A stretch of 64,000 nucleotides of DNA from Sinorhizobium mexicanum (GTDB lineage Bacteria > Pseudomonadota > Alphaproteobacteria > Rhizobiales > Rhizobiaceae). The notes below the pieces were generated by a model. It ran no database searches. It saw only the letters and a program-made list of their open reading frames with translations, and had not been told where the DNA came from. Position numbers and translations under genes: made by a program. This document shows positions 1 to 64,000 of the stretch, piece by piece (position 1 is the first letter of the stretch; every line of letters begins with the position of its first letter). The DNA is taken from positions 682,001 to 746,000 of the forward strand of contig NZ_CP041241.1 in NCBI RefSeq assembly GCF_013488225.1. The letters run 5' to 3'.

Positions 1-1
1 A

Positions 2-94
2 ACCGCGCTGCTTGGTGCGGCTGCGGGGATTGCAGGCTGTGCCTTGCTCTTGTTCCTTGACGGCGCGCGTCGCAGGGCGGGTTCCATGCCGTAG
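2..94 (+). CDS. C-terminal fragment of an unidentified membrane protein (cut by window start)
   Basis: An open frame entering from the left edge ends at a TAG at 92-94. The visible 30 residues read as a hydrophobic Ala/Gly/Leu-rich helix (LLGAAAGIAGCALLLFL) followed by an Arg-rich tail (ARRRAG). That is the usual end of a transporter's last transmembrane segment. It converges on hutU and a shared hairpin follows its stop. Too little remains to name a family. Confidence 0.4.
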   Translation, partial: TALLGAAAGIAGCALLLFLDGARRRAGSMP

Positions 95-113
95 CAGTCG
101 CCTGCAAAGGAGA

Positions 114-138
114 GCGGGAGGCCGCGGCGGCCTCCCGC
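114..138. terminator. Hairpin between convergent genes
   Basis: Perfect 10-bp inverted repeat (114-123 with 129-138) and a 5-nt loop, between the stop of the left-edge fragment and the stop of hutU. ATTTCT follows on the plus strand. A bidirectional terminator is likely, although the U-tract is poor. Confidence 0.55.
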
Positions 139-146
139 ATTTCTCG

Positions 147-1822
<1,676 letters not shown>

Positions 1823-1826
<4 letters not shown>

Positions 1827-2638
1827 GCCTCACTCCCTGTCAGTTTGAGGGCGAATGCCGTTGTTTCGATGCGTTTCAGGATGGCCTTGAGATGGACGCG
1901 AAGGCGGTCGGCCTTGGCGGAGTCCAGCGAGAAGGGCGGCGCTTCGGTCGTCAGATGCGTGGATTGCGCAAGTTCCATCTGGATCGCATGCACGCCGATT
2001 TCCGGCCGGCCATAGTGGCGGGTCGTCCAGCCGCCCTTGAAGCGGCCGTTCAGGATACTGGTATAACCCTCTGCCGAAGCGGCGATTTCTACCGTCGCCT
2101 TTTCTATTTCGGCAGCGCAGGTCTTGCCCATGTCCGTGCCGATATTGAAGTCGGGGAGCTTGCCTTCGAAGAGGAAGGGGATGTGCGAGCGGATCGAGTG
2201 GCAGTCGTAGAGAACCGCCACACCATGGATCGCCGTGACGCGCTCGATCTCGGCGGCGAGCGCCGCATGATAGGGAGCATGGAAATCGCGGAGCCTCGTC
2301 GCAATGTCTGCTTCGGTCGGCGCTTCGCCGTCCTTCCAGATCGACACGCCGTCGAAGTCCGTTTCCGGCACGAGGCCGGTGGTGTTCTGGCCGGGATAGA
2401 GGCTCGCACCTTCCGGGTCGCGGTTGGCGTCGATGACGTAGCGGTGGAAGGTTGCGCGCACAGTCGTGGCTTCCGGCAGAAGCCCTTCGTAGAGCTCGTG
2501 GATGTGCCAGTCCGTATCGGCGAGGATGCGACCGTTGTCGTTGAGCCGTTCCCAGATCAGTGCGGGCACGTCGGTGCCCGTGTGGGGAAAGCCAAGGATG
2601 ACGGGGGAAGTGCCCCGATGGACTTCGAAAACGGCCAT
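1823..2638 (-). CDS. hutG: N-formylglutamate deformylase
   Basis: Hydrolyses N-formylglutamate to glutamate and formate, the last step of the five-step histidine pathway. The sequence belongs to the N-formylglutamate amidohydrolase family (N-terminal [20 protein letters not shown], internal [11 protein letters not shown]), not to the arginase-like formimidoylglutamase that is also called HutG. The ATG at 2638 (MAVFEVHRG) is chosen because it lies 1 nt after the hutH stop; a longer frame to 2728 would run into hutH. With this start it is 271 residues. Using this enzyme implies a HutF formiminoglutamate deiminase, which is not encoded in the window. Confidence 0.93.
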
Positions 2639-2639
2639 G

Positions 2640-4175
2640 TCAAATATCCAGCTTCGGAAGGATGCCATCGGAGACGGCGGCGTTGAGCGCGCCGGACGCG
2701 ACGAGCTCGCCGGCCGCCTTGAGATCATCGGCCATGTAGCGGTCCTCTTCGATTGTCGGCGACACGCCGCGTACGGCAGCCACTGCCTTCAGGAGCTCGG
2801 CACTGGTTGTGAGCGGCGCCCGGAACTCGACGCCCTGGACGGCCGTCAGCGCCTCGATGCCGATGATCGAGAACAGGTTGTCGGTCATCTGCAGCAGGCG
2901 GCGCGCACCGTGGCAGGCCATCGATACGTGGTCTTCCTGGTTGGCGGATGTCGGCGTCGAATCGACGGAAGCCGGATGCGCGAGTTGCTTGTTTTCCGAC
3001 ATCAGTGCGGCGGAGGTGACTTCGGCGATCATCAGGCCCGAATTGAGTCCCGGCTTCTTGGCCAGGAACGCGGGTAGCCCGTAGCTGAGTGCCGGGTCGA
3101 CAAGAAGCGCGATGCGACGCTGCGCGATCGCGCCGATCTCGCAAACCGCAAGCGCGATCTGGTCGGCGGCGAAGGCCACCGGTTCGGCGTGGAAATTGCC
3201 GCCCGAGACGACGGAATTGTCGGAAAGGACGAGCGGATTGTCTGTCACGGCGTTGGCCTCGATCGTCAGCGATGCGGCGACGGAACGCAGGAGATCCAGG
3301 CAGGCGCCGTCAACTTGCGGCTGGCAGCGGATGCAGTACGGATCCTGCACCCGTTCGTCGCCCTCGATGTGGCTCTGCCGGATGAGGGATCCCTCGAGCA
3401 ATTGTCGAAGGGCGGCGGCGGTGTCGATCTGGCCGCGATGGCCGCGCAGCGTATGAATATCCGGATGGAATGGCGCCGACGATCCCATCGCGGCATCGGT
3501 CGAAAGCGCTCCGGTGATGAGCGCCGCCTGTGCGGCGCGATGGGCGCGGAAGAGGCCGGCGAGCGCCAGAGCGGTGGACGCCTGCGTGCCGTTGATCAGG
3601 GCCAGGCCTTCCTTTGCGGCGAGCGTCACGGGCGAAAGCCCGGCCTTTTCCAATGCGGCTCCGCCCGGCATGCGCGCGCCATCGAAGAAGGCTTCGCCGT
3701 GGCCCATCATCACGGCCGCCATGTGTGCAAGCGGTGCAAGGTCGCCCGATGCGCCGACCGACCCCTTTTCCGGGATCAGCGGGATCACGCCCCGTTCCTG
3801 CATCGCCTCGATCAGGCGGACGAGTTCGAGGCGAACGCCCGAAGCGCCGCGGCCGAGCGAGACGAGCTTCAGCGCCATGATCAGTCGGACGATGTTTTCC
3901 GGTAGCGGCGCACCGACACCGCAGCAATGCGACAGGATGAGGTTGCGCTGCAGCGTTTCGACATCGGCGCTGTCGATCTTGATCGACGCCAGTTTGCCGA
4001 AGCCGGTGTTGATGCCGTAAACCGGGGCATTGCCGGCGGCGATCTCGGCGATGCGCGCGGCGCCTTTGGCAACGGCGGCGTCGAATGCGGGATCGAGGCG
4101 CGCCGGTTCCTGAGTCCAGTAGATCGTCTCCAGATCCTTGAGCGGAACGGAGCCTGGCTTAAGTACGATGGTCAT
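2640..4175 (-). CDS. hutH: Histidine ammonia-lyase
   Basis: Deaminates L-histidine to trans-urocanate, the first step of histidine catabolism. The 511-residue protein carries the Ala142-Ser143-Gly144 triad in [14 protein letters not shown] that cyclises to the MIO electrophile, at the same numbering as the P. putida enzyme. The family stretches [10 protein letters not shown] (about 53-62) and [10 protein letters not shown] are also present. Its start overlaps the hutI stop as ATGA (4172-4175), and its stop is 1 nt before hutG, so hutI-hutH-hutG-hutU form one coupled transcript. Confidence 0.97.
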
Positions 4176-5419
4176 TGGCCGATTCTTTCGCCTCCAAAGA
4201 TGCGCTGATGCAGCGGATTGAAGCCTATCCGGTAGATAAGTTCGGCAGGCTCATCGATGTTCCAGATTGCGAGGTCCGCGGATTTGCCGACCTCGATCGT
4301 GCCGGTCTCGTCGAGAACTCCGAGCGCGCGTGCGGCTTCGCGCGTGACACCCGCGAGGCATTCGTCGACGGTCAGCCGGAAGAGCGTCGCCGACATGTTC
4401 ATGGTCAGAAGCAACGACGTCAGCGGAGAGGTGCCGGGGTTGCAGTCCGTTGCGATGGCGATGCGCGTTCCGGCATCACGCAGGGCCCGAACCGGCGGCA
4501 ACTGCTTTTCCCGCAGCGTATAAAAGGCACCGGGCAGGAGCACGGCGACCGTCCCGGCCTTTGCCATGGCCGCCGCGCCTTCCGCGTCGAGATATTCGAG
4601 ATGGTCGGCCGAAAGCGCGCCGTAGGAGGCTGCGAGCTTGGCGCCGCCGAGATCCGAGAGCTGCTCGGCGTGAAGCTTGACCGGGAGGCCAAGCGCCTTC
4701 GCGGCGTCAAACACACGGCCGATATCGCTGGGAGAGAAGGCGATGCCTTCGCAGAAGCCGTCGACGGCGTCGACGAGGCCCTCGGCGTGCGCGGCTTTCA
4801 AGCCCGGCAGCACGACATCGTCGATATAGTCGCCGTTGCGGCCCTTGTATTCGGGGGGCGTTGCGTGCGCGGCGAGATAGCTCGTGACGATGCGCACGGG
4901 ACGCAACTCTTGCAGCCGGCGCGCGGCGCGCAGCATCTTCAGTTCAGCCTCTATATTCAGGCCATAGCCAGACTTTACCTCGACCGTCGCGGTCCCCTCG
5001 CCAAGCAGCGTGTCGAGCCTTGGAAGTGCCGCTTCCACCAGTTCCTCGACCGAAAGGGCATTGGTTGCTTTCACCGTCGAGGCGATGCCCCCGCCGGCGC
5101 GCGCGATTTCCTCGTAGGTGGCTCCTTCGAGCCGAAGCTGGAATTCACGCGCGCGGTTGCCGCCATGGACGATATGGGTGTGGCAATCGATCAGCGCCGG
5201 GGTCACCCAGCGGCCTTCACAATCGGTTGCCTCGTCGGCTTGGGCAAGGTTCTGGGGCAGGTCTTTTTCTGCGCCGACGTAGACGATCCGGTCGCCGCGG
5301 GTGGCGACGGCGCCTTTCTCGATAATGCCGAGCGGTCCCATGTCCTCGCGAAGCGTCGCAAGGCGCGCATTGCGCCAAAGGCCGGTTCTGCCTGAACTCG
5401 CGTTCTTGTTTCCGTCCAT
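4172..5419 (-). CDS. hutI: Imidazolonepropionase
   Basis: Amidohydrolase-superfamily enzyme that opens imidazolone propionate to N-formimino-glutamate (step three). The 415 residues are of usual length. The metal-binding [10 protein letters not shown] motif places His80 and His82 early in the barrel, and further ligands are expected in KLHAEQLSD and ATDCNPG. It is the first gene of the visible hut operon. The ATG at 5419 is preceded by AGAAGGGCGG. A near-palindromic HutC-type site lies about 25-35 bp upstream. Confidence 0.96.
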
Positions 5420-5444
5420 AAGTTTCCGCCCTTCTCTTGCGATA

Positions 5445-5456
5445 ATGTATAGACAT
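5445..5456. promoter_or_regulatory. Probable HutC-type operator ahead of hutI
   Basis: ATGTATAGACAT is a near-perfect 12-bp palindrome located 26-37 bp upstream of the hutI start. It matches the TGTATA/TATACA-type half-sites bound by GntR/HutC family repressors of hut operons. No hutC gene lies in the window. Assignment rests on position and motif only. Confidence 0.55.
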
Positions 5457-5459
5457 AAT

Positions 5460-5929
5460 GATGTCCGTGGGCAAGCAGAAATTCACGTCATCGCGACACG
5501 AGGGTGCCCGATCGGCCTGATGACAGAGAAGATAGGGTGATCTTACAGCATGGTAGATCCCGGCAGCACATCGCCCGAGATCTGGCCATCAGCCAGGGGC
5601 ACAACTGCCGTGGGAATGACGCGATAGCCGACCCCCGGGGACCGCGGACATAGTTGAACATGTCGGCAGCAGCAGGATAATCCGCTCCGCGGGGTCGCAG
5701 CCAGCCGGCACGGCTTTCGAATTGAGACCGTTCAAATGCTGTGCGAGCGAGGAGGCGAGCGCGTCGACAAGCTCGGCCGGAATACGTTGGGCCGGTTCTA
5801 TCGGTACGGGTGGCGGCCGGAGAAATTGGAGCCGCTCGGCGATTCCACTGAGATCGGCGGTCGCCGACTGCGTTGAGTCGGCCAGCGCGAAAGCGTCGAT
5901 GCCACGCACCGGCTTAATTGCGGCTGAAC
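5460..5929. other. 470-bp stretch without a convincing gene
   Basis: Lies between the hutI promoter and the 3' end of the MFS gene. No frame has a good start and ribosome site. The minus-strand frame ending at 5589 stays open and reads as plausible protein (ALADSTQSATADLSGIAERL..., ...IPAELVDALASSLAQHL) outside the MFS gene. It may be a decayed gene tail, but no family was recognised. Confidence 0.4.
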
Positions 5930-7114
5930 CTATTCGGCCAGGCCCGTGGCGAAGCGCCGCCGGTAGGAGCGCAGGCCTGCGTAAAGCACGGCGAGCGCGG
6001 CCACCGGAAACAGCGCGGCAAAGAAGCCGAGGTCGGCTGCGGCCGTGTTTTCCAGCACCCGCCCGCCGATTGCGGTGCCGCTCGCGATGCCGAGATAGAT
6101 CGCCGAGGCGTTGAGCGACAGCGTCAGATGCGCCACCTCCGGCGCGAAGCCGACGATGCGACTGGCCTGTGCCGGCGGAAACGCCCAGCCGATGATACCC
6201 CATGGCACCATGATGCCGATCAGCAGCAGCCCGGCGAGGTTGCGCGGCAGCAGGTGCAGCCCGAAGGCAATCGCCAGCGACACCACCAGTGCCGACAACA
6301 GAGAAAGCACCACCATGCGGGTCGCGCCGACCCGGTCGGCTAAGAAGCCGCTGGAAAGGTTGCCGATCACCGCGCCCACGCCGAAAGCAAGCAGCAGGCC
6401 CGGCAGTGCAATCTTCGAAAGCCCCGCCCCGTCGATCGCCAGCGGTGCGAGATAGGAGATGATCATGAACCCGCCCGCAAGGTAGAGATAGGTTACCATC
6501 AGCGACGAGGCCACGCCGGGGAGGCCGATGGCGTTGAAGCGCTCGGAAAGTGTCAGCTTCGTTCCGCTAAGGCCGCGCGGCAGGCGGAGCCACAGCACGG
6601 TGGCGCAGGCGAGCCCGAGCAGGGCAACCGCCGCGAACGTGCCGCGCCAGCCCCAGAAGGCGGCGATCAGTGCGCCGAGGGGCGCACCAAGCGCCACTGC
6701 GAACGTCGTGCCGCCCACGACGATCGAGATTGCCAGCGCGCGGTGCTCCGACCCGGCCAGCGAAACCGCCGTCGCCTGGGCAGTGGCAGCAAACAGTCCG
6801 CTCGCCATTCCCATAACGATCTGTGCAAGTAGCAGCGTGGTGAACGTGACGCTTGTCGCAGCGACACCGTTACCCGCCACGAAGGCAAGCATCGCAACGA
6901 CCAGCAGCCGCCGCCTGTCGGCCGCCCCGGCCAACGCCGAAAGCAGCGGCGCGCCGATGGCGTAGGAAAGCGAGAACACAGTGATCAGGTGCCCCGCGTG
7001 CGGAATGGTCGTGTGCGTGTCGGCCGCGATCGATGGCAGAAGGCTCGAGAAGACGAAGCCGACCGTGCTCATCGTGAAGGAGCCAACAGCGAGCCAGATG
7101 AGGCGCTTGTCCAT
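5930..7114 (-). CDS. MFS drug/sugar efflux-type transporter (DHA1-like, 12 TM)
   Basis: Inner-membrane major facilitator protein of 394 residues with about 12 hydrophobic helices. The loop 2-3 motif A region reads GAPLLSALAGAADRRRLLVVAM, typical of proton-driven efflux permeases of the AraJ/YdhP group. The ATG at 7114 is chosen because AAAGGA sits 8 nt upstream; an in-frame TTG at 7132 lies inside the operator palindrome and is unlikely. It is divergent from an ArsR-type regulator, which probably represses it. The substrate cannot be read from sequence. Confidence 0.8.
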   Translation of the reverse strand: MDKRLIWLAVGSFTMSTVGFVFSSLLPSIAADTHTTIPHAGHLITVFSLSYAIGAPLLSALAGAADRRRLLVVAMLAFVAGNGVAATSVTFTTLLLAQIVMGMASGLFAATAQATAVSLAGSEHRALAISIVVGGTTFAVALGAPLGALIAAFWGWRGTFAAVALLGLACATVLWLRLPRGLSGTKLTLSERFNAIGLPGVASSLMVTYLYLAGGFMIISYLAPLAIDGAGLSKIALPGLLLAFGVGAVIGNLSSGFLADRVGATRMVVLSLLSALVVSLAIAFGLHLLPRNLAGLLLIGIMVPWGIIGWAFPPAQASRIVGFAPEVAHLTLSLNASAIYLGIASGTAIGGRVLENTAAADLGFFAALFPVAALAVLYAGLRSYRRRFATGLAE

Positions 7115-7127
7115 AGGGTGTCCTTTG

Positions 7128-7143
7128 TTCAATATATATTGAA
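7128..7143. promoter_or_regulatory. 16-bp palindromic operator between MFS and ArsR genes
   Basis: TTCAATATATATTGAA is a perfect 16-bp dyad 14 bp upstream of the MFS start, followed by a further ATTGAAC half-repeat at 7147-7153. Size, AT-rich centre and divergent placement fit an ArsR-family dimer site. It probably overlaps the MFS promoter, giving repression that the ligand or oxidant relieves. Confidence 0.6.
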
Positions 7144-7255
7144 CTATTGAACATGACCGGTCGCCATGTCAATATACGCGTTCTGCCGCCCCAGCATAAG
7201 GGACGGGACAGCCTGCCGCGTTGAACTGGAGTGCCGGCGCAGCTATGTTCGGATC

Positions 7256-7627
7256 ATGACCCTGCCTCATCCCACCGCCGATCAGATCACCCTGTCCAAC
7301 GTGCTCGCCGCCCTCGGCGACCCGACACGCCTGGCGATCGTCGGTTATCTCGCCCGCCGCGACGGGCGCCCGACGATGTGCCTGAACTTCACGGACTTCG
7401 GCTCCAAGACCAATATCAGCTACCACCTGGCCAAATTGCGCGAGGCGGGCATCACCCGCACCGAGGTCTCCGGCACCAGCCGACTGATCACGCTACGGAG
7501 CGACGACCTCGACAGTCGCTTCCCAGGCCTTCTCGATTCCGTCATCACAGCCGCGGTGAACCTGCCGATGGTGAAGAAGATCGAGGAAGCGGCGGAGGAG
7601 GCGCTGGCGCAGGGCGACCAGCGATAG
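7256..7627 (+). CDS. ArsR-family winged-helix transcriptional regulator
   Basis: A 123-residue DNA-binding protein. ALGDPTRLAIVGYLAR (about 14-29) is the ArsR signature, and SKTNISYHLAKLREAGITRTE is the recognition helix region. The early metal motif ELCVCDL is absent and a single Cys lies in TMCLNF, so redox or organic-ligand sensing is more likely than As/Zn sensing. The ATG at 7256 starts at the conserved domain; an upstream in-frame ATG at 7166 adds 30 residues without family character. It is divergent from the MFS gene it presumably controls. Confidence 0.8.
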   Translation: MTLPHPTADQITLSNVLAALGDPTRLAIVGYLARRDGRPTMCLNFTDFGSKTNISYHLAKLREAGITRTEVSGTSRLITLRSDDLDSRFPGLLDSVITAAVNLPMVKKIEEAAEEALAQGDQR

Positions 7628-7715
7628 CAAGGTCCGCCGGGGCATCGGTCGTATTGGTCCCAACAACGCTTTAGTCTAGGTGCGCAAGGTTTGTTGCCCG
7701 TCGACGTGCGCAGCG

Positions 7716-7745
7716 CAAAAACCCCCGGACTGTTGGGCCCGGGGG
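7716..7745 (-). terminator. Intrinsic terminator of the phn operon
   Basis: On the minus strand a 7-bp GC stem (7739-7745 with 7722-7728) with a 10-nt loop is followed by a run of T (7721-7717). It lies 34 bp downstream of the phnN stop, so it ends the phnC...phnN transcript. Confidence 0.75.
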
Positions 7746-7778
7746 CTCTCGAGAACGTTCGCGATCTTTCGTTCTTGC

Positions 7779-8366
7779 TCAGGCCGTATGATGCAACGCC
7801 GCGCAATGCCGTTCGACGAGAGCGACGAAGCGCTGCCCGGCGACGTCGAGCCGCCCGCTGTTGTCGATCACCGTCACGTCAGGTCCGGCGACGACGTCGG
7901 GCGTCTGCCGCGTGAGGCGGCGCAACACGTCCTCTTCGCTCTCACGCCCGCGTTCGGCCAGGCGCTTCGCCAGCACTGCCGGGTCCGCAGTCACGAGCGC
8001 GACGGCGATGGTGCCGAAAGCCGAGCGAATTGCGGGGAGGGCGGCGCGGCTGCCGTTGACGATCGCCGTCATGCCGCTTGTGACCCTGTCGGCGATCTCG
8101 ACTGGAACGCCGTAGCTCAAACCATGGGCCTGCCACGAAACGGCAAAGGCGCCGTTTCGGCTCATGTTCTCGAATTCCGCGGCCGAGACGCTTTCATGCA
8201 CTTCGCTGCCGGCATCCGATGGCCGCGTGATCACGCGCCGCACGAAGAGGATGTCCGGGCGATGCGCGAAATGGTGCGCGGCGAAGCCCATGACGCTGTC
8301 CTTGCCTGCCCCGCTCGGGCCGACGACGACGATGAGCGCTCCACGCCCCTGTCCGACCCCCGTCAT
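7779..8366 (-). CDS. phnN: Ribose 1,5-bisphosphate phosphokinase
   Basis: Phosphorylates ribose 1,5-bisphosphate to PRPP at the end of the C-P lyase pathway. The 195-residue guanylate-kinase-like protein has a P-loop GPSGAGKDS (16-24) and the VRRVITRPSDAGSEVHESV segment typical of PhnN. Its ATG overlaps the phnM stop by 4 nt. It is the last gene of the operon and a terminator follows. Confidence 0.92.
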   Translation of the reverse strand: MTGVGQGRGALIVVVGPSGAGKDSVMGFAAHHFAHRPDILFVRRVITRPSDAGSEVHESVSAAEFENMSRNGAFAVSWQAHGLSYGVPVEIADRVTSGMTAIVNGSRAALPAIRSAFGTIAVALVTADPAVLAKRLAERGRESEEDVLRRLTRQTPDVVAGPDVTVIDNSGRLDVAGQRFVALVERHCAALHHTA

Positions 8367-9502
8367 GCGACACGCCGTCCTTCGCGCCAGACGGAGCGAA
8401 CGACCGGAATGCCCTCATGGCGATGGACACGCGCGATATCGGCGCGCAGTCCGACGGCAATCCGGCCGCGATCATCGAGACCGACCGTGCGCGCCGGCGT
8501 CGCCGTTACCATGGCGATCGCCTGCGGAAGATCGATCGCCTCGACCTCGTCGGCCAGAATGAACGGCGCATGGATAAGGCTGAAAGGCACATAATCGGAG
8601 GAAAGCACGTCGAGCACACCGCGCTCCGCGAGGTCGCGGGCGGCGATGTTGCCGGAATGCGACTTGCCGCGCACGATATTGGGCGCGCCCATCAGAACGC
8701 TCAGGCCGGCGCGGTGCGAGGCTTCGGCCGCCTCGAAGCTCGTCGGGAATTCCGCCAAACGGATGCCGTGGCCGATCGATTCCTCGACATGCGCGACCGT
8801 CGCGTCGTCATGGCTGGCAATGGTGATGCCGCGTTCGGTGCACGCCCTTGCCAGCGCTGTACGATGAGGCGCCGCGTAGCGGGCGGAAAGCGCCTGCTGA
8901 CGCTCGACGAACTCGGCGAAAGCCTCGTCCGAGAGGCCACGCTTCGTCTTGTAGTAGAGCGTGTACTGATCCATCGTCTGGAACTGGCGCTGTCCCGGCG
9001 CGTGGTCCATCAGGGAGACGAGCCGAACTTGCGGGTCGTCTTGAAAATCCTCGTAATGTTCGAGGACGTCGGAGGTCGAGACTTCGCAACGCAGGTGGAT
9101 GAGGTGGTCGGCACGCAAGCGTCCTTCCTCCTTGGCCTGTGCCAAGGCGTCGGCCATGCTGCGCATCTCTCCCTTCTGAAAGCCGCCGTCCTCGTCCGAG
9201 CCCAGGCGCAGGCAGTCGAAGACCGTGGTGATGCCGGACGTGACCACCTGGGCGTCATGGGCCTGGATCGCCGCGATCTTCAGCCAACGCACGCCTGGGC
9301 GCGGCGAGTAGTGCGCCTCCAGGTGATCGGTGTGGAGTTCGATCAGGCCAGGCAGCAGGTAGTCGCCTTCGAAGTCTTCACCCGTGCGGCTCGCCCCTTC
9401 CGAAATATCGGCGATCCGGCCGTCGCGGATGAGGACGGAACCGCTGACGATCCTGTCCTCCAGGACGATGCGGGCGTTGCTCAAAACCTGTTCTTTACTC
9501 AT
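8363..9502 (-). CDS. phnM: Alpha-D-ribose 1-methylphosphonate 5-triphosphate diphosphatase
   Basis: Removes pyrophosphate from the C-P lyase intermediate. The 379-residue amidohydrolase shows LLPGLIELHTDHLEAH with metal-ligand candidates His57 and His60, plus ITIASHDDATVAHV and the C-terminal DYVPFSLIHAPF typical of PhnM. The ATG at 9502 (MSKEQV) is chosen because it lies 1 nt after the upstream gene's stop and begins the family domain. It overlaps phnN by 4 nt. Confidence 0.94.
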   Translation of the reverse strand: MSKEQVLSNARIVLEDRIVSGSVLIRDGRIADISEGASRTGEDFEGDYLLPGLIELHTDHLEAHYSPRPGVRWLKIAAIQAHDAQVVTSGITTVFDCLRLGSDEDGGFQKGEMRSMADALAQAKEEGRLRADHLIHLRCEVSTSDVLEHYEDFQDDPQVRLVSLMDHAPGQRQFQTMDQYTLYYKTKRGLSDEAFAEFVERQQALSARYAAPHRTALARACTERGITIASHDDATVAHVEESIGHGIRLAEFPTSFEAAEASHRAGLSVLMGAPNIVRGKSHSGNIAARDLAERGVLDVLSSDYVPFSLIHAPFILADEVEAIDLPQAIAMVTATPARTVGLDDRGRIAVGLRADIARVHRHEGIPVVRSVWREGRRVA

Positions 9503-9503
9503 C

Positions 9504-10220
9504 TCATGCGATCTTTCGTTCGGATGCGCCGCCAAGCGGCAGTAGGGAATGGACAGTAAATGGCGCGCCGCGATGGGGCTCGATGAAAAGCGCAACGGTC
9601 GATACGTCGAGCGGCTTGCCGATGAACTCCTCGAATGCGGCGGTGAGCGTCTCGCGCATCACGCCTTGCGTCTCCGTCGGCACCGGTCCCGTCAGCGTCA
9701 GGTGGAACTGAAATTCCTCAAAGACGTAAGGGTAACCCCACGCCGCAAGGTATTCCCGCTGACGCAGCGGGAGCTTTTCCGGATTGCGGCGAGCGATGTC
9801 GGCGTCCGACAGCGGCGCCCGGAACGACTCGAAACGGCGAACGGCCTGTTCCGCGAGGGTTCGGAGCGGCGGGCAGTCTTCGGCCGGGACCAGAGCGAAA
9901 AAGGGACCGATCTGGTGCAGCACGATCCGCGGCACGTCGAAGGGTTCGATCTCCGCCGCGAACTCGTCAAAGGCCGCCAGCAGATCCGCTTCACTCTTGC
10001 CTTGCGCGAGCTCGAACGGCGCCTTCAGCGTTCCGTGAAAGCCGTATCGGCGCGGATCTGCCGTCAGCGCCATCTGATTTTCGCGCCCGAGCGCCGGCAC
10101 TTCCGGCCAACTGAGTGCCCCGTCGACAAAGGCGTCGCGGCCAAGCCAACGGGCTGCCGTCTGCGTCAGCCGGTCATCGGCCGGCGGCGCGAAATAGATT
10201 GCATAACGCACGGGTCTCAC
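9504..10220 (-). CDS. DUF1045 / 2H-phosphoesterase-like protein of phosphonate operons
   Basis: A 238-residue protein of the DUF1045 family, known from C-P lyase neighbourhoods but of unproven role as far as I know. It has two HxT motifs, His62-Gly-Thr64 in FHGTLKAP and His173-Leu-Thr175 in FHLTLTGP, the paired catalytic histidines of 2H phosphodiesterases. No phnP is visible, and C-P lyase yields a 5-phosphoribosyl 1,2-cyclic phosphate that must be opened. A phosphodiesterase acting there is therefore a reasonable inference. It is cotranscribed with phnM, 1 nt away. Confidence 0.82.
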   Translation of the reverse strand: MRPVRYAIYFAPPADDRLTQTAARWLGRDAFVDGALSWPEVPALGRENQMALTADPRRYGFHGTLKAPFELAQGKSEADLLAAFDEFAAEIEPFDVPRIVLHQIGPFFALVPAEDCPPLRTLAEQAVRRFESFRAPLSDADIARRNPEKLPLRQREYLAAWGYPYVFEEFQFHLTLTGPVPTETQGVMRETLTAAFEEFIGKPLDVSTVALFIEPHRGAPFTVHSLLPLGGASERKIA

Positions 10221-10336
10221 TTTCTGTATCGCCCGGCCCGCCGTCCGGCGGGTCGATGTTCGCAGGGTGCGATGCGCAGCTAACCGATTTGCATGACAAC
10301 ATCATGATGACTTCGGTGCGAAACGCAATTCGGGTC

Positions 10337-10385
10337 AGAGCGGGCTGAGGAAAAGTGTGTGCGGTTCACCGCCTCCCGCTCCATT
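10337..10385. repeat. Rhizobial intergenic repeat fragment (GGAAAAGTGTG family)
   Basis: The gap between phnE2 and the DUF1045 gene contains GAGGAAAAGTGTGTGCGGTTCA, related to the repeat copy at 40650-40750. The flanking CAGAGCGGG and CCCGCTC make a short imperfect inverted repeat. Such elements sit between genes in many rhizobia, and here one lies inside the phn operon. Confidence 0.5.
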
Positions 10386-11900
10386 CTAATGCGTTTTGCG
10401 TCCCATCAGCCGCGTGCGGAGCGCGTTTGAGATGCTGTCGAAAATGAAGACAACCACCAAGATCAGAAGCACCATGTAGGCGACATTCTCCCAATCGGAG
10501 TTGGTGCGCATCGCCTCCCACAATTTGAGTCCGATGCCGCCGGCGCCGACAGCGCCGATGATCGTCGCCGAGCGGGTGTTCGATTCCCAGAAATAGAGTG
10601 CCTGGCTGGCGAAGACCGGCAGGACCTGCGGAAGCACGCCGAAGCGCTGTACCGCGATCGGCGTCGCGCCGACCGACTTCACGCCTTCGCGCTGCTTGTC
10701 GTCGATGTTTTCGAGCGCTTCGGAATAGAGCTTGCCGAGCGTGCCGGTGTCGGTGAAGAAGATCGCCGAGATGCCGGCAAGCGGCCCGGGGCCGAAGGCG
10801 CGCGTGAAGAACAGCGCCCAGATGAACATGTCCACCGACCTCAAGAAATCGAAGAAGCGCTTGGTGAGTTGGTTGGCGAAAAAGTTCGGCGTGATGTTGC
10901 GCGCGGCGAGGAAGCAGAGCGGAAAGGCGATCAGCGATGCGAAGAGCGTGCCGACGAAAGCCATGATGACCGTCTGCAGCAGTTTGGTCCAGACGTCGAG
11001 ATGCTGCCACTCCGCATTATAGAGAATGTTGTTCCAAGCAAGCGAAAGGTTGGAACGCGCCGGATCGATACGCTCGCCCGAGAAGATCAAAGAGGCCACT
11101 TCGCCATAGGGCTTTCCGAAGAACGGCGAGTTAGTATCGAAGAGGAAGTTGGCCCAGCCGAAGAAACGGTTGCGGATCGAGACTTCGTCGCCTTCGACCT
11201 CCGCCCAGCCTGTGAGACCGAAGGAGAGCGTAATCTTTTCTCCCGGGCGCTTCTGCCTGGCCCAGCGGGGCAGCGGGCCTTGCGGCGTTGCCGTATCGGC
11301 GCCGTCGACGGTCATTACCAGTGTCTCGCCGCCGTGCGTCGCCGTCACGACGCCGCTGGCGACCTCGATGCTCGTCGACCGATCGAATGCGATGAGTGCG
11401 CGCGTGACGACCTCTTCGCTGCGGGTTTCGATGCGGTTCGGTGCTTGGACCGTTTGGTTATCGCCGAGCGCGGCATTCGGGGCCATGAAATTAAAGGACG
11501 AACTCCCCTTCGGCTTCGACGCCTGTGCAGCGGCTGGCGCCTCTATCGTGCGGGTCACGGTCTTCTTCTCGAGCGTGACCCAATCCGGGTTGGGATTGGG
11601 GCCGAGCGGCGAATTGCGCGCATAGGAGAGGGCCATCGTGCCATCGGCGGCAATCGCGATCTCCGGTCGGACCTCATAGGAGACCCAGTCGGCGAGATAG
11701 GTGCCGGCGATACCCCAATTGGCGTTGGCAAGCACATGGCCGATCGAAAAGAACCACCAGCTGAAAACCAGGTAGAGCAACACGCCGATACCGATCAGCG
11801 CGGTTTTCAACCTCTTTGTCGAAGAGGACTGCAACAGGTGCGGGTGACGGGCGGCGATCGCTTCCATTTCAAGGAGGCTCGGCTTGGTAGAGACGGTCAT
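10386..11900 (-). CDS. phnE2: Phosphate/phosphonate ABC transporter permease, long form (PhoT/PhnE2)
   Basis: Inner-membrane subunit pairing with PhnE1. The C-terminal 220 residues are a standard binding-protein-dependent permease core with the EAA-like loop REGVKSVGATPIAVQRFGVLPQVLPVF. The protein has 504 residues, roughly twice the usual permease. After one TM helix (about 33-55) an extracytoplasmic region of about 240 residues precedes the core. The start is preceded by AGGA and lies 9 nt after the phnE1 stop. In S. meliloti the equivalent gene is phoT of phoCDET. Confidence 0.9.
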   Translation of the reverse strand: MTVSTKPSLLEMEAIAARHPHLLQSSSTKRLKTALIGIGVLLYLVFSWWFFSIGHVLANANWGIAGTYLADWVSYEVRPEIAIAADGTMALSYARNSPLGPNPNPDWVTLEKKTVTRTIEAPAAAQASKPKGSSSFNFMAPNAALGDNQTVQAPNRIETRSEEVVTRALIAFDRSTSIEVASGVVTATHGGETLVMTVDGADTATPQGPLPRWARQKRPGEKITLSFGLTGWAEVEGDEVSIRNRFFGWANFLFDTNSPFFGKPYGEVASLIFSGERIDPARSNLSLAWNNILYNAEWQHLDVWTKLLQTVIMAFVGTLFASLIAFPLCFLAARNITPNFFANQLTKRFFDFLRSVDMFIWALFFTRAFGPGPLAGISAIFFTDTGTLGKLYSEALENIDDKQREGVKSVGATPIAVQRFGVLPQVLPVFASQALYFWESNTRSATIIGAVGAGGIGLKLWEAMRTNSDWENVAYMVLLILVVVFIFDSISNALRTRLMGRKTH

Positions 11901-11909
11901 GGTGCGATC

Positions 11910-12872
11910 CTACTGGGCAAGCTGGAAGGCCTGATCGCCGACAAGGCGGCGGCGGAGCCATGCGGAAAACTGATCAACGGCAAAGATCGTCGTGAACAAC
12001 AGGATCACGATCGCGATCGTCTTTGCCTCGTGACCCTGACCGATCGCAAGGCGCAGCAATTCGCCGATACCGCCGCCGCCGACCGCGCCGATGATGGTTG
12101 AGGCGCGCACATTGATCTCGAGGCGAAGCAGGAAGTAACTGGTGAAGTTCGGAAGAACCTGCGGAACGATCCCGAACCAGACACGCTCGATCCAGTTGGC
12201 GCCAACGGCGCGCAAACCCTCTTCCGGCTTCATGTCAGCATTCTCGACGACCTCGAAGAACAACTTGCCAAGCGCGCCGATCGTGTGAATCGACACCGCG
12301 GCAATCGCGGGAATGGGGCCAAGCGAGAGGATCGCCAGGAAGAAACCGGCGATGACCACTTCCGGGAAAGCGCGCAGGATCTCCATCAGTCGGCGCACCG
12401 GGCCCCTGATCCAGGGGTTGGGCATGAGATTGCGCGCCGCAAGGAACGAGAGGATGAAGCCGAAGAAGACGCCGACCACTGTCGAGAAGATGGCGATGTT
12501 CACCGTCTCCAGCATCTTGTGAAAATATTCCGGTATGTAGAGGCTCTCGGTGAGGTAAAGCCTGCCGTCCGTATAGTTGTACTTGAAGCTGCCATCGTCA
12601 TAGGGCGAGGGCAGGTCGAACATGGCACGTACGATTTCCATGGCGTCGCGCGGGACCAGATCGCCGACGAAATCGAAGAAATGGGGCAGGCGATCGAAAA
12701 ACTTGCCGGCATTCGAGTCGTTTGCGAACCAGAGCGAGGCACACAGCGTCAGAACGAGGAGCGCCAGGCCCAGGAGGGTGTAAAGCCGGCGGCGGGCATT
12801 GAGCTCCTGCCAGTGACGCTCAACCAGAGCGCCGCTCTCGCTCAGCTGTCGGGAAAGCACGGAAGTGGCCAT
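11910..12872 (-). CDS. phnE1: Phosphate/phosphonate ABC transporter permease (PhoE/PhnE1)
   Basis: Membrane subunit of 320 residues with a TM helix at about 32-52, then an extracytoplasmic stretch and the permease core. The cytoplasmic coupling loop is EEGLRAVGANWIERVWFGIVPQVLPNF. ATG 12872 (MATSVLSR) is chosen over the longer frame because GGAAA precedes it and the upstream residues lack family character. Two unequal permeases (PhoE and PhoT) are a feature of the rhizobial PhoCDET system. Confidence 0.92.
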   Translation of the reverse strand: MATSVLSRQLSESGALVERHWQELNARRRLYTLLGLALLVLTLCASLWFANDSNAGKFFDRLPHFFDFVGDLVPRDAMEIVRAMFDLPSPYDDGSFKYNYTDGRLYLTESLYIPEYFHKMLETVNIAIFSTVVGVFFGFILSFLAARNLMPNPWIRGPVRRLMEILRAFPEVVIAGFFLAILSLGPIPAIAAVSIHTIGALGKLFFEVVENADMKPEEGLRAVGANWIERVWFGIVPQVLPNFTSYFLLRLEINVRASTIIGAVGGGGIGELLRLAIGQGHEAKTIAIVILLFTTIFAVDQFSAWLRRRLVGDQAFQLAQ

Positions 12873-12983
12873 GGGGTTTCCGGCATGTGCCGGCCTTCTG
12901 AGATGGGTGCCGATGGCAATCCCGAACAATCAAACGCTGGCCGCTACTGCATGAGTCCCAAGTCGAACCCGATCTAAGGATAA

Positions 12984-13033
12984 AATCATGCAGCGGCTCA
13001 AACCGTTGCAGCGCCGCGGTGCGGCGCTGCAAC
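12984..13033. repeat. Intercistronic hairpin and repeat between phnD and phnE1
   Basis: A perfect 13-bp inverted repeat (13005-13017 with 13021-13033) around a 3-nt loop, preceded by ATGCAGCGGCTCAAA, which resembles the ATGCAG-N-AATTCAAAG repeats elsewhere in the window. It follows the phnD stop by about 30 bp. Hairpins there commonly stabilise upstream mRNA so that more binding protein than permease is made. Confidence 0.6.
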
Positions 13034-13063
13034 ATGGTCAGCGCGTATCTGATGCCTTGGCGA

Positions 13064-13969
13064 TCAGCCGCCGATCGTTGCCTTGCGAGCGTCGATGATC
13101 GGCTTGTAGAAATCGGCATTGACTTCGGTGAAGCCGATGAAATCACCGCCCTGGATGGCCGAGAAGCAAGCGGCGTCGGTCTTCGGCAGGTCCATCATGA
13201 ACTGCTTGAACTTCGCCTTCATGTCGTCGTTCATCGTAGTGCGCACGACGATCGGCCCGTTCGGGATCAGCGGCGACTTCCAGAGCTCGACGAGGTCGTT
13301 CATGTCGACGATGCCCTTGTCGGCCATCTTCCGCAGGTTGCCCGAGGTGTAGCCGTCCTTGAATTCGCCAATGCCCGAACCGAAGGTCGTGCCGGCGTCG
13401 AACGTGCCCTTGATGACTTCGAGAACGAGGTTCTCGTGGCCGCCGCCGAAGCCGGTTTCACCGAAGAATTCCTTGACCGGTGCGCCGATGGCTTCCGGAA
13501 GCGTGACGAGCGGGACGAGATAGCCGGAGGTCGAATCCGGGTCGGCGAAGCCGAGCTTCTTGCCCTTGAGGTCTTCGAGCTTGGTAATGCCGGAGTCCTT
13601 GCGGGCAACCATGATCGAGTGATACCCGGTCGAACCGTCGGTCTGGACCGTCGTCAGGATCGGCTCGACCGCGTCTGCCTTGGCGAGGTAGATCTTGGCA
13701 TAGCCGGAAGCGCCGAGCTCTGCGTAGTCGAGCGTACCGCCGAGCAGGCCCTGGATAACGCCGTCATAGTCCGCGGCCGGGAACAGCGAGACTTTTTCGA
13801 CGCCGATTGCAGCCGGGAGCTTGTCGACGAGGCACTGGAAGTTACGCAGGCGATCGGCTTCGTTCTCGCCGCCAAGGATGCCGATGCGGAATTCCTTGAG
13901 GTCTTCGGCCTGGGCATGGCCGACGAGGGCGAAGAGCGCGACAGCGCCCAAAAGAGCTTTCTTCAACAT
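13064..13969 (-). CDS. phnD: Periplasmic phosphate/phosphonate-binding protein (PhoD/PhnD)
   Basis: Captures phosphate or phosphonates in the periplasm for the PhnE1/PhnE2 channel. The 301-residue protein has a clear signal peptide (residues 1-21, MLKKALLGAVALFALVGHAQA). PhnD family hallmarks follow: FRIGILGGENEADRL, YDGVIQGLLGGTLDYAELG and KLGFADPDSTSGYLVP, the last being the phosphate-oxygen-binding STSG loop. It is the second gene of a Pho-box-preceded operon. Confidence 0.94.
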   Translation of the reverse strand: MLKKALLGAVALFALVGHAQAEDLKEFRIGILGGENEADRLRNFQCLVDKLPAAIGVEKVSLFPAADYDGVIQGLLGGTLDYAELGASGYAKIYLAKADAVEPILTTVQTDGSTGYHSIMVARKDSGITKLEDLKGKKLGFADPDSTSGYLVPLVTLPEAIGAPVKEFFGETGFGGGHENLVLEVIKGTFDAGTTFGSGIGEFKDGYTSGNLRKMADKGIVDMNDLVELWKSPLIPNGPIVVRTTMNDDMKAKFKQFMMDLPKTDAACFSAIQGGDFIGFTEVNADFYKPIIDARKATIGG

Positions 13970-14059
13970 AAGGTTCGTCTCCCGTTTATCCGGCCGCGCC
14001 GGATCGATATCGGTTGCAAAGAGGTGCCCTTGACGCGGGCGCTCGATCGTGGCGGGTCG

Positions 14060-14902
14060 TCAGAGACCGGCCAATGCCAGCGGCTTGAGGCTAGCCGATG
14101 CGGTGTTTTCCTGCGGGAGCGCCGCGGGAATGTTGATGCTTGTCGAGGTCATCGATTCTTCGATTGCGGTGTCAGCGCCGTAAATCTCGGCGACCGCGGC
14201 GGCGGTCAGATCCTTCGGTTGCCCGTCGAACACGACGCGCCCATGCGCCATGCCGACGATCCGTTCGCAATAGCTCCGTGCGGTATCGAGCGTGTGCAGG
14301 TTCGTGATGACGGTGATGCCGTCGCGCTCGTTAATGTCGCGCAGGGCATCCATGACGATCTTGGCGTTGAGCGGGTCGAGCGAGGCGATCGGCTCGTCGG
14401 CCAAGAGCACCTTCGGCTGCTGCATCAGAGCGCGGGCGATCGCGACGCGCTGCTGCTGACCGCCGGAAAGCGTGCCGGCCGGCTGCAGCGCCGTCTGCTC
14501 GATGCCGAGGCGTTCGAGCGCGCCGATCGCCATGATCCGCTCTTCGCGCGTGAACATGTTGAGGATGCTGAGTGCGGTCGAGCGGTGATTGAGGCGGCCG
14601 AGCAGGACATTGGTCAGGACGTCGAGCCTCGGCACGAGGTTGAACTGCTGGAAGATCATCGCGCAATCGCGCTGCCAGTTACGCAAGGGCGCACCGCGGA
14701 GCGAGGACACTTCCGTGCCGGCAAATTCGATCGAGCCCGAGGAGAGATCGACCAGGCGGTTGATCATGCGCAGCAGCGTCGACTTGCCGGCACCCGAGCG
14801 GCCGATGATGCCGACCATCTGGCCCTGCGGGATGTCGAAGGTAACCGAGCTGACGGCTGTTTTCGTGCCGAATCGGCGGGTTACATTCTTCAATTGAAAC
14901 AT
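14060..14902 (-). CDS. phnC: Phosphate/phosphonate ABC transporter ATP-binding protein (PhoC/PhnC)
   Basis: Energises uptake through PhnE1/E2. The 280-residue ATPase shows Walker [10 protein letters not shown] (34-42), signature LSGGQQQR, Walker [14 protein letters not shown] and a switch His in ITNLHTLD. It is the first gene of the operon and its promoter region carries a three-unit Pho box, so phosphate limitation via PhoB is expected to induce the whole set. Confidence 0.94.
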
Positions 14903-14976
14903 TGGCAGCAGTTCCTCTTTCGGGGAGACCGGTCATCGGTATGACACCTGCCATAGCGACGCTTCATGAACGCCAA

Positions 14977-15005
14977 ATGTCAGTTTCTTGTCGTTTCTGT
15001 AACAG
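14977..15005 (-). promoter_or_regulatory. Pho box (PhoB site) of the phn operon
   Basis: Read on the minus strand, three 7-bp units CTGTTAC, ACGACAA and CTGACAT recur at exactly 11-bp spacing, with A-rich spacers AGAA and GAAA. This is the architecture of a PhoB box (CTGTCAT-N4-CTGTCAT). It ends 75 bp upstream of the phnC start. The middle unit is degenerate. Confidence 0.75.
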
Positions 15006-15368
15006 TGCACGGCTGCGAGCGGTCGTGGCCCTTAAGCAGGACATGCTTGGGGCTCGGCGGCATGGCCGCGACAGACTGACAATGCAGGTAGGCTTCGCCC
15101 GAGTTGGAGAGGTAGCGAATCTTCCCTGTAAACAAGCGCCGACGCGGCGGTGACGATTCGGCGGCGGCCCGGCAGCGGTTCGAAAGCACGTCGAATTTAG
15201 GGACGAAGTCGATCGCTGGCCCGACGTGAGGGCGCCTCACCCCGCAAGCGCACCCGAGATCACCGCGGCCCGGCAACTTATCACTCTTACCGGACCTGCC
15301 GTCGCTGGTCGGAGGCGTCTTTTTTGGCCGTTAAATCCGGCTCTCCAGCTTCATGCAGGGTGCCCTGG
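15006..15368. other. Intergenic region between phn and min operons, no gene seen
   Basis: About 360 bp between the Pho box and the minC promoter. Short open frames are present but none has a ribosome site or protein-like composition. I saw no hairpin with a T-run and nothing else I can support. Confidence 0.5.
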
Positions 15369-15384
15369 TTAACCATTTGTTAAC
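15369..15384. promoter_or_regulatory. CtrA-type box upstream of minC
   Basis: TTAA-N7-TTAAC is an exact match to the alphaproteobacterial CtrA consensus, 41 bp before the minC start. A further TTAAC half-site lies at 15416-15420. Cell-cycle control of minCDE by CtrA has been reported in S. meliloti, as far as I recall, which fits this placement. Confidence 0.65.
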
Positions 15385-15424
15385 CGCGATTCACGTACAT
15401 CTTGGCAACCAAAAATTAACGTAG

Positions 15425-16177
15425 ATGACCAAAGTGCTAACAGATACTCGCTCGATCCGTATCAAGGGCCGCTCATTCCTGGCGCTCGTGCTTTCTCCGG
15501 AACTGCCACTCGATGGATGGCTTACCCGGCTCGACGACTTGGCCTCGCGCTCGGCGGGGTTTTTCCTGGGCAGGCCGGTCGTCCTCGACGTGGAAGACAT
15601 CGAGATCGACCGGACGCAGCTGAAGGCGCTGATCGGCGAGCTCGCGAAACGCAACGTGCGCATCATGGGCATCGAAGGCGGGCGCCCATCACTGTTCGAA
15701 CCGGGCATGCCGCCGGCCATGAAGGGCGGCCGGCCCGCCCCCGATTTCGAGGTTCCGCCGGCCGAATCGACCGCCGAAGCGGCCAAATCCGGCAACGGCA
15801 AAGCGGCAGAGCCTGCCGTTCGTCCAGAGCCGCAGCTGGTCAGGGCAATGCCTTCGATCATCATCAAGGAGCCCGTCCGCTCCGGGCAATCGGTGATCTT
15901 TCCCGAAGGTGACGTCACCGTCGTCGGGTCGGTCGCGTCGGGCGCGGAAATCATCGCGGGTGGTTCGGTTCACATCTACGGAACGCTGCGGGGACGGGCG
16001 CTGGCGGGATCCGTGGGGAATGCCTCGGCGCGCATCTTCTGCCGTAAGCTTGAAGCAGAATTGCTGGCAATCGACGGTGTCTACAAGACGGCCGACGATA
16101 TGGCGCCACACCTTCGCGGGCAAGCGGTGCAGCTTTGGCTGGAAGGCGATTCAATCATGGCAGAGAGACTTAACTGA
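15425..16177 (+). CDS. minC: Septum-site inhibitor MinC
   Basis: Inhibits FtsZ assembly away from midcell. The 250-residue protein has the N-terminal FtsZ-antagonist domain (about 1-85), a Pro/Ala-rich linker (about 90-145), and the C-terminal beta-helix GDVTVVGSVASGAEIIAGGSVHIYGTLRGRALAG...IFCRKLEAELLAIDGVY that binds MinD. No Shine-Dalgarno is obvious before the ATG at 15425. It is the first gene of minCDE, with 32 nt between it and minD. Confidence 0.95.
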   Translation: MTKVLTDTRSIRIKGRSFLALVLSPELPLDGWLTRLDDLASRSAGFFLGRPVVLDVEDIEIDRTQLKALIGELAKRNVRIMGIEGGRPSLFEPGMPPAMKGGRPAPDFEVPPAESTAEAAKSGNGKAAEPAVRPEPQLVRAMPSIIIKEPVRSGQSVIFPEGDVTVVGSVASGAEIIAGGSVHIYGTLRGRALAGSVGNASARIFCRKLEAELLAIDGVYKTADDMAPHLRGQAVQLWLEGDSIMAERLN

Positions 16178-16209
16178 GCCGGCTGCCGGCCGGGAAACAG
16201 GAGTGCAAG

Positions 16210-17028
16210 ATGGCGAAAGTAATCGTGGTTACATCGGGTAAAGGCGGCGTCGGCAAGACGACGTCTACCGCCGCACTCGGTGCGGCATTGGCGCAGAGGA
16301 ACGAGAAGACGGTGGTCGTCGATTTCGACGTCGGCCTGCGCAATCTCGATCTTGTCATGGGCGCGGAGCGACGAGTCGTTTATGATCTGGTCAATGTCAT
16401 ACAGGGCGACGCCAAGCTGCCGCAGGCGCTGATCCGCGACAAGCGGCTCGAAACCCTCTTCCTGCTGCCGGCATCCCAGACGCGCGACAAGGACAGCCTG
16501 ACGCCGGAGGGCGTCGAAAAGGTGATGGCCGAGCTGAAGAAGCACTTCGACTGGATCATCTGCGACAGCCCGGCCGGGATCGAGCGCGGCGCCACGCTCG
16601 CCATGCGCCATGCCGACGTTGCCGTCATCGTCACCAACCCGGAAGTCTCATCGGTTCGCGACTCGGATCGCATCATCGGCCTTCTCGACTCCAAGACGGA
16701 GAGAGCGGAACGCGGCGAACGGGTGGAAAAGCATCTGCTGCTCACCCGCTACGATGCCAACCGCGCAGAGCGGGGCGACATGCTGAAGGTCGATGACGTG
16801 CTCGAGATTCTCTCGATCCCGCTGCTTGGGATCGTTCCGGAAAGCATGGACGTGCTGCGCGCTTCCAACATCGGTGCACCTGTCACGATCGCCGACAGCC
16901 GCAGCGCACCGGCGCTCGCTTACCTAGATGCCGCCCGCCGGCTTGCCGGCGAAACGGTTCCGATCACCATCCCTGGTGAAAAGCGCGGCGGCTTGTTCGG
17001 AAAAATATTCGGACGGAGGGCAGCATGA
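16210..17028 (+). CDS. minD: Septum-site determining ATPase MinD
   Basis: Membrane-associated ATPase that carries MinC and is released by MinE. It has the deviant Walker A KGGVGKTT (11-18), the switch [14 protein letters not shown], and a C-terminal amphipathic membrane-targeting helix [11 protein letters not shown]. The 272 residues are standard. The ribosome site ACAGGAG lies upstream, and the stop overlaps the minE start by 4 nt. Confidence 0.97.
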
Positions 17029-17288
17029 GTATTTTCAGCTTCTTCAGCAAACAAACTTCGGCGCCGACTGCGCGCGAACGCCTCCAGATCCTGCTCGCAC
17101 ATGAGCGCGCCTCGGTCGGTCACTCGGATCTGGTCGCGCAACTGCGGGAGGAAATTCTCGCGGTCATTGCGAAGCACGTTCAGGTCGACCGCGACAAAGT
17201 GAACGTGAAGATGGACCGCGGCGAACAGGTCTCGACGCTTGAGGTCGATATCGAGATCCCGCTCGACGCAAGCGTCCGGGCGGCCTGA
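17025..17288 (+). CDS. minE: Cell-division topological specificity factor MinE
   Basis: Stimulates MinD ATPase and sets the oscillation. The 87-residue protein begins with the membrane-targeting [10 protein letters not shown] helix. It continues with the MinD-contact region [14 protein letters not shown] and the dimerisation domain [25 protein letters not shown]. It is coupled to minD by an ATGA overlap. Confidence 0.96.
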
Positions 17289-17315
17289 CAGACCTAGGCC
17301 GGCAAGCCCCCGATA

Positions 17316-17359
17316 GTCTCGGCCGCGACGGAGCGGCCGAGACACCCCGCTGCGGGGAG
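17316..17359 (+). terminator. Double hairpin after minE
   Basis: A perfect 11-bp inverted repeat (17316-17326 with 17333-17343, 6-nt loop) follows minE by 27 bp and is followed at once by a second short GC hairpin (CCCCGC/GCGGGG). No T-run follows, so it may end transcription weakly or protect the 3' end. Confidence 0.45.
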
Positions 17360-17428
17360 TTGGCTCGCCCACCATTCGTATTGACCCCGGCCATTCGCGT
17401 CGGAGTTTTTGAGCCCCCGGCTTAATCG

Positions 17429-17833
17429 TTAAGGTCTTTCGGACCCGCTGCCCCTGTTGCGCTGCTGCCTTTGCCAGGGCCATTCGCCTTCGATCTCCGC
17501 CTCGAGCGAGAAGCTCAAGAAGGTCCGTATGAGCACGATCAGCCCGAGCAAGCCGACACTCTCCCAGGTGAGAGGCGACGTGATGGTCGCGATGATATCC
17601 GCGCCGATCAGAAGTTCGAGGCCAAGCAGGATCCCGCGCCCCAGGTTGGCGCGGTAGCGGTCGTAGGCGAGATCGCCGAGACCTGCGGCCAGATCCCTCA
17701 CATAGCGGACGGTGGCGACGATCACGCCGATGATGGTGACCGCGACGCCGAAGGCCTCCAGCGCGGATGCCAATGGCTCCATCAGCGGCGCCACCAAACT
17801 CGCCAACTCGCCTCGTTCGATCGCAGTGCTCAT
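17429..17833 (-). CDS. DUF1622 membrane protein
   Basis: A 134-residue inner-membrane protein of the DUF1622 family, function unknown. Three hydrophobic helices are visible: ALEAFGVAVTIIGVIVATV, GRGILLGLELLIGADIIATI and SVGLLGLIVLIRTFLSFSL. The C-terminus is short and charged. Its start overlaps the stop of the upstream DUF1275 gene (ATGA), so the two are translated together. Confidence 0.85.
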   Translation of the reverse strand: MSTAIERGELASLVAPLMEPLASALEAFGVAVTIIGVIVATVRYVRDLAAGLGDLAYDRYRANLGRGILLGLELLIGADIIATITSPLTWESVGLLGLIVLIRTFLSFSLEAEIEGEWPWQRQQRNRGSGSERP

Positions 17834-18540
17834 GCAGCGTCACTCGCGAGCTGGCGGGATGCAGGGTGGAGGGCATAAGCGATCGTTACGCCCAGCACAA
17901 TGGCGCCGGTCACGAGCAATGTCGGCGCGAGCCCGACCCACCGCATCAACGCAGCGCCGATAGCGGCGCCGATCAGGATGGCGAGCACGGCTGCAACGCG
18001 GCGCTGCCAGTTCTTGTTGCTGCCGCCGGCGAGCGAGGAATCCGCGGCAAGGCCAGTGATAGTCAGTGTAAGAACCGTCGTGGTGAGATCCGGCACCTTG
18101 AGCGCGCGAACTGTGGCATTTCGCAGCCCCATGGCAATGGCGGTAAGGATGATCAGCAGGTAAAGACTGCGGGCAGGCGCCAGTGCGTTCGTGTCAAATC
18201 CGATCGCAAGGAAGGCGGAGATCCAGAAGAGCAACGCTTCACCCGTCGCAACGGTCAGCAGGCAACGCCGGCGACTGGCCTTTGCATGGCGTACGGCAAT
18301 GAGCCCGCCGGCCCAAGCCCCGATAAAAAAGGCGATCAACGCCGTCAGGTTGCGCGAGACATCGAAGCCGGGGGCTCCACCGATGGCAAAGCCCAGGAAG
18401 ACCGTGTTGCCGGTCATGTTGGCAACAAAGACCTGGCCGAGGCCGAGCACACTGACCGCGTCGACAAGCCCGGTCACCGCCGAAAGGACAATAAGGACGA
18501 GCGGTAGCGGGTCATATTGGCCCGCAGGCGATGGTTCCAT
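17830..18540 (-). CDS. DUF1275 (YoaK-type) membrane protein
   Basis: A 236-residue protein with six or seven hydrophobic helices. The N-terminal GLVDAVSVLGLGQVFVANMTGNTVFLGF is the family signature (LGxVFVANMTGN). A transport role is assumed for the family but not proven to my knowledge. GGGAG precedes the start. It forms a two-gene operon with the DUF1622 protein. No FixK-type box was found upstream, unlike several neighbours. Confidence 0.87.
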   Translation of the reverse strand: MEPSPAGQYDPLPLVLIVLSAVTGLVDAVSVLGLGQVFVANMTGNTVFLGFAIGGAPGFDVSRNLTALIAFFIGAWAGGLIAVRHAKASRRRCLLTVATGEALLFWISAFLAIGFDTNALAPARSLYLLIILTAIAMGLRNATVRALKVPDLTTTVLTLTITGLAADSSLAGGSNKNWQRRVAAVLAILIGAAIGAALMRWVGLAPTLLVTGAIVLGVTIAYALHPASRQLASDAA

Positions 18541-18665
18541 TCAATGCTCTCCCGTTGCCCGACGAATTGAGATGCGCAGCAACTATCGATCGGCGCTACG
18601 GGAGACGCTAGCATGAGTTTATATTGCAGGCTTGTAGAATAAAGTCGTGCGCTCTGTGCTGGTTG

Positions 18666-19166
18666 TCACGGTTGAGCGGGCAAAAGGGCCCGCACCAACT
18701 GGGATTCGTTCTTGCCCGATTTCGTGGCAATCTCGATCAAGGCCATGTCGGGTGCCGCTGTCGCGAACCCGCGCGCCTTGAGCGTTTCGACCAGGCTTTC
18801 GCTCGTCAGACCCAGAAGCGGTGCGATCTCGCCGGCGGTGTTGGCGATTATCTGCCGGCTGAAGGCGATCTGGGGCGGCCCGCCGCTACGACCCTCATTG
18901 CTCGGCCAGGCCATGGCAACGGCCGCTCCGGTCGAGATCAGCAGCGCAAGCGTCATCGGAAGACGTCCGAGGTAATGCGTCATCGGTCGCCAGTTCCTCC
19001 AGACGTGCAGCGCGAAGGGCAGGATGAGCGCGACACTCAGCCATTCATGCATCTCGTTGAAGACGCCGTTGCCGACATGGAAGAACAGTGCGATTCCAGA
19101 AATGAGCGAAACGAGAAATAGACCTGTGATGAAGGGCGTCGCATATCGCTGCAGGATGGCTTTCAC
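18666..19166 (-). CDS. DUF4405-like membrane protein, FixK-type promoter
   Basis: A 166-residue protein starting at GTG 19166, with GAGAGG upstream. The N-terminal half has three helices with spaced His residues (FFHVGNGVFNEMHEWLSVALILPFALHVWRNW), as in small cytochrome-b-like DUF4405 proteins that may bind haem. The C-terminal half (about 105-166) is a periplasmic helical module with repeats such as SLVETLKARGF and DMALIEIATKSGKNESQLV. An exact TTGAT-N4-ATCAA box centred 87 bp upstream points to microoxic induction. Confidence 0.75.
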   Translation of the reverse strand: MKAILQRYATPFITGLFLVSLISGIALFFHVGNGVFNEMHEWLSVALILPFALHVWRNWRPMTHYLGRLPMTLALLISTGAAVAMAWPSNEGRSGGPPQIAFSRQIIANTAGEIAPLLGLTSESLVETLKARGFATAAPDMALIEIATKSGKNESQLVRALLPAQP

Positions 19167-19246
19167 GGGACCTCTCCGATTTCTGTTGTCCTGCGACGAA
19201 CACTAGCGCGCCCAAGCGGTGTCGGACAGTTAAGTGTTTGTAATTA

Positions 19247-19260
19247 TTGATGTAAATCAA
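19247..19260. promoter_or_regulatory. FixK/FNR box (exact TTGAT-N4-ATCAA)
   Basis: Perfect 14-bp anaerobox centred 87 bp upstream of the DUF4405 gene start. The distance leaves room for the usual centre at about -41 plus a leader. The downstream side of the box faces that gene. Confidence 0.8.
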
Positions 19261-19338
19261 GCGCCGTGTTGATTTCGAGCGGCGGGCGCCTGCTTCCGCA
19301 AGCAGACGCATTCGCCTCGTCAGGGCGCACAAGGAGCC

Positions 19339-19758
19339 TCAGAGGCGGCCTGTTTCGTAATCCTGGCAGGACTCGCCAAATTGCGCCATTGCCTCCTCCA
19401 GGTAGTCCGCCAACAGCGGTATGCCGAGCAGATAGGCGGCAGTTCGGTTGTTGTGTGCGTCGGCAGCCTGGGCACGAATGTCGTCCCAGTCTTCGATCTT
19501 GCCGTCGCCGCGGCCGAGCCAGCTCAAAGCGACGAGATCGATCTGCTCGTCTTCGTTGAGCGCCCAGATCGCGCTCGCAAGTTCAGCCTCGACGGGATCG
19601 TCCGGTTGATCCTCGAGCACCGAGGCCATGTTGTCGTCGGATGCGTTGGATGCCGGGTCGGGATCCGTCACGGCATCCTTGACGTCGAATTCGCGGGCCT
19701 TGACTATGAAATAGCAGACTTTTTCGGGTGAAAGCGACAGGTCCCAAGCTTCGCTCAT
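19339..19758 (-). CDS. DUF3775 family protein
   Basis: A 139-residue acidic cytosolic protein of unknown function. Family features are the N-terminal LSPEKVCYFIVKAREFDVKD and the C-terminal LLGIPLLADYLEEAMAQFGESCQDYE. ATG 19758 (MSEAWDLS) is chosen because GGAGG lies 8 nt upstream; an in-frame TTG at 19773 is weaker. It lies downstream of the stress-protein gene on the same strand with 213 bp between them. Cotranscription is possible but not shown. Confidence 0.78.
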   Translation of the reverse strand: MSEAWDLSLSPEKVCYFIVKAREFDVKDAVTDPDPASNASDDNMASVLEDQPDDPVEAELASAIWALNEDEQIDLVALSWLGRGDGKIEDWDDIRAQAADAHNNRTAAYLLGIPLLADYLEEAMAQFGESCQDYETGRL

Positions 19759-19971
19759 TGGTGCAACCTCCAATTGGCGTCGTCAGTAGCGATCTCCCTC
19801 GGAAGGGTGGATACGATACCCCGTCCGAGAAGTATCATTCGGTCCCCCATATCGGCACCTTTACCAGATCCTTCCCGATCTTGGCGCATTGCCGTCTTCC
19901 ATTTACCGTTCGATCCCCTCGATCCACTCTGCGAACGGCGGGGTTGCTGTCGACCTCGACAGCGGGAGCGC

Positions 19972-20805
19972 TCAGCGGGCCATCAAGATCGGGATGGCAG
20001 TCTCGCCGAGCATTGTCCTTGTAACTCCACCGAAGATCAGCTCGCGCACTCGCGAATGCCCGTATGCGCCCATGACGATCATGTCGGCGGATATGTCGAC
20101 GGCATGCTGCTGCAGCACGCTCGCCACAGGACGACCCGCGCTCGGCAGCTGATCGACCGTCACGTTGATGCCGTGGCGAGCGAGATAGGCGGCGACATCG
20201 GCGCCAGGTTCCGCGCCGTTTTTCCCGCGAACCGCCTCCGGGTCGACCAAGGTTACGTGGACCGAGGTCGCCTTCGCCATGAGTTCAAGAGACTCGCGCG
20301 CCGCGCGGGCAGCTTCCGCGCGCGAGTCCCAGGCAAGCAGGACCGTCTTCGGCTGGAGACTCGGCGTGCTGTCGGTCGGGATAAGCAGGATCGGTCGCGT
20401 TGCCTGAAAGAGGCTGCCGTTGATCACCTGGCGCTTGAAGTCCGCCTGGTCAAGAACGCTTGGCCCGATCAAGACGAGATCGGCGTAGAGCGCGCGGTCG
20501 CCAATTTCGCGATCTGCCGCCCCGGCTTCGACGTAGATGCCTTCGATCTCGAAGGAGATTTCCGCGCGGGAAACCGTTTCGCGAGCATGATTCGCGGATG
20601 CTTCAAGCTTCGCGCGATCGCGATCACGTTGTTCCAGCCATATGGTGGAAACGGTCGCATACTCTCCGATCGGCGGTGGCGGAGCCATGGCGACGACGAG
20701 GACAGAAAGATGAGCACCCGCTTGGCGGCAGAGATCGGCTGCGGTTTGCAGATCGCTATCTGAACCGTCGACCCCGGTGACGGCGAGAATTGTCTTGAAG
20801 GGCAT
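19972..20805 (-). CDS. Tandem universal stress protein (UspA family)
   Basis: A 277-residue protein with two Usp domains (about 1-140 and 150-277). Only the second keeps a full nucleotide-binding signature, MGAYGHSRVRELIFGGVTRTML (G-2x-G-9x-G-S/T type); the first has a degenerate IGPSVLDQADFKRQVINGSLF. Such proteins support survival under energy or oxygen stress. A TTGA-N6-TCAA box centred 76 bp upstream suggests FixK/FNR control, and the kinase gene diverges from the same region. Confidence 0.88.
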   Translation of the reverse strand: MPFKTILAVTGVDGSDSDLQTAADLCRQAGAHLSVLVVAMAPPPPIGEYATVSTIWLEQRDRDRAKLEASANHARETVSRAEISFEIEGIYVEAGAADREIGDRALYADLVLIGPSVLDQADFKRQVINGSLFQATRPILLIPTDSTPSLQPKTVLLAWDSRAEAARAARESLELMAKATSVHVTLVDPEAVRGKNGAEPGADVAAYLARHGINVTVDQLPSAGRPVASVLQQHAVDISADMIVMGAYGHSRVRELIFGGVTRTMLGETAIPILMAR

Positions 20806-20874
20806 GAGCTTTCTCCCTCGAAGAGTTGGTTGCGCTTATCGCATGTCAGCTTAAGCGAGTGACCGCATCCTTCA

Positions 20875-20888
20875 TTGAGCTGCATCAA
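20875..20888. promoter_or_regulatory. FixK/FNR box facing the universal stress gene
   Basis: TTGAG-N4-ATCAA (TTGA-N6-TCAA) centred 76 bp upstream of the stress-protein start. One base departs from the symmetric optimum. It is one of two such boxes in this divergent promoter region. Confidence 0.7.
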
Positions 20889-20975
20889 ACCGCATGGCCG
20901 AGCGATCAGCCTGTAGCGTGGCTACTTGGTGAAACGCTTTAGCCGCTTGAGGGTTTCCTTCGGTGAATGCCTTGG

Positions 20976-20989
20976 TTGATCGGTATCAA
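20976..20989. promoter_or_regulatory. FixK/FNR box facing the APH-AAA kinase gene
   Basis: Exact TTGAT-N4-ATCAA centred 63 bp upstream of the GTG start at 21046. The next possible ATG at 20989 overlaps the box and so cannot be the real start. Confidence 0.78.
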
Positions 20990-21045
20990 TGAGAACGATC
21001 CCCAAACGGCGTTCCATGGCAAGTCGGAGAAAGCAGGAGGAACGC

Positions 21046-22605
21046 GTGATAGCGGAAGACCAGACTGCGGCGGTCGCGTTTCTCAGCGCTCCCGCCTCTT
21101 ATGGCACCACCGAGCTGATCGAGACGATGGAGACGCATATTTCCCGCATCTTCCTCGTCGGCCGGCGCGCCTTCAAAATGAAGCGCGCGGTCAAACTGCC
21201 CTACGTCGATTTCTCGACAGCGAGCCTCCGGCTCGATGCCTGCCAGAAGGAGGTGGAGCTCAATTCCGCGACCGCGCCAGGGCTGTATCTCGGCGTCCGG
21301 CGAATTACCCGCGAGAAGCATGGTACCTTGGCGTTCGGCGGCCGTGGAGAATTGGTGGACGCAGTGGTTGAAATGGCGCGCTTCGATCAGCAAGCACTCT
21401 TCGACCGAATGGCGATCGAGGGCACCCTGACCCCTGAGCTTATGACCGTGGCCGCGCAGATGATCGCACGCTTTCATCGCGCGGCGCCGGTCGTTCATGA
21501 CGGGGGAGGCGCTGACAATATCGCCGGAGTGCTCCGGATCAATGCCGCGGGATTTGCAACGAGCCGGGTCTTTCAGCCGGATGAGCTCGCCGCCTTCACT
21601 CTCGCATTCGAGGGAGGGCTTGCGCGTCATGCGGCGCTGCTCGATCGCCGCGAGGCGGCAGGAAAGGTCAGGCGCTGCCATGGCGACCTGCATCTGCGTA
21701 ACATCTGCCTGTTCGAGGGTGGGCCGCGGTTGTTCGATTGCATCGAGTTCAACGATCAGATCGCCACGGTCGACACACTTTATGACCTCGCCTTTCTGCT
21801 GATGGATCTCTGGCATCGCGGCTTCCAGGATCTCGCGAACCTGGTCATGAATCGTTACCTGGATGATTTGGATGACGAGGACGGTTTCGTGCTTCTGCCG
21901 TACCTGATGGCAATTCGCGCCGCCGTCAGGTCGCATGTCACCGCGACACAGGTGGAAGAAAGCGGGAAAGGCTCGGAGAAACTCGTTGCCGAAGCGAGGT
22001 CCTACTTCGACTTGGCGCGCTCGCTGATCGAACCGGTGCCGGCACGGCTGATCGCCATCGGTGGATTCAGCGGTTCGGGCAAGACGACGGTGGCAGAAAC
22101 ATTGGCTGCGCAGGTGGGCGCTCCGCCGGGAGCCAGGATTGTCGAGAGCGATCGCGTCAGAAAGGCCATGTTTGGCGTTGCCGCAGAAACCAGACTACCG
22201 CCCTCAGCCTACCGTCCCGAGGTATCGGAAAAGGTTTATCGCGAAATGGCAGAGAGGGCTCGCCTGATCCTGGCTACAGGAGGCACTGTGATTGTCGATG
22301 CGGTGTTCGACAATCCGCGAAATCGCAGCCTGATGGAAGAGCTTGCAGGTGAGCTCGGCCTCCCGTTCACGGCCGTATGGCTGAATGCCGAACCGACGCT
22401 TTTGCGTGACCGAGTTGCCTCTCGAAGCGGTGGGCCTTCGGACGCGGACCTCGACGTTCTATCCGGACAACTGGCTCGCGACGGCGGCGAGAGCGGCTGG
22501 AGTCGGATCGGTGCCGCTCGCAGCGCCGAGCAAATCGCCGCGGAGATCCTGCGCCTTCCGCAAGAACCGGTGCCGTTGCAACGTGCACCTGCGAAGGAGC
22601 CGTAG
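21046..22605 (+). CDS. Aminoglycoside-phosphotransferase-like / AAA zeta-type kinase fusion
   Basis: A 519-residue two-domain protein. The N-terminal part resembles aminoglycoside/choline kinases, with the catalytic loop HGDLHLRN (212-219) and the following FNDQIATVDTLYDLAFLLMDL. The C-terminal part is a P-loop kinase with GFSGSGKTT (340-348), then IVDAVFDNPRNRSLMEELA. Families of this layout are common next to FixK-controlled stress genes, but the substrate is not known to me. The GTG at 21046 is chosen because AGGAGG lies 5 nt upstream. An exact FixK-type box precedes it. Confidence 0.82.
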   Translation: MIAEDQTAAVAFLSAPASYGTTELIETMETHISRIFLVGRRAFKMKRAVKLPYVDFSTASLRLDACQKEVELNSATAPGLYLGVRRITREKHGTLAFGGRGELVDAVVEMARFDQQALFDRMAIEGTLTPELMTVAAQMIARFHRAAPVVHDGGGADNIAGVLRINAAGFATSRVFQPDELAAFTLAFEGGLARHAALLDRREAAGKVRRCHGDLHLRNICLFEGGPRLFDCIEFNDQIATVDTLYDLAFLLMDLWHRGFQDLANLVMNRYLDDLDDEDGFVLLPYLMAIRAAVRSHVTATQVEESGKGSEKLVAEARSYFDLARSLIEPVPARLIAIGGFSGSGKTTVAETLAAQVGAPPGARIVESDRVRKAMFGVAAETRLPPSAYRPEVSEKVYREMAERARLILATGGTVIVDAVFDNPRNRSLMEELAGELGLPFTAVWLNAEPTLLRDRVASRSGGPSDADLDVLSGQLARDGGESGWSRIGAARSAEQIAAEILRLPQEPVPLQRAPAKEP

Positions 22606-22665
22606 CGCTTCATTCTTGGAGCGAGGAAACGCTCTAACTCCTTGAAATTGTGCAGCTCCGGATGA
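22606..22665. repeat. Intergenic repeat fragment
   Basis: Between the kinase and copA stops (convergent genes) the segment contains GGAGCG-AGGAAA-CGCTCTAAC and TTGAAATTGTGCAG. The latter is the reverse complement of a variant of the ATGCAG-N-AATTCAAAG repeat seen at 25050, 28330 and 49256. It may also act as a weak terminator. Confidence 0.4.
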
Positions 22666-22686
22666 GGCTCCTTACATGCTCCCATC

Positions 22687-24897
22687 TCATATCTGGGCAC
22701 TCCTCAGCCTGAGAGCGTTGCCGATGACGCTGACGGAGGAGAGCGCCATGGCCGCGGCGGCGATGATTGGCGACAGGAGGAGCCCAAAGGCCGGATAAAG
22801 GACGCCGGCCGCAACCGGCACGCCGGCGGCGTTATAGACGAAGGCGAAGAACAGGTTTTGCCGGATGTTCTTCATCGTGGCGTGGCTGAGCTGCCGTGCC
22901 CGCGCGATGCCCTGAAGATCGCCCTTGAGCAACGTTACACCGGCGCTCTCGATCGCAACGTCCGTTCCGGTCCCCATGGCAATACCGACATCGGCCGCGG
23001 CTAGCGCAGGGGCATCGTTCACCCCGTCGCCGGCCATGGCAACGATCCGGCCCTCCCGGCGCAATCGGGCGACGATTTCGCTCTTATGCTCCGGCAGGAT
23101 TTCGGCCTCGACTTCCTTGATCCCGAGCCTCCTCGCGACCGCATGCGCCGTGGTCTTGTTGTCTCCGGTCAGCATGACCACCCGCACACCTTCCTTGACG
23201 AGTGCCTCGACGGCAGCGGGTGTCGTGGACTTGATCGGATCGGAGATGGCAAAAAGTCCGCCGACGCGGGCATCGACCGCGGCAAAGATCACCGTCGCCC
23301 CTTCGCCTCGCAACGCTTCCGCCTTTTCGCTGAGAGAGGAAACGTCTACTTTTTCCTCGGCCATAATGCGGTGGCTGCCGATGACGAGCTTGCGCCCGTC
23401 GACGGAGCCGGTCACGCCCTTGCCTACCGGACTGTCGAAATCCTCCGCTGTGCCGAGGCTGAGGCCGCGCTCATGAGCGGCTTCCACAATCGCCGCCGCG
23501 AGGGGATGCTCGCTTGCGCGTTCCAGGGTGGCGGCGAGGCGAAGCAGTTCGGTCTCGGAAAATCCGTCGGCGACCTCGATCGATGTCACCTTGGGTTTGC
23601 CCTCCGTCAGCGTCCCGGTTTTGTCGACCACCAGCGTGTCGACCTTTTCGAAGCGCTCCAATGCCTCGGCATTCTTGATCAGCACGCCGAGCCGCGCGCC
23701 GCGTCCGACGCCGACCATGATCGACATCGGCGTGGCGAGGCCGAGAGCGCAGGGGCAGGCGATGATGAGCACGGCGACCGCGGCGACGAGCCCGTGCGCA
23801 AAGCGGGGCTCGGGTCCGACCGCCATCCACGTCGCAAACGCAATCACGGCAATGGCAATCACGACGGGGACGAACCAGCCGGAGACCTGGTCGGCAAGGC
23901 GCTGGATCGGTGCGCGCGAGCGCTGGGCATCCGCAACCATGTGCACGATCTGCGACAGCATGGTATCGCGCCCGACCTTCCCCGCTTCCATGACGAACCC
24001 GCCTGTGCGGTTCATCGTGCCGCCAATGAGCCTGGCGCCGACCTCCTTGGTAACGGGCATCGATTCTCCGGTAATCATAGATTCATCGACCGAACTGCGG
24101 CCCTCGACGAGAACGCCGTCGACCGGGACTTTCTCGCCGGGACGAACCCGCAGCCGATCTCCGACGACAACGGCTTCGAGCGGCACGTCCTCGTCTACGC
24201 CGTCATCGCGGATGCGACGGGCTGTTTTCGGGGCGAGATCCAGCAGAGCGCGGATCGCGCCTCCCGTCTGTTCGCGCGCCTGCAACTCCAGCACCTGCCC
24301 GAGCAGGACAAGCACCGTAATGACGGCGGCGGCCTCGAAATAGACCGCGATCGAGCCATCCACGGCGCTGAAGGTTGCCGGGAAGAGGCCGGGCGCAGCG
24401 GTGGCAACCACGCTATAGACCCACGCAACGCCGGTTCCCATCGCGATCAGCGAGAACATGTTGAGGTGTCGGTTGACGATGGATCGCCACGCCCGCTCGA
24501 AGAACGGCGCGCCTGCCCACAGCACCACCGGTGTTGCAAAGAGGAGTTGGAGCCAGTTCGATGTCTGCGCCCCAAGCAGCATGTGCAGATCGATGACATG
24601 GCCACCCATCTCGAGAGCAAGCACGGGTATCGTCAACACCAGGCCGACCCAGAACCGGCGCCTCATGTCGATGAGTTCGGCGCTCGGTCCGGTTTCCGCG
24701 GTTGTCACCTCCGGTTCGAGCGCCATGCCGCAGATCGGGCAATTGCCCGGGCCGATCTGGCGCACCTGCGGGTGCATGGGGCAGGTGTAGACGACGTCCT
24801 CCGCCTGTTCCGTCTGAGGAGCTGCCCCGTCACTCGGCTTCGTCGCGCTCTGCTGCACGGGATGGTGGTGATGCTTGTGATGCTCATGATCGTCCAT
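22687..24897 (-). CDS. copA: Cu+-exporting P1B-type ATPase
   Basis: Pumps Cu+ out of the cytosol. The 736-residue protein begins with a His-rich tail ([10 protein letters not shown]) and a short metal-binding [22 protein letters not shown] domain (37-58) in place of CxxC HMA domains. The P-type core is complete: TGES (277-279 region), CPC (381-383), DKTGT (425-429), SEHP (462-465), TGDN (577-580) and GDGVND (623-628). YN in TM7 and a [11 protein letters not shown] stretch in TM8 indicate copper selectivity. It sits next to a multicopper oxidase, so the pair handles copper in both compartments. Confidence 0.93.
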
Positions 24898-25049
24898 TGG
24901 ACACGACTCCGTTGGTAGACGCCCGTTGGTTGCCCGCGAGCTTGGCGCGGCTCCCAACGTGTTCGGCGATGCCGTTGCGGGCGAACGCCGAAGCGGAATA
25001 CTGACCCCGCTGCACTGTTCCCTAATTCGAAGCGATCAAGGGGGAAGTT

Positions 25050-25100
25050 ATGCAGCAATTCAAGGCGTTAGAGCACCGCGCGCTGGGACGCGCGGTGCTC
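25050..25100. repeat. ATGCAGCAATTCAA repeat with long hairpin
   Basis: ATGCAGCAATTCAA (25050-25063) is followed by a perfect 12-bp GC-rich inverted repeat (25071-25082 with 25089-25100, loop CTGGGA), just beyond the multicopper oxidase stop. It belongs to a repeat family with copies near 12984, 28330 and 49256. It could terminate the oxidase transcript, although no T-run follows. Confidence 0.55.
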
Positions 25101-25106
25101 TGGTGC

Positions 25107-26576
25107 TCAGTTCCGATAACTAACGAAGGACATCATCCCCGATGCCATGTGATAGAGGTGATGGCAGTGGAGAGGCCAGCGCCCGGGATTGTTCGCGTCG
25201 AAGGCAATCGCCACGCTCGTCATCGGCGGCACGACGACGGTATCCCGCACGGCCCCGCCCCGAAGGGGCAGACCGTCGATTCCGATCACTTGAAAATGAT
25301 GCCCGTGAAGATGCATAGGGTGCGCCATCATCGACATGTTCTGCATGACGACCTCGATCCTGTCGCCCTGCTTCGCGCTCAAGGCATCACCGCCAATCTG
25401 CCAGTCGTAGCCTGCCATGTCGCCGGTCAGCGTCAGCGCGAAACGCTGATCTGCCGGGCGTCTCGGCAGCGTCGCGACTGCCGTCAGACTCCGCTCGAGC
25501 TCGAGGCCAACCACCGGGCCTGCGCCTTCGCCCTGGGACGCGAGCCTGCTTACCGTCGCGCCGGGCGGGGCGAGGATCACGCCGGTGCGCTCATTGGATC
25601 CTTCGCGCAAGGCGAGAACAGGGTGCGCCTCCGCAGTCTTCGGGAGTTGCAGACGGATATCGAGGCGCTGGCCCATGGAGATGGGGAAGCGGTTTCCCGC
25701 AATCGGCTGGATCGCCTGTCCATCCACCGCGATCAGTTGTCCGACGATCGGTCCGGTATCGATCGTGAAGGCCGTCGCCGTCGCGCCGTTTATGATGCGC
25801 AGCCGGACCCGGCCGCCGCTTTCGACCGCAACGACTTCGGGATCATCAAGCGTTCGATCATTGGCAAGATAGGCGTCATACTCGATGTCGTTGAGGTCCA
25901 TGGCAGCCATTCCCGACATTGCGGCGCCGGACATGTGCCCGGCATGCATCCCGTCCGCCATGCCCTGCATCATCGAACCGTGATCGATTGGCATCCCGCC
26001 CTTTGCAGCGGCACCCTTGAGATTGGCGAGCAGTTCCTCGGCGGGCGTGAAGGAGAAGTCGTGAAGCAGGATGACGACCTCCTGCTCATCGCGCTTCAAT
26101 TCCTCTGCCGTCCTGATGATCAACGGGGCGGCCAGCAGATTCTGCTCCTGCAGCGTATGCGCATGCATCCAGTGCGTGCCTCCTTGCCCTGCCGGGAAAG
26201 TGTAGCGCCGCGTCTCACCCGGCGTCAGCAGTGCGGCCGGATTATCCGGCACGCCATCCAGCTCCCAGGGTGGCGTCAGGCCGTGCCAGTGCATGAGCGT
26301 CGGCTCGCCGCCTTCGTTGCCAAGGGCGACGTCGAACTGGCCATTGGCGTCGAGCGTGAGGCCATGCCTTCCGTTCGGCTGGACGAGGCCGAAGACGTTC
26401 GCGGCTTTCCCTTTCACTTCGATCACGCGTGTGGAGATTGTAAGCGGAAGGGCATCCGCGTGCGATGACGGGTCCGTTGCCCGTTGCGGCCATGCTGGCG
26501 CCGGGAGCCATACCGGCGCCGAACCGATAAGTGTGGCGCCCGAAAGCAACCGGCCTAAGAATTGACGACGTTTCAT
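25107..26576 (-). CDS. Tat-exported multicopper oxidase (CopA/CueO-like)
   Basis: A 489-residue periplasmic laccase-type enzyme, probably oxidising Cu+ to protect the envelope. The N-terminus MKRRQFLGRLLSG is a twin-arginine signal. Copper motifs are HWHG (96-99), HWMHAH (135-140), HPMHLHGHHFQV, and HCHHLYHMASGM (470-481) with the type-1 Cys471, His476 and Met481. A Met/His-rich insert (about 193-227, GSMMQGMADGMHAGHMSGAAMSGM) resembles those of CopA and CueO. ATG 26576 is chosen for the Tat motif. It lies downstream of DUF2946 and a FixK-type box. Confidence 0.92.
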   Translation of the reverse strand: MKRRQFLGRLLSGATLIGSAPVWLPAPAWPQRATDPSSHADALPLTISTRVIEVKGKAANVFGLVQPNGRHGLTLDANGQFDVALGNEGGEPTLMHWHGLTPPWELDGVPDNPAALLTPGETRRYTFPAGQGGTHWMHAHTLQEQNLLAAPLIIRTAEELKRDEQEVVILLHDFSFTPAEELLANLKGAAAKGGMPIDHGSMMQGMADGMHAGHMSGAAMSGMAAMDLNDIEYDAYLANDRTLDDPEVVAVESGGRVRLRIINGATATAFTIDTGPIVGQLIAVDGQAIQPIAGNRFPISMGQRLDIRLQLPKTAEAHPVLALREGSNERTGVILAPPGATVSRLASQGEGAGPVVGLELERSLTAVATLPRRPADQRFALTLTGDMAGYDWQIGGDALSAKQGDRIEVVMQNMSMMAHPMHLHGHHFQVIGIDGLPLRGGAVRDTVVVPPMTSVAIAFDANNPGRWPLHCHHLYHMASGMMSFVSYRN

Positions 26577-26682
26577 ATCTCGTTTGAACCTCTTTCCCGC
26601 GTCGGCAACGCCGACGAAACGGTCGCCATGCGCGAACCGCAGGCAACCGACGATCATTCCGCTGGGCGAGCGGAGCACATGT

Positions 26683-27033
26683 TCAGGCCTGGGTTCGGGG
26701 AGGGCCGAGAGCGGGAGGCGAGATTACGCCTGTGATAGAGCTTTGAGGATCAAGATATCGCTGACCATTGGAATCCAGCGACAGGACGATGGAATTGGCG
26801 GCCGGAAGCACGATACTGCACCAGGTGCACGCGCTCTGGCAGCAAGCCTTGTGGTCGTTGGGGCGATGGTCGCCCGAGTGGGTAATGTCCCCTGACGTCT
26901 CGGTGTGTTCGAGCGGCGCAACGTGGTCATCGCATGTCGAGGCAGTTGCGCCAGCCATGGGCGCGGCAAGGAACATGATCGCGACCAGCATGGCCAGCAA
27001 TCCTCTCGCGCATCTCCAGGTCGTTTGGCGCAT
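26683..27033 (-). CDS. Small exported Cys/His-rich protein (DUF2946-like)
   Basis: A 116-residue protein with a hydrophobic leader (ARGLLAMLVAIMFLAAPMAGA) and then a His/Cys-rich region, CDDHVAPLEHTETSGDITHSGDHRPNDHKACCQSACTWC. That is a plausible periplasmic metal-binding segment. ATG 27033 is preferred over the in-frame ATG at 27072, because the FixK-type box would put the transcription start at about 27068. It precedes the multicopper oxidase by 106 bp on the same strand, which suggests a copper-handling role. The family name is tentative. Confidence 0.65.
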   Translation of the reverse strand: MRQTTWRCARGLLAMLVAIMFLAAPMAGATASTCDDHVAPLEHTETSGDITHSGDHRPNDHKACCQSACTWCSIVLPAANSIVLSLDSNGQRYLDPQSSITGVISPPALGPPRTQA

Positions 27034-27101
27034 CGCGATCACGATTCCACTCGAACGTTTATCTGTATTCAAACACAGTGCCGTGCGGTTGCAAGTGCCG
27101 T

Positions 27102-27115
27102 GTTGACTTTGATCA
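27102..27115. promoter_or_regulatory. FixK/FNR box upstream of the DUF2946-oxidase pair
   Basis: TTGAC-N4-ATCAA (TTGA-N6-TCAA) centred 75 bp upstream of ATG 27033. It also lies downstream of the LacI gene stop on the same strand, so it belongs to the copper genes. Confidence 0.7.
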
Positions 27116-27196
27116 AATAGGATGTCGCCCGGCGCAGGAAAGAGCAGCGATCGGCCGAAGTCGCTCGAATGGTTTTTTGGCGCCGTTCACCCGCCG

Positions 27197-28210
27197 TCAA
27201 CTGCTCTCGCGAACGACGAGTTCGAAACCCAGGTCGATCGTCCTGTCGCGGACCTCGGCGCCCGCAAGCAGCGCCAGCATCAAATGCGCTGCATGTTTGC
27301 CGACATCCTCCCGAGGGGTGCGGATCGAGGTCAGTCGCGGAACGATGTGGGCGGACATCGGCAGGTCGTTGAAGCCGACGAAGGCGATGCGGCCTGGGAT
27401 CGATATGCCCTGCCGTTGGGCCTCGAAAATCGCGCCGTGCGCCAGGTCGTCGTTGCAAAAGAAAATGCCGTCAACCTCCGGATGCTGGCGCAGCAGCCTG
27501 TCGAAGAGTTCACCGCCGAGCCCGACGGACGAGGGATCAGGCACCGCCAGCTCCAGTGCATCCACGCCCGCTTCGGCGAGTGCGCGCTTGAACCCTTCGC
27601 CGCGTCGCATGACGCGGGCGTCGAGCTGGGCCGCGACATAGGCGAGCCGGCGCTTTCCCCTCGCCAGAAGGTGCCGCGCTATCACGGCTCCGGCGTCTTC
27701 CTGCGAGAAACCAACCGAAAAGATGTCCTCGGATTTCTGGAGTTCCATCATGTGGACGCAGGGAACCTTGTTCGCTTCGAGCAGGCGCAGGGATGCCTCC
27801 GTGCGATCGAAGCCGGTGAGCAGGATGCCGCAGGGCTGGATGGCGAGATAGTTGCGGATGAGCTCCTCTTCCTCTTCCCGGGAGTAGTGGAAGTTTCCGA
27901 TCAAGACGTCATAGCCGCGCGGGCGAAGGACGTTATGAATGGCATCGAGCGTCTCGATGAACAGTTGGTTCGAGAGCGCGGGAACAAGAACGACGACCGA
28001 TTGGCTTCGCGCCGAGGCCAGCGTACGTGCGGCCGGGTTCGGTACATACCCTAGCGCCTTCGAGGCTTCGCGGACCTTCGACGCCAGCACCGGATCGACC
28101 GTCGGGACGTCGCGCAAGGCGCGTGATGCGGTGATCTGCGAGACGCCGGCAAGCTGTGCAACCTCGGCGAGGGTAGGGCGGCCGGTGGCGCGGGAGACTT
28201 CTTTACGCAT
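27197..28210 (-). CDS. gntR: LacI-family repressor, probable gluconate regulator
   Basis: A 337-residue repressor with an N-terminal HTH, PTLAEVAQLAGVSQITASRALRD (about 12-34), a hinge helix NPAARTLASARS and a periplasmic-binding-like sensor domain. It diverges from a gluconokinase gene, and two near-palindromic AGCGCT operators lie between them. GntR of the LacI family regulating gluconate uptake and phosphorylation is therefore the natural reading. The ligand is inferred from context only. Confidence 0.85.
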   Translation of the reverse strand: MRKEVSRATGRPTLAEVAQLAGVSQITASRALRDVPTVDPVLASKVREASKALGYVPNPAARTLASARSQSVVVLVPALSNQLFIETLDAIHNVLRPRGYDVLIGNFHYSREEEEELIRNYLAIQPCGILLTGFDRTEASLRLLEANKVPCVHMMELQKSEDIFSVGFSQEDAGAVIARHLLARGKRRLAYVAAQLDARVMRRGEGFKRALAEAGVDALELAVPDPSSVGLGGELFDRLLRQHPEVDGIFFCNDDLAHGAIFEAQRQGISIPGRIAFVGFNDLPMSAHIVPRLTSIRTPREDVGKHAAHLMLALLAGAEVRDRTIDLGFELVVRESS

Positions 28211-28246
28211 GGTGCTTTGATACTTGCCAATACGGATTCGCTTCGG

Positions 28247-28264
28247 TAAGACAGCGCTACCTTA
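28247..28264. promoter_or_regulatory. LacI-type operator 1
   Basis: TAAGACAGCGCTACCTTA is a near-perfect 18-bp dyad centred on AGCGCT, 37 bp upstream of the repressor start. It shares its core with the sites at 28474 and 29055. Autoregulation is likely. Confidence 0.7.
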
Positions 28265-28329
28265 CGAGGAATGCGATCTCGCCGCCACTGTATGGATCCT
28301 TAAATCCTGGTCGATTTAGATGATAAGAC

Positions 28330-28465
28330 ATGCAGTAAATTCAAAGCGCTACTGCGTCCTGTAGGCGTCTGATAAGACGCAGCGGCGCTGTAGGAGGGTT
28401 GTCGGCGATTTCGGGACGTTCATTTCCAGTCACCTCCGTGCCAATCGGCATGGAGGTGTTTTTTT
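28330..28465 (+). ncRNA. Candidate small RNA or leader ending at an intrinsic terminator
   Basis: This 290-bp gap has no open frame of note but contains ordered structure. There is an ATGCAGTAAATTCAAAG repeat (28330-28346), a stem CTGCGTC/GACGCAG (28352-28358 with 28376-28382), and a strong rho-independent terminator at 28431-28465. The terminator lies before gntK, so it ends a plus-strand transcript begun inside the gap. That transcript would be an sRNA or an attenuated gntK leader. The 5' end is not determined. Confidence 0.4.
28431..28465 (+). terminator. Strong intrinsic terminator upstream of gntK
   Basis: A 12-bp stem (28431-28442 with 28447-28458, one G-U pair), loop AATC, and then seven T residues (28459-28465). 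It is the best terminator in the window and lies 38 bp before the gluconokinase start. Confidence 0.8.
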
Positions 28466-28473
28466 ACACTTGA

Positions 28474-28491
28474 TGAGACAGCGCTATCTTG
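28474..28491. promoter_or_regulatory. LacI-type operator 2
   Basis: TGAGACAGCGCTATCTTG carries the same AGCGCT-centred dyad as the site at 28247. It abuts the gntK ribosome site, so bound repressor would block initiation or elongation of gntK mRNA. Confidence 0.7.
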
Positions 28492-28503
28492 AGGAGGGCA
28501 AAT

Positions 28504-29034
28504 ATGGCCGGACAAATACGCGGTATCGTCGTCATGGGTGTTGCGGGCTGCGGAAAGAGCAGCGTTGGCGCCGCCATCGCCGATCGGTACCAAGGTCGCC
28601 TGATCGAGGGCGATGCTTTTCATCCGGCCGCCAACATTGCCAAGATGAGTGCAGGCGTCCCCCTTACGGACGAAGATAGGCACGGTTGGCTTTGCCGCCT
28701 CAGCGAGGAAGTCGCCGCGGCACTCGCTGCCGGGGAGCGCCCGGTCCTCACCTGTTCGGCGCTCAGGAAAAGCTATCGTGACCTGCTCCGCCAGGGGGAG
28801 CCAGGGCTTGGTTTCGTCTTCCTCGATCTGGCCCGGGATCTGGCCGGCGAACGCGTTGCCAAGCGTCCGGGCCACTTCATGCCGGCAAGCCTCGTCGAAA
28901 GCCAATACCGGACGCTCGAGCCTCCCCATCAGGAGCCGCTGACACTTGCCGTGGACGCAAGTCTGCCGCTGGAGGCGATAGCGGAGCAGGCTGTTCAATG
29001 GTGGCGGAAAGCCAATGGAACGAATCCTGCCTGA
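28504..29034 (+). CDS. gntK: Gluconokinase
   Basis: Phosphorylates D-gluconate to 6-phosphogluconate for the Entner-Doudoroff or pentose phosphate route. The 176-residue P-loop kinase has GVAGCGKSS (about 11-19), the substrate segment EGDAFHPAANIAKMSAGVPLTDEDRHGWL and CSALRKSYRDLLR, all typical of GntK. ATG 28504 is preceded by GAGGAGGG. No gluconate transporter or dehydratase accompanies it here. Confidence 0.93.
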   Translation: MAGQIRGIVVMGVAGCGKSSVGAAIADRYQGRLIEGDAFHPAANIAKMSAGVPLTDEDRHGWLCRLSEEVAAALAAGERPVLTCSALRKSYRDLLRQGEPGLGFVFLDLARDLAGERVAKRPGHFMPASLVESQYRTLEPPHQEPLTLAVDASLPLEAIAEQAVQWWRKANGTNPA

Positions 29035-29054
29035 GTGTTCCAAGCAGCGATCAC

Positions 29055-29066
29055 GATAGCGCTATC
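29055..29066. promoter_or_regulatory. LacI-type operator 3 (perfect palindrome)
   Basis: GATAGCGCTATC is a perfect 12-bp dyad with the same core as the two sites upstream of gntK, 20 bp beyond the gntK stop. It may be an auxiliary site for DNA looping, or the operator of an unseen transcript. Confidence 0.55.
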
Positions 29067-29423
29067 TCCCGCACCTTTTGCACCCATCAGGTGAACTTCG
29101 CATAGGTCGGGTGCGTCGCTGACGCGCGTTGGCCAGGGTGCCGAAGAACCAGGGACTTGTGCGCCCTGCTCAACCCGCGGTTCACTTCAATACTGTGCTT
29201 ATTGCAACCCTCTGGTTCCAGGGCGGCAATAAGTTAGGCGTCTTCAACCGTGCGCCCGCTCTGGTTTCAGCGTTGTATCCAAGCAACCACAAGGGGATTA
29301 CTCGATTTTTCGAAGAAAAAATTGAGGGCGCATCATTATTATTACCGAAATACGGTCGCAAACTCGTGCAAATCTCATCGTGTAAATCAGATCTTCTTGT
29401 TATACTCCCGATGGGGGTTAGCG
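29067..29423. other. Intergenic region ahead of the LAL regulator, no gene seen
   Basis: About 360 bp, noticeably more AT-rich than its surroundings towards the 3' end (29280-29400). This fits a promoter region for the large regulator. An open frame upstream of and in phase with the regulator (from 29250) has no family character and is not taken as coding. Confidence 0.45.
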
Positions 29424-32087
29424 ATGCTGCTCGACCGAGAGGGTCCACTCGAGGCTTTGCTGAGTGCGGTGCGGAACGCCGCGGCCGGACGCGGCAGTGC
29501 TGTCTTGCTCGAAGGCGAAGCGGGAATCGGCAAGACCGCCCTCCTGCGCGAGTTCGCGGAGCATGTGGACAAGGGGCACCGGGTGCTGTGGGGTTGGTGC
29601 GAGGCGCTTTTTACGCCGTGCCCGCTGGGACCCCTGCAGGACATGAGGGAACTGCTTGACCCACGTGTGGCGGCACTGCTCGATCAGACGGCCCCGCCCG
29701 AGCGACTGTTCCCGGCACTCTTGAATGTCCTCCAGCACGCCGGTGACGCGATTGTACTGATCTTCGAAGATGTGCACTGGGCCGACAACGCCACGCTCGA
29801 CCTGGTGAAATACCTCGGTCGCCGTATCTCTCTGCTGCCCGTCGTGCTCGTTCTCAGTCTGCGCAGCGATGAAATCGGTGCCGATCATCCGCTGACGCAT
29901 GTCCTTGGCGACCTGCCATCTGCGTCGGTCACCCGTATAGCTTTGGAACCGCTGTCTCCCGAGGCCGTGACGGTACTGGCTGAACAGGCAGGTCGCTGCG
30001 GCGCTGACCTCTATCGCGTCACGGAGGGCAATCCGTTCTTCATCACCGAACTTCTGGCAAGCGGCGAGACCGAGCCGGGGCGCGTGCCGGATTCCATACG
30101 CGATGCGGTCTGGGCGCGTCTTTCACGGCTGACCGCGGGCGAACGGGACGTGCTGGAGGTGATCAGCATCGTACCGGGCAGCGTAGAGCGGTGGCTGCTC
30201 CGGGCATTGCTCGGCGTCGAGGCCGAACCACTGGTGGACCAGTGCGTCGCGCGCGGATTGCTGCAGCGAGACAATCAGGACGCCCTGATGTTCCGGCATG
30301 AACTTGCCCGGCAGGCGACGCTCGACCGGCTGCCACCGAGCCTTCAGAGGTCCCTCCATGCAAAGGCGGAGGCGGCGATATCGCAACTCCCGACGGCGCA
30401 CCCGTCTGCCCTGCTTTCGCGCCGGGTCCATCATGCCGCCGGAGCCGAAGACGGAGCGCGCGTCCTCGAACTTGCACCACGGGCTGCGGCTCATGCTGCC
30501 CGTCTCGGCGCCCATCGGGAGGCCGCTTCGCATTTGGCAATGGCCCTCAAGTACGTTGCGCAAGCCACACCTGAGCAGGCCGCTCAGCTTTACGAGGCTT
30601 GGGCCTACGAGGCGGGACTGGCGCTGCTGGTCTACGAGCCGGTGATCGAGGCGCACCATCGCGCAATCGAGATCTGGCGCGAACTGGGGCGCACCGACAA
30701 GATCGGTCCCAATCTGTGCAGGTTGTCGCGGCTGCATTGGCGCCGCGGCGAGGGCAAGCCAGCGGAGGACTACGCAGACCAGGCGGTGCGCGAAATGGAA
30801 AAGCTGTCGCCCGGGTCGGAATTGGCGATGGCTTACAGCACGCGCTCTCAGTTCCACATGCTGCACTACCGCTTCGACGAAGCGATAGACTGGGGCTTGC
30901 GTGCGATCGCTCTCGCCGATCAACTTGGGGAGGTCGAAACGCGCGTCCACGCTTTGAACAATGTCGGCACCGCGCTTCTTTTCGCCGACCGCCCGGGCGG
31001 TCGGGAGCGGTTGGAGGAAAGCTTGGCGCTGGCGCTTGAGCACGGATTTCACGACCATGCCGTGCGGGCCTACACCAATTTTGCGGAGTGCGCCGTTGCC
31101 TCCAAGGATTTTGCCTTGGCTGAACGCTTGCTGGCCGAAGGCATAGCACTCGCGACCAAACACGATCTCGATTCAGCGGCACAATACCTGCTCGGGCGGC
31201 AGGCGCAGCTTCGCCTGGAGCAGGGCCGGTTCAGAGAAGCCGAAACCATTGCCCAGGGCGTCATGAATCTGGAGCGCTTGGCGATGGTCATGCACCTGCC
31301 GGCCCTCACGGTACTCGGAAGGGTGCGCGTGCGACTGGGTGAGGCCGGTGGCCTGGATCTGCTCCAGCAAGCGCTCCAGGAAGGGCAGGCGACGGGTGAG
31401 CTCCAACGGATCGTGCCGGTGCGCATGGCGTTGGCAGAAGCCGCCTGGCTTGCCGAAGACCAGAATGCCAGCGACGAACAACTGACCGCGCTCGCCGCGA
31501 TGGACCTCGACAACTTCCGTGCCTGGGATTTGGGCGAACTGGCCGTCTGGTGGCAGCGATGCGGTATGGCTAAGCCGCTGCCGACGTCGACCGCGCGGAT
31601 TCCCTTACGTCGATCCTGCGAACTCCGCGGCAATCCGCTGGCGGCGGCTAAGGAATGGGAACGCTTGGGGCTTCCCTATGAAGCGGCGCTTGCCCTGATG
31701 CAGGTTCGCGGAGCCGAAGTCGGGCCGGCATTGGCTCGTGCCGTGAGCATATTCGAGTCGTTGGAGGCGCGTCCCGCCGCCATGCTGGCGCGAAAACAGG
31801 CGCAGTGTCTCGGTATTGCGGATCAGTTGCCGAAAGCCCGCAGAGGGCCATACGGGGCGGCTCGCCGTCACCCCCTTGGCTTGACGCGGCACGAACAACA
31901 GGTGCTCGCCTTGATGGCAGAAGGCATGAGCAACAAGGAAGCGGCCCGGCGTTTGTCGCGCTCGCCGCGCACGATCGAGCATCAGGTCTCGTCCGTGCTC
32001 GGCAAGTTCCACGCGGCCAACCGGATGGAAGTCCTCCTGCGCCTGCGCGGCGAGCCGTGGCTTCTGTCGGCCAGCGATGTGCTGTAA
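29424..32087 (+). CDS. LAL-type LuxR transcriptional regulator with ATPase domain
   Basis: An 887-residue signal-transducing regulator. N-terminal AAA/NB-type ATPase: Walker A GEAGIGKT (31-38) and Walker B VLIFEDVHWADNATLDL. The middle is a long TPR-like helical region (about 350-780). The C-terminal LuxR HTH is LTRHEQQVLALMAEGMSNKEAARRLSRSPRTIEHQVSSVLGKF. ATG 29424 (MLLDREG) is chosen as the start of the ATPase fold with a GGGGG tract upstream. No obvious target lies adjacent. The HTH motif NKEAARRL...TIEHQ is intact, so it is probably functional. Confidence 0.88.
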   Translation: MLLDREGPLEALLSAVRNAAAGRGSAVLLEGEAGIGKTALLREFAEHVDKGHRVLWGWCEALFTPCPLGPLQDMRELLDPRVAALLDQTAPPERLFPALLNVLQHAGDAIVLIFEDVHWADNATLDLVKYLGRRISLLPVVLVLSLRSDEIGADHPLTHVLGDLPSASVTRIALEPLSPEAVTVLAEQAGRCGADLYRVTEGNPFFITELLASGETEPGRVPDSIRDAVWARLSRLTAGERDVLEVISIVPGSVERWLLRALLGVEAEPLVDQCVARGLLQRDNQDALMFRHELARQATLDRLPPSLQRSLHAKAEAAISQLPTAHPSALLSRRVHHAAGAEDGARVLELAPRAAAHAARLGAHREAASHLAMALKYVAQATPEQAAQLYEAWAYEAGLALLVYEPVIEAHHRAIEIWRELGRTDKIGPNLCRLSRLHWRRGEGKPAEDYADQAVREMEKLSPGSELAMAYSTRSQFHMLHYRFDEAIDWGLRAIALADQLGEVETRVHALNNVGTALLFADRPGGRERLEESLALALEHGFHDHAVRAYTNFAECAVASKDFALAERLLAEGIALATKHDLDSAAQYLLGRQAQLRLEQGRFREAETIAQGVMNLERLAMVMHLPALTVLGRVRVRLGEAGGLDLLQQALQEGQATGELQRIVPVRMALAEAAWLAEDQNASDEQLTALAAMDLDNFRAWDLGELAVWWQRCGMAKPLPTSTARIPLRRSCELRGNPLAAAKEWERLGLPYEAALALMQVRGAEVGPALARAVSIFESLEARPAAMLARKQAQCLGIADQLPKARRGPYGAARRHPLGLTRHEQQVLALMAEGMSNKEAARRLSRSPRTIEHQVSSVLGKFHAANRMEVLLRLRGEPWLLSASDVL

Positions 32088-32300
32088 GCGCTAGACCGTT
32101 AGGCAAGCTCGCGAAAATTAGGGGATCGGCCGCGGCAAATTGGGGGACCGCACCGATTTTGCCTGAGTTCATCCGCGCATAGGCTGAGCGTGTCACCATT
32201 GGAACAGACAATCTGCCGCACTGCGCGTCTTATAACATCTCCAGAGGACTATGTAGCCCTTTGAGTTGGGCAGTTGATGGCTCACGGAGGAGGGACAGCG

Positions 32301-32669
32301 ATGACCAGACATTCTATCGCATTCGCAATGGGCTTGCTCGCCATGACAGGCGCGGCGGCGGCGTCGGACCTGAAGGCAGGGAACGGCCACAGCGTTCATC
32401 TCGGCCGCTTCGATGGCGCTGTGTATTACACGGTCGAAAAGGACGGCTACCGGGTGGTTGCGACCGTGGCCCCGGGAGCAGACGAGCAGCCGATCCGCTT
32501 CGTATCTACGCTCGGACCGGGTCAGCGGCTGCTGATCTCCGTGCCTCAAGCGATCGGCCAGCCTTCTGCCGACTTGGAGATCATACGCGATGGCGAAGTC
32601 CTTGTCGTAAACGAGCCGGGCACCAATCGGTTCGACAGCGTGACGACCAGCGCCATACTCGAGAAGTGA
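32301..32669 (+). CDS. Small secreted protein of unknown function
   Basis: A 122-residue protein with a signal peptide (MTRHSIAFAMGLLAMTGAAAA, cleavage near 22) and a mature beta-rich domain, VYYTVEKDGYRVVATVAPGADEQPIRFVSTLGPGQRLLISVP. GGAGG precedes ATG 32301. It is followed by a small protein and a cytochrome c on the same strand. No family was recognised; a periplasmic accessory role is only a guess from context. Confidence 0.7.
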   Translation: MTRHSIAFAMGLLAMTGAAAASDLKAGNGHSVHLGRFDGAVYYTVEKDGYRVVATVAPGADEQPIRFVSTLGPGQRLLISVPQAIGQPSADLEIIRDGEVLVVNEPGTNRFDSVTTSAILEK

Positions 32670-32688
32670 CCGATCCTATTGATCGGTC
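32668..32688 (+). terminator. Hairpin at the end of the small secreted protein gene
   Basis: Perfect 8-bp inverted repeat (32668-32675 with 32681-32688) beginning within the TGA stop, 5-nt loop, and no T-run. It may attenuate read-through or protect the mRNA. Confidence 0.4.
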
Positions 32689-32762
32689 CAGAATCCTTGG
32701 GCGATCACTGACATTTCGGGGTGTGAACGCCGCCAGCACGAGAGCTTCGGAAGGGGGGAACG

Positions 32763-32963
32763 ATGCTCTACACGCTCACTATGTTGGTTTGCCTGTCGAA
32801 CACGCCTGACGCTTGCGAGGTCCGCGAAGAAGTCGTTTGGGATCTGGCCGCGAATCCAGGCGTCGCCTTCATGCAGGCGCAGGCATTCGTCGCGCGTTGG
32901 ACCGACGAGCATCCCGGTCGTTTCGTGCAGCGGTGGAGGCTTTTGCCGGACCTGAGGGTCTGA
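32763..32963 (+). CDS. Small conserved-looking protein (66 aa)
   Basis: A 66-residue protein with a strong ribosome site (GGAAGGGGGG) before ATG 32763. Two cysteines flank CLSNTPDACEVRE, followed by an amphipathic MQAQAFVARWTDEHPGRFVQRWR. The N-terminal 12 residues are hydrophobic but short. It lies between a secreted protein and a cytochrome c gene in the same direction. I do not recognise a named family. Confidence 0.6.
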   Translation: MLYTLTMLVCLSNTPDACEVREEVVWDLAANPGVAFMQAQAFVARWTDEHPGRFVQRWRLLPDLRV

Positions 32964-33037
32964 GATCGTTCACGCAGGTCTAAGGCCAATCCCATCGTGG
33001 ACGGTCACACCGCGATGCGCCGTCGAGGCAACAGGAC

Positions 33038-33439
33038 ATGCGCCGATTGCAGTATCTGGTTTTGTTCGCTGTCGTCTGCTGTGGCCTTGCGGGCGGGGGA
33101 AGCTTCGCAGCCACCGACAGGTTTTACAGGGTCGTCGACGGCAAGGCCGATGCGCGGACCTATAACGGCTATCGGCGCTATAATGCCGGCTGCAACCATT
33201 GCCACGGCCCCGATGGAATAGGCTCGAGCTTCGCATCCTCGCTCGTCGCCCGACCGCTCGGTATCGAGGAGTTCAGGCGCGTCGTGCGCAACGGACGGAG
33301 CAGTGGCGGCACTTCGGTCATGAAGGGCTTCGGCGACGATCCCAATTTCGCTCCCTATATCGACGACATCTACGCCTATCTGCAGGCCCGCGCCGAAGGC
33401 GCGCTCGGTCGCGGGCGGCCTCAGAGATTAGAGCCGTAG
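33038..33439 (+). CDS. Periplasmic cytochrome c (XoxG/CycB-like)
   Basis: A 133-residue monohaem cytochrome with a signal peptide (MRRLQYLVLFAVVCCGLAGGGSFAA). The haem motif is CNHCH (Cys52, Cys55, His56), and Met95 in SVMKGFGDD is the likely axial ligand. DGKADARTYNGYRRYNAGCNHCHGPDGIGSSFASSLV resembles the small cytochromes that accept electrons from XoxF-type PQQ alcohol dehydrogenases. No such dehydrogenase lies in the window, so the partner is unknown. The GGAC upstream is a weak ribosome site. Confidence 0.78.
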   Translation: MRRLQYLVLFAVVCCGLAGGGSFAATDRFYRVVDGKADARTYNGYRRYNAGCNHCHGPDGIGSSFASSLVARPLGIEEFRRVVRNGRSSGGTSVMKGFGDDPNFAPYIDDIYAYLQARAEGALGRGRPQRLEP

Positions 33440-33697
33440 CACCGCTTTGAAGGCGGGCATCCGGTCGAACGGCTGGCGGCGATACAAAACACGTTTTCGC
33501 CCGCTGTTCGACTGTTGGCAACGTGGCTTCGCGCCACGCCCGACCGTGAACGGGAATCAAGACTTTTCCACGCAACGGCGCTCTGTAGGGTCAGCGTTCG
33601 AATGATTTCGGCGCGGGCGAAAATTCATTCCTTTAATGATGATAAAAAACATGGTTTTGATAGATTAATGCATCAACACGTGAGGAGAACACCCCAG
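33440..33697. promoter_or_regulatory. Upstream region of the organosulfur-type cluster
   Basis: About 260 bp without a gene. The last 100 bp are strikingly AT-rich (33630-33680, with TTTAATGATGATAAAAAA), unlike the flanking DNA. That suggests the main promoter of the following seven-gene set. No recognised operator was identified. Confidence 0.45.
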
Positions 33698-34282
33698 ATG
33701 CCCAAGACCCAATCCAACCCGATCACGCTTGGCACCAGCGCACCGGATTTCATTCTGCCGGACGCCGATGGCAACCTGTTCAAGCTTGACGACTTCAAGG
33801 GCAGCCCGGCGGTGCTTGTCGCCTTCATCTCCAATCGTTGTCCGTTCGTCGTGCTCATCCGCGAAGAGCTTGCGAAATTTGCCAAGGAATACGCCGCTAA
33901 AGGGCTCGCCGTCGTCGCGATCAATGCGAACGACGCCTCCGATCATCCGGAAGAAACGCTGGCTCGCATCGGAGAGGAGGTCAAGGCCTACGGGTATGGT
34001 TTCCCTTATCTGAAGGACGCTTCCCAATCCGTTGCCAAGGCCTACGGGGCCGCGTGCACGCCGGATTTCTTCCTCTATGACGGCGCGCGTCAGCTTGCCT
34101 ATCACGGCCAGTTCGACGACGCCCGCCCCGGCAATGGCAAGCCGGTCACGGGCGCGGATCTGCGTGCGGCGGTCGACTCGGTGCTGAAGGGAGAGTCCGT
34201 TTCGAACCAGGTGCCGTCGATCGGCTGCAACATCAAGTGGACGGCCGGCAACGAGCCGTCGTGGTTCTCGACGGCCGCGTAA
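33698..34282 (+). CDS. Thioredoxin-like / AhpC-TSA family protein
   Basis: A 194-residue cytosolic protein with a redoxin fold: APDFILPDADGNLFKLDDFKG, then FISNRCPFVVLIREELAKFAKEY. The family usually has C-N-H-C-P-F/Y; here the first Cys is Asn-Arg, leaving a single Cys48. Two more cysteines lie in YGAACTPDFFLYD and SIGCNIKW. A resolving Cys elsewhere, or a peroxidase-like one-Cys mechanism, is possible. A strong GAGGAG ribosome site precedes it. It heads a cluster with a flavoprotein, a ferredoxin and an ABC transporter. Confidence 0.82.
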   Translation: MPKTQSNPITLGTSAPDFILPDADGNLFKLDDFKGSPAVLVAFISNRCPFVVLIREELAKFAKEYAAKGLAVVAINANDASDHPEETLARIGEEVKAYGYGFPYLKDASQSVAKAYGAACTPDFFLYDGARQLAYHGQFDDARPGNGKPVTGADLRAAVDSVLKGESVSNQVPSIGCNIKWTAGNEPSWFSTAA

Positions 34283-34360
34283 CCAGAGCGGGTCACCATC
34301 GTGTTCGACCGGCCGGTGTCGGCGGCCGAACAGCACCGGCATCCTGGAGAAAGCTGCCTC

Positions 34361-35992
34361 ATGGCATCCCTGCACAAGACGCGGTCCGTGGAAGACGGCC
34401 AACCGATTGAAGCCGACGTTCTCGTCGTCGGCGGCGGCCCATCGGCTGCATGGGCAGCATTGTCGGCGGCTGAAGCCGGTGCGAAAGTCGTTCTCGCCGA
34501 CAAGGGGTATCATGGCACCAGCGGCGCCACGGCTCCCTCCAACACAGGAACGTGGTGCGTGCCTCCGGGGGAGGGGCGAGCAGCCTCCGTCGAGCAGCGC
34601 TGGAAGCGCACGGCAGGCCTGGCCGACAAGCGCTGGATGTTGCGCTGCGCCGATCGGGCCTATGAGAACCTGCTGAAGCTCGCCGAATGGGGCTATCCGT
34701 TCCCAAGCGAAGATGACGGTGCGCTCTACATCGCCAACCTGCGCGGTCCGGACTACATGCGCTTCATGCGCCGCCGCGTGCAGCAGGCCGGTGTCCAGAT
34801 CCTCGATCATCATCCGATCCTCGAACTGCTCGGTGACGACCGTCGTGTCGGCGGCGCGGCGGGACTGTCGCGGCGCAGCGGCGCGAATTTCCGCGTCGCT
34901 GCGGGCGCGGTGGTGCTGGCCACGGGCGGATGTGCTTTCTTCGAGCGCATCCTGGGTGGTACGGGGCTGACCGGCGATGGCTATCTCCTCGCGGCAGAGG
35001 CCGGCGCTGCCCTCTCGGGCATGGAATTCACGGGCAAATACACTCTTGCCCCGCACGGCTCGTCGCTGAACAAGGGACTGCCTTTCCGTTGGGCGACCTT
35101 CTATCGGGAAAACGGCGAGCCATTGCGGGATGCCCGTGGCGAGCCGGTGACCAACGGCATCGGCGGCGGCGAACGCTCGATCGCCGAGGCCCTGTTGTCC
35201 GGTCCCGTCTATGCGAGGCTCGATCTCGCCGAACCTGCCATGCAGGACTGGCTTCGGCGCGGCCAGCCGAACTGCTTTCTCCCCTATGACCGTCTTGGGA
35301 TCGATCCGTTCCGGGACCTATTCCGTGTGGACCTCAAATACGAGGGTACCGTGCGTGGTACCGGCGGCATCCGGCTTACCTCGTCCGAATGTGCGACCGG
35401 GGTGAGCGGCCTTTACGCAGCCGGTGATGCCGCCAGCCGCGAGAATGTCACGGGCGGTATTTCCGGCGGCGGTGCGATCAACGCATCCTGGGCCATCGCC
35501 AGCGGCTGGTGGGCCGGGCAGGGCGCGGCAGCCCATGCGCGCCGGTACCGCGACCACGACTCGTCGTGGCTTAGGCCCCTCGGCGCGACGGGGCTGAGGG
35601 GAACCGGCCGAGATGCCGGGATCGACCTTGGCGCCGCAGCCAAAGCAGTTCACGCGGAGATCGCACCGCTCGGCAAGAGCTACTGGCGCTCGGCCGCGGG
35701 CCTCGAGGCGAGCAGCGCCCGGCTCGATGCTCTCTGGAAGCGCTTGAACAACGCGTTGCCAGCGACCGGCGCCGAACGGCTGCGCGCCCGAGAGGTCGCC
35801 GCGGTGACGGCGAGTGCCCGCTGGACCGTTACTGCTGCCCTTGCGCGCACCGAAAGCCGCGGCGTGCACAGGCGCAGGGACTATCCGCAGGAACAAGACG
35901 CCCAGGCGGCGAGAATTATTGTCTCCGGTCTCGACAGGGTGACCGCGACACGCGAGCAGCCGGTGCTTGATGCCGCGCAGGAGGGATACTGA
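34361..35992 (+). CDS. FAD-dependent oxidoreductase (AprA / fumarate-reductase-type flavoprotein)
   Basis: A 543-residue flavoprotein with an N-terminal dinucleotide fold VLVVGGGPSAAWAALSAAEAG (20-40), a mid-protein VLATGGCAFF, and the C-terminal FAD motif GLYAAGDAASRENVTGGISGGGAINASWAIASG. The helical C-terminus continues to about 540. The next gene, 2 nt downstream, is a two-cluster ferredoxin, as in adenylylsulfate reductase AprA-AprB. With a sulfonate-type transporter following, oxidation or reduction of an organosulfur compound is inferred. The substrate is unknown. Confidence 0.82.
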   Translation: MASLHKTRSVEDGQPIEADVLVVGGGPSAAWAALSAAEAGAKVVLADKGYHGTSGATAPSNTGTWCVPPGEGRAASVEQRWKRTAGLADKRWMLRCADRAYENLLKLAEWGYPFPSEDDGALYIANLRGPDYMRFMRRRVQQAGVQILDHHPILELLGDDRRVGGAAGLSRRSGANFRVAAGAVVLATGGCAFFERILGGTGLTGDGYLLAAEAGAALSGMEFTGKYTLAPHGSSLNKGLPFRWATFYRENGEPLRDARGEPVTNGIGGGERSIAEALLSGPVYARLDLAEPAMQDWLRRGQPNCFLPYDRLGIDPFRDLFRVDLKYEGTVRGTGGIRLTSSECATGVSGLYAAGDAASRENVTGGISGGGAINASWAIASGWWAGQGAAAHARRYRDHDSSWLRPLGATGLRGTGRDAGIDLGAAAKAVHAEIAPLGKSYWRSAAGLEASSARLDALWKRLNNALPATGAERLRAREVAAVTASARWTVTAALARTESRGVHRRRDYPQEQDAQAARIIVSGLDRVTATREQPVLDAAQEGY

Positions 35993-35994
35993 TC

Positions 35995-36324
35995 ATGATC
36001 GAGGTGATCTCCGCCGATCGCTGCATTCGCTGCGACATCTGCGAGCGAGTCTGTCCGGCATTCGTCTTCGATCGTGACGAGACGGGCCTGCCCGCCATCG
36101 CCCGGCAGGATGACTGTCAGACCTGTTTCCTCTGCGAGATCTATTGCCCGACCGATGCGCTTTACGTTGCCGAGCAGGCCGACGGGCCGACCGGTATTGG
36201 CGAAGCGGAGGTCGCGGCTTTGGGCCTGTTCGGCAGCTACTCGCGCTCACTTGGTTGGAGACGTGGTCAGGCAGGCGGCACCGACCGGGACCCCACACAC
36301 CACATCCGCGTCGCGCAGGTCTAA
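35995..36324 (+). CDS. 2x[4Fe-4S] ferredoxin (AprB-like)
   Basis: A 109-residue electron carrier with two Cx2Cx2Cx3C motifs: Cys10-13-16-20 (CIRCDICERVCP) and Cys41-44-47-51 (CQTCFLCEIYCP). Both are complete, so two [4Fe-4S] clusters are expected. An AGGAGGG inside the end of the flavoprotein gene drives its translation. Tight linkage suggests it is the electron-transfer subunit of that flavoprotein. The C-terminal 45 residues carry no motif. Confidence 0.88.
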   Translation: MIEVISADRCIRCDICERVCPAFVFDRDETGLPAIARQDDCQTCFLCEIYCPTDALYVAEQADGPTGIGEAEVAALGLFGSYSRSLGWRRGQAGGTDRDPTHHIRVAQV

Positions 36325-36344
36325 GGCCGAGGAGGGCCCATCCC

Positions 36345-37181
36345 ATGGAACGTATCGTTGTCAATTCCGTGCGCAAGACGTTCGCGCTGAAACCGGGACA
36401 GACCGTCACCGTGGACGGCAGGGTCAGCAACCGGATCCCGGTCCTGGACGGCATCGACCTCACGATCCGCAAGGGTGAGTTCATTACCCTCGTCGGGCCG
36501 TCGGGGAGCGGCAAATCCGTGCTCCTCGACATCATCGCCGGGCTGACCGAAGCCTCGTCCGGCGTCGCGTCGATCGATGGCGCCGAAGTGCGAAAGCCGC
36601 ATTCCCAGACGGCCTACGTCTTCCAGCAATATGCGCTCTTTCCCTGGCGAACGGCGCTGGAGAATGTCGAATATGCGTTGGAGGTGCGCGGCGCGCCGGC
36701 GGCCGTGCGGCGGGAGAAGGCGCTTTATTTCCTCAACCTGTTCGGGCTCAAGGGTTTCGAGGACCGCTTTCCTTCGCAGCTCTCCGGCGGCATGCAGCAG
36801 CGCGTAGCCATCGCGCGGGCGCTGTCGACCGAACCGCAGGTCCTGCTGATGGACGAGCCCTTCGCTGCGCTCGACGCTCAAACGCGGGACATCCTGCAGA
36901 GCGAACTCCTGCGCATTTGGGAGCAGATCAAGACCACTGTGGTCTTCGTAACGCACTCTATCGACGAGGCGATCTTTCTCGCCGACCGGGTCGTGGTGAT
37001 GACCGCGCGGCCCGCCAAGGTAAAGGAGATCATCGACGTCGACCTGCCGCGTCCGCGCGAGATCGATATCCGCAACACCGATGCCTTCAACGCCTATCGC
37101 GCCTGGGTGTGGAACAGCCTTCGCGACGAGGTCAGCAAGGCTCAGCGCGACTGGGCGCTGGCTTCGGCCTACGCCAATTAA
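36345..37181 (+). CDS. Sulfonate/taurine/nitrate-type ABC transporter ATP-binding protein
   Basis: A 278-residue ATPase of the SsuB/TauB/NrtD group: Walker A GPSGSGKS (51-58), Q-loop VFQQYALFPWRTALENV, signature LSGGMQQR, Walker B VLLMDEPFAALD, and H-loop VTHSIDEAIFLADRVVVMTARP. The DEAIFLADRV...ARP ending is typical of this group. ATG 36345 is preceded by GGAGG. Permease and binding-protein genes follow. Confidence 0.92.
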   Translation: MERIVVNSVRKTFALKPGQTVTVDGRVSNRIPVLDGIDLTIRKGEFITLVGPSGSGKSVLLDIIAGLTEASSGVASIDGAEVRKPHSQTAYVFQQYALFPWRTALENVEYALEVRGAPAAVRREKALYFLNLFGLKGFEDRFPSQLSGGMQQRVAIARALSTEPQVLLMDEPFAALDAQTRDILQSELLRIWEQIKTTVVFVTHSIDEAIFLADRVVVMTARPAKVKEIIDVDLPRPREIDIRNTDAFNAYRAWVWNSLRDEVSKAQRDWALASAYAN

Positions 37182-37193
37182 AGGGAGGGCCGC

Positions 37194-38060
37194 ATGAGCC
37201 TGGTCACCGACAGAACACCTTCCGTCCGCTCGCCGCTTGCCTTCTGGCGTCGGCATTCGTCCCTTTTTAATGGCTCCAACGCGGTTGGCGGGGCGCTCAC
37301 GACCTTCTCCCTCGGCCTTCCGGCGCTGATCGCCTTCGCGCTGCTCTGGGAGATTGCGCCGCGCGCCGGCTGGATCAACGCGCTGTTCTTTCCGCCGCTC
37401 AGCCAGGTACTCGCCTCTCTTTGGGACATGGCCGAGAGCGGACAGCTTGCCGCCCATATCGGCATCAGCCTGCAGCGCGCCGCGATCGGGCTCGTTCTCG
37501 CGGTGGTTACCGCGGTTCCGCTCGGCTTTCTCATGGGGAGATACACGGTTTTCGAAAAGGTCAGCGATTTTCTCGTCCAGACTCTCAGGAATACGTCGCA
37601 GTTTGCGCTGCTACCCGTTTTCATCCTCGTCCTCGGCATTGGCGAGGCTTCCAAGATCGCGATTACCTTTTACGCGGCGGTTTTCTTTCTCCTCATCAAC
37701 ACGATCGTTGGAGTGAAGTCGGTCGATCCGCTGCTCGTGAAGGCTGCCCGCTCGATGGGAACCTCCGACTGGGACCTCTTCAAGAAGGTCATCTTCCCTT
37801 CGGCGATCCCTTCGATCGTGGCCGGGGCGCGGCTCGGCGTTAAGACCTCGCTCTTTTCGGTCATCGCCGCCGAAATGCTCGCCGCCCAATCCGGCATCGG
37901 TTACCTGATCCAGCATTCCTCGCTGATGCTTGAGACCGACCGCATGTACGCAGGCATCCTGACGCTGACGATCATCGGTCTCCTGCTCAACTACGGCCTC
38001 GTCGCCGCAGAACGGCGCGCCACGCGCTGGCGCGGCACGGGCGAAGGCGGACCGAACTGA
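37194..38060 (+). CDS. Sulfonate/taurine-type ABC transporter permease
   Basis: A 288-residue SsuC-like inner-membrane protein with about six TM helices. Its cytoplasmic loop is VKAARSMGTSDWDLFKKVIFPSAIPSIVAGARLGVKTSLFSVIAAEML, the EAA motif of this permease group. It starts 12 nt after the ATPase stop behind AAAGGGAGG. It acts with the adjacent ATPase and SsuA-like binding protein. Confidence 0.92.
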   Translation: MSLVTDRTPSVRSPLAFWRRHSSLFNGSNAVGGALTTFSLGLPALIAFALLWEIAPRAGWINALFFPPLSQVLASLWDMAESGQLAAHIGISLQRAAIGLVLAVVTAVPLGFLMGRYTVFEKVSDFLVQTLRNTSQFALLPVFILVLGIGEASKIAITFYAAVFFLLINTIVGVKSVDPLLVKAARSMGTSDWDLFKKVIFPSAIPSIVAGARLGVKTSLFSVIAAEMLAAQSGIGYLIQHSSLMLETDRMYAGILTLTIIGLLLNYGLVAAERRATRWRGTGEGGPN

Positions 38061-38122
38061 GCCAGACGCACGAAGCCGCATTTCCAACGCTAACCCGATT
38101 GCACCCGAAAAGGACCCGCCCC

Positions 38123-39157
38123 ATGGCACGCACCGTTCGCAGTTCCTTGCGCCGCACCTTCCTGAAGCTTGCCCTTGCGCTATCCGTCGCCCCGCTCGTG
38201 GGATACGCGCCCGCTTTTGCGGATAGCGCCAAGCCCGACACCATTCGCATCGGTTCGACCGCGCCGGGACATCTGAAGTTCATTCTCTTCCGCAGCAAGA
38301 AGATCCTCGAGGAAGAATTCGCCAAGGACGGCATCAAGGTCGAACTGACGACCTTCGACGGCGGCTCGGCCGCGTCGGTCGCGCTCGGGTCCGGCGCGCT
38401 CGACTTCACCTATATCGGCAACAATCCGTCGTTGCGCCTCGCAGCCACGGGCGCCGATGTCAAGCTGATCGGCCTCTCGAGCTGGGTCAGGTCGAACGAG
38501 ACGCAGATCGTCGTACGTCCAGACTCGCCGATCCAGAAGCTTGAAGACCTCAAAGGCAAGAAGGTTGCCTATCTCTCGGGCACAGTCCGCCACTCGACCT
38601 TCGCCAAGGCGCTGAAATCGGTCAACCTCGGCATCGCCGACGTCGAGAGCCTGAACCTTGGTATAGAGAACTCGGGTCCAGCACTCGCGAGGGGCGATGT
38701 CGACGCGATCGTCGAAAGCAATGGTCCGGTCCAGAAGCTCGTCGACGCCGGGCAGGCGCGGCTGATTTACGATGCCGGCGTTTCCGGCAACCCCGAATGG
38801 GCGGTGCCGCATCTCCTCAGCGTCAATGGCGAATTCGCCCGGAAATATCCCGAGATCGTGGCGCGTGTGCTTGCCGTCGACCTCGCCCTGTCGCGCTGGG
38901 TCGATGCAAATCCGGAGGAAACCATCAATATCTTCGTCAAGGAGACCGGCAACAGCGAGGCGGCTGTCCGGTCGACCTATGCGAATGGCCAATTCTGGCA
39001 AAACCCGGAAATCACCGATGAAGCCGTCCGGGCGCTCCAGGGCGAGGAAGCCTTCATGGCGGAGGCCGGCCTTCTCAAGGGCAAGGTCGACTACGACAGC
39101 TGGGTCGACCGGTCTTACTACAACGCAGCCGTGAAGAAGGTTGCGGCAAGCAACTGA
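38123..39157 (+). CDS. Periplasmic substrate-binding protein, aliphatic sulfonate type
   Basis: A 344-residue SsuA-like protein with an N-terminal export signal (RSSLRRTFLKLALALSVAPLVGYAPAFA; the RRTFLK run resembles a Tat motif). The mature domain shows DTIRIGSTAPGHLKFILFRSKKILEEEF, LTTFDGGSAASVALGSGALDFTYIGNNPSLRLAA and LEDLKGKKVAYLSGT, characteristic of sulfonate/taurine/nitrate binders. ATG 38123 is chosen from the signal. A terminator-like hairpin follows. Confidence 0.9.
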   Translation: MARTVRSSLRRTFLKLALALSVAPLVGYAPAFADSAKPDTIRIGSTAPGHLKFILFRSKKILEEEFAKDGIKVELTTFDGGSAASVALGSGALDFTYIGNNPSLRLAATGADVKLIGLSSWVRSNETQIVVRPDSPIQKLEDLKGKKVAYLSGTVRHSTFAKALKSVNLGIADVESLNLGIENSGPALARGDVDAIVESNGPVQKLVDAGQARLIYDAGVSGNPEWAVPHLLSVNGEFARKYPEIVARVLAVDLALSRWVDANPEETINIFVKETGNSEAAVRSTYANGQFWQNPEITDEAVRALQGEEAFMAEAGLLKGKVDYDSWVDRSYYNAAVKKVAASN

Positions 39158-39169
39158 AGCCTTATTATG

Positions 39170-39192
39170 ACGCCGGCCCCAGAGGCCGGCGT
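39170..39192 (+). terminator. Hairpin after the ABC transporter operon
   Basis: Perfect 9-bp GC stem (39170-39178 with 39184-39192), loop CCAGA, then TTCCTCCTCCTTTT. It lies 13 bp beyond the binding-protein stop and just upstream of the MFS gene. Confidence 0.6.
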
Positions 39193-39217
39193 TTCCTCCT
39201 CCTTTTGCCATTCCCCA

Positions 39218-40648
39218 ATGTCCTTCATCTCCTCGATTTCCCAGCCTCTGCATCGCTCGCGCCTGGTTTCCGGCATTGTGGCCGTCGCCTTTTTCATGCA
39301 AATGCTGGACAGCACCATCATCACGACCTCGCTGCCGGCGATGGCCTCGGCCTTCTCAACGGACGTCGTGTCGCTGAATATCGGATTCACGGCCTATCTT
39401 CTTGCAATGGCTGTCTTCATTCCGCCTGCGGGCTGGCTTGCCGATCGGTTTGGCGCCCGCAGCGTCTTTCTCTCGGCCATCGCTCTTTTCACGATTTCCT
39501 CCGTCGCCTGCGGCGTCGTCTCGAGCCTTGGCGAGTTCACCGCCGCGCGCCTCGTGCAGGGCACCTCGGCGGCGCTGATGACACCGGTCGGACGGCAACT
39601 GGTTCTCCGCAATGCGCCGAAGGCCGAGCTGGTGCACGCGATCGCGACGATCACATGGCCGGCGCTGATCGCGCCCGTGCTCGGGCCGCTTATCGGCGCG
39701 TGGATCACGACCAACATCGGATGGCAATGGAACTTCTTCATCAACGTGCCGCTCGGGCTAGCCGGCGTCTTGCTGGTCGCCGCTTTCGTCCCGCGCGAGC
39801 CGGCGGAGCGTGCTCGACCTTTCGACTTCAAGGGCTTCTTCCTGACGAGCGGAGCGCTTGCCTCGATCCTCGCGGGGCTCGAACTCTCCTCTTCGCCGAA
39901 TGGCAGCGGCGTAGCCGCTGCTTTGGTGATCGCAGGAGGGATGCTGGCGGTCTTCGCTGTTCGGCATCTCAATCGCAACAGGGCCGGGCTGCTCGACCTT
40001 TCGGTGTTGAAAATCCCGACCTTCGCGCTGGCGACGCTTTCATCGGGAACTGCCGGACGGCTTGCGATAAACGCCACGCCGTTCCTGCTACCCTTGCTCT
40101 TTCAGGTTGGCCTCGGCTTCAGTGCCGTCGAGACCGGGACGTTGGTGCTTGCGTATTTTCTCGGCAACCTCTTGATGAAGAGCGTGACGACGCCGCTGCT
40201 CCGCCGCTTCGGCTTCCGCAGGCTTCTGGTGGTCAACGGCATCATCGCCTCTGCGTCGCTTGCGGCCTTCGCTGCCGTCGGGCACGAAACGCCTCGCATC
40301 TTGCTGCTTGCCCTGTTGCTTGCCGCCGGCCTCTCGCGGTCGATGCAGTTCACCTCGCTCAACACGATCTCCTTTGCCGACGTGACCACCGACCAGCGCA
40401 GCGCGGCCACGACCATCTCCGCCATGCTGCAGCAGCTCTCCCAGCTTCTCGGCGTCGCCGTTGCCGCCGCCGTCATCCGGTTCTCTGCTGGCGCACGGAA
40501 TCTCGCCGAGGGTGAGCACGCGGGCCTCGCGGACATCCGCGTCGCCTTCGTGGTCATCGCAGTGATCGGCCTTGTTTCGGCATTGCGCTTCCTCGCATTG
40601 CCGTCTGACGCCGGCGCCGAAGTCTCCGGCCACCGTGCCTTGGGCTAG
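39218..40648 (+). CDS. MFS transporter (DHA2-like, 14 TM)
   Basis: A 476-residue multidrug-resistance-type permease. Motif A is PPAGWLADRFGARSVFLSA, motif C lies in PVLGPLIGAWITTNIGWQWNFFINVPLG, and FMQMLDSTIITTSLPAMA is the N-terminal D1 motif of the EmrB/QacA group. ATG 39218 (MSFISSIS) is the first plausible start; the ribosome site is weak. It follows the ABC cluster in the same direction after a hairpin, so it may be separately expressed. Confidence 0.85.
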   Translation: MSFISSISQPLHRSRLVSGIVAVAFFMQMLDSTIITTSLPAMASAFSTDVVSLNIGFTAYLLAMAVFIPPAGWLADRFGARSVFLSAIALFTISSVACGVVSSLGEFTAARLVQGTSAALMTPVGRQLVLRNAPKAELVHAIATITWPALIAPVLGPLIGAWITTNIGWQWNFFINVPLGLAGVLLVAAFVPREPAERARPFDFKGFFLTSGALASILAGLELSSSPNGSGVAAALVIAGGMLAVFAVRHLNRNRAGLLDLSVLKIPTFALATLSSGTAGRLAINATPFLLPLLFQVGLGFSAVETGTLVLAYFLGNLLMKSVTTPLLRRFGFRRLLVVNGIIASASLAAFAAVGHETPRILLLALLLAAGLSRSMQFTSLNTISFADVTTDQRSAATTISAMLQQLSQLLGVAVAAAVIRFSAGARNLAEGEHAGLADIRVAFVVIAVIGLVSALRFLALPSDAGAEVSGHRALG

Positions 40649-40752
40649 AGCATTCCAGGAAAAGTGTGTAACGGTTTTCCGTCCGGAATTGCGTAGTTTC
40701 AAAGAGTTAGATCATTTCACTGTTCAACGGAACAATGAAAAAATCAAGTTCG
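40649..40752. repeat. Rhizobial intergenic repeat (AGCATTCCAGGAAAAGTGTG family)
   Basis: This 120-bp gap between convergent genes holds a well-known rhizobial motif order: AGAGCATTCCAGGAAAAGTGTG, then GGTTTTCCGTCCGGAATTGCGT, then AAAGAGTTAGATCATTTCA. The final part forms a hairpin, TTCACTGTTC/GAACAATGAA (one mismatch), followed by AAAAAA. It probably also terminates both flanking transcripts. Confidence 0.65.
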
Positions 40753-40769
40753 CGGTGAATCGCAGCCGA

Positions 40770-42377
40770 CTAACAGCGGCGATTGCCGCGTGGCCGGTTG
40801 AGGGCGAGGAAGTGGTTCACGACAGGCGTCTCCGGTCCCTGCTGAAAGCGCCGAACTTCCTGCTGCACATCGGCGTCCGCCTTTGATACGCGCCGATGTT
40901 GCCTGAGGTGCTCGGCCCAGGACTCGACCATGAACCATTCGACGATCCGTTCCGGATCAGCCGCATCTTCCGTCACACCCCAGCTATAGGCGCCATCTCG
41001 CCGCCGCTCCTGCGACAGGCGATGGATGGCATCGAGAAATCCGTCCCTGTCGGCTTTTGCCACCCGATATTCGATGAGGATCATCACCGGGCCTCGGTCA
41101 TTCTCGACGGGTTCGGCCGTGAGCGGCTCCGGCCAGTGGTTGGAAGGGACGAGATCGGCCTCGCCTCTCGGAAGCTTGAGCGGGTGAAAGAGGAGGCCCA
41201 CGGCGAACAGTCCGGCAGCGCCGATCAACAGGGTGACCGGAACACCAGCCGCCTCGGCGACAACGCCCCAAATAAGGCTGCCGGCGGTCATCGCTCCGTT
41301 GAACACGGTCAGATAGACTGCCAGGGAACGGCCGCGCACCCAGTTGGGCAGGATCGATTGTGCGGCGCCGTTGAGCGTCGTTAGGGCGGTAATCCAGGCG
41401 GCCCCGAGGGCGAGAAGCACCACGGGCGCCAGCCATTGCGGGGGCGCGAACGAGAGGCCGGTCATGACCGCAGCCGTAACGATCACGGCACCGAGAATCA
41501 GCGAGTCGGGATCGACGCGGGCGCGCAAGGTCGGCATCACGATGGCACCCGCGATTGCGCCGGCGCCGACGGCGCCAAGCAGGATGCCGTAGTAACCTGC
41601 GTCGCCACCCAGGAGATTGCGGGCAACCAGCGGCAGCAGCGCCCACACGGCACTCGAGAAGGCGAAGAAGACCGCGGCCCGCAGCAAGACAACGTGCAGC
41701 TCGTGGCTGGCCCTGGCGTAGCGCAAGCCGGCGCGGAAGGCGCCCGCGAATTTTTCCGAAAGCGCGTCCTCGATATCCGGCGGCCGTTTCCACCAGAGGA
41801 GCGCGGCGATGACGAAAAGATAGCTGATGACGTCGACGCCGTAGGTCACGGCGGCGCCGAACCACGCGAGCAGCAGGCCGCCCGCCGCAGGCCCAATCGA
41901 CCGCGCGATGTTGATGCCAAGCGAATTCAGTGCGACGGCGCTCTTGACGTCCTTCCTCTCGACCAGTTCGGGCACGATCGCCTGCCAGGTCGGTGCGATG
42001 AGCGCAGCCCCGATACCGCCTGCGAAGGTCAGCGCGATCAGCGAGCTTACCGACTGGAGGCCGGTTGCCGAGAGAAGCAGCAGGCAGACGCTGACGCAGG
42101 CAAGCATCAGTTGGATGACGATCAGAAATTTTCGCCGGTCGAGGATGTCCGATAGGACACCGGCCGGGATCGCCAGGAGGAAGATCGGAAGCGTGGCGGC
42201 CGCCTGGATCGTGGCGACGGCGGCGGGCGCGGGCGAAAGGTCGGTCACCAGCCACGCGCTCGCGACATCGCGGATGAAGCTGCCGGTGTTGCCGATGACG
42301 GTTGCAATCCAGAGCGTCGCGAAGACCTTCTGGCGAAGCGGTGCGAAGCCGCTGGAGGGGACCGTCGCGTCCGTCAT
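40770..42377 (-). CDS. MFS transporter fused to an antibiotic-monooxygenase-like domain
   Basis: A 535-residue protein. Residues 1-410 are a 12-TM permease of the transmembrane secretion effector type (MFS_3; LWIATVIGNTGSFIRDVASAWLV at the start). Residues about 430-535 form a soluble ABM-like ferredoxin fold (VMILIEYRVAKADRDGFLDAIHRLSQERRRDGAYSWGVTEDAADPERIVEWFMVESWAEHLRQH). This fusion recurs in the family. Its start overlaps the DoxX stop (ATGA), placing it last in a five-gene operon. Confidence 0.85.
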   Translation of the reverse strand: MTDATVPSSGFAPLRQKVFATLWIATVIGNTGSFIRDVASAWLVTDLSPAPAAVATIQAAATLPIFLLAIPAGVLSDILDRRKFLIVIQLMLACVSVCLLLLSATGLQSVSSLIALTFAGGIGAALIAPTWQAIVPELVERKDVKSAVALNSLGINIARSIGPAAGGLLLAWFGAAVTYGVDVISYLFVIAALLWWKRPPDIEDALSEKFAGAFRAGLRYARASHELHVVLLRAAVFFAFSSAVWALLPLVARNLLGGDAGYYGILLGAVGAGAIAGAIVMPTLRARVDPDSLILGAVIVTAAVMTGLSFAPPQWLAPVVLLALGAAWITALTTLNGAAQSILPNWVRGRSLAVYLTVFNGAMTAGSLIWGVVAEAAGVPVTLLIGAAGLFAVGLLFHPLKLPRGEADLVPSNHWPEPLTAEPVENDRGPVMILIEYRVAKADRDGFLDAIHRLSQERRRDGAYSWGVTEDAADPERIVEWFMVESWAEHLRQHRRVSKADADVQQEVRRFQQGPETPVVNHFLALNRPRGNRRC

Positions 42378-42823
42378 GGCTGGCCGGACCTCCGCTCATG
42401 AAGGTCTTGCCATGCGACGATCAGGAACGCGCCGACGAGGCCCAGATGCTCGAAGAACGCATTGGTCGCCATGACACGCTCCTGTCCCGGGGCGAGTTCC
42501 CAGAAGCGCAGGGCGACGAAAGTCGCCGCCAGCGTGAAGGCGGCAAGCGCAAGGGCCGCGAGCCAGCGGAAGAAGCCACTCAGAACCATTGCCGACGCGG
42601 CGAGTTCGAAGACGATTACCGCTACGGCGAAGAAGGGTGCAGGATGCAGGCCGAAATGGTTCATCTCCGCGATCGCCCCGCCAAAGTCGAAGATCTTCGT
42701 CAATGGCCCCTGGATATAGGCGGAACACAGGGCAAGCAGCGCCGCGAACCGCAGGGCCGGGGCGCCGAACAGCGGCCTTGCGCGGGCCGCGAGCCGGGTT
42801 TCGAGCGTGGAAGCCAATGTCAT
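42374..42823 (-). CDS. DoxX-family membrane protein
   Basis: A 149-residue inner-membrane protein with four helices: LRFAALLALCSAYIQGPLTKIFDF with the DoxX-type GxxK element, PAPFFAVAVIVFELAASAMVL, RWLAALALAAFTLAATFVAL, and FFEHLGLVGAFLIVAWQD. ATG 42823 starts at the conserved region, 14 nt after the amidohydrolase stop. DoxX proteins are linked to thiol/redox and quinone metabolism in some bacteria; the function here is unassigned. Confidence 0.82.
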   Translation of the reverse strand: MTLASTLETRLAARARPLFGAPALRFAALLALCSAYIQGPLTKIFDFGGAIAEMNHFGLHPAPFFAVAVIVFELAASAMVLSGFFRWLAALALAAFTLAATFVALRFWELAPGQERVMATNAFFEHLGLVGAFLIVAWQDLHERRSGQP

Positions 42824-42837
42824 GGCGCCTCCCTTCG

Positions 42838-44823
42838 TCAGACAGCCCAGCAGGAGCAGCCGAGCGCGCCCCAGAAACCCTTGAGATCGGTGACCGGCAG
42901 CTTCGACGTCCAGGCGCCGGCATGATCGTGACCATGGACACCGCAACTGTTGACGCAGCCGCAGGTGGCGATCGCCGTTCGGCGCAGAGAGCGCTTGCCG
43001 GCACCCTCCGGTTCTCCCCAGGCGGCGTAGCCTGCGTAGGTCCTGACCGGCGACCAATCGGGCATGGCCGGTGGGACTTCGCTTTCGTCATGGTCGGCAA
43101 AAGTTCCCGCCGCATAGACGACCTTGCCGCCGACGACCGTCAGGTCGGAGGTCAGGAACGAAATCTCGTCCTCGGCGCAGGCGAAGAAATCCTTGTCCGG
43201 GACGATGCAGTCTGCGAACTGGCCTTTCTCGATGCGGCCCTTCTTGTCTTCCTCGTTGGAGAACCAGGTGACATTTTCGGTCCACATTCTGAGCGCCGTC
43301 TCGCGGTCGAGGCAATTGCGCTGCGGATAGATCCGCATGCCGCCGACCGTGCGGCCGGTGATCATCCAGGACAGCGAGACCCAGGGGTTGTAGGAGGCGA
43401 CGCGCGTGGCGTCGGTCCCCGCCGACGTCTTGACGCCCTTTTCCAGCATGCGTGCAACCGGCGGCGTGGCTTCGGCGGCGCCCAGGCCGTAGCGTTCGAC
43501 GAAGTATTCGCCCTGATAGGCCATGCGGTGCTGGACGGCGATGCCGCCGCCGAGGGCGGCGATGCGGTCGATCGAGCGCTCGGAGATGGTCTCGGCATGG
43601 TCGAAGAACCAGTTGAGGCCTTCGAGCGGGATATCCTGGTTGACCTTTTCGAAGACGTCGAGAGCGCGCGAGATGGTCTCGTCATAGGTCGCATGCAGGC
43701 GCCAGGGCCAGCGATTCTCGGCGAGGATGCGCACAACCGCCTCGAGTTCTCCCTCCATCTCCGGCGGCATGTCGGGTCGCGGCTCGCGGAAGTCCTCAAA
43801 GTCGGCGGCAGAAAAGACAAGCATCTCGCCGGCGCCGTTGTGGCGGAAATAGTCGTCGCCCTGCTTGTATTTCACCGACTTCGTCCAGTTGAGGAAATCT
43901 TCCTTCTCCTGCTTCGGCTTCTGGGTGAAGAGATTATAGGCGAGGCGAACGGTCATCTGGTCGTCGTCGGCGAGCTTCTGGATCACGGCATAGTCGTCCG
44001 GATAGTTCTGGAAGCCGCCGCCTGCATCGATGACGCCGGTGACGCCCAGCCGGTTCAGCTCGCGCATGAAATGGCGCGTGGAGTTTACCTGGTACTCGAA
44101 GGGCAGCTTCGGGCCCTTGGCGAGCGTTGCATAGAGAATGCCGGCATTCGGCCTGGCAATGAGCATGCCGGTCGGGTTGCCGTTGGCGTCGCGGGCGATC
44201 TCGCCACCCGGCGGGTTCGGCGTTTCCTTCGTGTAGCCGACGGCACGCAGCGCGGCGGCGTTAAGGAGCGCGCGATCGTAAAGATGCAGGAGGAAGACCG
44301 GCGTGTCGGGGGCGATCGCGTTGATCTCCTCCAGCGTCGGCAAGCGCTTCTCCTCGAACTGGTGCTCGGTGAAGCCGCCGACGACGCGCACCCATTGCGG
44401 CGCCGGCGTAATCGCCACTTGCCGCTTCAGCATATCCATCGCGTCGGCAAGCGAGCGGACGCCGTCCCAGCGCAATTCCATATTGAAGTTCAGGCCGCCG
44501 CGCACGACGTGGGTGTGGTTGTCGATGAGCCCCGGCAACACGCGCCGGCCCTTGAGGTCGATAACTTTCGTGCCGGGCCCTGCGAGCGCCATGATCTCGC
44601 TGTCGCCACCGACGGCGAGAAACTTGCCGTCCTTGACTGCAACGGCGGTTGCGTTCGGGTTCGTCCGGTCGAGCGTGGTCACCAGGCCATGATGGAGGAT
44701 CAGATCGGCGCTCATTGGCTTGTCTCCAGGATTCGAAACGGAATTGGCGGCGCGCGCCGGTGAAAACAGCCCCGGGAGCGCCAGAGCGGATGCCGCTCCC
44801 AGAAAGCCGCGGCGGGTCGGCAT
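42838..44823 (-). CDS. Tat-exported metal-dependent amidohydrolase (YtcJ-like) with Cys/His-rich tail
   Basis: A 661-residue enzyme. The N-terminus PTRRGFLGAASALALPGLFSPARA is a twin-arginine signal. The amidohydrolase core shows LPGLIDNHTHVVRGG, LHATYDETISRALDVFE, WFFDHAETIS and KTSAGTDATR, typical of the YtcJ/amidohydrolase 3 group. Beyond the usual end the C-terminus carries CGCVNSCGVHGHDHAG and ends GCSCWAV, a possible metal site. The start overlaps the XapX stop by 1 nt. Substrate unknown. Confidence 0.86.
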   Translation of the reverse strand: MPTRRGFLGAASALALPGLFSPARAANSVSNPGDKPMSADLILHHGLVTTLDRTNPNATAVAVKDGKFLAVGGDSEIMALAGPGTKVIDLKGRRVLPGLIDNHTHVVRGGLNFNMELRWDGVRSLADAMDMLKRQVAITPAPQWVRVVGGFTEHQFEEKRLPTLEEINAIAPDTPVFLLHLYDRALLNAAALRAVGYTKETPNPPGGEIARDANGNPTGMLIARPNAGILYATLAKGPKLPFEYQVNSTRHFMRELNRLGVTGVIDAGGGFQNYPDDYAVIQKLADDDQMTVRLAYNLFTQKPKQEKEDFLNWTKSVKYKQGDDYFRHNGAGEMLVFSAADFEDFREPRPDMPPEMEGELEAVVRILAENRWPWRLHATYDETISRALDVFEKVNQDIPLEGLNWFFDHAETISERSIDRIAALGGGIAVQHRMAYQGEYFVERYGLGAAEATPPVARMLEKGVKTSAGTDATRVASYNPWVSLSWMITGRTVGGMRIYPQRNCLDRETALRMWTENVTWFSNEEDKKGRIEKGQFADCIVPDKDFFACAEDEISFLTSDLTVVGGKVVYAAGTFADHDESEVPPAMPDWSPVRTYAGYAAWGEPEGAGKRSLRRTAIATCGCVNSCGVHGHDHAGAWTSKLPVTDLKGFWGALGCSCWAV

Positions 44824-45107
44824 CAGCCGATCTCCCGCGTCGGCGGCTGATCGGGCACGCCGTTGTGATTGACCCCGGTCGGCAGTTCCCCGAAAACGTG
44901 CGGGACACAGCGGCTGTTGAACCATGAAACGTTCACCGGGTGGCCCGACATCAGGCGCTTGACGACCGGGACCGCCTGTTCGCCGATGAGGATGCCCAAG
45001 AGCCCCACCAGCGCGATAACCGGCGGCGCCGGCGAGCGAACGTTAAGCAGGCTGTAGATGACGCCCACGAGCAGCCCGGCGCCGAGCGACAACAGGTACA
45101 TTTTCAT
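44823..45107 (-). CDS. XapX domain membrane protein
   Basis: A 94-residue protein whose first 52 residues are the XapX domain: two helices, YLLSLGAGLLVGVIYSLL and VIALVGLLGILIGEQAVP. The extra tail reads HPVNVSWFNSRCVPHVFGELPTG. ATG 45107 is chosen because AAAGGA lies 8 nt upstream; ATG 45113 is too close to it. XapX proteins commonly accompany isochorismatase-like hydrolases and DoxX, as here. Function unknown. Confidence 0.8.
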   Translation of the reverse strand: MKMYLLSLGAGLLVGVIYSLLNVRSPAPPVIALVGLLGILIGEQAVPVVKRLMSGHPVNVSWFNSRCVPHVFGELPTGVNHNGVPDQPPTREIG

Positions 45108-45178
45108 CGACATTGTCCTTTCGGCGAGACGGCCGTTCCGCCCGATGTGGACGGAACGGTCGGAGCAACTGGCAGCTT

Positions 45179-45832
45179 TCAGTGTCCTTCGGACGCACCG
45201 AACATGCTCTTTGCGTAGATGATGCCGAGGCCATAGGAGCCGCCGAACCTTTTGGCGATACCCGTCGTCATGTCGTAGGTCTCGGTGCGGGCCCAATCGC
45301 GCTGCAGTTCCAGCATGTATTGCAGCGAGGTCATCGGCCTGACGCCAGCCTGGACCATGCGTTCCATGGCACGCTCATGCGCCTCTTCCGAGACGTCGCC
45401 GCAGGCGTCGGCGATCACATAGACTTCGAAGCCCTGGTCGAGCGCCGAGAGCGTCGGTCCGACGATGCAGACGGAGGTCCACAGTCCGCAGAAGACCAGC
45501 CGCGGCTTGCCGATGGCATTGACCTGCTCGATGACGGCGGCGTCCTCCCAGGTGTTCATCGAGGTGCGGTCGAGTAGCGCCTGGCCCGGGAAGGCCTCGG
45601 TGATCTCGCCGAACATCGGGCCCGAGAAGGTCTTTTCGGCGACGGTCGTCAGAATGGTGGAAACACCGAAGCCGGCGGCGGCGTGCGCCACAAGCGCGGC
45701 GTTGTTACGCAGCAAGACCGCGTCGATCGACTTTGTCGCAAAGGCCATCTGCGACTGAAAATCGATCATGATCAGCGTGTGGTCCTTCGGTGATATCAGA
45801 AGGGAACCAGGGGTCGGGGTGGCGTTCGGCAT
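45179..45832 (-). CDS. Isochorismatase-like cysteine hydrolase (YcaC-like)
   Basis: A 217-residue cytosolic hydrolase. It shows the catalytic Asp in LIMIDFQSQMAFA, a Lys in VAEKTFSGPMF, and the nucleophile Cys in FCGLWTSVCIVGPTLSALDQGFEVYVIADACGDVS. This matches the YcaC branch, whose substrate is uncertain. ATG 45832 is chosen because GGAGG lies 5 nt upstream. It is the first gene of the operon, and three 15-bp direct repeats lie upstream. Confidence 0.9.
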   Translation of the reverse strand: MPNATPTPGSLLISPKDHTLIMIDFQSQMAFATKSIDAVLLRNNAALVAHAAAGFGVSTILTTVAEKTFSGPMFGEITEAFPGQALLDRTSMNTWEDAAVIEQVNAIGKPRLVFCGLWTSVCIVGPTLSALDQGFEVYVIADACGDVSEEAHERAMERMVQAGVRPMTSLQYMLELQRDWARTETYDMTTGIAKRFGGSYGLGIIYAKSMFGASEGH

Positions 45833-45868
45833 TGAGACCTCCATAATGTTGCGCGTACGTGCGAGAGA

Positions 45869-45932
45869 ATGTCGATTGTAGATCTGGGAAGAATGCTGAT
45901 TGTAGATATGCGAAAGGATGCTGATTGTAGAT
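45869..45932. promoter_or_regulatory. Three 15-bp direct repeats upstream of the hydrolase operon
   Basis: ATGTCGATTGTAGAT (45869-45883), ATGCTGATTGTAGAT (45893-45907) and ATGCTGATTGTAGAT (45918-45932) recur at 24-25-bp steps, 37-100 bp upstream of the hydrolase start and beside an AraC-type regulator gene. The spacing of just over two helical turns suits tandem binding of AraC-family activators. Too few and too short for a CRISPR array. Confidence 0.65.
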
Positions 45933-46045
45933 AACTGCTCTCGTTGTCGAAAATTGCTCCGATGGATGGATTTATTTTATCGACCTCGCGCAGACGGGCG
46001 TAATGAACAGCCGACGATCCTCCAGAAGTTGTCTGCTGCCGGGGC

Positions 46046-46891
46046 TCATTTGCGCTGCATCCGCCGCCAAGCGGCCGGTGACGCGCCGCAAATGGACGAA
46101 AATACGTGTGTCAGATGGCTTTGATCGGTAAACCCACAGCTGACCGCGATCTCGGCGATGGGCGTCTCACTCAACAGCAGGTTCTGGGCCATCTGGATTC
46201 GGCGCTCGGTCAGCCAGCGGTGAGGCGTGCGCCCCGTCGATTTCTTGAATGTCCGAATGAAGTGGCTTGTCGACAGGTCGCATATCGACGCGACCTCGGT
46301 CATTGATATTTTGCGCGACGCATGTTCAGCGAGATATGCCGTCGCAGCAGCCAGTTGGTGTCTGGAAAGGCCATGTTGCCGGGCCGGCGCCAGATCAACG
46401 CCGCCGTAGCGGCCTACCAGGTAAGCCTGAAAAGCGAGCAGGACGTGGTCCACATACAGATTGTCGGCGTTGTCAGGATCTGCAAGGGCGGGCAAGAGTG
46501 CCTGGCCAAGGTGATACACCACTGAGTCGACCTGGCCGGACTCGCACTTCAGGCGGGGCAGGTCGACCTTTCCGTTGTCGAGCAAAAAGTCGCGCAAGGC
46601 TCCGCGGTCGATCGTAAAGCGGATGTTGTCAAACGCCGAGCGATGTTCGCAGCGCCAGTCCTCCACAAGGTGAGTGATCGACAGCGCCCCCTGTGAGTGG
46701 CTTCCGTCATGGACCAGTCTTCCGTTTCGCCACAAGCGGTGATCCTTGAAGGGGCGAAGTTGAACGATGGTGCTGAACGAATCCGAATTCGGGATTGCGA
46801 CGCTCTCGGTCTTGGCAACGCGATCGCTGCGAACGCGAGCAACCGACACGGAGTCCGATCGAAGAACGGCTACTTGCGGTCCGGTTGACAT
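46046..46891 (-). CDS. AraC-family transcriptional regulator
   Basis: A 281-residue regulator. Its C-terminal 100 residues hold the two HTH units: KISMTEVASICDLSTSHFIRTFKKSTGRTPHRWLTERRIQMAQNLLLSETPIAEIAVSCGFTDQSHLTHVFSSICGASPAAWRR. The N-terminal domain is an unassigned sensor. ATG 46891 has GGGAGGAAG upstream; a longer frame to 47323 crosses the neighbouring LysR gene. It is the likely activator of the hydrolase-XapX-amidohydrolase-DoxX-MFS operon downstream on the same strand. Confidence 0.88.
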   Translation of the reverse strand: MSTGPQVAVLRSDSVSVARVRSDRVAKTESVAIPNSDSFSTIVQLRPFKDHRLWRNGRLVHDGSHSQGALSITHLVEDWRCEHRSAFDNIRFTIDRGALRDFLLDNGKVDLPRLKCESGQVDSVVYHLGQALLPALADPDNADNLYVDHVLLAFQAYLVGRYGGVDLAPARQHGLSRHQLAAATAYLAEHASRKISMTEVASICDLSTSHFIRTFKKSTGRTPHRWLTERRIQMAQNLLLSETPIAEIAVSCGFTDQSHLTHVFSSICGASPAAWRRMQRK

Positions 46892-47083
46892 GAGCTTCCT
46901 CCCTTCTTTCGTTCCGTGCAGTGGCTTCGGAAACGGCCTGCCAGAGCCTCTTTCTTTGCGTGTCGACGATCCGGATCCTCGTCTAGTTCCCGGCGGCTTG
47001 GTTCTCTCGTTCGTGTATATAGGCTTGCAGGCTTTCTTAGGCAGTGGGATAATTGTGACATATTTGTTCGAGAAAGTTGAACT

Positions 47084-48013
47084 ATGTCCAATCCTGGCAC
47101 GCCAACTTTCGAGCAGCTTCGGGTGTTTTTGGCCGTGGTCGATGCCGGGAGTTTCGCAGGAGCGGCCCGCAATCTCAATCGCGCCGTCTCCGTCGTCAGT
47201 TACGGAATCGCCAATCTGGAGGCGCAGCTCGGGCTTGAGTTGTTCGAACGCGACGGCACGCGAAAGCCCAAGCTGACGGCTGCAGGTCGTACGGTGCTCG
47301 CGGAGGCACGGGCGCTGGCTCAAGGCGTCGACGGCCTGCGCGCCAAGGTGAAGGGTCTACTCGACGGATTGGAGGCGGAGGTCGACATCGCCGTCGACGT
47401 GATGGTGCCGGCGGAGAGGATTGGAAAGGCGTTGCACTCCTTCGCCGAGACGTTTCCGACGGTGGCGCTGTGCCTGCATGTCGAGGCCCTTGGCGCGGTT
47501 ACTGCGGCGGTGCTGGAACGCAAGGCAGTGATCGGCATTTCCGGCCCGCTGGCAACGGCCGTCGAGGGAGTGAGTTGTATTGCGGCAGGGGCGGTGGCGA
47601 CGATCCCGGTGGCTGCGCCCGACCATCCGCTCGGGCGGATGGAGAGGATCGAGCCGGGGGAGGCGCGCAACCATGTTCAGCTCGTCTTGACGGATCGCTC
47701 TTCCTTGACCGAGGGGCAGGACTTCGCCGTGCTCAGTCCCCGCACCTGGAGGCTTGCCGATCTCGGTGCGAAGCATGCGCTGCTGCGCCAAGGGCTTGGC
47801 TGGGGCAACATGCCCCTGCCTCTGGTCCAGCCCGATCTCGATGACGGCACGCTGATGCGACTCGCGATCCCCGACCACAATGGCGGGATCTATCGTTTCG
47901 CCGGCGTCTGGCGGCGCGACACACCGCCGGGGCCGGCCGCGTCGTGGCTTTTGGATCAGTTCGTGGCGCTGGGCGCCGGCGACGTCGACGAACAAGGATT
48001 TGCGGGGATCTAG
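47084..48013 (+). CDS. LysR-family transcriptional regulator
   Basis: A 309-residue regulator. The N-terminal HTH is FEQLRVFLAVVDAGSFAGAARNLNRAVSVVSYGIANLEAQLGLELFERDG (9-58), followed by a periplasmic-binding-like effector domain. It diverges from the AraC gene and converges on the DauA-like oxidase, so its target is not clear from position. The 190-bp divergent gap contains no operator I could identify. Confidence 0.88.
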   Translation: MSNPGTPTFEQLRVFLAVVDAGSFAGAARNLNRAVSVVSYGIANLEAQLGLELFERDGTRKPKLTAAGRTVLAEARALAQGVDGLRAKVKGLLDGLEAEVDIAVDVMVPAERIGKALHSFAETFPTVALCLHVEALGAVTAAVLERKAVIGISGPLATAVEGVSCIAAGAVATIPVAAPDHPLGRMERIEPGEARNHVQLVLTDRSSLTEGQDFAVLSPRTWRLADLGAKHALLRQGLGWGNMPLPLVQPDLDDGTLMRLAIPDHNGGIYRFAGVWRRDTPPGPAASWLLDQFVALGAGDVDEQGFAGI

Positions 48014-48059
48014 GTCCGGGGCCTCACGGCCGTTTGCAAGTCGATGCCCATAGGCCCCG

Positions 48060-49196
48060 CTATGCGCCTGGACGATCGAAGCGGGCAGGGGAGAAGGATT
48101 GCGGATCGAGTGCTTCCCTCTTGAAGGCTTCCGGCAGAGGGCTATCGGCAAGGCGACTGGCCGCGAGGACTCCCAGCGCCGGCGACGTGAGGATGCCGTA
48201 GCCACCCTGTCCGGCAACCCAGAAGAAATCCGGTCGCCCTGATGCAAATCCAATGACGGGCAACTTGTCGGCGGAAAAACTGCGCAGGCCCGCCCAGCTC
48301 TTGGCGATCCTCCGCACTGAGATCGTGGTGGCCTCTTCCACGTAGTGTGCTGCCCAGGCGATATCGATCTCCTCCGGCTGGACATCGGACGGTTCGCAGG
48401 GCGTGGCGTCCGCAGGAGAGGCGAGCAGTCGCCCGCCTTCGGGCTTCATGTAAAAATCCTCGTCTATCTCGTTGATTTCCGGCAAGGTTGCCGCGTCCAC
48501 GCCGTCCGGGAGATCGACGGTGATAGCGGTGCGGCGATGCGGAACGATACCGATCGGCTCGACCCCGAAGAGCGCGGCGACCGGGTCTGCCCAGGCACCG
48601 GCGGCATTGACGACAATCCGCGCGCTGAACTCGCCGGCGGTCGTCGTCAGGATCCAGGCGGCTCCATCATGTTCGGCCGACAAGATCTCATGGCGTTCCA
48701 GGATCTCGCTTCCATTGCGCCGGGCGCCCTTGACGTAGCCCTGAAGCAGGTTTTCCACCTCGATGTCCCAAAAGTTCGGGTCATAGTAAGCCGCAGCAAC
48801 GTAGTCGGGTTTGAGGATCGGAACGCGGGACACGGCCTCTTGTGGTGTCAGACGCGCGATTTCCGGCGTGAACGTGTGTTCCTCGGCGAGAACCGTTTCG
48901 AACCGCGCGATTTTGTCGGCGCTGGCGATCATCACGCCGCCCCGCTGCTTCAAGAGCGGCACATCGGTGAAGCCCTGCGGCGGTCGATCGAAGAAAACCT
49001 TGGCGATCCTTGCCAGCGCGCACACTTCCGGCGCGTTGTATCTCAGGACGAACTCGGCGGCAGAACGGCCGGTGCTGTGGTAACCAAGCGCGTCCTCCCG
49101 TTCGATGACGGCGACCGAGCGGTGCTGGCTGAGGAAATAGGCGAGCGACAAGCCCGCAATTCCGCCACCAATGATGACCACGTCGTATTTCCGCAT
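48060..49196 (-). CDS. FAD-dependent D-amino-acid dehydrogenase (DauA / D-arginine dehydrogenase-like)
   Basis: A 378-residue flavoprotein that would deaminate D-arginine or similar D-amino acids to 2-oxo acids. The N-terminus YDVVIIGGGIAGLSLAYFL (GGGIAG 10-15) binds FAD, and GYHSTGRSAAEF (37-48) matches the Pseudomonas DauA segment. The protein aligns by eye with DauA throughout (PLLKQRGGVMIAS, YVEEATTISVRR, WAGLRSF, FFWVAGQGGYGIQT/LTS-type end). Specificity is inferred; related glycine or opine oxidases remain possible. Confidence 0.82.
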   Translation of the reverse strand: MRKYDVVIIGGGIAGLSLAYFLSQHRSVAVIEREDALGYHSTGRSAAEFVLRYNAPEVCALARIAKVFFDRPPQGFTDVPLLKQRGGVMIASADKIARFETVLAEEHTFTPEIARLTPQEAVSRVPILKPDYVAAAYYDPNFWDIEVENLLQGYVKGARRNGSEILERHEILSAEHDGAAWILTTTAGEFSARIVVNAAGAWADPVAALFGVEPIGIVPHRRTAITVDLPDGVDAATLPEINEIDEDFYMKPEGGRLLASPADATPCEPSDVQPEEIDIAWAAHYVEEATTISVRRIAKSWAGLRSFSADKLPVIGFASGRPDFFWVAGQGGYGILTSPALGVLAASRLADSPLPEAFKREALDPQSFSPARFDRPGA

Positions 49197-49255
49197 ATTC
49201 CCGGGCTCCCGACGGCGCCGTGTGTCCTTTCAGACGCACAAGGTCGCCGTAACGC

Positions 49256-49314
49256 TTTGAATTGCTGCATGTTTTGTCCTTACATCGGGTGCGATTTAAG
49301 GACAAAACATGCAG
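49256..49314. repeat. 18-bp perfect inverted repeat of the ATGCAGCAATTCAAAG family
   Basis: CTGCATGTTTTGTCCTTA (49265-49282) and its exact reverse complement (49297-49314) flank a 14-nt loop, 69 bp upstream of the DauA-like gene. The outer side carries TTTGAATTGCTGCAT, matching repeats at 25050 and 28330. It is a mobile-type intergenic palindrome or a structured RNA. Confidence 0.6.
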
Positions 49315-49382
49315 TACATCGTTCGCTCGGACCATAAGGGGACGAGAGGGGCTGTTCAAATTTATAGTTGGAAATGCCGTTA

Positions 49383-50339
49383 TCAATCCTGATGATGGTT
49401 CAGGCAGTGATCCAGCGGTTCGGTGTCGGCGACATGCGCGAGAAAGGCTGCTTCCGCCGGATTAAGGATCGAGTTGGGGTTCGAGATACGAAAGACCTCC
49501 GCCGTCGGAAGGTCGCTGTAGGGCGGCAACTGCCATAACTGCCCGGCTTTGGCTGCAGGGCCCGCGAGATGATCGGGCAGCATGCCGATACCGACATTAG
49601 CGCAAATCAGCCGCATCACCTCCTCGACATTGCAGGAAACGCCCCGGACCTGCTGGCCGAAGGAGCCGAGTGCGCGAACGGCCGTCACCGAATTCATGTG
49701 CTGCCCGCCAAGGACGTCGGCAATGAAGGCGATGTAGGGGTTGCCGCGCAGATCGTTGAAATCGATGCCTTCGACGCCGAACAGCGGATGGCCGCGCCCG
49801 CAATAAAGTGCGTAACGCTCGCGAAGATGGAAGCTCTTGTTCAATCCGTCGGGAATCACGCCGTCGCAGAGGGCCATTGTGGCGATGTTGCGCTCGACGG
49901 CACTGAGCACATCGACCGTCGTCGCGATCGTCACCGACAGTGTCACTTTCGGATGCATTCGGAAGAAAGTGTCGAGCTTGCGATCCCAGGCCGGATTGTG
50001 GGCATGGCTGACCGAGTGGATGTTGAGATGACCGGTCACCTCCTCGCCCGCGGTCTCCAGCACATTGGGCAGACGGACCACCGCCGCGAAGATGTCCCGG
50101 CACTGGCCGTGCAATTTCTCGCCCGCTTCGGTGAGATTGAACCGACCCGGCCGCCGGTCGATCAATTTCTGGCCGACGGTCTGCTCAAGCCGTTTCAACG
50201 CCATGCTGACGGCCGGCTGCTGCAGAAGCAGCCGGTTGGCCGCCGCCGTGATGCTGCCCTCCTCGACAACGACCACGAAGGTGCGCAACAGGTTCCAGTC
50301 GAGATTGTGGGCAAAACGTTCGAGGCGATTGTTGGTCAT
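49383..50339 (-). CDS. LysR-family regulator, probable GcdR of glutarate catabolism
   Basis: A 318-residue regulator from ATG 50339 (MTNNRLERFAHNLDWNLLRTF); a start at 50411 would add 24 residues and neither start has a good ribosome site. The HTH is NLLRTFVVVVEEGSITAAANRLLLQQPAVSMALKRLEQTVG. It diverges from glutaryl-CoA dehydrogenase, the arrangement of gcdR-gcdHG in other proteobacteria. A perfect 15-bp dyad lies between the genes. Confidence 0.82.
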   Translation of the reverse strand: MTNNRLERFAHNLDWNLLRTFVVVVEEGSITAAANRLLLQQPAVSMALKRLEQTVGQKLIDRRPGRFNLTEAGEKLHGQCRDIFAAVVRLPNVLETAGEEVTGHLNIHSVSHAHNPAWDRKLDTFFRMHPKVTLSVTIATTVDVLSAVERNIATMALCDGVIPDGLNKSFHLRERYALYCGRGHPLFGVEGIDFNDLRGNPYIAFIADVLGGQHMNSVTAVRALGSFGQQVRGVSCNVEEVMRLICANVGIGMLPDHLAGPAAKAGQLWQLPPYSDLPTAEVFRISNPNSILNPAEAAFLAHVADTEPLDHCLNHHQD

Positions 50340-50423
50340 GGCTGCGGGCGTGTCGATCTCTGTATCGCGTTTGCGAATAATCAGCAGAACGGCCTCCGGC
50401 GCAAGGTCCATTCCCCAGACGCA

Positions 50424-50438
50424 TGAGGCAGTGCCTCA
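50424..50438. promoter_or_regulatory. Perfect dyad in the gcdR-gcdH promoter region
   Basis: TGAGGCAGTGCCTCA is a perfect 15-bp palindrome around one central base, 67 bp upstream of the gcdH start. It fits the T...A inverted-repeat site of a LysR activator. Confidence 0.65.
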
Positions 50439-50504
50439 ATTTCGTTTGAAACCGCTGAGCCCGCTTGCCATAACCACAGGCGGAAAATACGACGGGAGAG
50501 AGAC

Positions 50505-51692
50505 ATGGCCGAAAAGATCCAGTTCCAATGGGACGATCCATTTCTGCTCGAGGATCAGTTGAGCGAAGACGAGCGGATGATCCGCGATACGGCGCGCGCC
50601 TACGCTCAGGAGAAGCTGCAGCCGCGTGTGATCGAGGCCTATCGGGAGGAAAAGACCGACCCGACGATCTTCCGCGAGATGGGCGACCTCGGCTTGCTCG
50701 GCGTCACTGTGCCGGACACCTACGGCGGCGTCGGTGCGTCCTATGTCGCCTACGGCCTCGTCGCGCGTGAAGTCGAACGCGTCGATTCGGGTTATCGCTC
50801 GATGATGAGCGTCCAGTCCTCGCTCGTGATCTATCCGATCTTTGCCTACGGTTCGGAGGATCAGAAGCGGAAGTATCTTCCGAAGCTCATCAGCGGCGAA
50901 TGGATCGGCTGCTTCGGCCTGACTGAGCCGGACGCAGGTTCCGATCCCGCGGGCATGAAGACGCGGGCGATCAAGACCGATGGCGGCTACCGCCTGGTCG
51001 GCTCGAAGATGTGGATTTCCAACGCGCCGCTCGCCGACGTGTTCGTCGTCTGGGCGAAGTCGGAGGCGCATGGAAACGCGATCCGCGGCTTCGTGCTGGA
51101 AAAGGGCATGAAGGGGCTTTCGGCGCCGAAGATCGCCGGCAAGCTGTCGCTGCGCGCATCGATCACGGGCGAGATCGTTCTCGACAATGTCGAGGTTGGC
51201 GAGAATGCGCTGCTGCCGAATGTCGAAGGGCTGAAGGGTCCCTTCGGCTGCCTCAATCGCGCCCGCTACGGCATCTCCTGGGGTGCGCTCGGTGCGGCTG
51301 AATTCTGCTGGCATGCGGCGCGCCAATACGGCCTCGACCGCAGGCAGTTCAACCGTCCGCTCGCCCAGACACAGCTCTTCCAGAAGAAGCTGGCGGACAT
51401 GCAGACCGAGATCTCGCTCGGACTGCAGGGGTCGCTGCGTGTCGGCCGGCTGATGGACGAAGGCCGGATGGCGCCGGAAATGATCTCGATCGTCAAACGC
51501 AACAATTGCGGCAAGGCGCTCGACATCGCCCGGATGGCCCGCGACATGCATGGCGGCAATGGCATTTCCGAGGAATACCAGGTGATGCGCCACATGCTCA
51601 ATCTGGAGACGGTCAATACCTATGAGGGTACGCACGACGTGCACGCCCTGATCCTCGGCCGCGCCCAGACCGGGCTCCAGGCCTTCTTCTGA
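50505..51692 (+). CDS. gcdH: Glutaryl-CoA dehydrogenase
   Basis: Oxidises and decarboxylates glutaryl-CoA to crotonyl-CoA in lysine, tryptophan and glutarate breakdown. The 395-residue acyl-CoA dehydrogenase fold has [41 protein letters not shown] and [16 protein letters not shown]. The catalytic base is Glu374 in [15 protein letters not shown]. It is followed 11 nt later by a CoA transferase that would activate glutarate. Confidence 0.95.
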
Positions 51693-51703
51693 GTGTCGCC
51701 GTC

Positions 51704-52891
51704 ATGGAAGCGCCGCTGAAGGGTATTCGCGTTCTCGAACTCGCCCGCATTCTGGCTGGCCCCTGGATCGGCCAGACGCTTGCCGATCTCGGCGCCGATG
51801 TCGTCAAGGTCGAAAGCCCAGCCGGCGACGATACCCGAACCTGGGGGCCGCCCTTTGTCGAAGGCGAGGGTGGCGAGAAGCTCGACGCCGCCTATTTCCA
51901 CGCCTGCAACCGGGGCAAGCGCTCGGTCGTGCTCGACTTCACGACCGAGGAGGGGCAGGAGGCGGTACGCCGGCTGGCGGCGCAATCCGACGTGCTTCTC
52001 GAAAACTTCAAGGTCGGTGGTCTCGCCAAGTACGGACTCGACTATGAGAGCCTCAAGAAGATCAACCCGCGGCTCATCTATTGTTCGGTGACCGGTTTCG
52101 GCCAGGACGGCCCCTATGCTCACCGCGCTGGCTACGACTACATCGTCCAGGGCATGAGCGGGATCATGGACCTGACCGGTGAGCCGGATCGCGAGCCGCA
52201 GAAGATCGGCGTTGCTTTCGCCGATATCTTTACCGGGCTCTACGGCGTGATTGCCGTGCAGGCGGCGCTTGCGCAGCGCGAACGCACCGGCGAGGGGCAG
52301 CAGATCGACATGGCGCTACTCGATTGCATGACCGGCGTGCTCGCCAACCAGGCGCTGAATTTTCTCGTCTCGGGCAAGGCGCCGCGGCGCCTCGGCAATG
52401 CGCATCCGAACATCGCGCCGTACCAGGTCTTTCCGACCGCTGACGGTCATTTGATCGTCGCTGTCGGGAACGACCGGCAGTTCGTCAAGTTCTGCCACCT
52501 GCTCGGTCGCGCGGATCTGGCGTCAGACGAACGATATCTGACCAATGCGGGCCGTGTTCAATATCGCGAGACTCTCACACCCGAGCTCGCCGCGGAAACG
52601 GTGAAGTTCGCGCGGGATGCGCTTCTGGCGAAGCTCGAAGCGGCAGGCGTCCCCGGCGGCCCCATCAATACGGTCGCGGACGTATTCACCGATCCCCAGA
52701 TCCTTCATCGGCAGATGCGGGTGGTTACGCCGCACACCGGCGCGGCGGCCGGTACGTCGCCCGGTGTCAGGACACCGCTTCGCTTCTCGGGCGCGTCTCT
52801 CGCACTCGAGCGCGGCGTGCCGCGGCTTGGGGAGCATACGGCGGAAGTGCTGGCTGAGATCGGCATGACCGTCCCGAAAGCAAAAGGGTGA
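51704..52891 (+). CDS. CaiB/BaiF class III CoA transferase (probable glutarate CoA transferase)
   Basis: A 395-residue family III CoA transferase: PLKGIRVLELARILAGPWIGQTLADLGADVVKVESPAGDDTR at the N-terminus, RGKRSVVLDF (reads NRGKRSVVLDF), and GFGQDGPYAHRAGYDYIVQGMSGIMDLTGEPD in the active-site region. Pairing with gcdH suggests that it forms glutaryl-CoA from glutarate, like the gcdG product in Pseudomonas. Substrate is inferred from context. Confidence 0.9.
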   Translation: MEAPLKGIRVLELARILAGPWIGQTLADLGADVVKVESPAGDDTRTWGPPFVEGEGGEKLDAAYFHACNRGKRSVVLDFTTEEGQEAVRRLAAQSDVLLENFKVGGLAKYGLDYESLKKINPRLIYCSVTGFGQDGPYAHRAGYDYIVQGMSGIMDLTGEPDREPQKIGVAFADIFTGLYGVIAVQAALAQRERTGEGQQIDMALLDCMTGVLANQALNFLVSGKAPRRLGNAHPNIAPYQVFPTADGHLIVAVGNDRQFVKFCHLLGRADLASDERYLTNAGRVQYRETLTPELAAETVKFARDALLAKLEAAGVPGGPINTVADVFTDPQILHRQMRVVTPHTGAAAGTSPGVRTPLRFSGASLALERGVPRLGEHTAEVLAEIGMTVPKAKG

Positions 52892-52929
52892 GACCGGCCA
52901 GGCTTCACGTTGCGAGTTTGCGGCTTTTG

Positions 52930-53064
52930 CCCCTCTCCTCGGGTTTAACCCGAGGACTGGCCCTCTCCCCGCAAGCGGGGCGAGGGGATTTTGGCGCGGG
53001 CGCTGCCGCTTGTCCCTTCGCCCCGCTTGCGGGGAGAAGGTGGCCGGCAGGCCGGATGAGGGGC
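52930..53064. repeat. RIME-like intergenic mosaic element
   Basis: About 135 bp with several palindromes: CCTCGGGTTTAACCCGAGG (52937-52955), CCCCGCAAGCGGGG (52967-52980) and CCCCGCTTGCGGGG (53021-53034). Then comes AGAAGGTGGCCGGCAGGCCGGATGAGGGGC. This is the typical layout of the Rhizobium-specific intergenic mosaic elements. It separates the convergent CoA transferase and htpG genes and may serve as a terminator. Confidence 0.75.
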
Positions 53065-53080
53065 ATATCCGCTAAGGTTC

Positions 53081-54970
53081 TTAACTCTTCAAAGCCCGGC
53101 TGAACACCCGCGACAGCCGCTCCGCGAAGGCGCGCGGATCTTCCGGCTTGTCGCCGTCGAGGACACGCGCTTGGTCGAACAAGAGCTTCACCGCGTCCTC
53201 GCGGAATGCGCCGTCCTCGGCGGGGCAGGCAGCAATGGCCGTGATCAGGCTGTGGCCCGGATTGATCTCCAGGATCGGCTTTGCCGCGCCATCGATACGA
53301 CCAGCACCCTGCAACATCTTTTCGAGTTGGCGATCCGGTCCATGTTCGGGTGCTACGAGACAGACCGCGCTTTCCGTCAACCGCTCTGACGTCCTGACGT
53401 CGGAAACCACGTCACCGAGCGTCGCCTTGACGAAGGTCACGAATTCGGCCACGGCCTGGCTCGCTTCCGTGGACGTCGCGTCGTCGGAAGTTTGCTTGGC
53501 GATGCCGGCGAGATCCGCCGCCCCTTGCGTGATCGACTTGAACGGCTTGCCTTCGAAATCCGGCGCCGAGGTCACCCAGAAGCTGTCGACCGGATCGGTG
53601 AGCAGCAACACTTCGATGCCGCGGGCGCGGAATCCTTCAAGCTGTGGCGAAGCCTTCAACTGCGCAAGGTTGTCGCCGGCCAGATAGTAGATCGCCGTCT
53701 GGCCCTCCTTCATGTCCTTGACGTAGTCGTTCAAGGCGCGCTGATTTTCGTCAGACGCAGTGGTGCGGAAGCGCGAAAGCGCAATGAGCTGTGCCCGTCG
53801 CTCGAAATCTTCGTAGATGCCTTCCTTGATGACGCTGCCGAAATTCTCCCAGACCTTGGCGAAGGTCTCGGGCTCGCTTTCCGCCAGCTTCTCTATACTG
53901 GTCAGCACACGGTTCGTAAGTCCCTTGCGGATGCTGGCGAGCAGCGGGCTTTCCTGGATCATTTCGCGCGAGACATTGAGCGGCAGATCGGCCGTGTCGA
54001 TGAGGCCGCGTACGAAGCGCAGGTAACGCGGCAGCAATTCGGCCTCGTCGGTGATGAAGACGCGCCTGACATAGAGTTTCATCCGCCCCTTGCGATCCGG
54101 GTCGAAAAGATCGAAGGGCTTGGAGCCCGGTACGAAGGCGAGCGCCGTATATTCATGGCGACCTTCGGCCCGGAAGTGAACGGTGGCGGCCGGTTCGTCA
54201 TACTGCCCGGCGACGCTGCGGTAGAAATCCGCATAGTCTTCCTTGGAAATCTCGCTCTTCTGTTTGGTCCAGAGAGCCGTGCCGTCCGCGACCTGGGCGG
54301 GCTCTTCGCCGGGTTTTTCGACGATCGAGATCGGCACGGGCACGTGGCCGGATTGCTCTTTGACGATCCTCTCGACCGTCCAGCGCGATGTGTAGGTCTT
54401 GGCGTCGTCCATGAGATGCAGCGTGATCCGCGTGCCGCGGGCCGGAGCATCGACGAGTTCAACCGCGGAAACCGTGTAGCTGCCTTTGCCGTCCGACGCC
54501 CAGTGCCAGGCTTTGTCGGAGCCCGCACGCCGGGAAACGACGTCGACATTGTCGGCAACCATGAAGGCCGAGTAGAAACCGACGCCGAACTGGCCGATGA
54601 ACTGCGCGCCCTCCTTGCCCTGGGCCGCCTCTATCCGCTCCATGAAGGCCCGCGTGCCGGAACGGGCGATCGTGCCGAGGGATTCGACCAGTTCGTCACG
54701 GCTCATGCCGATGCCGTTGTCTTCGACGATGAGACGCGCCCGTTCCTCATCCAGCGTCAACGTGATGCGCGGTGCTGGATCGTTGGCGAGCAGCTCAGGC
54801 GCGACGATCGCCTCGTAGCGCAGCTTCTCGCAGGCGTCCGCCGCATTCGAAATCAGTTCGCGGAGGAAGATGTTCTTGTCCGAATAGACCGAGTGCACCA
54901 TCAAATGGAGTAGCCGCGCCACATCGGCTTCGAACACATGTTTCTCGACGGACATTTCGACTTCACTCAT
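53081..54970 (-). CDS. htpG: Hsp90-family molecular chaperone HtpG
   Basis: ATP-dependent cytosolic chaperone, 629 residues, full length. N-terminal GHKL ATPase: HSVYSDKNIFLRELISNAADACEKLRYEA, VEDNGIGMSRDELVESLGTIARSGT and IGQFGVGFYSAFMVADNVDV. The middle domain has YVRRVFITDEAELLPRYLRFVRGLIDTADLPLNVSREMIQ. GGAGG lies about 10 nt before the ATG. No neighbour suggests an operon. Confidence 0.97.
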   Translation of the reverse strand: MSEVEMSVEKHVFEADVARLLHLMVHSVYSDKNIFLRELISNAADACEKLRYEAIVAPELLANDPAPRITLTLDEERARLIVEDNGIGMSRDELVESLGTIARSGTRAFMERIEAAQGKEGAQFIGQFGVGFYSAFMVADNVDVVSRRAGSDKAWHWASDGKGSYTVSAVELVDAPARGTRITLHLMDDAKTYTSRWTVERIVKEQSGHVPVPISIVEKPGEEPAQVADGTALWTKQKSEISKEDYADFYRSVAGQYDEPAATVHFRAEGRHEYTALAFVPGSKPFDLFDPDRKGRMKLYVRRVFITDEAELLPRYLRFVRGLIDTADLPLNVSREMIQESPLLASIRKGLTNRVLTSIEKLAESEPETFAKVWENFGSVIKEGIYEDFERRAQLIALSRFRTTASDENQRALNDYVKDMKEGQTAIYYLAGDNLAQLKASPQLEGFRARGIEVLLLTDPVDSFWVTSAPDFEGKPFKSITQGAADLAGIAKQTSDDATSTEASQAVAEFVTFVKATLGDVVSDVRTSERLTESAVCLVAPEHGPDRQLEKMLQGAGRIDGAAKPILEINPGHSLITAIAACPAEDGAFREDAVKLLFDQARVLDGDKPEDPRAFAERLSRVFSRALKS

Positions 54971-55242
54971 CGCCTTGCAGACCTCCTTGGCTTTTGCCCC
55001 AATTGGCAGCCCGCGCGCGGAATTTCAAGGGTCGTCTTGCGACCGGTGCCGTTCAGTGCCATCCTGCCTGCGCGCCTACTGAAGGCCGAAGGGGATCGGC
55101 GCATTTTTTTGTGTGAACTGTCAAATCACGGTAACACGGCGTTGCTACGCTCATCCGACCCGCAAAATAAAATAACGCAAAATCAAAGACATCCACGGGT
55201 TTTTAACGATCGATAATGTCGCGGCCTTGCCGCCTGCCTTCT

Positions 55243-55256
55243 TTGACGCAGATCAA
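55243..55256. promoter_or_regulatory. FixK/FNR box upstream of the DUF3141 operon
   Basis: TTGAC-N4-ATCAA (TTGA-N6-TCAA) centred 83 bp upstream of the DUF3141 start. One base off the symmetric optimum. It would place DUF3141, phosphotransacylase, acetate kinase and FabI under low-oxygen control. Confidence 0.72.
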
Positions 55257-55332
55257 CGCCCGACAAAGACGGTTGCTCATATTTGCCGATAGCAATGGGA
55301 CCGACCTTCGGTCGCAGCGTGGAGTGGACATC

Positions 55333-57567
55333 ATGCCTGAGCAATCCACCATCCCGACAACGCCAACCTTTGCCGATGCCTACGGCTATGCGCTTGATGC
55401 CTGGCAGCGCTCCATCCTGTTTCTGGACGTGATGCGGCAGCGCGGCATCCAGTACGAAGAGCATACGGCACGCGCGGCGCCCCACGTGCTCGACTACGAA
55501 GCGGAGCTCGTCTGCGACGGCCGCAAGCTTGATCGGCCGGTCAACTATGCACTCGTGCGGATCGTGCCGACCGCCGGTACGGCGATCGATCCGTTGAAAA
55601 GACCGTTCGTCGTCGTCGATCCGCGCGCCGGCCACGGGCCCGGCATCGGGGGCTTCAAGGCGGACAGCGAGATCGGCGTTGCGATGAAGGCGGGGCACGC
55701 CTGCTATTTCATCGGCTTCCTTCCCGAGCCTGTCGCGGGCCAGACGATCGAGGATATCACCCGCGCCGAGGCCGTGTTCCTCGAAACCGTGATCGCCCGC
55801 CACCCCGAAGCCGATGGCAAGCCCTGTGTCATCGGCAATTGCCAGGCCGGCTGGGCCGTGATGATCCTCGCCTCTTTGCGCCCGGAACTGTTCGGTCCGA
55901 TCATCATCGCGGGCGCCCCGCTTTCCTACTGGGCGGGTGTCAGGGGCCAGTATCCGATGCGTTATTCGGGAGGGCTGCTCGGCGGCAGCTGGCTGACGGC
56001 GCTCACCGGCGATCTCGGCGCCGGCATATTCGATGGCGCCTGGCTGGTGCAGAATTTCGAGAACCAGAATCCCGCAAACACGCTCTGGACCAAGCAATAT
56101 AACCTCTATTCGAAGATCGATACCGAGGCTGGCCGCTATCTGGGCTTCGAGCGCTGGTGGGGCGGCCATGTGAAGCTGAACGCCGAGGAGATGCAGTTCA
56201 TCGTCGACGAGCTCTTCGTCGGCAACAAGCTTGCCGCGGGCGAGATCCAGACGTCCGACGGCACGACCATCGATATGCGCAACATCCGCTCGCCGATCGT
56301 TGTCTTCTGTTCGAAGGGCGACAATATTACGCCGCCTGCGCAGGCGCTCGACTGGATCCTGGATCTTTACGACAGCGTCGACGAGATCCGCGCGCACGGC
56401 CAGACCATCGTCTATACCGTGCATGAGAAGATCGGGCACTTAGGCATCTTCGTTTCTGCCGGTGTCGCGCGCAAGGAACACGACGAGCTTGCCTCGAATA
56501 TCGACCTCATCGACGTGCTGCCGCCCGGCCTTTACGAAGCCGTGCTGGAGCCGGTGGGACCGGCGATAGAGAACAGTGATTTGGTCACCGGCGAATGGGT
56601 GATGCGCTGCGAGGCGCGCACGCTTGATGATATCCGCGCCTTCGGTGGCAACGATCTCGAGGATGACCGTCGCTTCGCCACGGCCGCCAGGGTCTCCGAG
56701 ATCAATCTGGCGCTTTACCGAAGCTATCTGCAGCCCTGGATCAAGGCGATGGTAACGCCACCGATGGCGGAGGCGATGCGGAACATGCATCCGCTGCGCC
56801 TGCAATATGAAGTGTTCGGTCCACGCAATCCCGTCATGGCCTGGATCGAGGAGACCGCCAGGAACGTCCGCGACGAGCGCCAACCGGCGGCACCCGACAA
56901 CCCACTCCTGGCGTTGCAAGAGAACATGTCCCGGCAGGTGGTCGACGGGTTGGAAGCCTGGCGCCAGATGGTCGAGAACCTTTCGGAGCAAACCTTTCAC
57001 GCAGTTTACGGCGCGCCCGCCTTGCAAGCGGCGCTCGGCATCGACACGAAGTCCGACCGGGCTCCGCGCAAGGCGGCAAAAAACCTGCTGCACCATGCGC
57101 TCCTCGAGAACAGGATCGCGGCGCTGAAAGCTGACATGGCCACGGGCGGCCTTCGGGAGGCTCTCGCCCGGGCGCTGCTTTTTGTCGGCATAGCGCGCGG
57201 CAAGGTCGACGAGCGTGGTTTCGAAGCGGTCCGCCGGCTTCGGCGCGCTCATCCCTCCGCCAAGCAATTGACGCTTGCCGAGTTCAAGGCGCTGATGCGC
57301 ACGCAATATTTCATGTTGCTGGTAGACGAGGAGGCGGCGCTTGCGGCCATTCCAAAATTGCTGCCGGAGAAAATCGAGGAGCGCCGCGCTGCCTTTGCCG
57401 CCCTTCGAGAGGTGTTGGAAGCTCCCGGACCGTTGACTGGCGTTGCCGCCGAGCGGCTGCAAATGGTTACAGCGCTTTTTGGTTTCACCAGTGAAGCACC
57501 AGTGCCTCTCGTGGTTCGCAAGGCCGCAAGTGAGCGCAATGGCGCACGTGATCGCAACGCATCCTGA
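55333..57567 (+). CDS. DUF3141 protein with PHA-synthase-like alpha/beta-hydrolase domain
   Basis: A 744-residue protein of the DUF3141 family. Residues about 30-420 form an alpha/beta-hydrolase resembling class I/III polyhydroxyalkanoate synthases. The lipase-like box is G-N-C-Q-A-G (168-173), with Cys170 as nucleophile as in PhaC, and candidate Asp and His lie in CSKGDNITPP and EKIGHLGIF. The C-terminal 300 residues are helical and unassigned. ATG 55333 has GGAG upstream. It leads an operon with acetyl-phosphate enzymes and FabI. Confidence 0.83.
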   Translation: MPEQSTIPTTPTFADAYGYALDAWQRSILFLDVMRQRGIQYEEHTARAAPHVLDYEAELVCDGRKLDRPVNYALVRIVPTAGTAIDPLKRPFVVVDPRAGHGPGIGGFKADSEIGVAMKAGHACYFIGFLPEPVAGQTIEDITRAEAVFLETVIARHPEADGKPCVIGNCQAGWAVMILASLRPELFGPIIIAGAPLSYWAGVRGQYPMRYSGGLLGGSWLTALTGDLGAGIFDGAWLVQNFENQNPANTLWTKQYNLYSKIDTEAGRYLGFERWWGGHVKLNAEEMQFIVDELFVGNKLAAGEIQTSDGTTIDMRNIRSPIVVFCSKGDNITPPAQALDWILDLYDSVDEIRAHGQTIVYTVHEKIGHLGIFVSAGVARKEHDELASNIDLIDVLPPGLYEAVLEPVGPAIENSDLVTGEWVMRCEARTLDDIRAFGGNDLEDDRRFATAARVSEINLALYRSYLQPWIKAMVTPPMAEAMRNMHPLRLQYEVFGPRNPVMAWIEETARNVRDERQPAAPDNPLLALQENMSRQVVDGLEAWRQMVENLSEQTFHAVYGAPALQAALGIDTKSDRAPRKAAKNLLHHALLENRIAALKADMATGGLREALARALLFVGIARGKVDERGFEAVRRLRRAHPSAKQLTLAEFKALMRTQYFMLLVDEEAALAAIPKLLPEKIEERRAAFAALREVLEAPGPLTGVAAERLQMVTALFGFTSEAPVPLVVRKAASERNGARDRNAS

Positions 57568-57585
57568 CCGGAGAAGGAGTTCCGA

Positions 57586-58542
57586 GTGTCCGAGGTGACC
57601 ACGCTGGCGACCCAGCCGTCTAAATATGACCGACTGATCGAGGCCGCACGGGCCGAGGCGCCCGCGGCCACCATCGTGGCGCACCCTTGCGATGAAACGT
57701 CGCTGGGAGGTGCCCTGGAAGCCGCCGGGATGGGGCTGATCACGCCCATACTGGTCGGGCCGGAAGCCAAAATTTGCAATGTTGCGGCGGAACATGGGCT
57801 CGATCTCGGGCGGTGGGAAATCGTCGATGTACCGCACAGCCATGCCGCGGCCGCAAAGGCCGTCGCGTTGATCCGCGAAGGCAAGGGCGAACTCCTGATG
57901 AAGGGCAGCCTCCATACCGACGAATTGATGCACGAGGTCGCCGCCTCCGCCACCGGCCTTCGAACTGATCGCCGAATCAGCCACGTGTTCGTGATGGATG
58001 TGCCAGGCCACGCCGAGACTCTGTTCATCACGGACGCCGCGATCAACATCTTCCCGGACCTCGAGGCCAAGCGCGATATCGTCCAGAACGCTATCGACCT
58101 GTGGGTAACGATCGGTCTCGGCGAGCCGCGTGTGGCGATCCTTTCGGCGGTCGAGACGGTGACGACGAAGATCCCGTCGACGATCGAGGCGGCCGCACTT
58201 TGCAAGATGGCCGAGCGCGGCCAGATCACTGGCGGCCTGCTCGAAGGGCCACTCGCCTTCGACAACGCGATCGATCCGGAAGCCGCGCGCATCAAGGGCA
58301 TCAATTCGCCGGTTGCGGGCCACGCGGAGATCCTCGTCGTGCCGGACCTCGAGGCCGGGAACATGCTCGCGAAGAACCTGACTTTCCTCTCCCATGCGGA
58401 CGCGGCGGGAATCGTCCTTGGCGCCCGTGTGCCGATCGTGCTCACCTCGCGGGCGGATTCGGTGCGCACGCGCCTTGCATCGTGCGCCGTAGCTGCGCTC
58501 TACGCGGCACGGCGACGAGCCGCACAACTGGCGGCGGTATAG
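57586..58542 (+). CDS. Phosphate acetyl/butyryltransferase family enzyme
   Basis: A 318-residue phosphotransacylase that interconverts acyl-CoA and acyl phosphate. Family features are [38 protein letters not shown] and the C-terminal [39 protein letters not shown]. Start is GTG 57586 with GGAG upstream. It is next to acetate kinase, so an acetyl-CoA to acetate plus ATP route is likely; length favours the Ptb/short Pta type. Confidence 0.9.
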
Positions 58543-58546
58543 CGCC

Positions 58547-59731
58547 ATGGACGCTCTTCTTGTCGTCAACGCCGGTTCATCGAGCCTGAAGTTCCAGGTC
58601 TTCGGCATCGCCGGCATGGACCTGACGCGCCAGATTCGCGGGAAAATCGACGGCATTGGCACGAAGCCGCGTCTGCAGGCGACGGCGGCCGACGGCAGCC
58701 GGCTCATCGACCAGACCTATGACGCGAAGGCCGTTCGCGATCTTCCGACCGCCATTGCCGAGGCCAGACGCTGGCTCCTGACGCTGGAGGGTTTCAAGTT
58801 GCGGGCGGTTGGTCACCGGGTCGTTCACGGCGGCCCGGACTACGTGCGGCCCGCGCTTATCGATGCGGGGGTGCTCGACCGCCTTGCAAGCTACCAGGAT
58901 CTCGCGCCTCTGCATCAGCCGAACAACCTGGCGCCGATCCGCATGGCCATGGAGATCAATCCGGGCGTACCACAGGTTGCCTGCTTCGACACCGCCTTTC
59001 ATCGCGGCCATGCCGAGCACACCGATTGCTACGCACTGCCGCGAGCCTTCTATGATGAGGGCGTCCGGCGTTACGGTTTTCATGGCCTTTCGTACGAGTA
59101 CATCGCCGAACGGCTCCGAGAAGTGGCGCCGCGGGCGGCCCGCGGACGCGTCATCGTGGCTCATCTCGGTAGCGGCGCCTCCATGTGCGCGTTGCGAGAG
59201 GGTCGCAGCGTCGAGAGCACGATGGGCTTCACGGCGCTCGACGGCCTGCCCATGGGGACGCGGCCGGGCCAGCTCGATCCGGGTGTCGTCCTCTACCTGA
59301 TCCTCCAGAAGGGCATGAAGGCACAAGCCGTATCGGATCTCCTTTATCATGACGCCGGGCTCAAAGGATTGTCCGGCCTCTCGAACGACATGCGCGATCT
59401 TCTCGCAAGCGATGACCCCCATGCCGCGCTTGCCGTCGCACATTTCGTCTATCGGTGTGTGCTCAATGCGGGGATGCTCACGGCGGCATTGGGAGGGGTC
59501 GACGCTTTCGTCTTCACCGCGGGCGTCGGCGAAAACTCCGCACCGATCCGCGCCCGCATTGTCGAGGGCCTCGCCTGGCTCGGGGCAGAGCTTGATCCGG
59601 CGGCGAACGAGGCCGGCGCAATGTTGATCTCCGCGGCCGCGAGCCGGGTCGCCGTTCATGTCCTTCCAACCGACGAGGAGCTGATGATCGCGCGCCATAC
59701 CTTGGCGCTCATCAGCGCTCCCAACGCCTGA
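58547..59731 (+). CDS. ackA: Acetate kinase
   Basis: Makes ATP from acetyl phosphate or the reverse. The 394-residue protein of the acetokinase family shows [14 protein letters not shown] (6-19), [41 protein letters not shown] and FTAGVGENS. It lies 4 nt after the phosphotransacylase stop. In microoxic cells this pair allows substrate-level phosphorylation or drains excess acetyl-CoA. Confidence 0.95.
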
Positions 59732-59745
59732 GCCGGAGACCACGC

Positions 59746-60531
59746 ATGTCCATCCCCACTATGAAGGCCAAGCTTCTCGAAGGCCGCAAAGGCCTGATCG
59801 TCGGCATTGCCAACGACCGCTCCATTGCCTGGGGTTGTGCCCGCGCGTTTCGTGCCTTGGGTGCGGAACTCGCGGTGACCTATCTCAACGACAAGGCAAA
59901 ACCACATGTCGAGCCGCTGGCGCGCGAGCTCGATTCGCCGATCTTCCTGCCGCTGGACATGGCGGTGCCCGGCCAGATCGAGACGGTCTTCGAGCACATC
60001 GGCGAGACCTGGGGAGAGCTCGATTTCCTCGTCCACTCGATAGCCTTCTCCCCGAAGGACACGCTCGGCGGGCGCGTGACGGACGCGCCGCGCGATGGAT
60101 TCCTGACGACGATGGAGATATCCTGCTGGTCCTTCATCCGCATGGCCCAGCTCGCGGAGCCGCTGATGAAGAACGGCGGCACCCTCTTCACCATGACCTA
60201 TTACGGCTCACAGGTGGTGGTGGAGAACTACAACATCATGGGCGTCGCCAAGGCGGCGCTTGAAAGCGCCGTGCGCTACATGGCCGCCGAGCTTGGCCCC
60301 AAGGGCATTCGCGTCCACGCCATTTCTCCCGGTGCCCTTGCCACCCGAGCCGCTTCCGGCATCCCGGAATTCGACGCGCTGCTCGAAAAGACGAAGCTGA
60401 AGGCGCCGGCCCACGAGCTCGTCGATATCGACGACGTCGGCATGGCGACCGCGTTTCTCGCCCATGACGCGGCGCGATTGATAACCGGCCAGGTGCTTTA
60501 CGTCGATGGCGGCTACCACATCGTCGACTGA
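59746..60531 (+). CDS. fabI: Enoyl-ACP reductase (NADH), FabI
   Basis: Reduces trans-2-enoyl-ACP in fatty acid synthesis. The 261-residue short-chain dehydrogenase of FabI type begins GLIVGIANDRSIAWGCARAFRALGAELAVTY and has DFLVHSIAFSP. The catalytic Y-x6-K is Tyr162/Lys169 in YNIMGVAKAALE. It is the fourth gene of the DUF3141 operon. Rhizobia usually carry another chromosomal fabI, so this is probably an accessory copy tied to low oxygen. Confidence 0.93.
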   Translation: MSIPTMKAKLLEGRKGLIVGIANDRSIAWGCARAFRALGAELAVTYLNDKAKPHVEPLARELDSPIFLPLDMAVPGQIETVFEHIGETWGELDFLVHSIAFSPKDTLGGRVTDAPRDGFLTTMEISCWSFIRMAQLAEPLMKNGGTLFTMTYYGSQVVVENYNIMGVAKAALESAVRYMAAELGPKGIRVHAISPGALATRAASGIPEFDALLEKTKLKAPAHELVDIDDVGMATAFLAHDAARLITGQVLYVDGGYHIVD

Positions 60532-60546
60532 CGACGCTGTTGTCGC

Positions 60547-62022
60547 TCAGATGTTGCCCATGCAGAGATACTTCATCTCGAGGTAGTCCTCGAGCCCATG
60601 GCGGGAGCCTTCGCGGCCGATGCCCGATTGCTTGATGCCGCCGAAGGGAGCAGCCTCGGATGACATCCGCCCGGTATTGATGCCCACCATTCCGTATTCC
60701 AGCGCCTCCGCGACGTGCCAGACCCGCTTCAGGTTCTCGGCGTAGAAATAGGCGGCGAGGCCGTAGATCGTGTCGTTCGCCTCGGCCACCACCTGCTCGG
60801 CCGTTTCGAAACGGATGATCGGCGCGATCGGGCCGAACGTTTCTTCCTGGGCGACGCGCATCTGGTGCGAAATGCCGGTCAGAACCGTTGGCTCGAAGAA
60901 AGTGCCCCTGGTGCCGATCCGCCTGCCGCCGCATCGTACTTTTCCGCCCTTGGCCAAGGCATCGGCGACATGCGCTTCGATCTTCTCAATCGCATGGCTG
61001 TCGATCATCGGGCCGATCGCGGCACCGGCAGAGAACCCGTCGCCGACAGTGAGCTCGCGCACGCGGGCGACGAATTTCTCCGCAAAAGCGTCGTGCACGG
61101 CGGATTGCACATAGATGCGGTTGGCCGAAACGCAGGCCTGGCCCGCATTGCGGAACTTGGCCTGAACGGCGCCTTCCACCGCCTCGTCGATATCGGCGTC
61201 GTCGAAAACGATGAAGGGAGCATTGCCGCCCAGTTCCAGACTGACTTTCTTGATCTGGTCGGAACATTGCCGCATCAGGAGCCGCCCGACCTCGGTGGAG
61301 CCGGTGAAGCTGATCTTGCGAACTTTCGGATTGCTGCAGAGTTCGCGGCCGATCGGGGCGCCTTCCGAGGCGTAAAGCAGATTGACGACGCCTGTCGGAA
61401 ACCCTGCCTTTTGCGCGAGCACGAACATCGCGCCGGCCACGAGCGGCGTCTGTTCCGCCGGTTTCAATACGACCGCGCATCCGGCGGCGAGCGCCGGCGA
61501 GATCTTGCGCGCCACCATGGAAGCCGGGAAATTCCAGGGCGTGATGGTGCCGACGACGCCGACGGGCTGCTTGATGACGAGCATGCGGCGGTCGTTGGCC
61601 GGCGCCGGGAAGGTCTCCCCATAGACGCGCTTGGCTTCCTCCGCATACCATTCGACATAGGATGCCGCGTGAAGAACTTCGCCCTTCGCTTCCACCAGCG
61701 GCTTGCCCATTTCGGCGGTGAGGATTGCGGCAAGATCGTCGGCATGCTCGACGATCAGGTCATGCCAGCGCCGCAGGATCGTGCTTCGGTCTTTCGCGGG
61801 CTTTGCGGCCCAAAGCCCCTGCGCCGCGGCGGCCGCCTCGATCGCAGCATGTGCCTCTTCGATCCCCATGTCGGGCAGTGTCGCAAGCAATTCGCCGGTC
61901 GACGGATTGAAGATGTCGAATGTCGCGCCGGTCCACTGGCCGGAGGGGCGGGTAACGCTTGCGAGCCCGGCAAACAGGTCGGCGGCGCGAAGGTGTCTGG
62001 TTAGTGCGGCTGTCGATCCCAT
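60547..62022 (-). CDS. gabD: NAD(P)+-dependent succinate-semialdehyde dehydrogenase
   Basis: Oxidises succinate semialdehyde from GABA to succinate. The 491-residue aldehyde dehydrogenase has ITPWNFPASMVARKISPALAAGCAVVLKPAEQTP, FTGSTEVGRLL, the catalytic Glu in SLELGGNAPFIVFDDADID and the catalytic Cys in NAGQACVSANRIYV. ATG 62022 has GGAGG upstream; the longer frame adds unrelated residues. It is 128 bp downstream of gabT on the same strand. Confidence 0.94.
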   Translation of the reverse strand: MGSTAALTRHLRAADLFAGLASVTRPSGQWTGATFDIFNPSTGELLATLPDMGIEEAHAAIEAAAAAQGLWAAKPAKDRSTILRRWHDLIVEHADDLAAILTAEMGKPLVEAKGEVLHAASYVEWYAEEAKRVYGETFPAPANDRRMLVIKQPVGVVGTITPWNFPASMVARKISPALAAGCAVVLKPAEQTPLVAGAMFVLAQKAGFPTGVVNLLYASEGAPIGRELCSNPKVRKISFTGSTEVGRLLMRQCSDQIKKVSLELGGNAPFIVFDDADIDEAVEGAVQAKFRNAGQACVSANRIYVQSAVHDAFAEKFVARVRELTVGDGFSAGAAIGPMIDSHAIEKIEAHVADALAKGGKVRCGGRRIGTRGTFFEPTVLTGISHQMRVAQEETFGPIAPIIRFETAEQVVAEANDTIYGLAAYFYAENLKRVWHVAEALEYGMVGINTGRMSSEAAPFGGIKQSGIGREGSRHGLEDYLEMKYLCMGNI

Positions 62023-62110
62023 GGGCCGTCCTCCGGCGAGGCCTGTTGTCGTAGGGCCAAGCCTCGCTTCTTTTCTGCGGAGCGGCTGTTGCGCACTCCG
62101 AGCCGGCATC

Positions 62111-62155
62111 GTTGACCGGACGCCCGCGATAGCGGGCGCGCGAGTTGCCGTCAAC
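62111..62155. repeat. Hairpin between gabT and gabD
   Basis: A 7-bp GC stem (62121-62127 with 62132-62138, loop GATA) nested inside GTTGAC/GTCAAC (62111-62116 with 62150-62155), starting at the gabT stop. No T-run follows, so differential mRNA stability or partial termination is more likely than a full stop. Confidence 0.5.
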
Positions 62156-63419
62156 CACGCGCCTCGAGGATCGATGCTTCGAGAATATCGAGTGCCTCCG
62201 CGAAGACTTCGTCCTGGATCGTGATCGGCGCCAGGAAGCGGATGACGTTGCCATGGACGCCGCAGGTCAGCAGGATCAAGCCCTTTTGCAACGCGATGAG
62301 GCGGATCTTGTTGGCGAATTCGGCGCTCGGCAGATTGGTTTTCACGTCGTTGAATTCAACCGCATTCATGAAACCCGGGCCACGGATATCGACGATCTCC
62401 GGCGCTTTTTCGCGGATTGCGGCGAGGCGCTGCTTCAGACGGTTGCCGAGCTGGTTCGCGCGCTCGCAGAGCTTCTCCTCCTCGATGACGTCGAGGACGG
62501 CATGGGCGGCGGCGATGCCGAGCGGATTGCCGCCGTAGGTGCCGCCGAGCCCGCCCGGTCCGGGCGCATCCATGATCTCGGCGCGGCCGGTGACCGCGGC
62601 AAGCGGGAAGCCGCCGGCGAGGCTCTTCGCCATCGTCACCAGGTCGGGCGCCACGTCATGATGCTCCATCGCGAACAGCTTGCCGGTGCGGGCAAAGCCG
62701 GTCTGGACCTCATCCGCGATCAGCAGGATGCCGTGCTGGTCGCAGATTTCGCGCAGCGCCTTCATGAACGCGGTCGGGGCGGGATAGAAGCCGCCTTCCC
62801 CCTGGACCGGCTCGAGGATGATCGCGGCAACGCGACCCGGATCGACGTCGGCCGCGAAGAGTTTCTTCAGCGCCGCAAGCGCCTGTTCGACGCTGACGCC
62901 GTGAAGCTCGATCGGGAAGGGGGCATGGAAGACGTCGGCCGGCATCGCGCCGAAGCCGACCTTGTAGGGCACGACCTTGCCGGTCAGCGCCATGCCCATG
63001 AAGGTACGGCCATGGAAGCCCCCGCCGAAGGCGACGATCGCCTGGCGGCCCGTGGCGGCGCGGGCGATCTTGACCGCGTTTTCGACAGCCTCTGCGCCGG
63101 TGGTGACGAAGATGGTCTTCTTAGCGAAGTTGCCGGGCGTGATCGCGTTGAGGCGCTCAGCGAGATGGACATAGTTCTCGTAGGGTACGACCTGGTGGCA
63201 GGTGTGGGTGAAGCGATCGAGCTGTTCTTTGACGGCTGCGATCACCTTGGGGTGGCGATGACCGGTGTTGACCACCGCGATGCCTGCGGCGAAGTCGATG
63301 TAGCGGTTGCCCTCCTTGTCCCAGATCTCTGCATTCTCGGCGCGGTCGGCGTAGATCTGCGTCGTCATCCCGACACCGCGGGAGATGGCTGCGTTCTTGC
63401 GATCGGTGAGGCTGGTCAT
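62151..63419 (-). CDS. gabT: 4-aminobutyrate aminotransferase
   Basis: Transfers the amino group of GABA to 2-oxoglutarate, giving succinate semialdehyde. The 422-residue PLP class-III transaminase shows TTGAEAVENAVKIARAATGR, GGGFHGRTFMGMALTGK and LIADEVQTGFARTGKLFA with the PLP-binding Asp. The PLP lysine is in TMAKSLAGGFPLAAVTG. Two adjacent ATGs (63422, 63419) are served by AGGA; 63419 is chosen as the usual MTS start. Divergent from a MerR-XRE regulator. Confidence 0.94.
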   Translation of the reverse strand: MTSLTDRKNAAISRGVGMTTQIYADRAENAEIWDKEGNRYIDFAAGIAVVNTGHRHPKVIAAVKEQLDRFTHTCHQVVPYENYVHLAERLNAITPGNFAKKTIFVTTGAEAVENAVKIARAATGRQAIVAFGGGFHGRTFMGMALTGKVVPYKVGFGAMPADVFHAPFPIELHGVSVEQALAALKKLFAADVDPGRVAAIILEPVQGEGGFYPAPTAFMKALREICDQHGILLIADEVQTGFARTGKLFAMEHHDVAPDLVTMAKSLAGGFPLAAVTGRAEIMDAPGPGGLGGTYGGNPLGIAAAHAVLDVIEEEKLCERANQLGNRLKQRLAAIREKAPEIVDIRGPGFMNAVEFNDVKTNLPSAEFANKIRLIALQKGLILLTCGVHGNVIRFLAPITIQDEVFAEALDILEASILEARG

Positions 63420-63451
63420 CATCGTCGTCCTGTTTGCGAGGAGGGGAATAT

Positions 63452-63470
63452 ATTGCATTTTTTCTGCAAT
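63452..63470. promoter_or_regulatory. ATTGCA inverted repeat in the gab divergent promoter
   Basis: ATTGCA-N7-TGCAAT forms a dyad 33-51 bp upstream of gabT. A related GATTGCAAATC lies at 63503-63513. Both are candidate operators for the divergent MerR-XRE regulator. Confidence 0.5.
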
Positions 63471-63648
63471 TTTTCCCCGGAAGTGGTACATCTTTTCGGG
63501 TGGATTGCAAATCAAATTTGGTGATCGAGACAACACCGCCACTGATGGGCGCTTCTTGTAAATCGACGGGCGCGGCGGCTAGATTGCCAGCAGTACCGAC
63601 AGCCTGGAATCGCCTGGAGCGCCGATGCCGGAAAGAGGAAGTGGATCG

Positions 63649-64000
63649 ATGAGCGGAGCCGGCAATGTGCGCTACAAGGTCGCCGAGGCGGCAAGGCTGG
63701 CCGGCGTGTCTGCGTCGACACTCAGGCTTTGGGAAACGCAGGGGCTCGTGGTACCGGAGCGTTCCGCAACGGGCCATCGGCAATATACCGAGGCGGACCT
63801 TGCCCGGCTGAAACGCATTTCCTGGTTTCGCGCCGAGCGCGGTCTAAACCCGGCCGCCATTCGCGAGGCTCTGGAGGCCGAAGGCGCGAACGACGACACC
63901 GCTCCGGCCATATTGCAGGATAGCAATGCCGATCTCCAGGTCGGCCGAAAGTTGCGGAGCCTCAGGCATGCCGCGGGCAAGACGCTCGAGCAGGTGGCAA
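63649..64000 (+). CDS. MerR-XRE fusion transcriptional regulator (partial, cut by window end)
   Basis: The frame opens at ATG 63649 with AGAGGAAG upstream and is still open at the window edge (117 residues). The first 70 residues are a MerR HTH, YKVAEAARLAGVSASTLRLWETQGLVVPERSATGHRQYTEADLARLKRISWFR. From about residue 98 a second HTH of XRE type begins (VGRKLRSLRHAAGKTLEQVA). A C-terminal cupin is expected in this regulator type but lies outside. It probably controls the divergent gabT-gabD genes. Confidence 0.82.
   Translation, partial: MSGAGNVRYKVAEAARLAGVSASTLRLWETQGLVVPERSATGHRQYTEADLARLKRISWFRAERGLNPAAIREALEAEGANDDTAPAILQDSNADLQVGRKLRSLRHAAGKTLEQVA

Follow-up and report, generated by a model that had tools for sequence, protein, structure and literature searches.

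Why should an operon for a sulfonate-type ABC importer also encode a flavoprotein and a ferredoxin? The question is raised by a locus from a Rhizobiaceae genome, located in the window (the whole stretch of 64,000 nucleotides that was analysed).

Layout of the operon

Six genes lie on the plus strand at this locus, in the order trx-asfA-asfB-ssuB-ssuC-ssuA. The six open reading frames and their profile matches agree with the first-pass annotation, which had described a thioredoxin-like first gene ahead of a flavoprotein, a ferredoxin and an SsuABC-like importer. The features are as follows:

33640..33697, + strand: A/T-rich leader ahead of the first gene, holding a weak CTAYWAAATCTATG copy
33698..34282, + strand: thioredoxin-like (AhpC/TSA, Prx-like) protein, 194 aa (Pfam match, alignment)
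34361..35992, + strand: AsfA, FAD flavoprotein of the fumarate reductase/APS reductase superfamily, 543 aa (profiles, tree)
35995..36324, + strand: AsfB, two-[4Fe-4S] ferredoxin with eight cysteines, 109 aa (profiles, motifs, CH34 identity)
36345..37181, + strand: SsuB-like ABC importer ATPase (profiles, motifs)
37194..38060, + strand: SsuC-like ABC importer permease (profiles)
38123..39157, + strand: SsuA-family periplasmic binding protein (profiles, solved relatives)
39167..40648, + strand: MFS transporter, an optional neighbour (profiles, clade loci)

Homology and a GGAGAAA site put the probable start of the flavoprotein at ATG 34361 rather than at 34301; SsuA probably begins at ATG 38123. 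With these starts the intergenic gaps are 78, 2, 20, 12 and 62 nt. The spacing of 2-20 nt first claimed for the operon therefore holds for three of the gaps (2, 20 and 12), whereas those of 78 and 62 nt are wider. The GC content of the cassette is not much of an outlier.

The thioredoxin-like protein passes the Pfam AhpC-TSA model (72.5 bits, cut-off 26) and has conserved cysteines in SNRCP, AACTPD and IGCNIKW. It is 83% identical to PDB 3u5r, which is itself 99.5% identical to the cassette protein of S. meliloti Ak57 (L101). The structure entry is uncharacterised, with no function in the search listing, whereas the cassette protein has an operon context; the operon thus supplies a context for this orphan structure. 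The trx gene occurs in 11/12 loci of the clade defined below. It is dispensable, because one copy (L022) is decayed and none was found in L095.

An CTAYWAAATCTATG element is located 48-59 bp upstream of trx in related loci, exact in four and with 1-2 mismatches in two, the motif having been derived from the same loci in which it was counted. The window copy is weak (3 mismatches, minus strand, 33650-33663), and any function of the element is putative. The promoter search of the cassette found no sigma-70-like site, and its terminator-like sites (3, shuffle mean 4.7) were not above shuffles.

Family assignment of the flavoprotein and the ferredoxin

The flavoprotein passes the Pfam model FAD_binding_2 (71.1 bits, cut-off 20.4) and carries GGGPSA and GLYAAGD, which confirms the complete FAD motifs seen at first. 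Its AlphaFold model has pLDDT 84.3 and pTM 0.89. It is 49% identical to the AsfA-like protein of C. metallidurans CH34, picked as the sole AsfA-like place on chromosome 2; the CH34 genome paper assigns asfRAB to that chromosome. In the tree, 67 AsfA rows grouped together on a long branch (support 100/100) with the CH34 row L014 inside, and the window AsfA fell into a 12-row clade (support 100/94). The partial L035 was excluded from both the tree and the conservation count. R332, R360 and W377 are invariant in 67/67 AsfA rows and are not common to the seven distant rows, which include L051, L053 and L055. One distant row (L015_2137, 1072.9 bits) and two near-copies pass the fumarate reductase/SDH model; none passes an AprA or NadB model.

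AsfB contains eight cysteines and no more, all within its two CxxCxxCxxxCP motifs; the number is the one first read from the sequence. It is 52% identical over 91 residues to the CH34 ferredoxin, whose gene comes next after asfA. The best PDB matches of AsfB are polyferredoxins, and the PAPS reductase beta subunit is eighth (44.6 bits).

The first-pass annotation had called the flavoprotein AprA-type and the ferredoxin similar to AprB. A dissimilatory or assimilatory APS/PAPS reductase like AprAB would have the same two-subunit layout, and the best PDB profile match of AsfA is indeed the PAPS reductase alpha subunit (8a8o, 112.5 bits), although fumarate reductase is nearly tied (110.7). However, the score under the AprA model NF005331 (54 bits) fell well short of the cut-off (557), and TIGR02061 was absent from the best 25 of 41 families. 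The separate AsfA group and its three invariant residues also speak against such a reductase, the separation from AprA being only indirect since no tree row passes an AprA model; moreover, no ATP sulfurylase was seen among the neighbouring proteins scanned. An APS/PAPS reductase is therefore barely credible here, and the AprA-type/AprB labels were too specific for what is an AsfA/AsfB pair. Fumarate reductase (TfrA, 102.9 against 718) and L-aspartate oxidase (NadB, 76.4 against 452.75) were likewise rejected as identities. The profile searches against AprA, fumarate reductase and other families, taken with the tree, left the flavoprotein with AsfA, without a clash with an enzyme of unrelated substrate.

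FrdA has a His and an Arg near the FAD, which we take to be its dicarboxylate-binding residues. The AsfA stretch aligned with FrdA GANRLGSNS is without that Arg, and at the residue after the invariant Y227 (His in FrdA) the nine aligned rows have T, A, G or S, the alignment being uncertain at such distance in both places. We know of no separate NAD(P)H domain in the AsfA fold.

Conservation of the gene set

The order asfA-asfB-ATPase-permease-binding protein is identical in 12/12 clade loci (the window and 11 others), some of which were chosen for their resemblance to the window, so that the set was not sampled at random. The recurrence of this order indicates that the gene set is more than chance, and the neighbourhood survey proposed earlier found the flavoprotein-ferredoxin-importer set co-conserved in the window and in 11/11 other loci. 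An MFS homologue adjoins the cassette in 8/12 clade loci, and is divergent in L125.

In a wider survey of 73 AsfA genes, asfB was adjacent to 65, and at least two of the three ABC parts lay within 5 kb of at least 58; these counts are lower bounds, because for 12 genes the flank on one side was shorter than 5 kb and dissimilar ABC parts escape the 37 seed proteins. L125 has a second AsfA, which was classed as outside the clade. Not counted as AsfA were L049 (29%) and the copies at 26-27% identity that L015, L088 and L090 carry. The homologue search had given 54 loci. L022-L050 (29) were used for the neighbourhoods; L051-L075 (25) were left out, since their long matches did not exceed 28% identity or they had short matches only. 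Of the anaerobe-type matches, L051 (Archaeoglobi, 24%) was placed by the tree outside the AsfA family, and L072 (Syntrophobacteraceae, 23%) was not among the tree rows. Among plasmid records 59 matched and 16 were examined. The binding protein was present at 80-90% identity in 8 plasmid records, the same 8 that carry the closest AsfA.

The importer and its substrate

The binding protein passes the SsuA-family model TIGR01728 by a wide margin (311.5 bits, cut-off 163.5), which agrees with the SsuABC-like uptake system first proposed. Its nearest solved chains are the SsuA proteins 3uif and 2x26, followed by 3e4r, labelled a nitrate transport protein, and the taurine-binding 6ssy. By eye, the N terminus of SsuA resembles a signal peptide. 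The transporter motifs noted earlier (Walker A, LSGGM and DEP) are present in the ATPase. Among NCBIfam names, SaoA, SaoP and SaoX ranked first or nearly so for the transporter, yet under cut-off, and they were rejected; SAO denotes a selenocysteine-assisted organometallic system (PMC13188914).

The imported anion might instead be a sulfate ester, or a nitrate-like or thiamine-pyrimidine type compound, and the reaction of the flavoenzyme unrelated to sulfonates. NMT1-type binding proteins are broad, as the label of the third-best solved relative illustrates, and neither the ATPase nor the permease passes a specific transporter model among the 25 best matches. The ABC sets beside other AsfA clades also have different binding proteins. 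Against this stand the SsuA-family score, the two best solved relatives, the SsuD pieces beside the same importer in L095, and genetics: according to a review, P. putida S-313 with a transposon in asfA could no longer use aromatic sulfonates but still used aliphatic ones (PMC4267179). We consider a non-sulfonate substrate quite improbable.

Distribution of SsuD, TauD and luciferase-type proteins

The absence of an SsuD/TauD-type monooxygenase, first noted for the locus, holds genome-wide. No protein of the window genome exceeded the SsuD cut-off (best 82.8 bits against 518.2; the best candidate protein scanned at full length, 87.0 bits), and TauD (PF02668) had no match at E 0.001. In two further clade genomes, too, SsuD stayed under cut-off and TauD was unmatched, and a third (L095) has only C-terminal SsuD pieces, located beside the importer. 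SsuD is therefore no obligate partner. It was over cut-off in 4/8 clade genomes tested (G181, G455, G535 and G712) and in 13/23 AsfA-family genomes; the remaining 10/23 lead us to reject the idea that AsfAB always sits with SsuD. The absence of SsuD is common in the genus anyway, since only 5/20 of its AsfA-free genomes have it. Among oxygenases, these searches covered the SsuD, TauD and luciferase-type families.

Ten luciferase-type (LLM) proteins, all non-SsuD, are encoded elsewhere in the window genome. A second cluster of the same genome (C4:505000-520000) has an FMN reductase-like gene, two LLM proteins and a separate importer set of binding protein, ATPase and permease. Outside the clade, at least 16/61 AsfA genes have an LLM or TauD gene within 5 kb; inside, at least 2/12 do (in L095 the SsuD remnant, in L125 a 33% LLM).

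These proteins bear on the possibility that AsfAB is an electron chain only, feeding a monooxygenase encoded elsewhere (for example a luciferase-type protein) that would split the sulfonate with O2. The review PMC4267179 treats the asf/ssu system of P. putida in this way, with AsfAB as electron transfer for an oxygenation that complements ssu, and the CH34 genome paper also speaks for this account. The second cluster is in its favour too, as are the LLM genes that several other clades (e.g. L105, L109, L108 and L019) have close to asfAB. So are the named AsfA hosts, whose lineages are mostly aerobic, and the position of the anaerobe-type L051. However, 0/10 LLM proteins passed the SsuD or SfnG cut-off, and in clade genome G378 the matches to PF00296 number just three (Atu2307-type, MsnO8-type and one inside an NRPS frame). 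Flavoprotein/ferredoxin pairs of the AsfA fold are, moreover, normally catalytic themselves. PAPS/APS reductase and fumarate reductase share the layout of a flavoprotein with an Fe-S subunit, and there the flavoprotein is catalytic (PAPS reductase paper). We regard the electron chain as a real possibility, though a doubtful one.

Proposed function

Sulfonate scavenging by the operon is supported. The flavoenzyme in place of an oxygenase that the first-pass annotation inferred may be right, but the ten luciferase-type proteins, the SsuD of half the clade genomes tested and the mostly aerobic hosts count on the other side. In our estimate there is about an even chance that these genes serve to scavenge sulfur from an organic sulfonate, with AsfAB releasing sulfite and AsfA as the catalytic subunit. 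SsuA would capture the sulfonate before it crosses the inner membrane, and its import would fall to SsuBC. AsfA, the FAD subunit, would hold the substrate beside the flavin, and AsfB would pass electrons to it via the two [4Fe-4S] clusters. The two together may then release sulfite for cysteine synthesis, with the thioredoxin-like protein as a presumed auxiliary redox partner.

AsfAB might further be an O2-independent desulfonase. For APS reductase, an attack of the reduced flavin N5 on sulfur has been proposed. Here AsfB would reduce the FAD, N5 would attack the sulfonate sulfur, and the organic part and then sulfite would leave; in an importer operon formerly linked to SsuD, the cassette would have taken the place of that enzyme. 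P. putida forms phenols from arylsulfonates, which points to oxygenation and thus argues against such an enzyme. The mostly aerobic hosts also count against it, and we think it rather unlikely. If true, there would be a second, reductive route to sulfur from sulfonates, encoded by the many asf loci.

Comparison with known systems

The AsfA-AsfB pair was already known, having been in print by 1999 according to PMC4267179; the version described here brings its own thioredoxin-like gene and is present in genomes without the usual sulfonate-splitting oxygenases. The asfA gene is a marker for soil sulfonate turnover (PMC4267179, PMC9694294), and the accessible passages treat AsfAB solely as a putative electron chain that serves oxygenation. 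The clade genomes with an intact asfAB-importer set but neither an SsuD over cut-off nor a TauD match offer a clean setting to ask whether AsfAB itself breaks the carbon-sulfur bond.

The closest known system is asfRABC of P. putida S-313 and CH34, compared by description for the former and by protein sequence for the latter. It has a homologous flavoprotein and two-[4Fe-4S] ferredoxin in adjacent genes, with ABC import genes nearby. The window AsfA belongs to another subclade, and its cassette has a thioredoxin-like first gene and a complete importer in the same operon. The locus was filed as an AsfAB pair and not as asfRABC, because no protein scanned from 29250 to 44925 matched a LysR model; none of five ORFs scanned beside the CH34 pair did either. 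Moreover, the window genome has no SsuD over cut-off, whereas asf complements ssu in the known system (PMC4267179).

The SsuEADCB and TauABCD systems share the importer type and the binding-protein family; here, by contrast, the genome has neither an SsuD over cut-off nor a TauD match, and the operon has no SsuE. The PAPS reductase of Methanothermococcus thermolithotrophicus (8a8o) and AprAB also combine a fumarate reductase-family FAD subunit with an eight-cysteine two-[4Fe-4S] subunit. However, AsfA fails the AprA model and has its own invariant R332, R360 and W377, and the window neighbours scanned include no sulfate-activation gene.

Gene set and identity of the flavoprotein

The cassette comprises the following genes, listed with the next gene downstream.

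33698-34282, + strand, thioredoxin-like (trx-like) protein
34361 (ATG) to 35992, + strand, flavoprotein (AsfA)
35995-36324, + strand, two-[4Fe-4S] ferredoxin (AsfB)
36345-37181, + strand, ABC ATPase
37194-38060, + strand, permease
38123 (ATG) to 39157, + strand, SsuA-family binding protein
39167 (start), MFS transporter, next after the cassette

The six-gene flavoprotein-ferredoxin-importer set proposed by the first-pass annotation is real, all genes lying on the + strand in the same direction. With the starts at 34361 and 38123, the intergenic gaps are 78, 2, 20, 12 and 62 nt; the proposed spacing of 2-20 nt holds for the three middle gaps and fails for those of 78 and 62 nt. Judged by sequence, the six genes are a predicted sulfonate operon of the AsfAB type, which is known; their arrangement is distinct and well conserved. 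The host genome (7.14 Mb) has four contigs, and the window is on the 1.93 Mb contig. A small c-type cytochrome at 33038-33439 is related to the 'methanol metabolism-related' family (103.4 against a cut-off of 161.75).

The profile search assigned the flavoprotein to the FAD_binding_2 superfamily. Among the 25 of 41 families listed, the models of APS reductase, fumarate reductase, succinate dehydrogenase and aspartate oxidase were far under their cut-offs, and the earlier AprA-type label falls with the first of these. Chromosome 2 of C. metallidurans CH34 has a single AsfA-matching place, 49% identical to the window protein; the ferredoxin that comes after it shares 52% identity with that of the window. 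As the sole match on that chromosome, where the CH34 genome paper locates asfRAB, this pair was taken as the probable AsfA/AsfB. No LysR gene was found among the five ORFs scanned beside it. According to excerpts of a review (PMC4267179), aromatic desulfonation requires asfRABC in addition to ssu, and in P. putida S-313 an asfA mutation abolished the use of aromatic sulfonates and spared that of aliphatic ones. In the available portions of PMC4267179, PMC9694294, PMC2864759, PMC4070957, PMC4053727 and PMC13352529, an open literature without the three original asf papers, neither the cassette nor a stand-alone AsfAB activity is described. The asf terms also occur in PMC10441942, PMC5610682 and PMC6604995; in excerpts of a 48-strain Sinorhizobium paper, five organosulfur clusters are given and asf is not among them.

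Phylogeny and conservation of the cassette

A maximum-likelihood tree was reconstructed from 74 rows, and the 67 AsfA rows were split from seven distant rows (support 100/100), the root being unsure, as the tool warned of long branches joining within the distant set. Of five distant proteins scanned, L015_2137 alone passed the fumarate reductase/SDH model and none passed the AprA model; the tree is therefore no direct test of AprA. The window row falls in a 12-row clade (100/94), with hosts including Shinella, Ensifer adhaerens, S. meliloti, Sinorhizobium sp., Brucella pituitosa, Aureimonas and five further genomes.

The suggested co-conservation of flavoprotein, ferredoxin and SsuABC was borne out by the neighbourhood check (tblastn), as AsfA, AsfB, ATPase, permease and binding protein have the same order on one strand in each of the 12 clade loci, of which the window is one. 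The trx-like gene precedes them in 11 of the 12 and was not found in the remaining locus, L095. The B. pituitosa copy (L022:7589-7909) is decayed, with its three cysteine motifs all lost and the frame shortened; the other five genes there match along their full length. Outside the clade, one of 61 AsfA genes has a trx-like match within 1.5 kb (Micromonospora, L047:9676-10479, 49% to the window's). The window trx-like protein is 83% identical to PDB 3u5r, labelled as an uncharacterised protein, and its S. meliloti Ak57 counterpart is 99.5% identical to 3u5r; three cysteines are common to the window protein, 3u5r and the nine other intact clade copies aligned. Paralogs (37-41% identity) occur in 13 of 19 same-genus genomes searched and, at 41%, in the genome of the window itself; in the other six of the 19, nothing matched at E 1e-30.

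The distribution of the cassette is sporadic. None of 32 other same-genus genomes has a close AsfA, and three carry another kind (48-53%). The window flavoprotein matched 59 plasmid records, and in 57 the match spans 80% or more of the protein. Among the matches listed, the binding protein was found at 80-90% identity in eight plasmid records, the same eight that carry the closest AsfA; the remaining plasmid matches among the 50 listed are below 35%, and the tally adds one record at 60-80% beyond those 50.

Neighbours were counted for 73 AsfA genes from 67 sources. AsfB adjoins AsfA in 65. A limit of 5 kb takes in two or all three of the ABC parts for 58 genes, and a luciferase-type (PF00296) or TauD gene for 18, comprising 16 of 61 non-clade genes and two of 12 in the clade (SsuD pieces in L095; a 33% luciferase-type protein in L125). 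A Paenibacillus plasmid cluster (L018:1378-8934) has two asfAB pairs and a single ABC set with two permeases. A second flavoprotein adjoins three AsfAB loci (L088:10324-12060, L090:5484-7220 and L015:2137-3870), possibly as another flavoprotein-importer set; that of L015 passes PRK08275 (1072.9 bits) and neighbours a HEAT-repeat protein and ABC parts, and that of L088 has the same kinds of neighbours plus a protein with a GBBH-like N-terminal domain.

The element CTATAAAATCTATG or CTACTAAATCTATG lies 58-59 bp ahead of the trx start in four close loci, and two more loci have it with 1-2 mismatches. The window copy has three mismatches, on the opposite strand, 48 bp ahead of the start. With two mismatches or fewer allowed, a scan of 1.06 Mb of loci gave 11 matches, of which seven are at the pre-trx position; these counts are description and no test because the motif was derived from these same loci. 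The element may be an operator.

Oxygenases in the host genomes

The first-pass statement that SsuD and TauD are lacking extends to the whole genome: the best SsuD match reached 82.8 bits (87.0 for the whole protein) against a curated cut-off of 518.2, and TauD had no match. The genome encodes ten luciferase-type proteins, none of which reaches the cut-off for SsuD or SfnG. The NtaA/DmoA model is passed by three, Atu2307 by one and MsnO8 by one; the remaining five fall short of every model listed at E 1e-20. A separate cluster of this genome (C4:505000-520000, L145) contains an FMN reductase-like gene, two luciferase-type proteins, a binding protein, an ATPase and a permease, and is a candidate oxygenase-based system. 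Elsewhere, L105 and L109 have runs of luciferase-type, binding-protein, permease, ATPase, asfA and asfB genes, with genes of copper type (CopD or CopC, and YcnI/DUF1775) ahead of them.

Among eight clade genomes tested, SsuD is over the cut-off in four (G181, G455, G535 and G712) and not in the window's genome, G150, G378 and G454. In G378, SsuD had no match at E 0.001 and TauD had none, and there are three luciferase-type matches (Atu2307-type, MsnO8-type and one within an NRPS frame); G454 likewise lacks a TauD match, and its luciferase-type matches number 14. In G150 (L095:3840-4225), C-terminal SsuD pieces alone were found (profile positions 246-346, one with a stop), directly after the gene for the binding protein of the asfAB-linked importer, which suggests that this importer was formerly partnered with SsuD. 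SsuD is over the cut-off in five of 20 same-genus genomes without AsfA, so its absence from the window genome is not rare in itself; the weight lies in asfAB and importer being retained without SsuD.

Substrate and catalytic role

A sulfonate as the imported substrate is supported, at the level of sequence, by the SsuA-family score and by the two best solved relatives of the binding protein (3uif and 2x26), which make it the probable ligand. Third among the relatives is 3e4r, labelled as a nitrate transport protein, and fourth is the taurine-binding 6ssy.

In characterised iron-sulfur-subunit enzymes of the AsfA fold, catalysis normally takes place on the flavoprotein. At what we take to be the relevant positions in the alignments, AsfA seemingly lacks the His and Arg typical of dicarboxylate enzymes; R332, R360, W377, R477 and R487, among others, are invariant in all 67 AsfA rows. 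From this fold analogy, the likeness to PAPS reductase, the lack of the dicarboxylate residues and the invariant residues of its own, we infer that AsfA acts on the substrate itself. Phenols are reportedly formed by P. putida in a process requiring oxygen, which favours another role for AsfAB, that of an electron chain serving oxygenation; this is also the role given in the published description, as far as its excerpts extend.

For direct action of AsfA on the substrate, a known system to compare is the PAPS reductase of M. thermolithotrophicus, which, in the available part of its description, consists of an FAD subunit and a beta subunit whose eight cysteines carry two [4Fe-4S] clusters. The best PDB matches of AsfB are polyferredoxins, with this beta subunit eighth (44.6 bits). 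For AsfA, the PAPS reductase is the best PDB profile match at 112.5 bits, in a near tie with fumarate reductase (110.7), and AprA scores 80.9.
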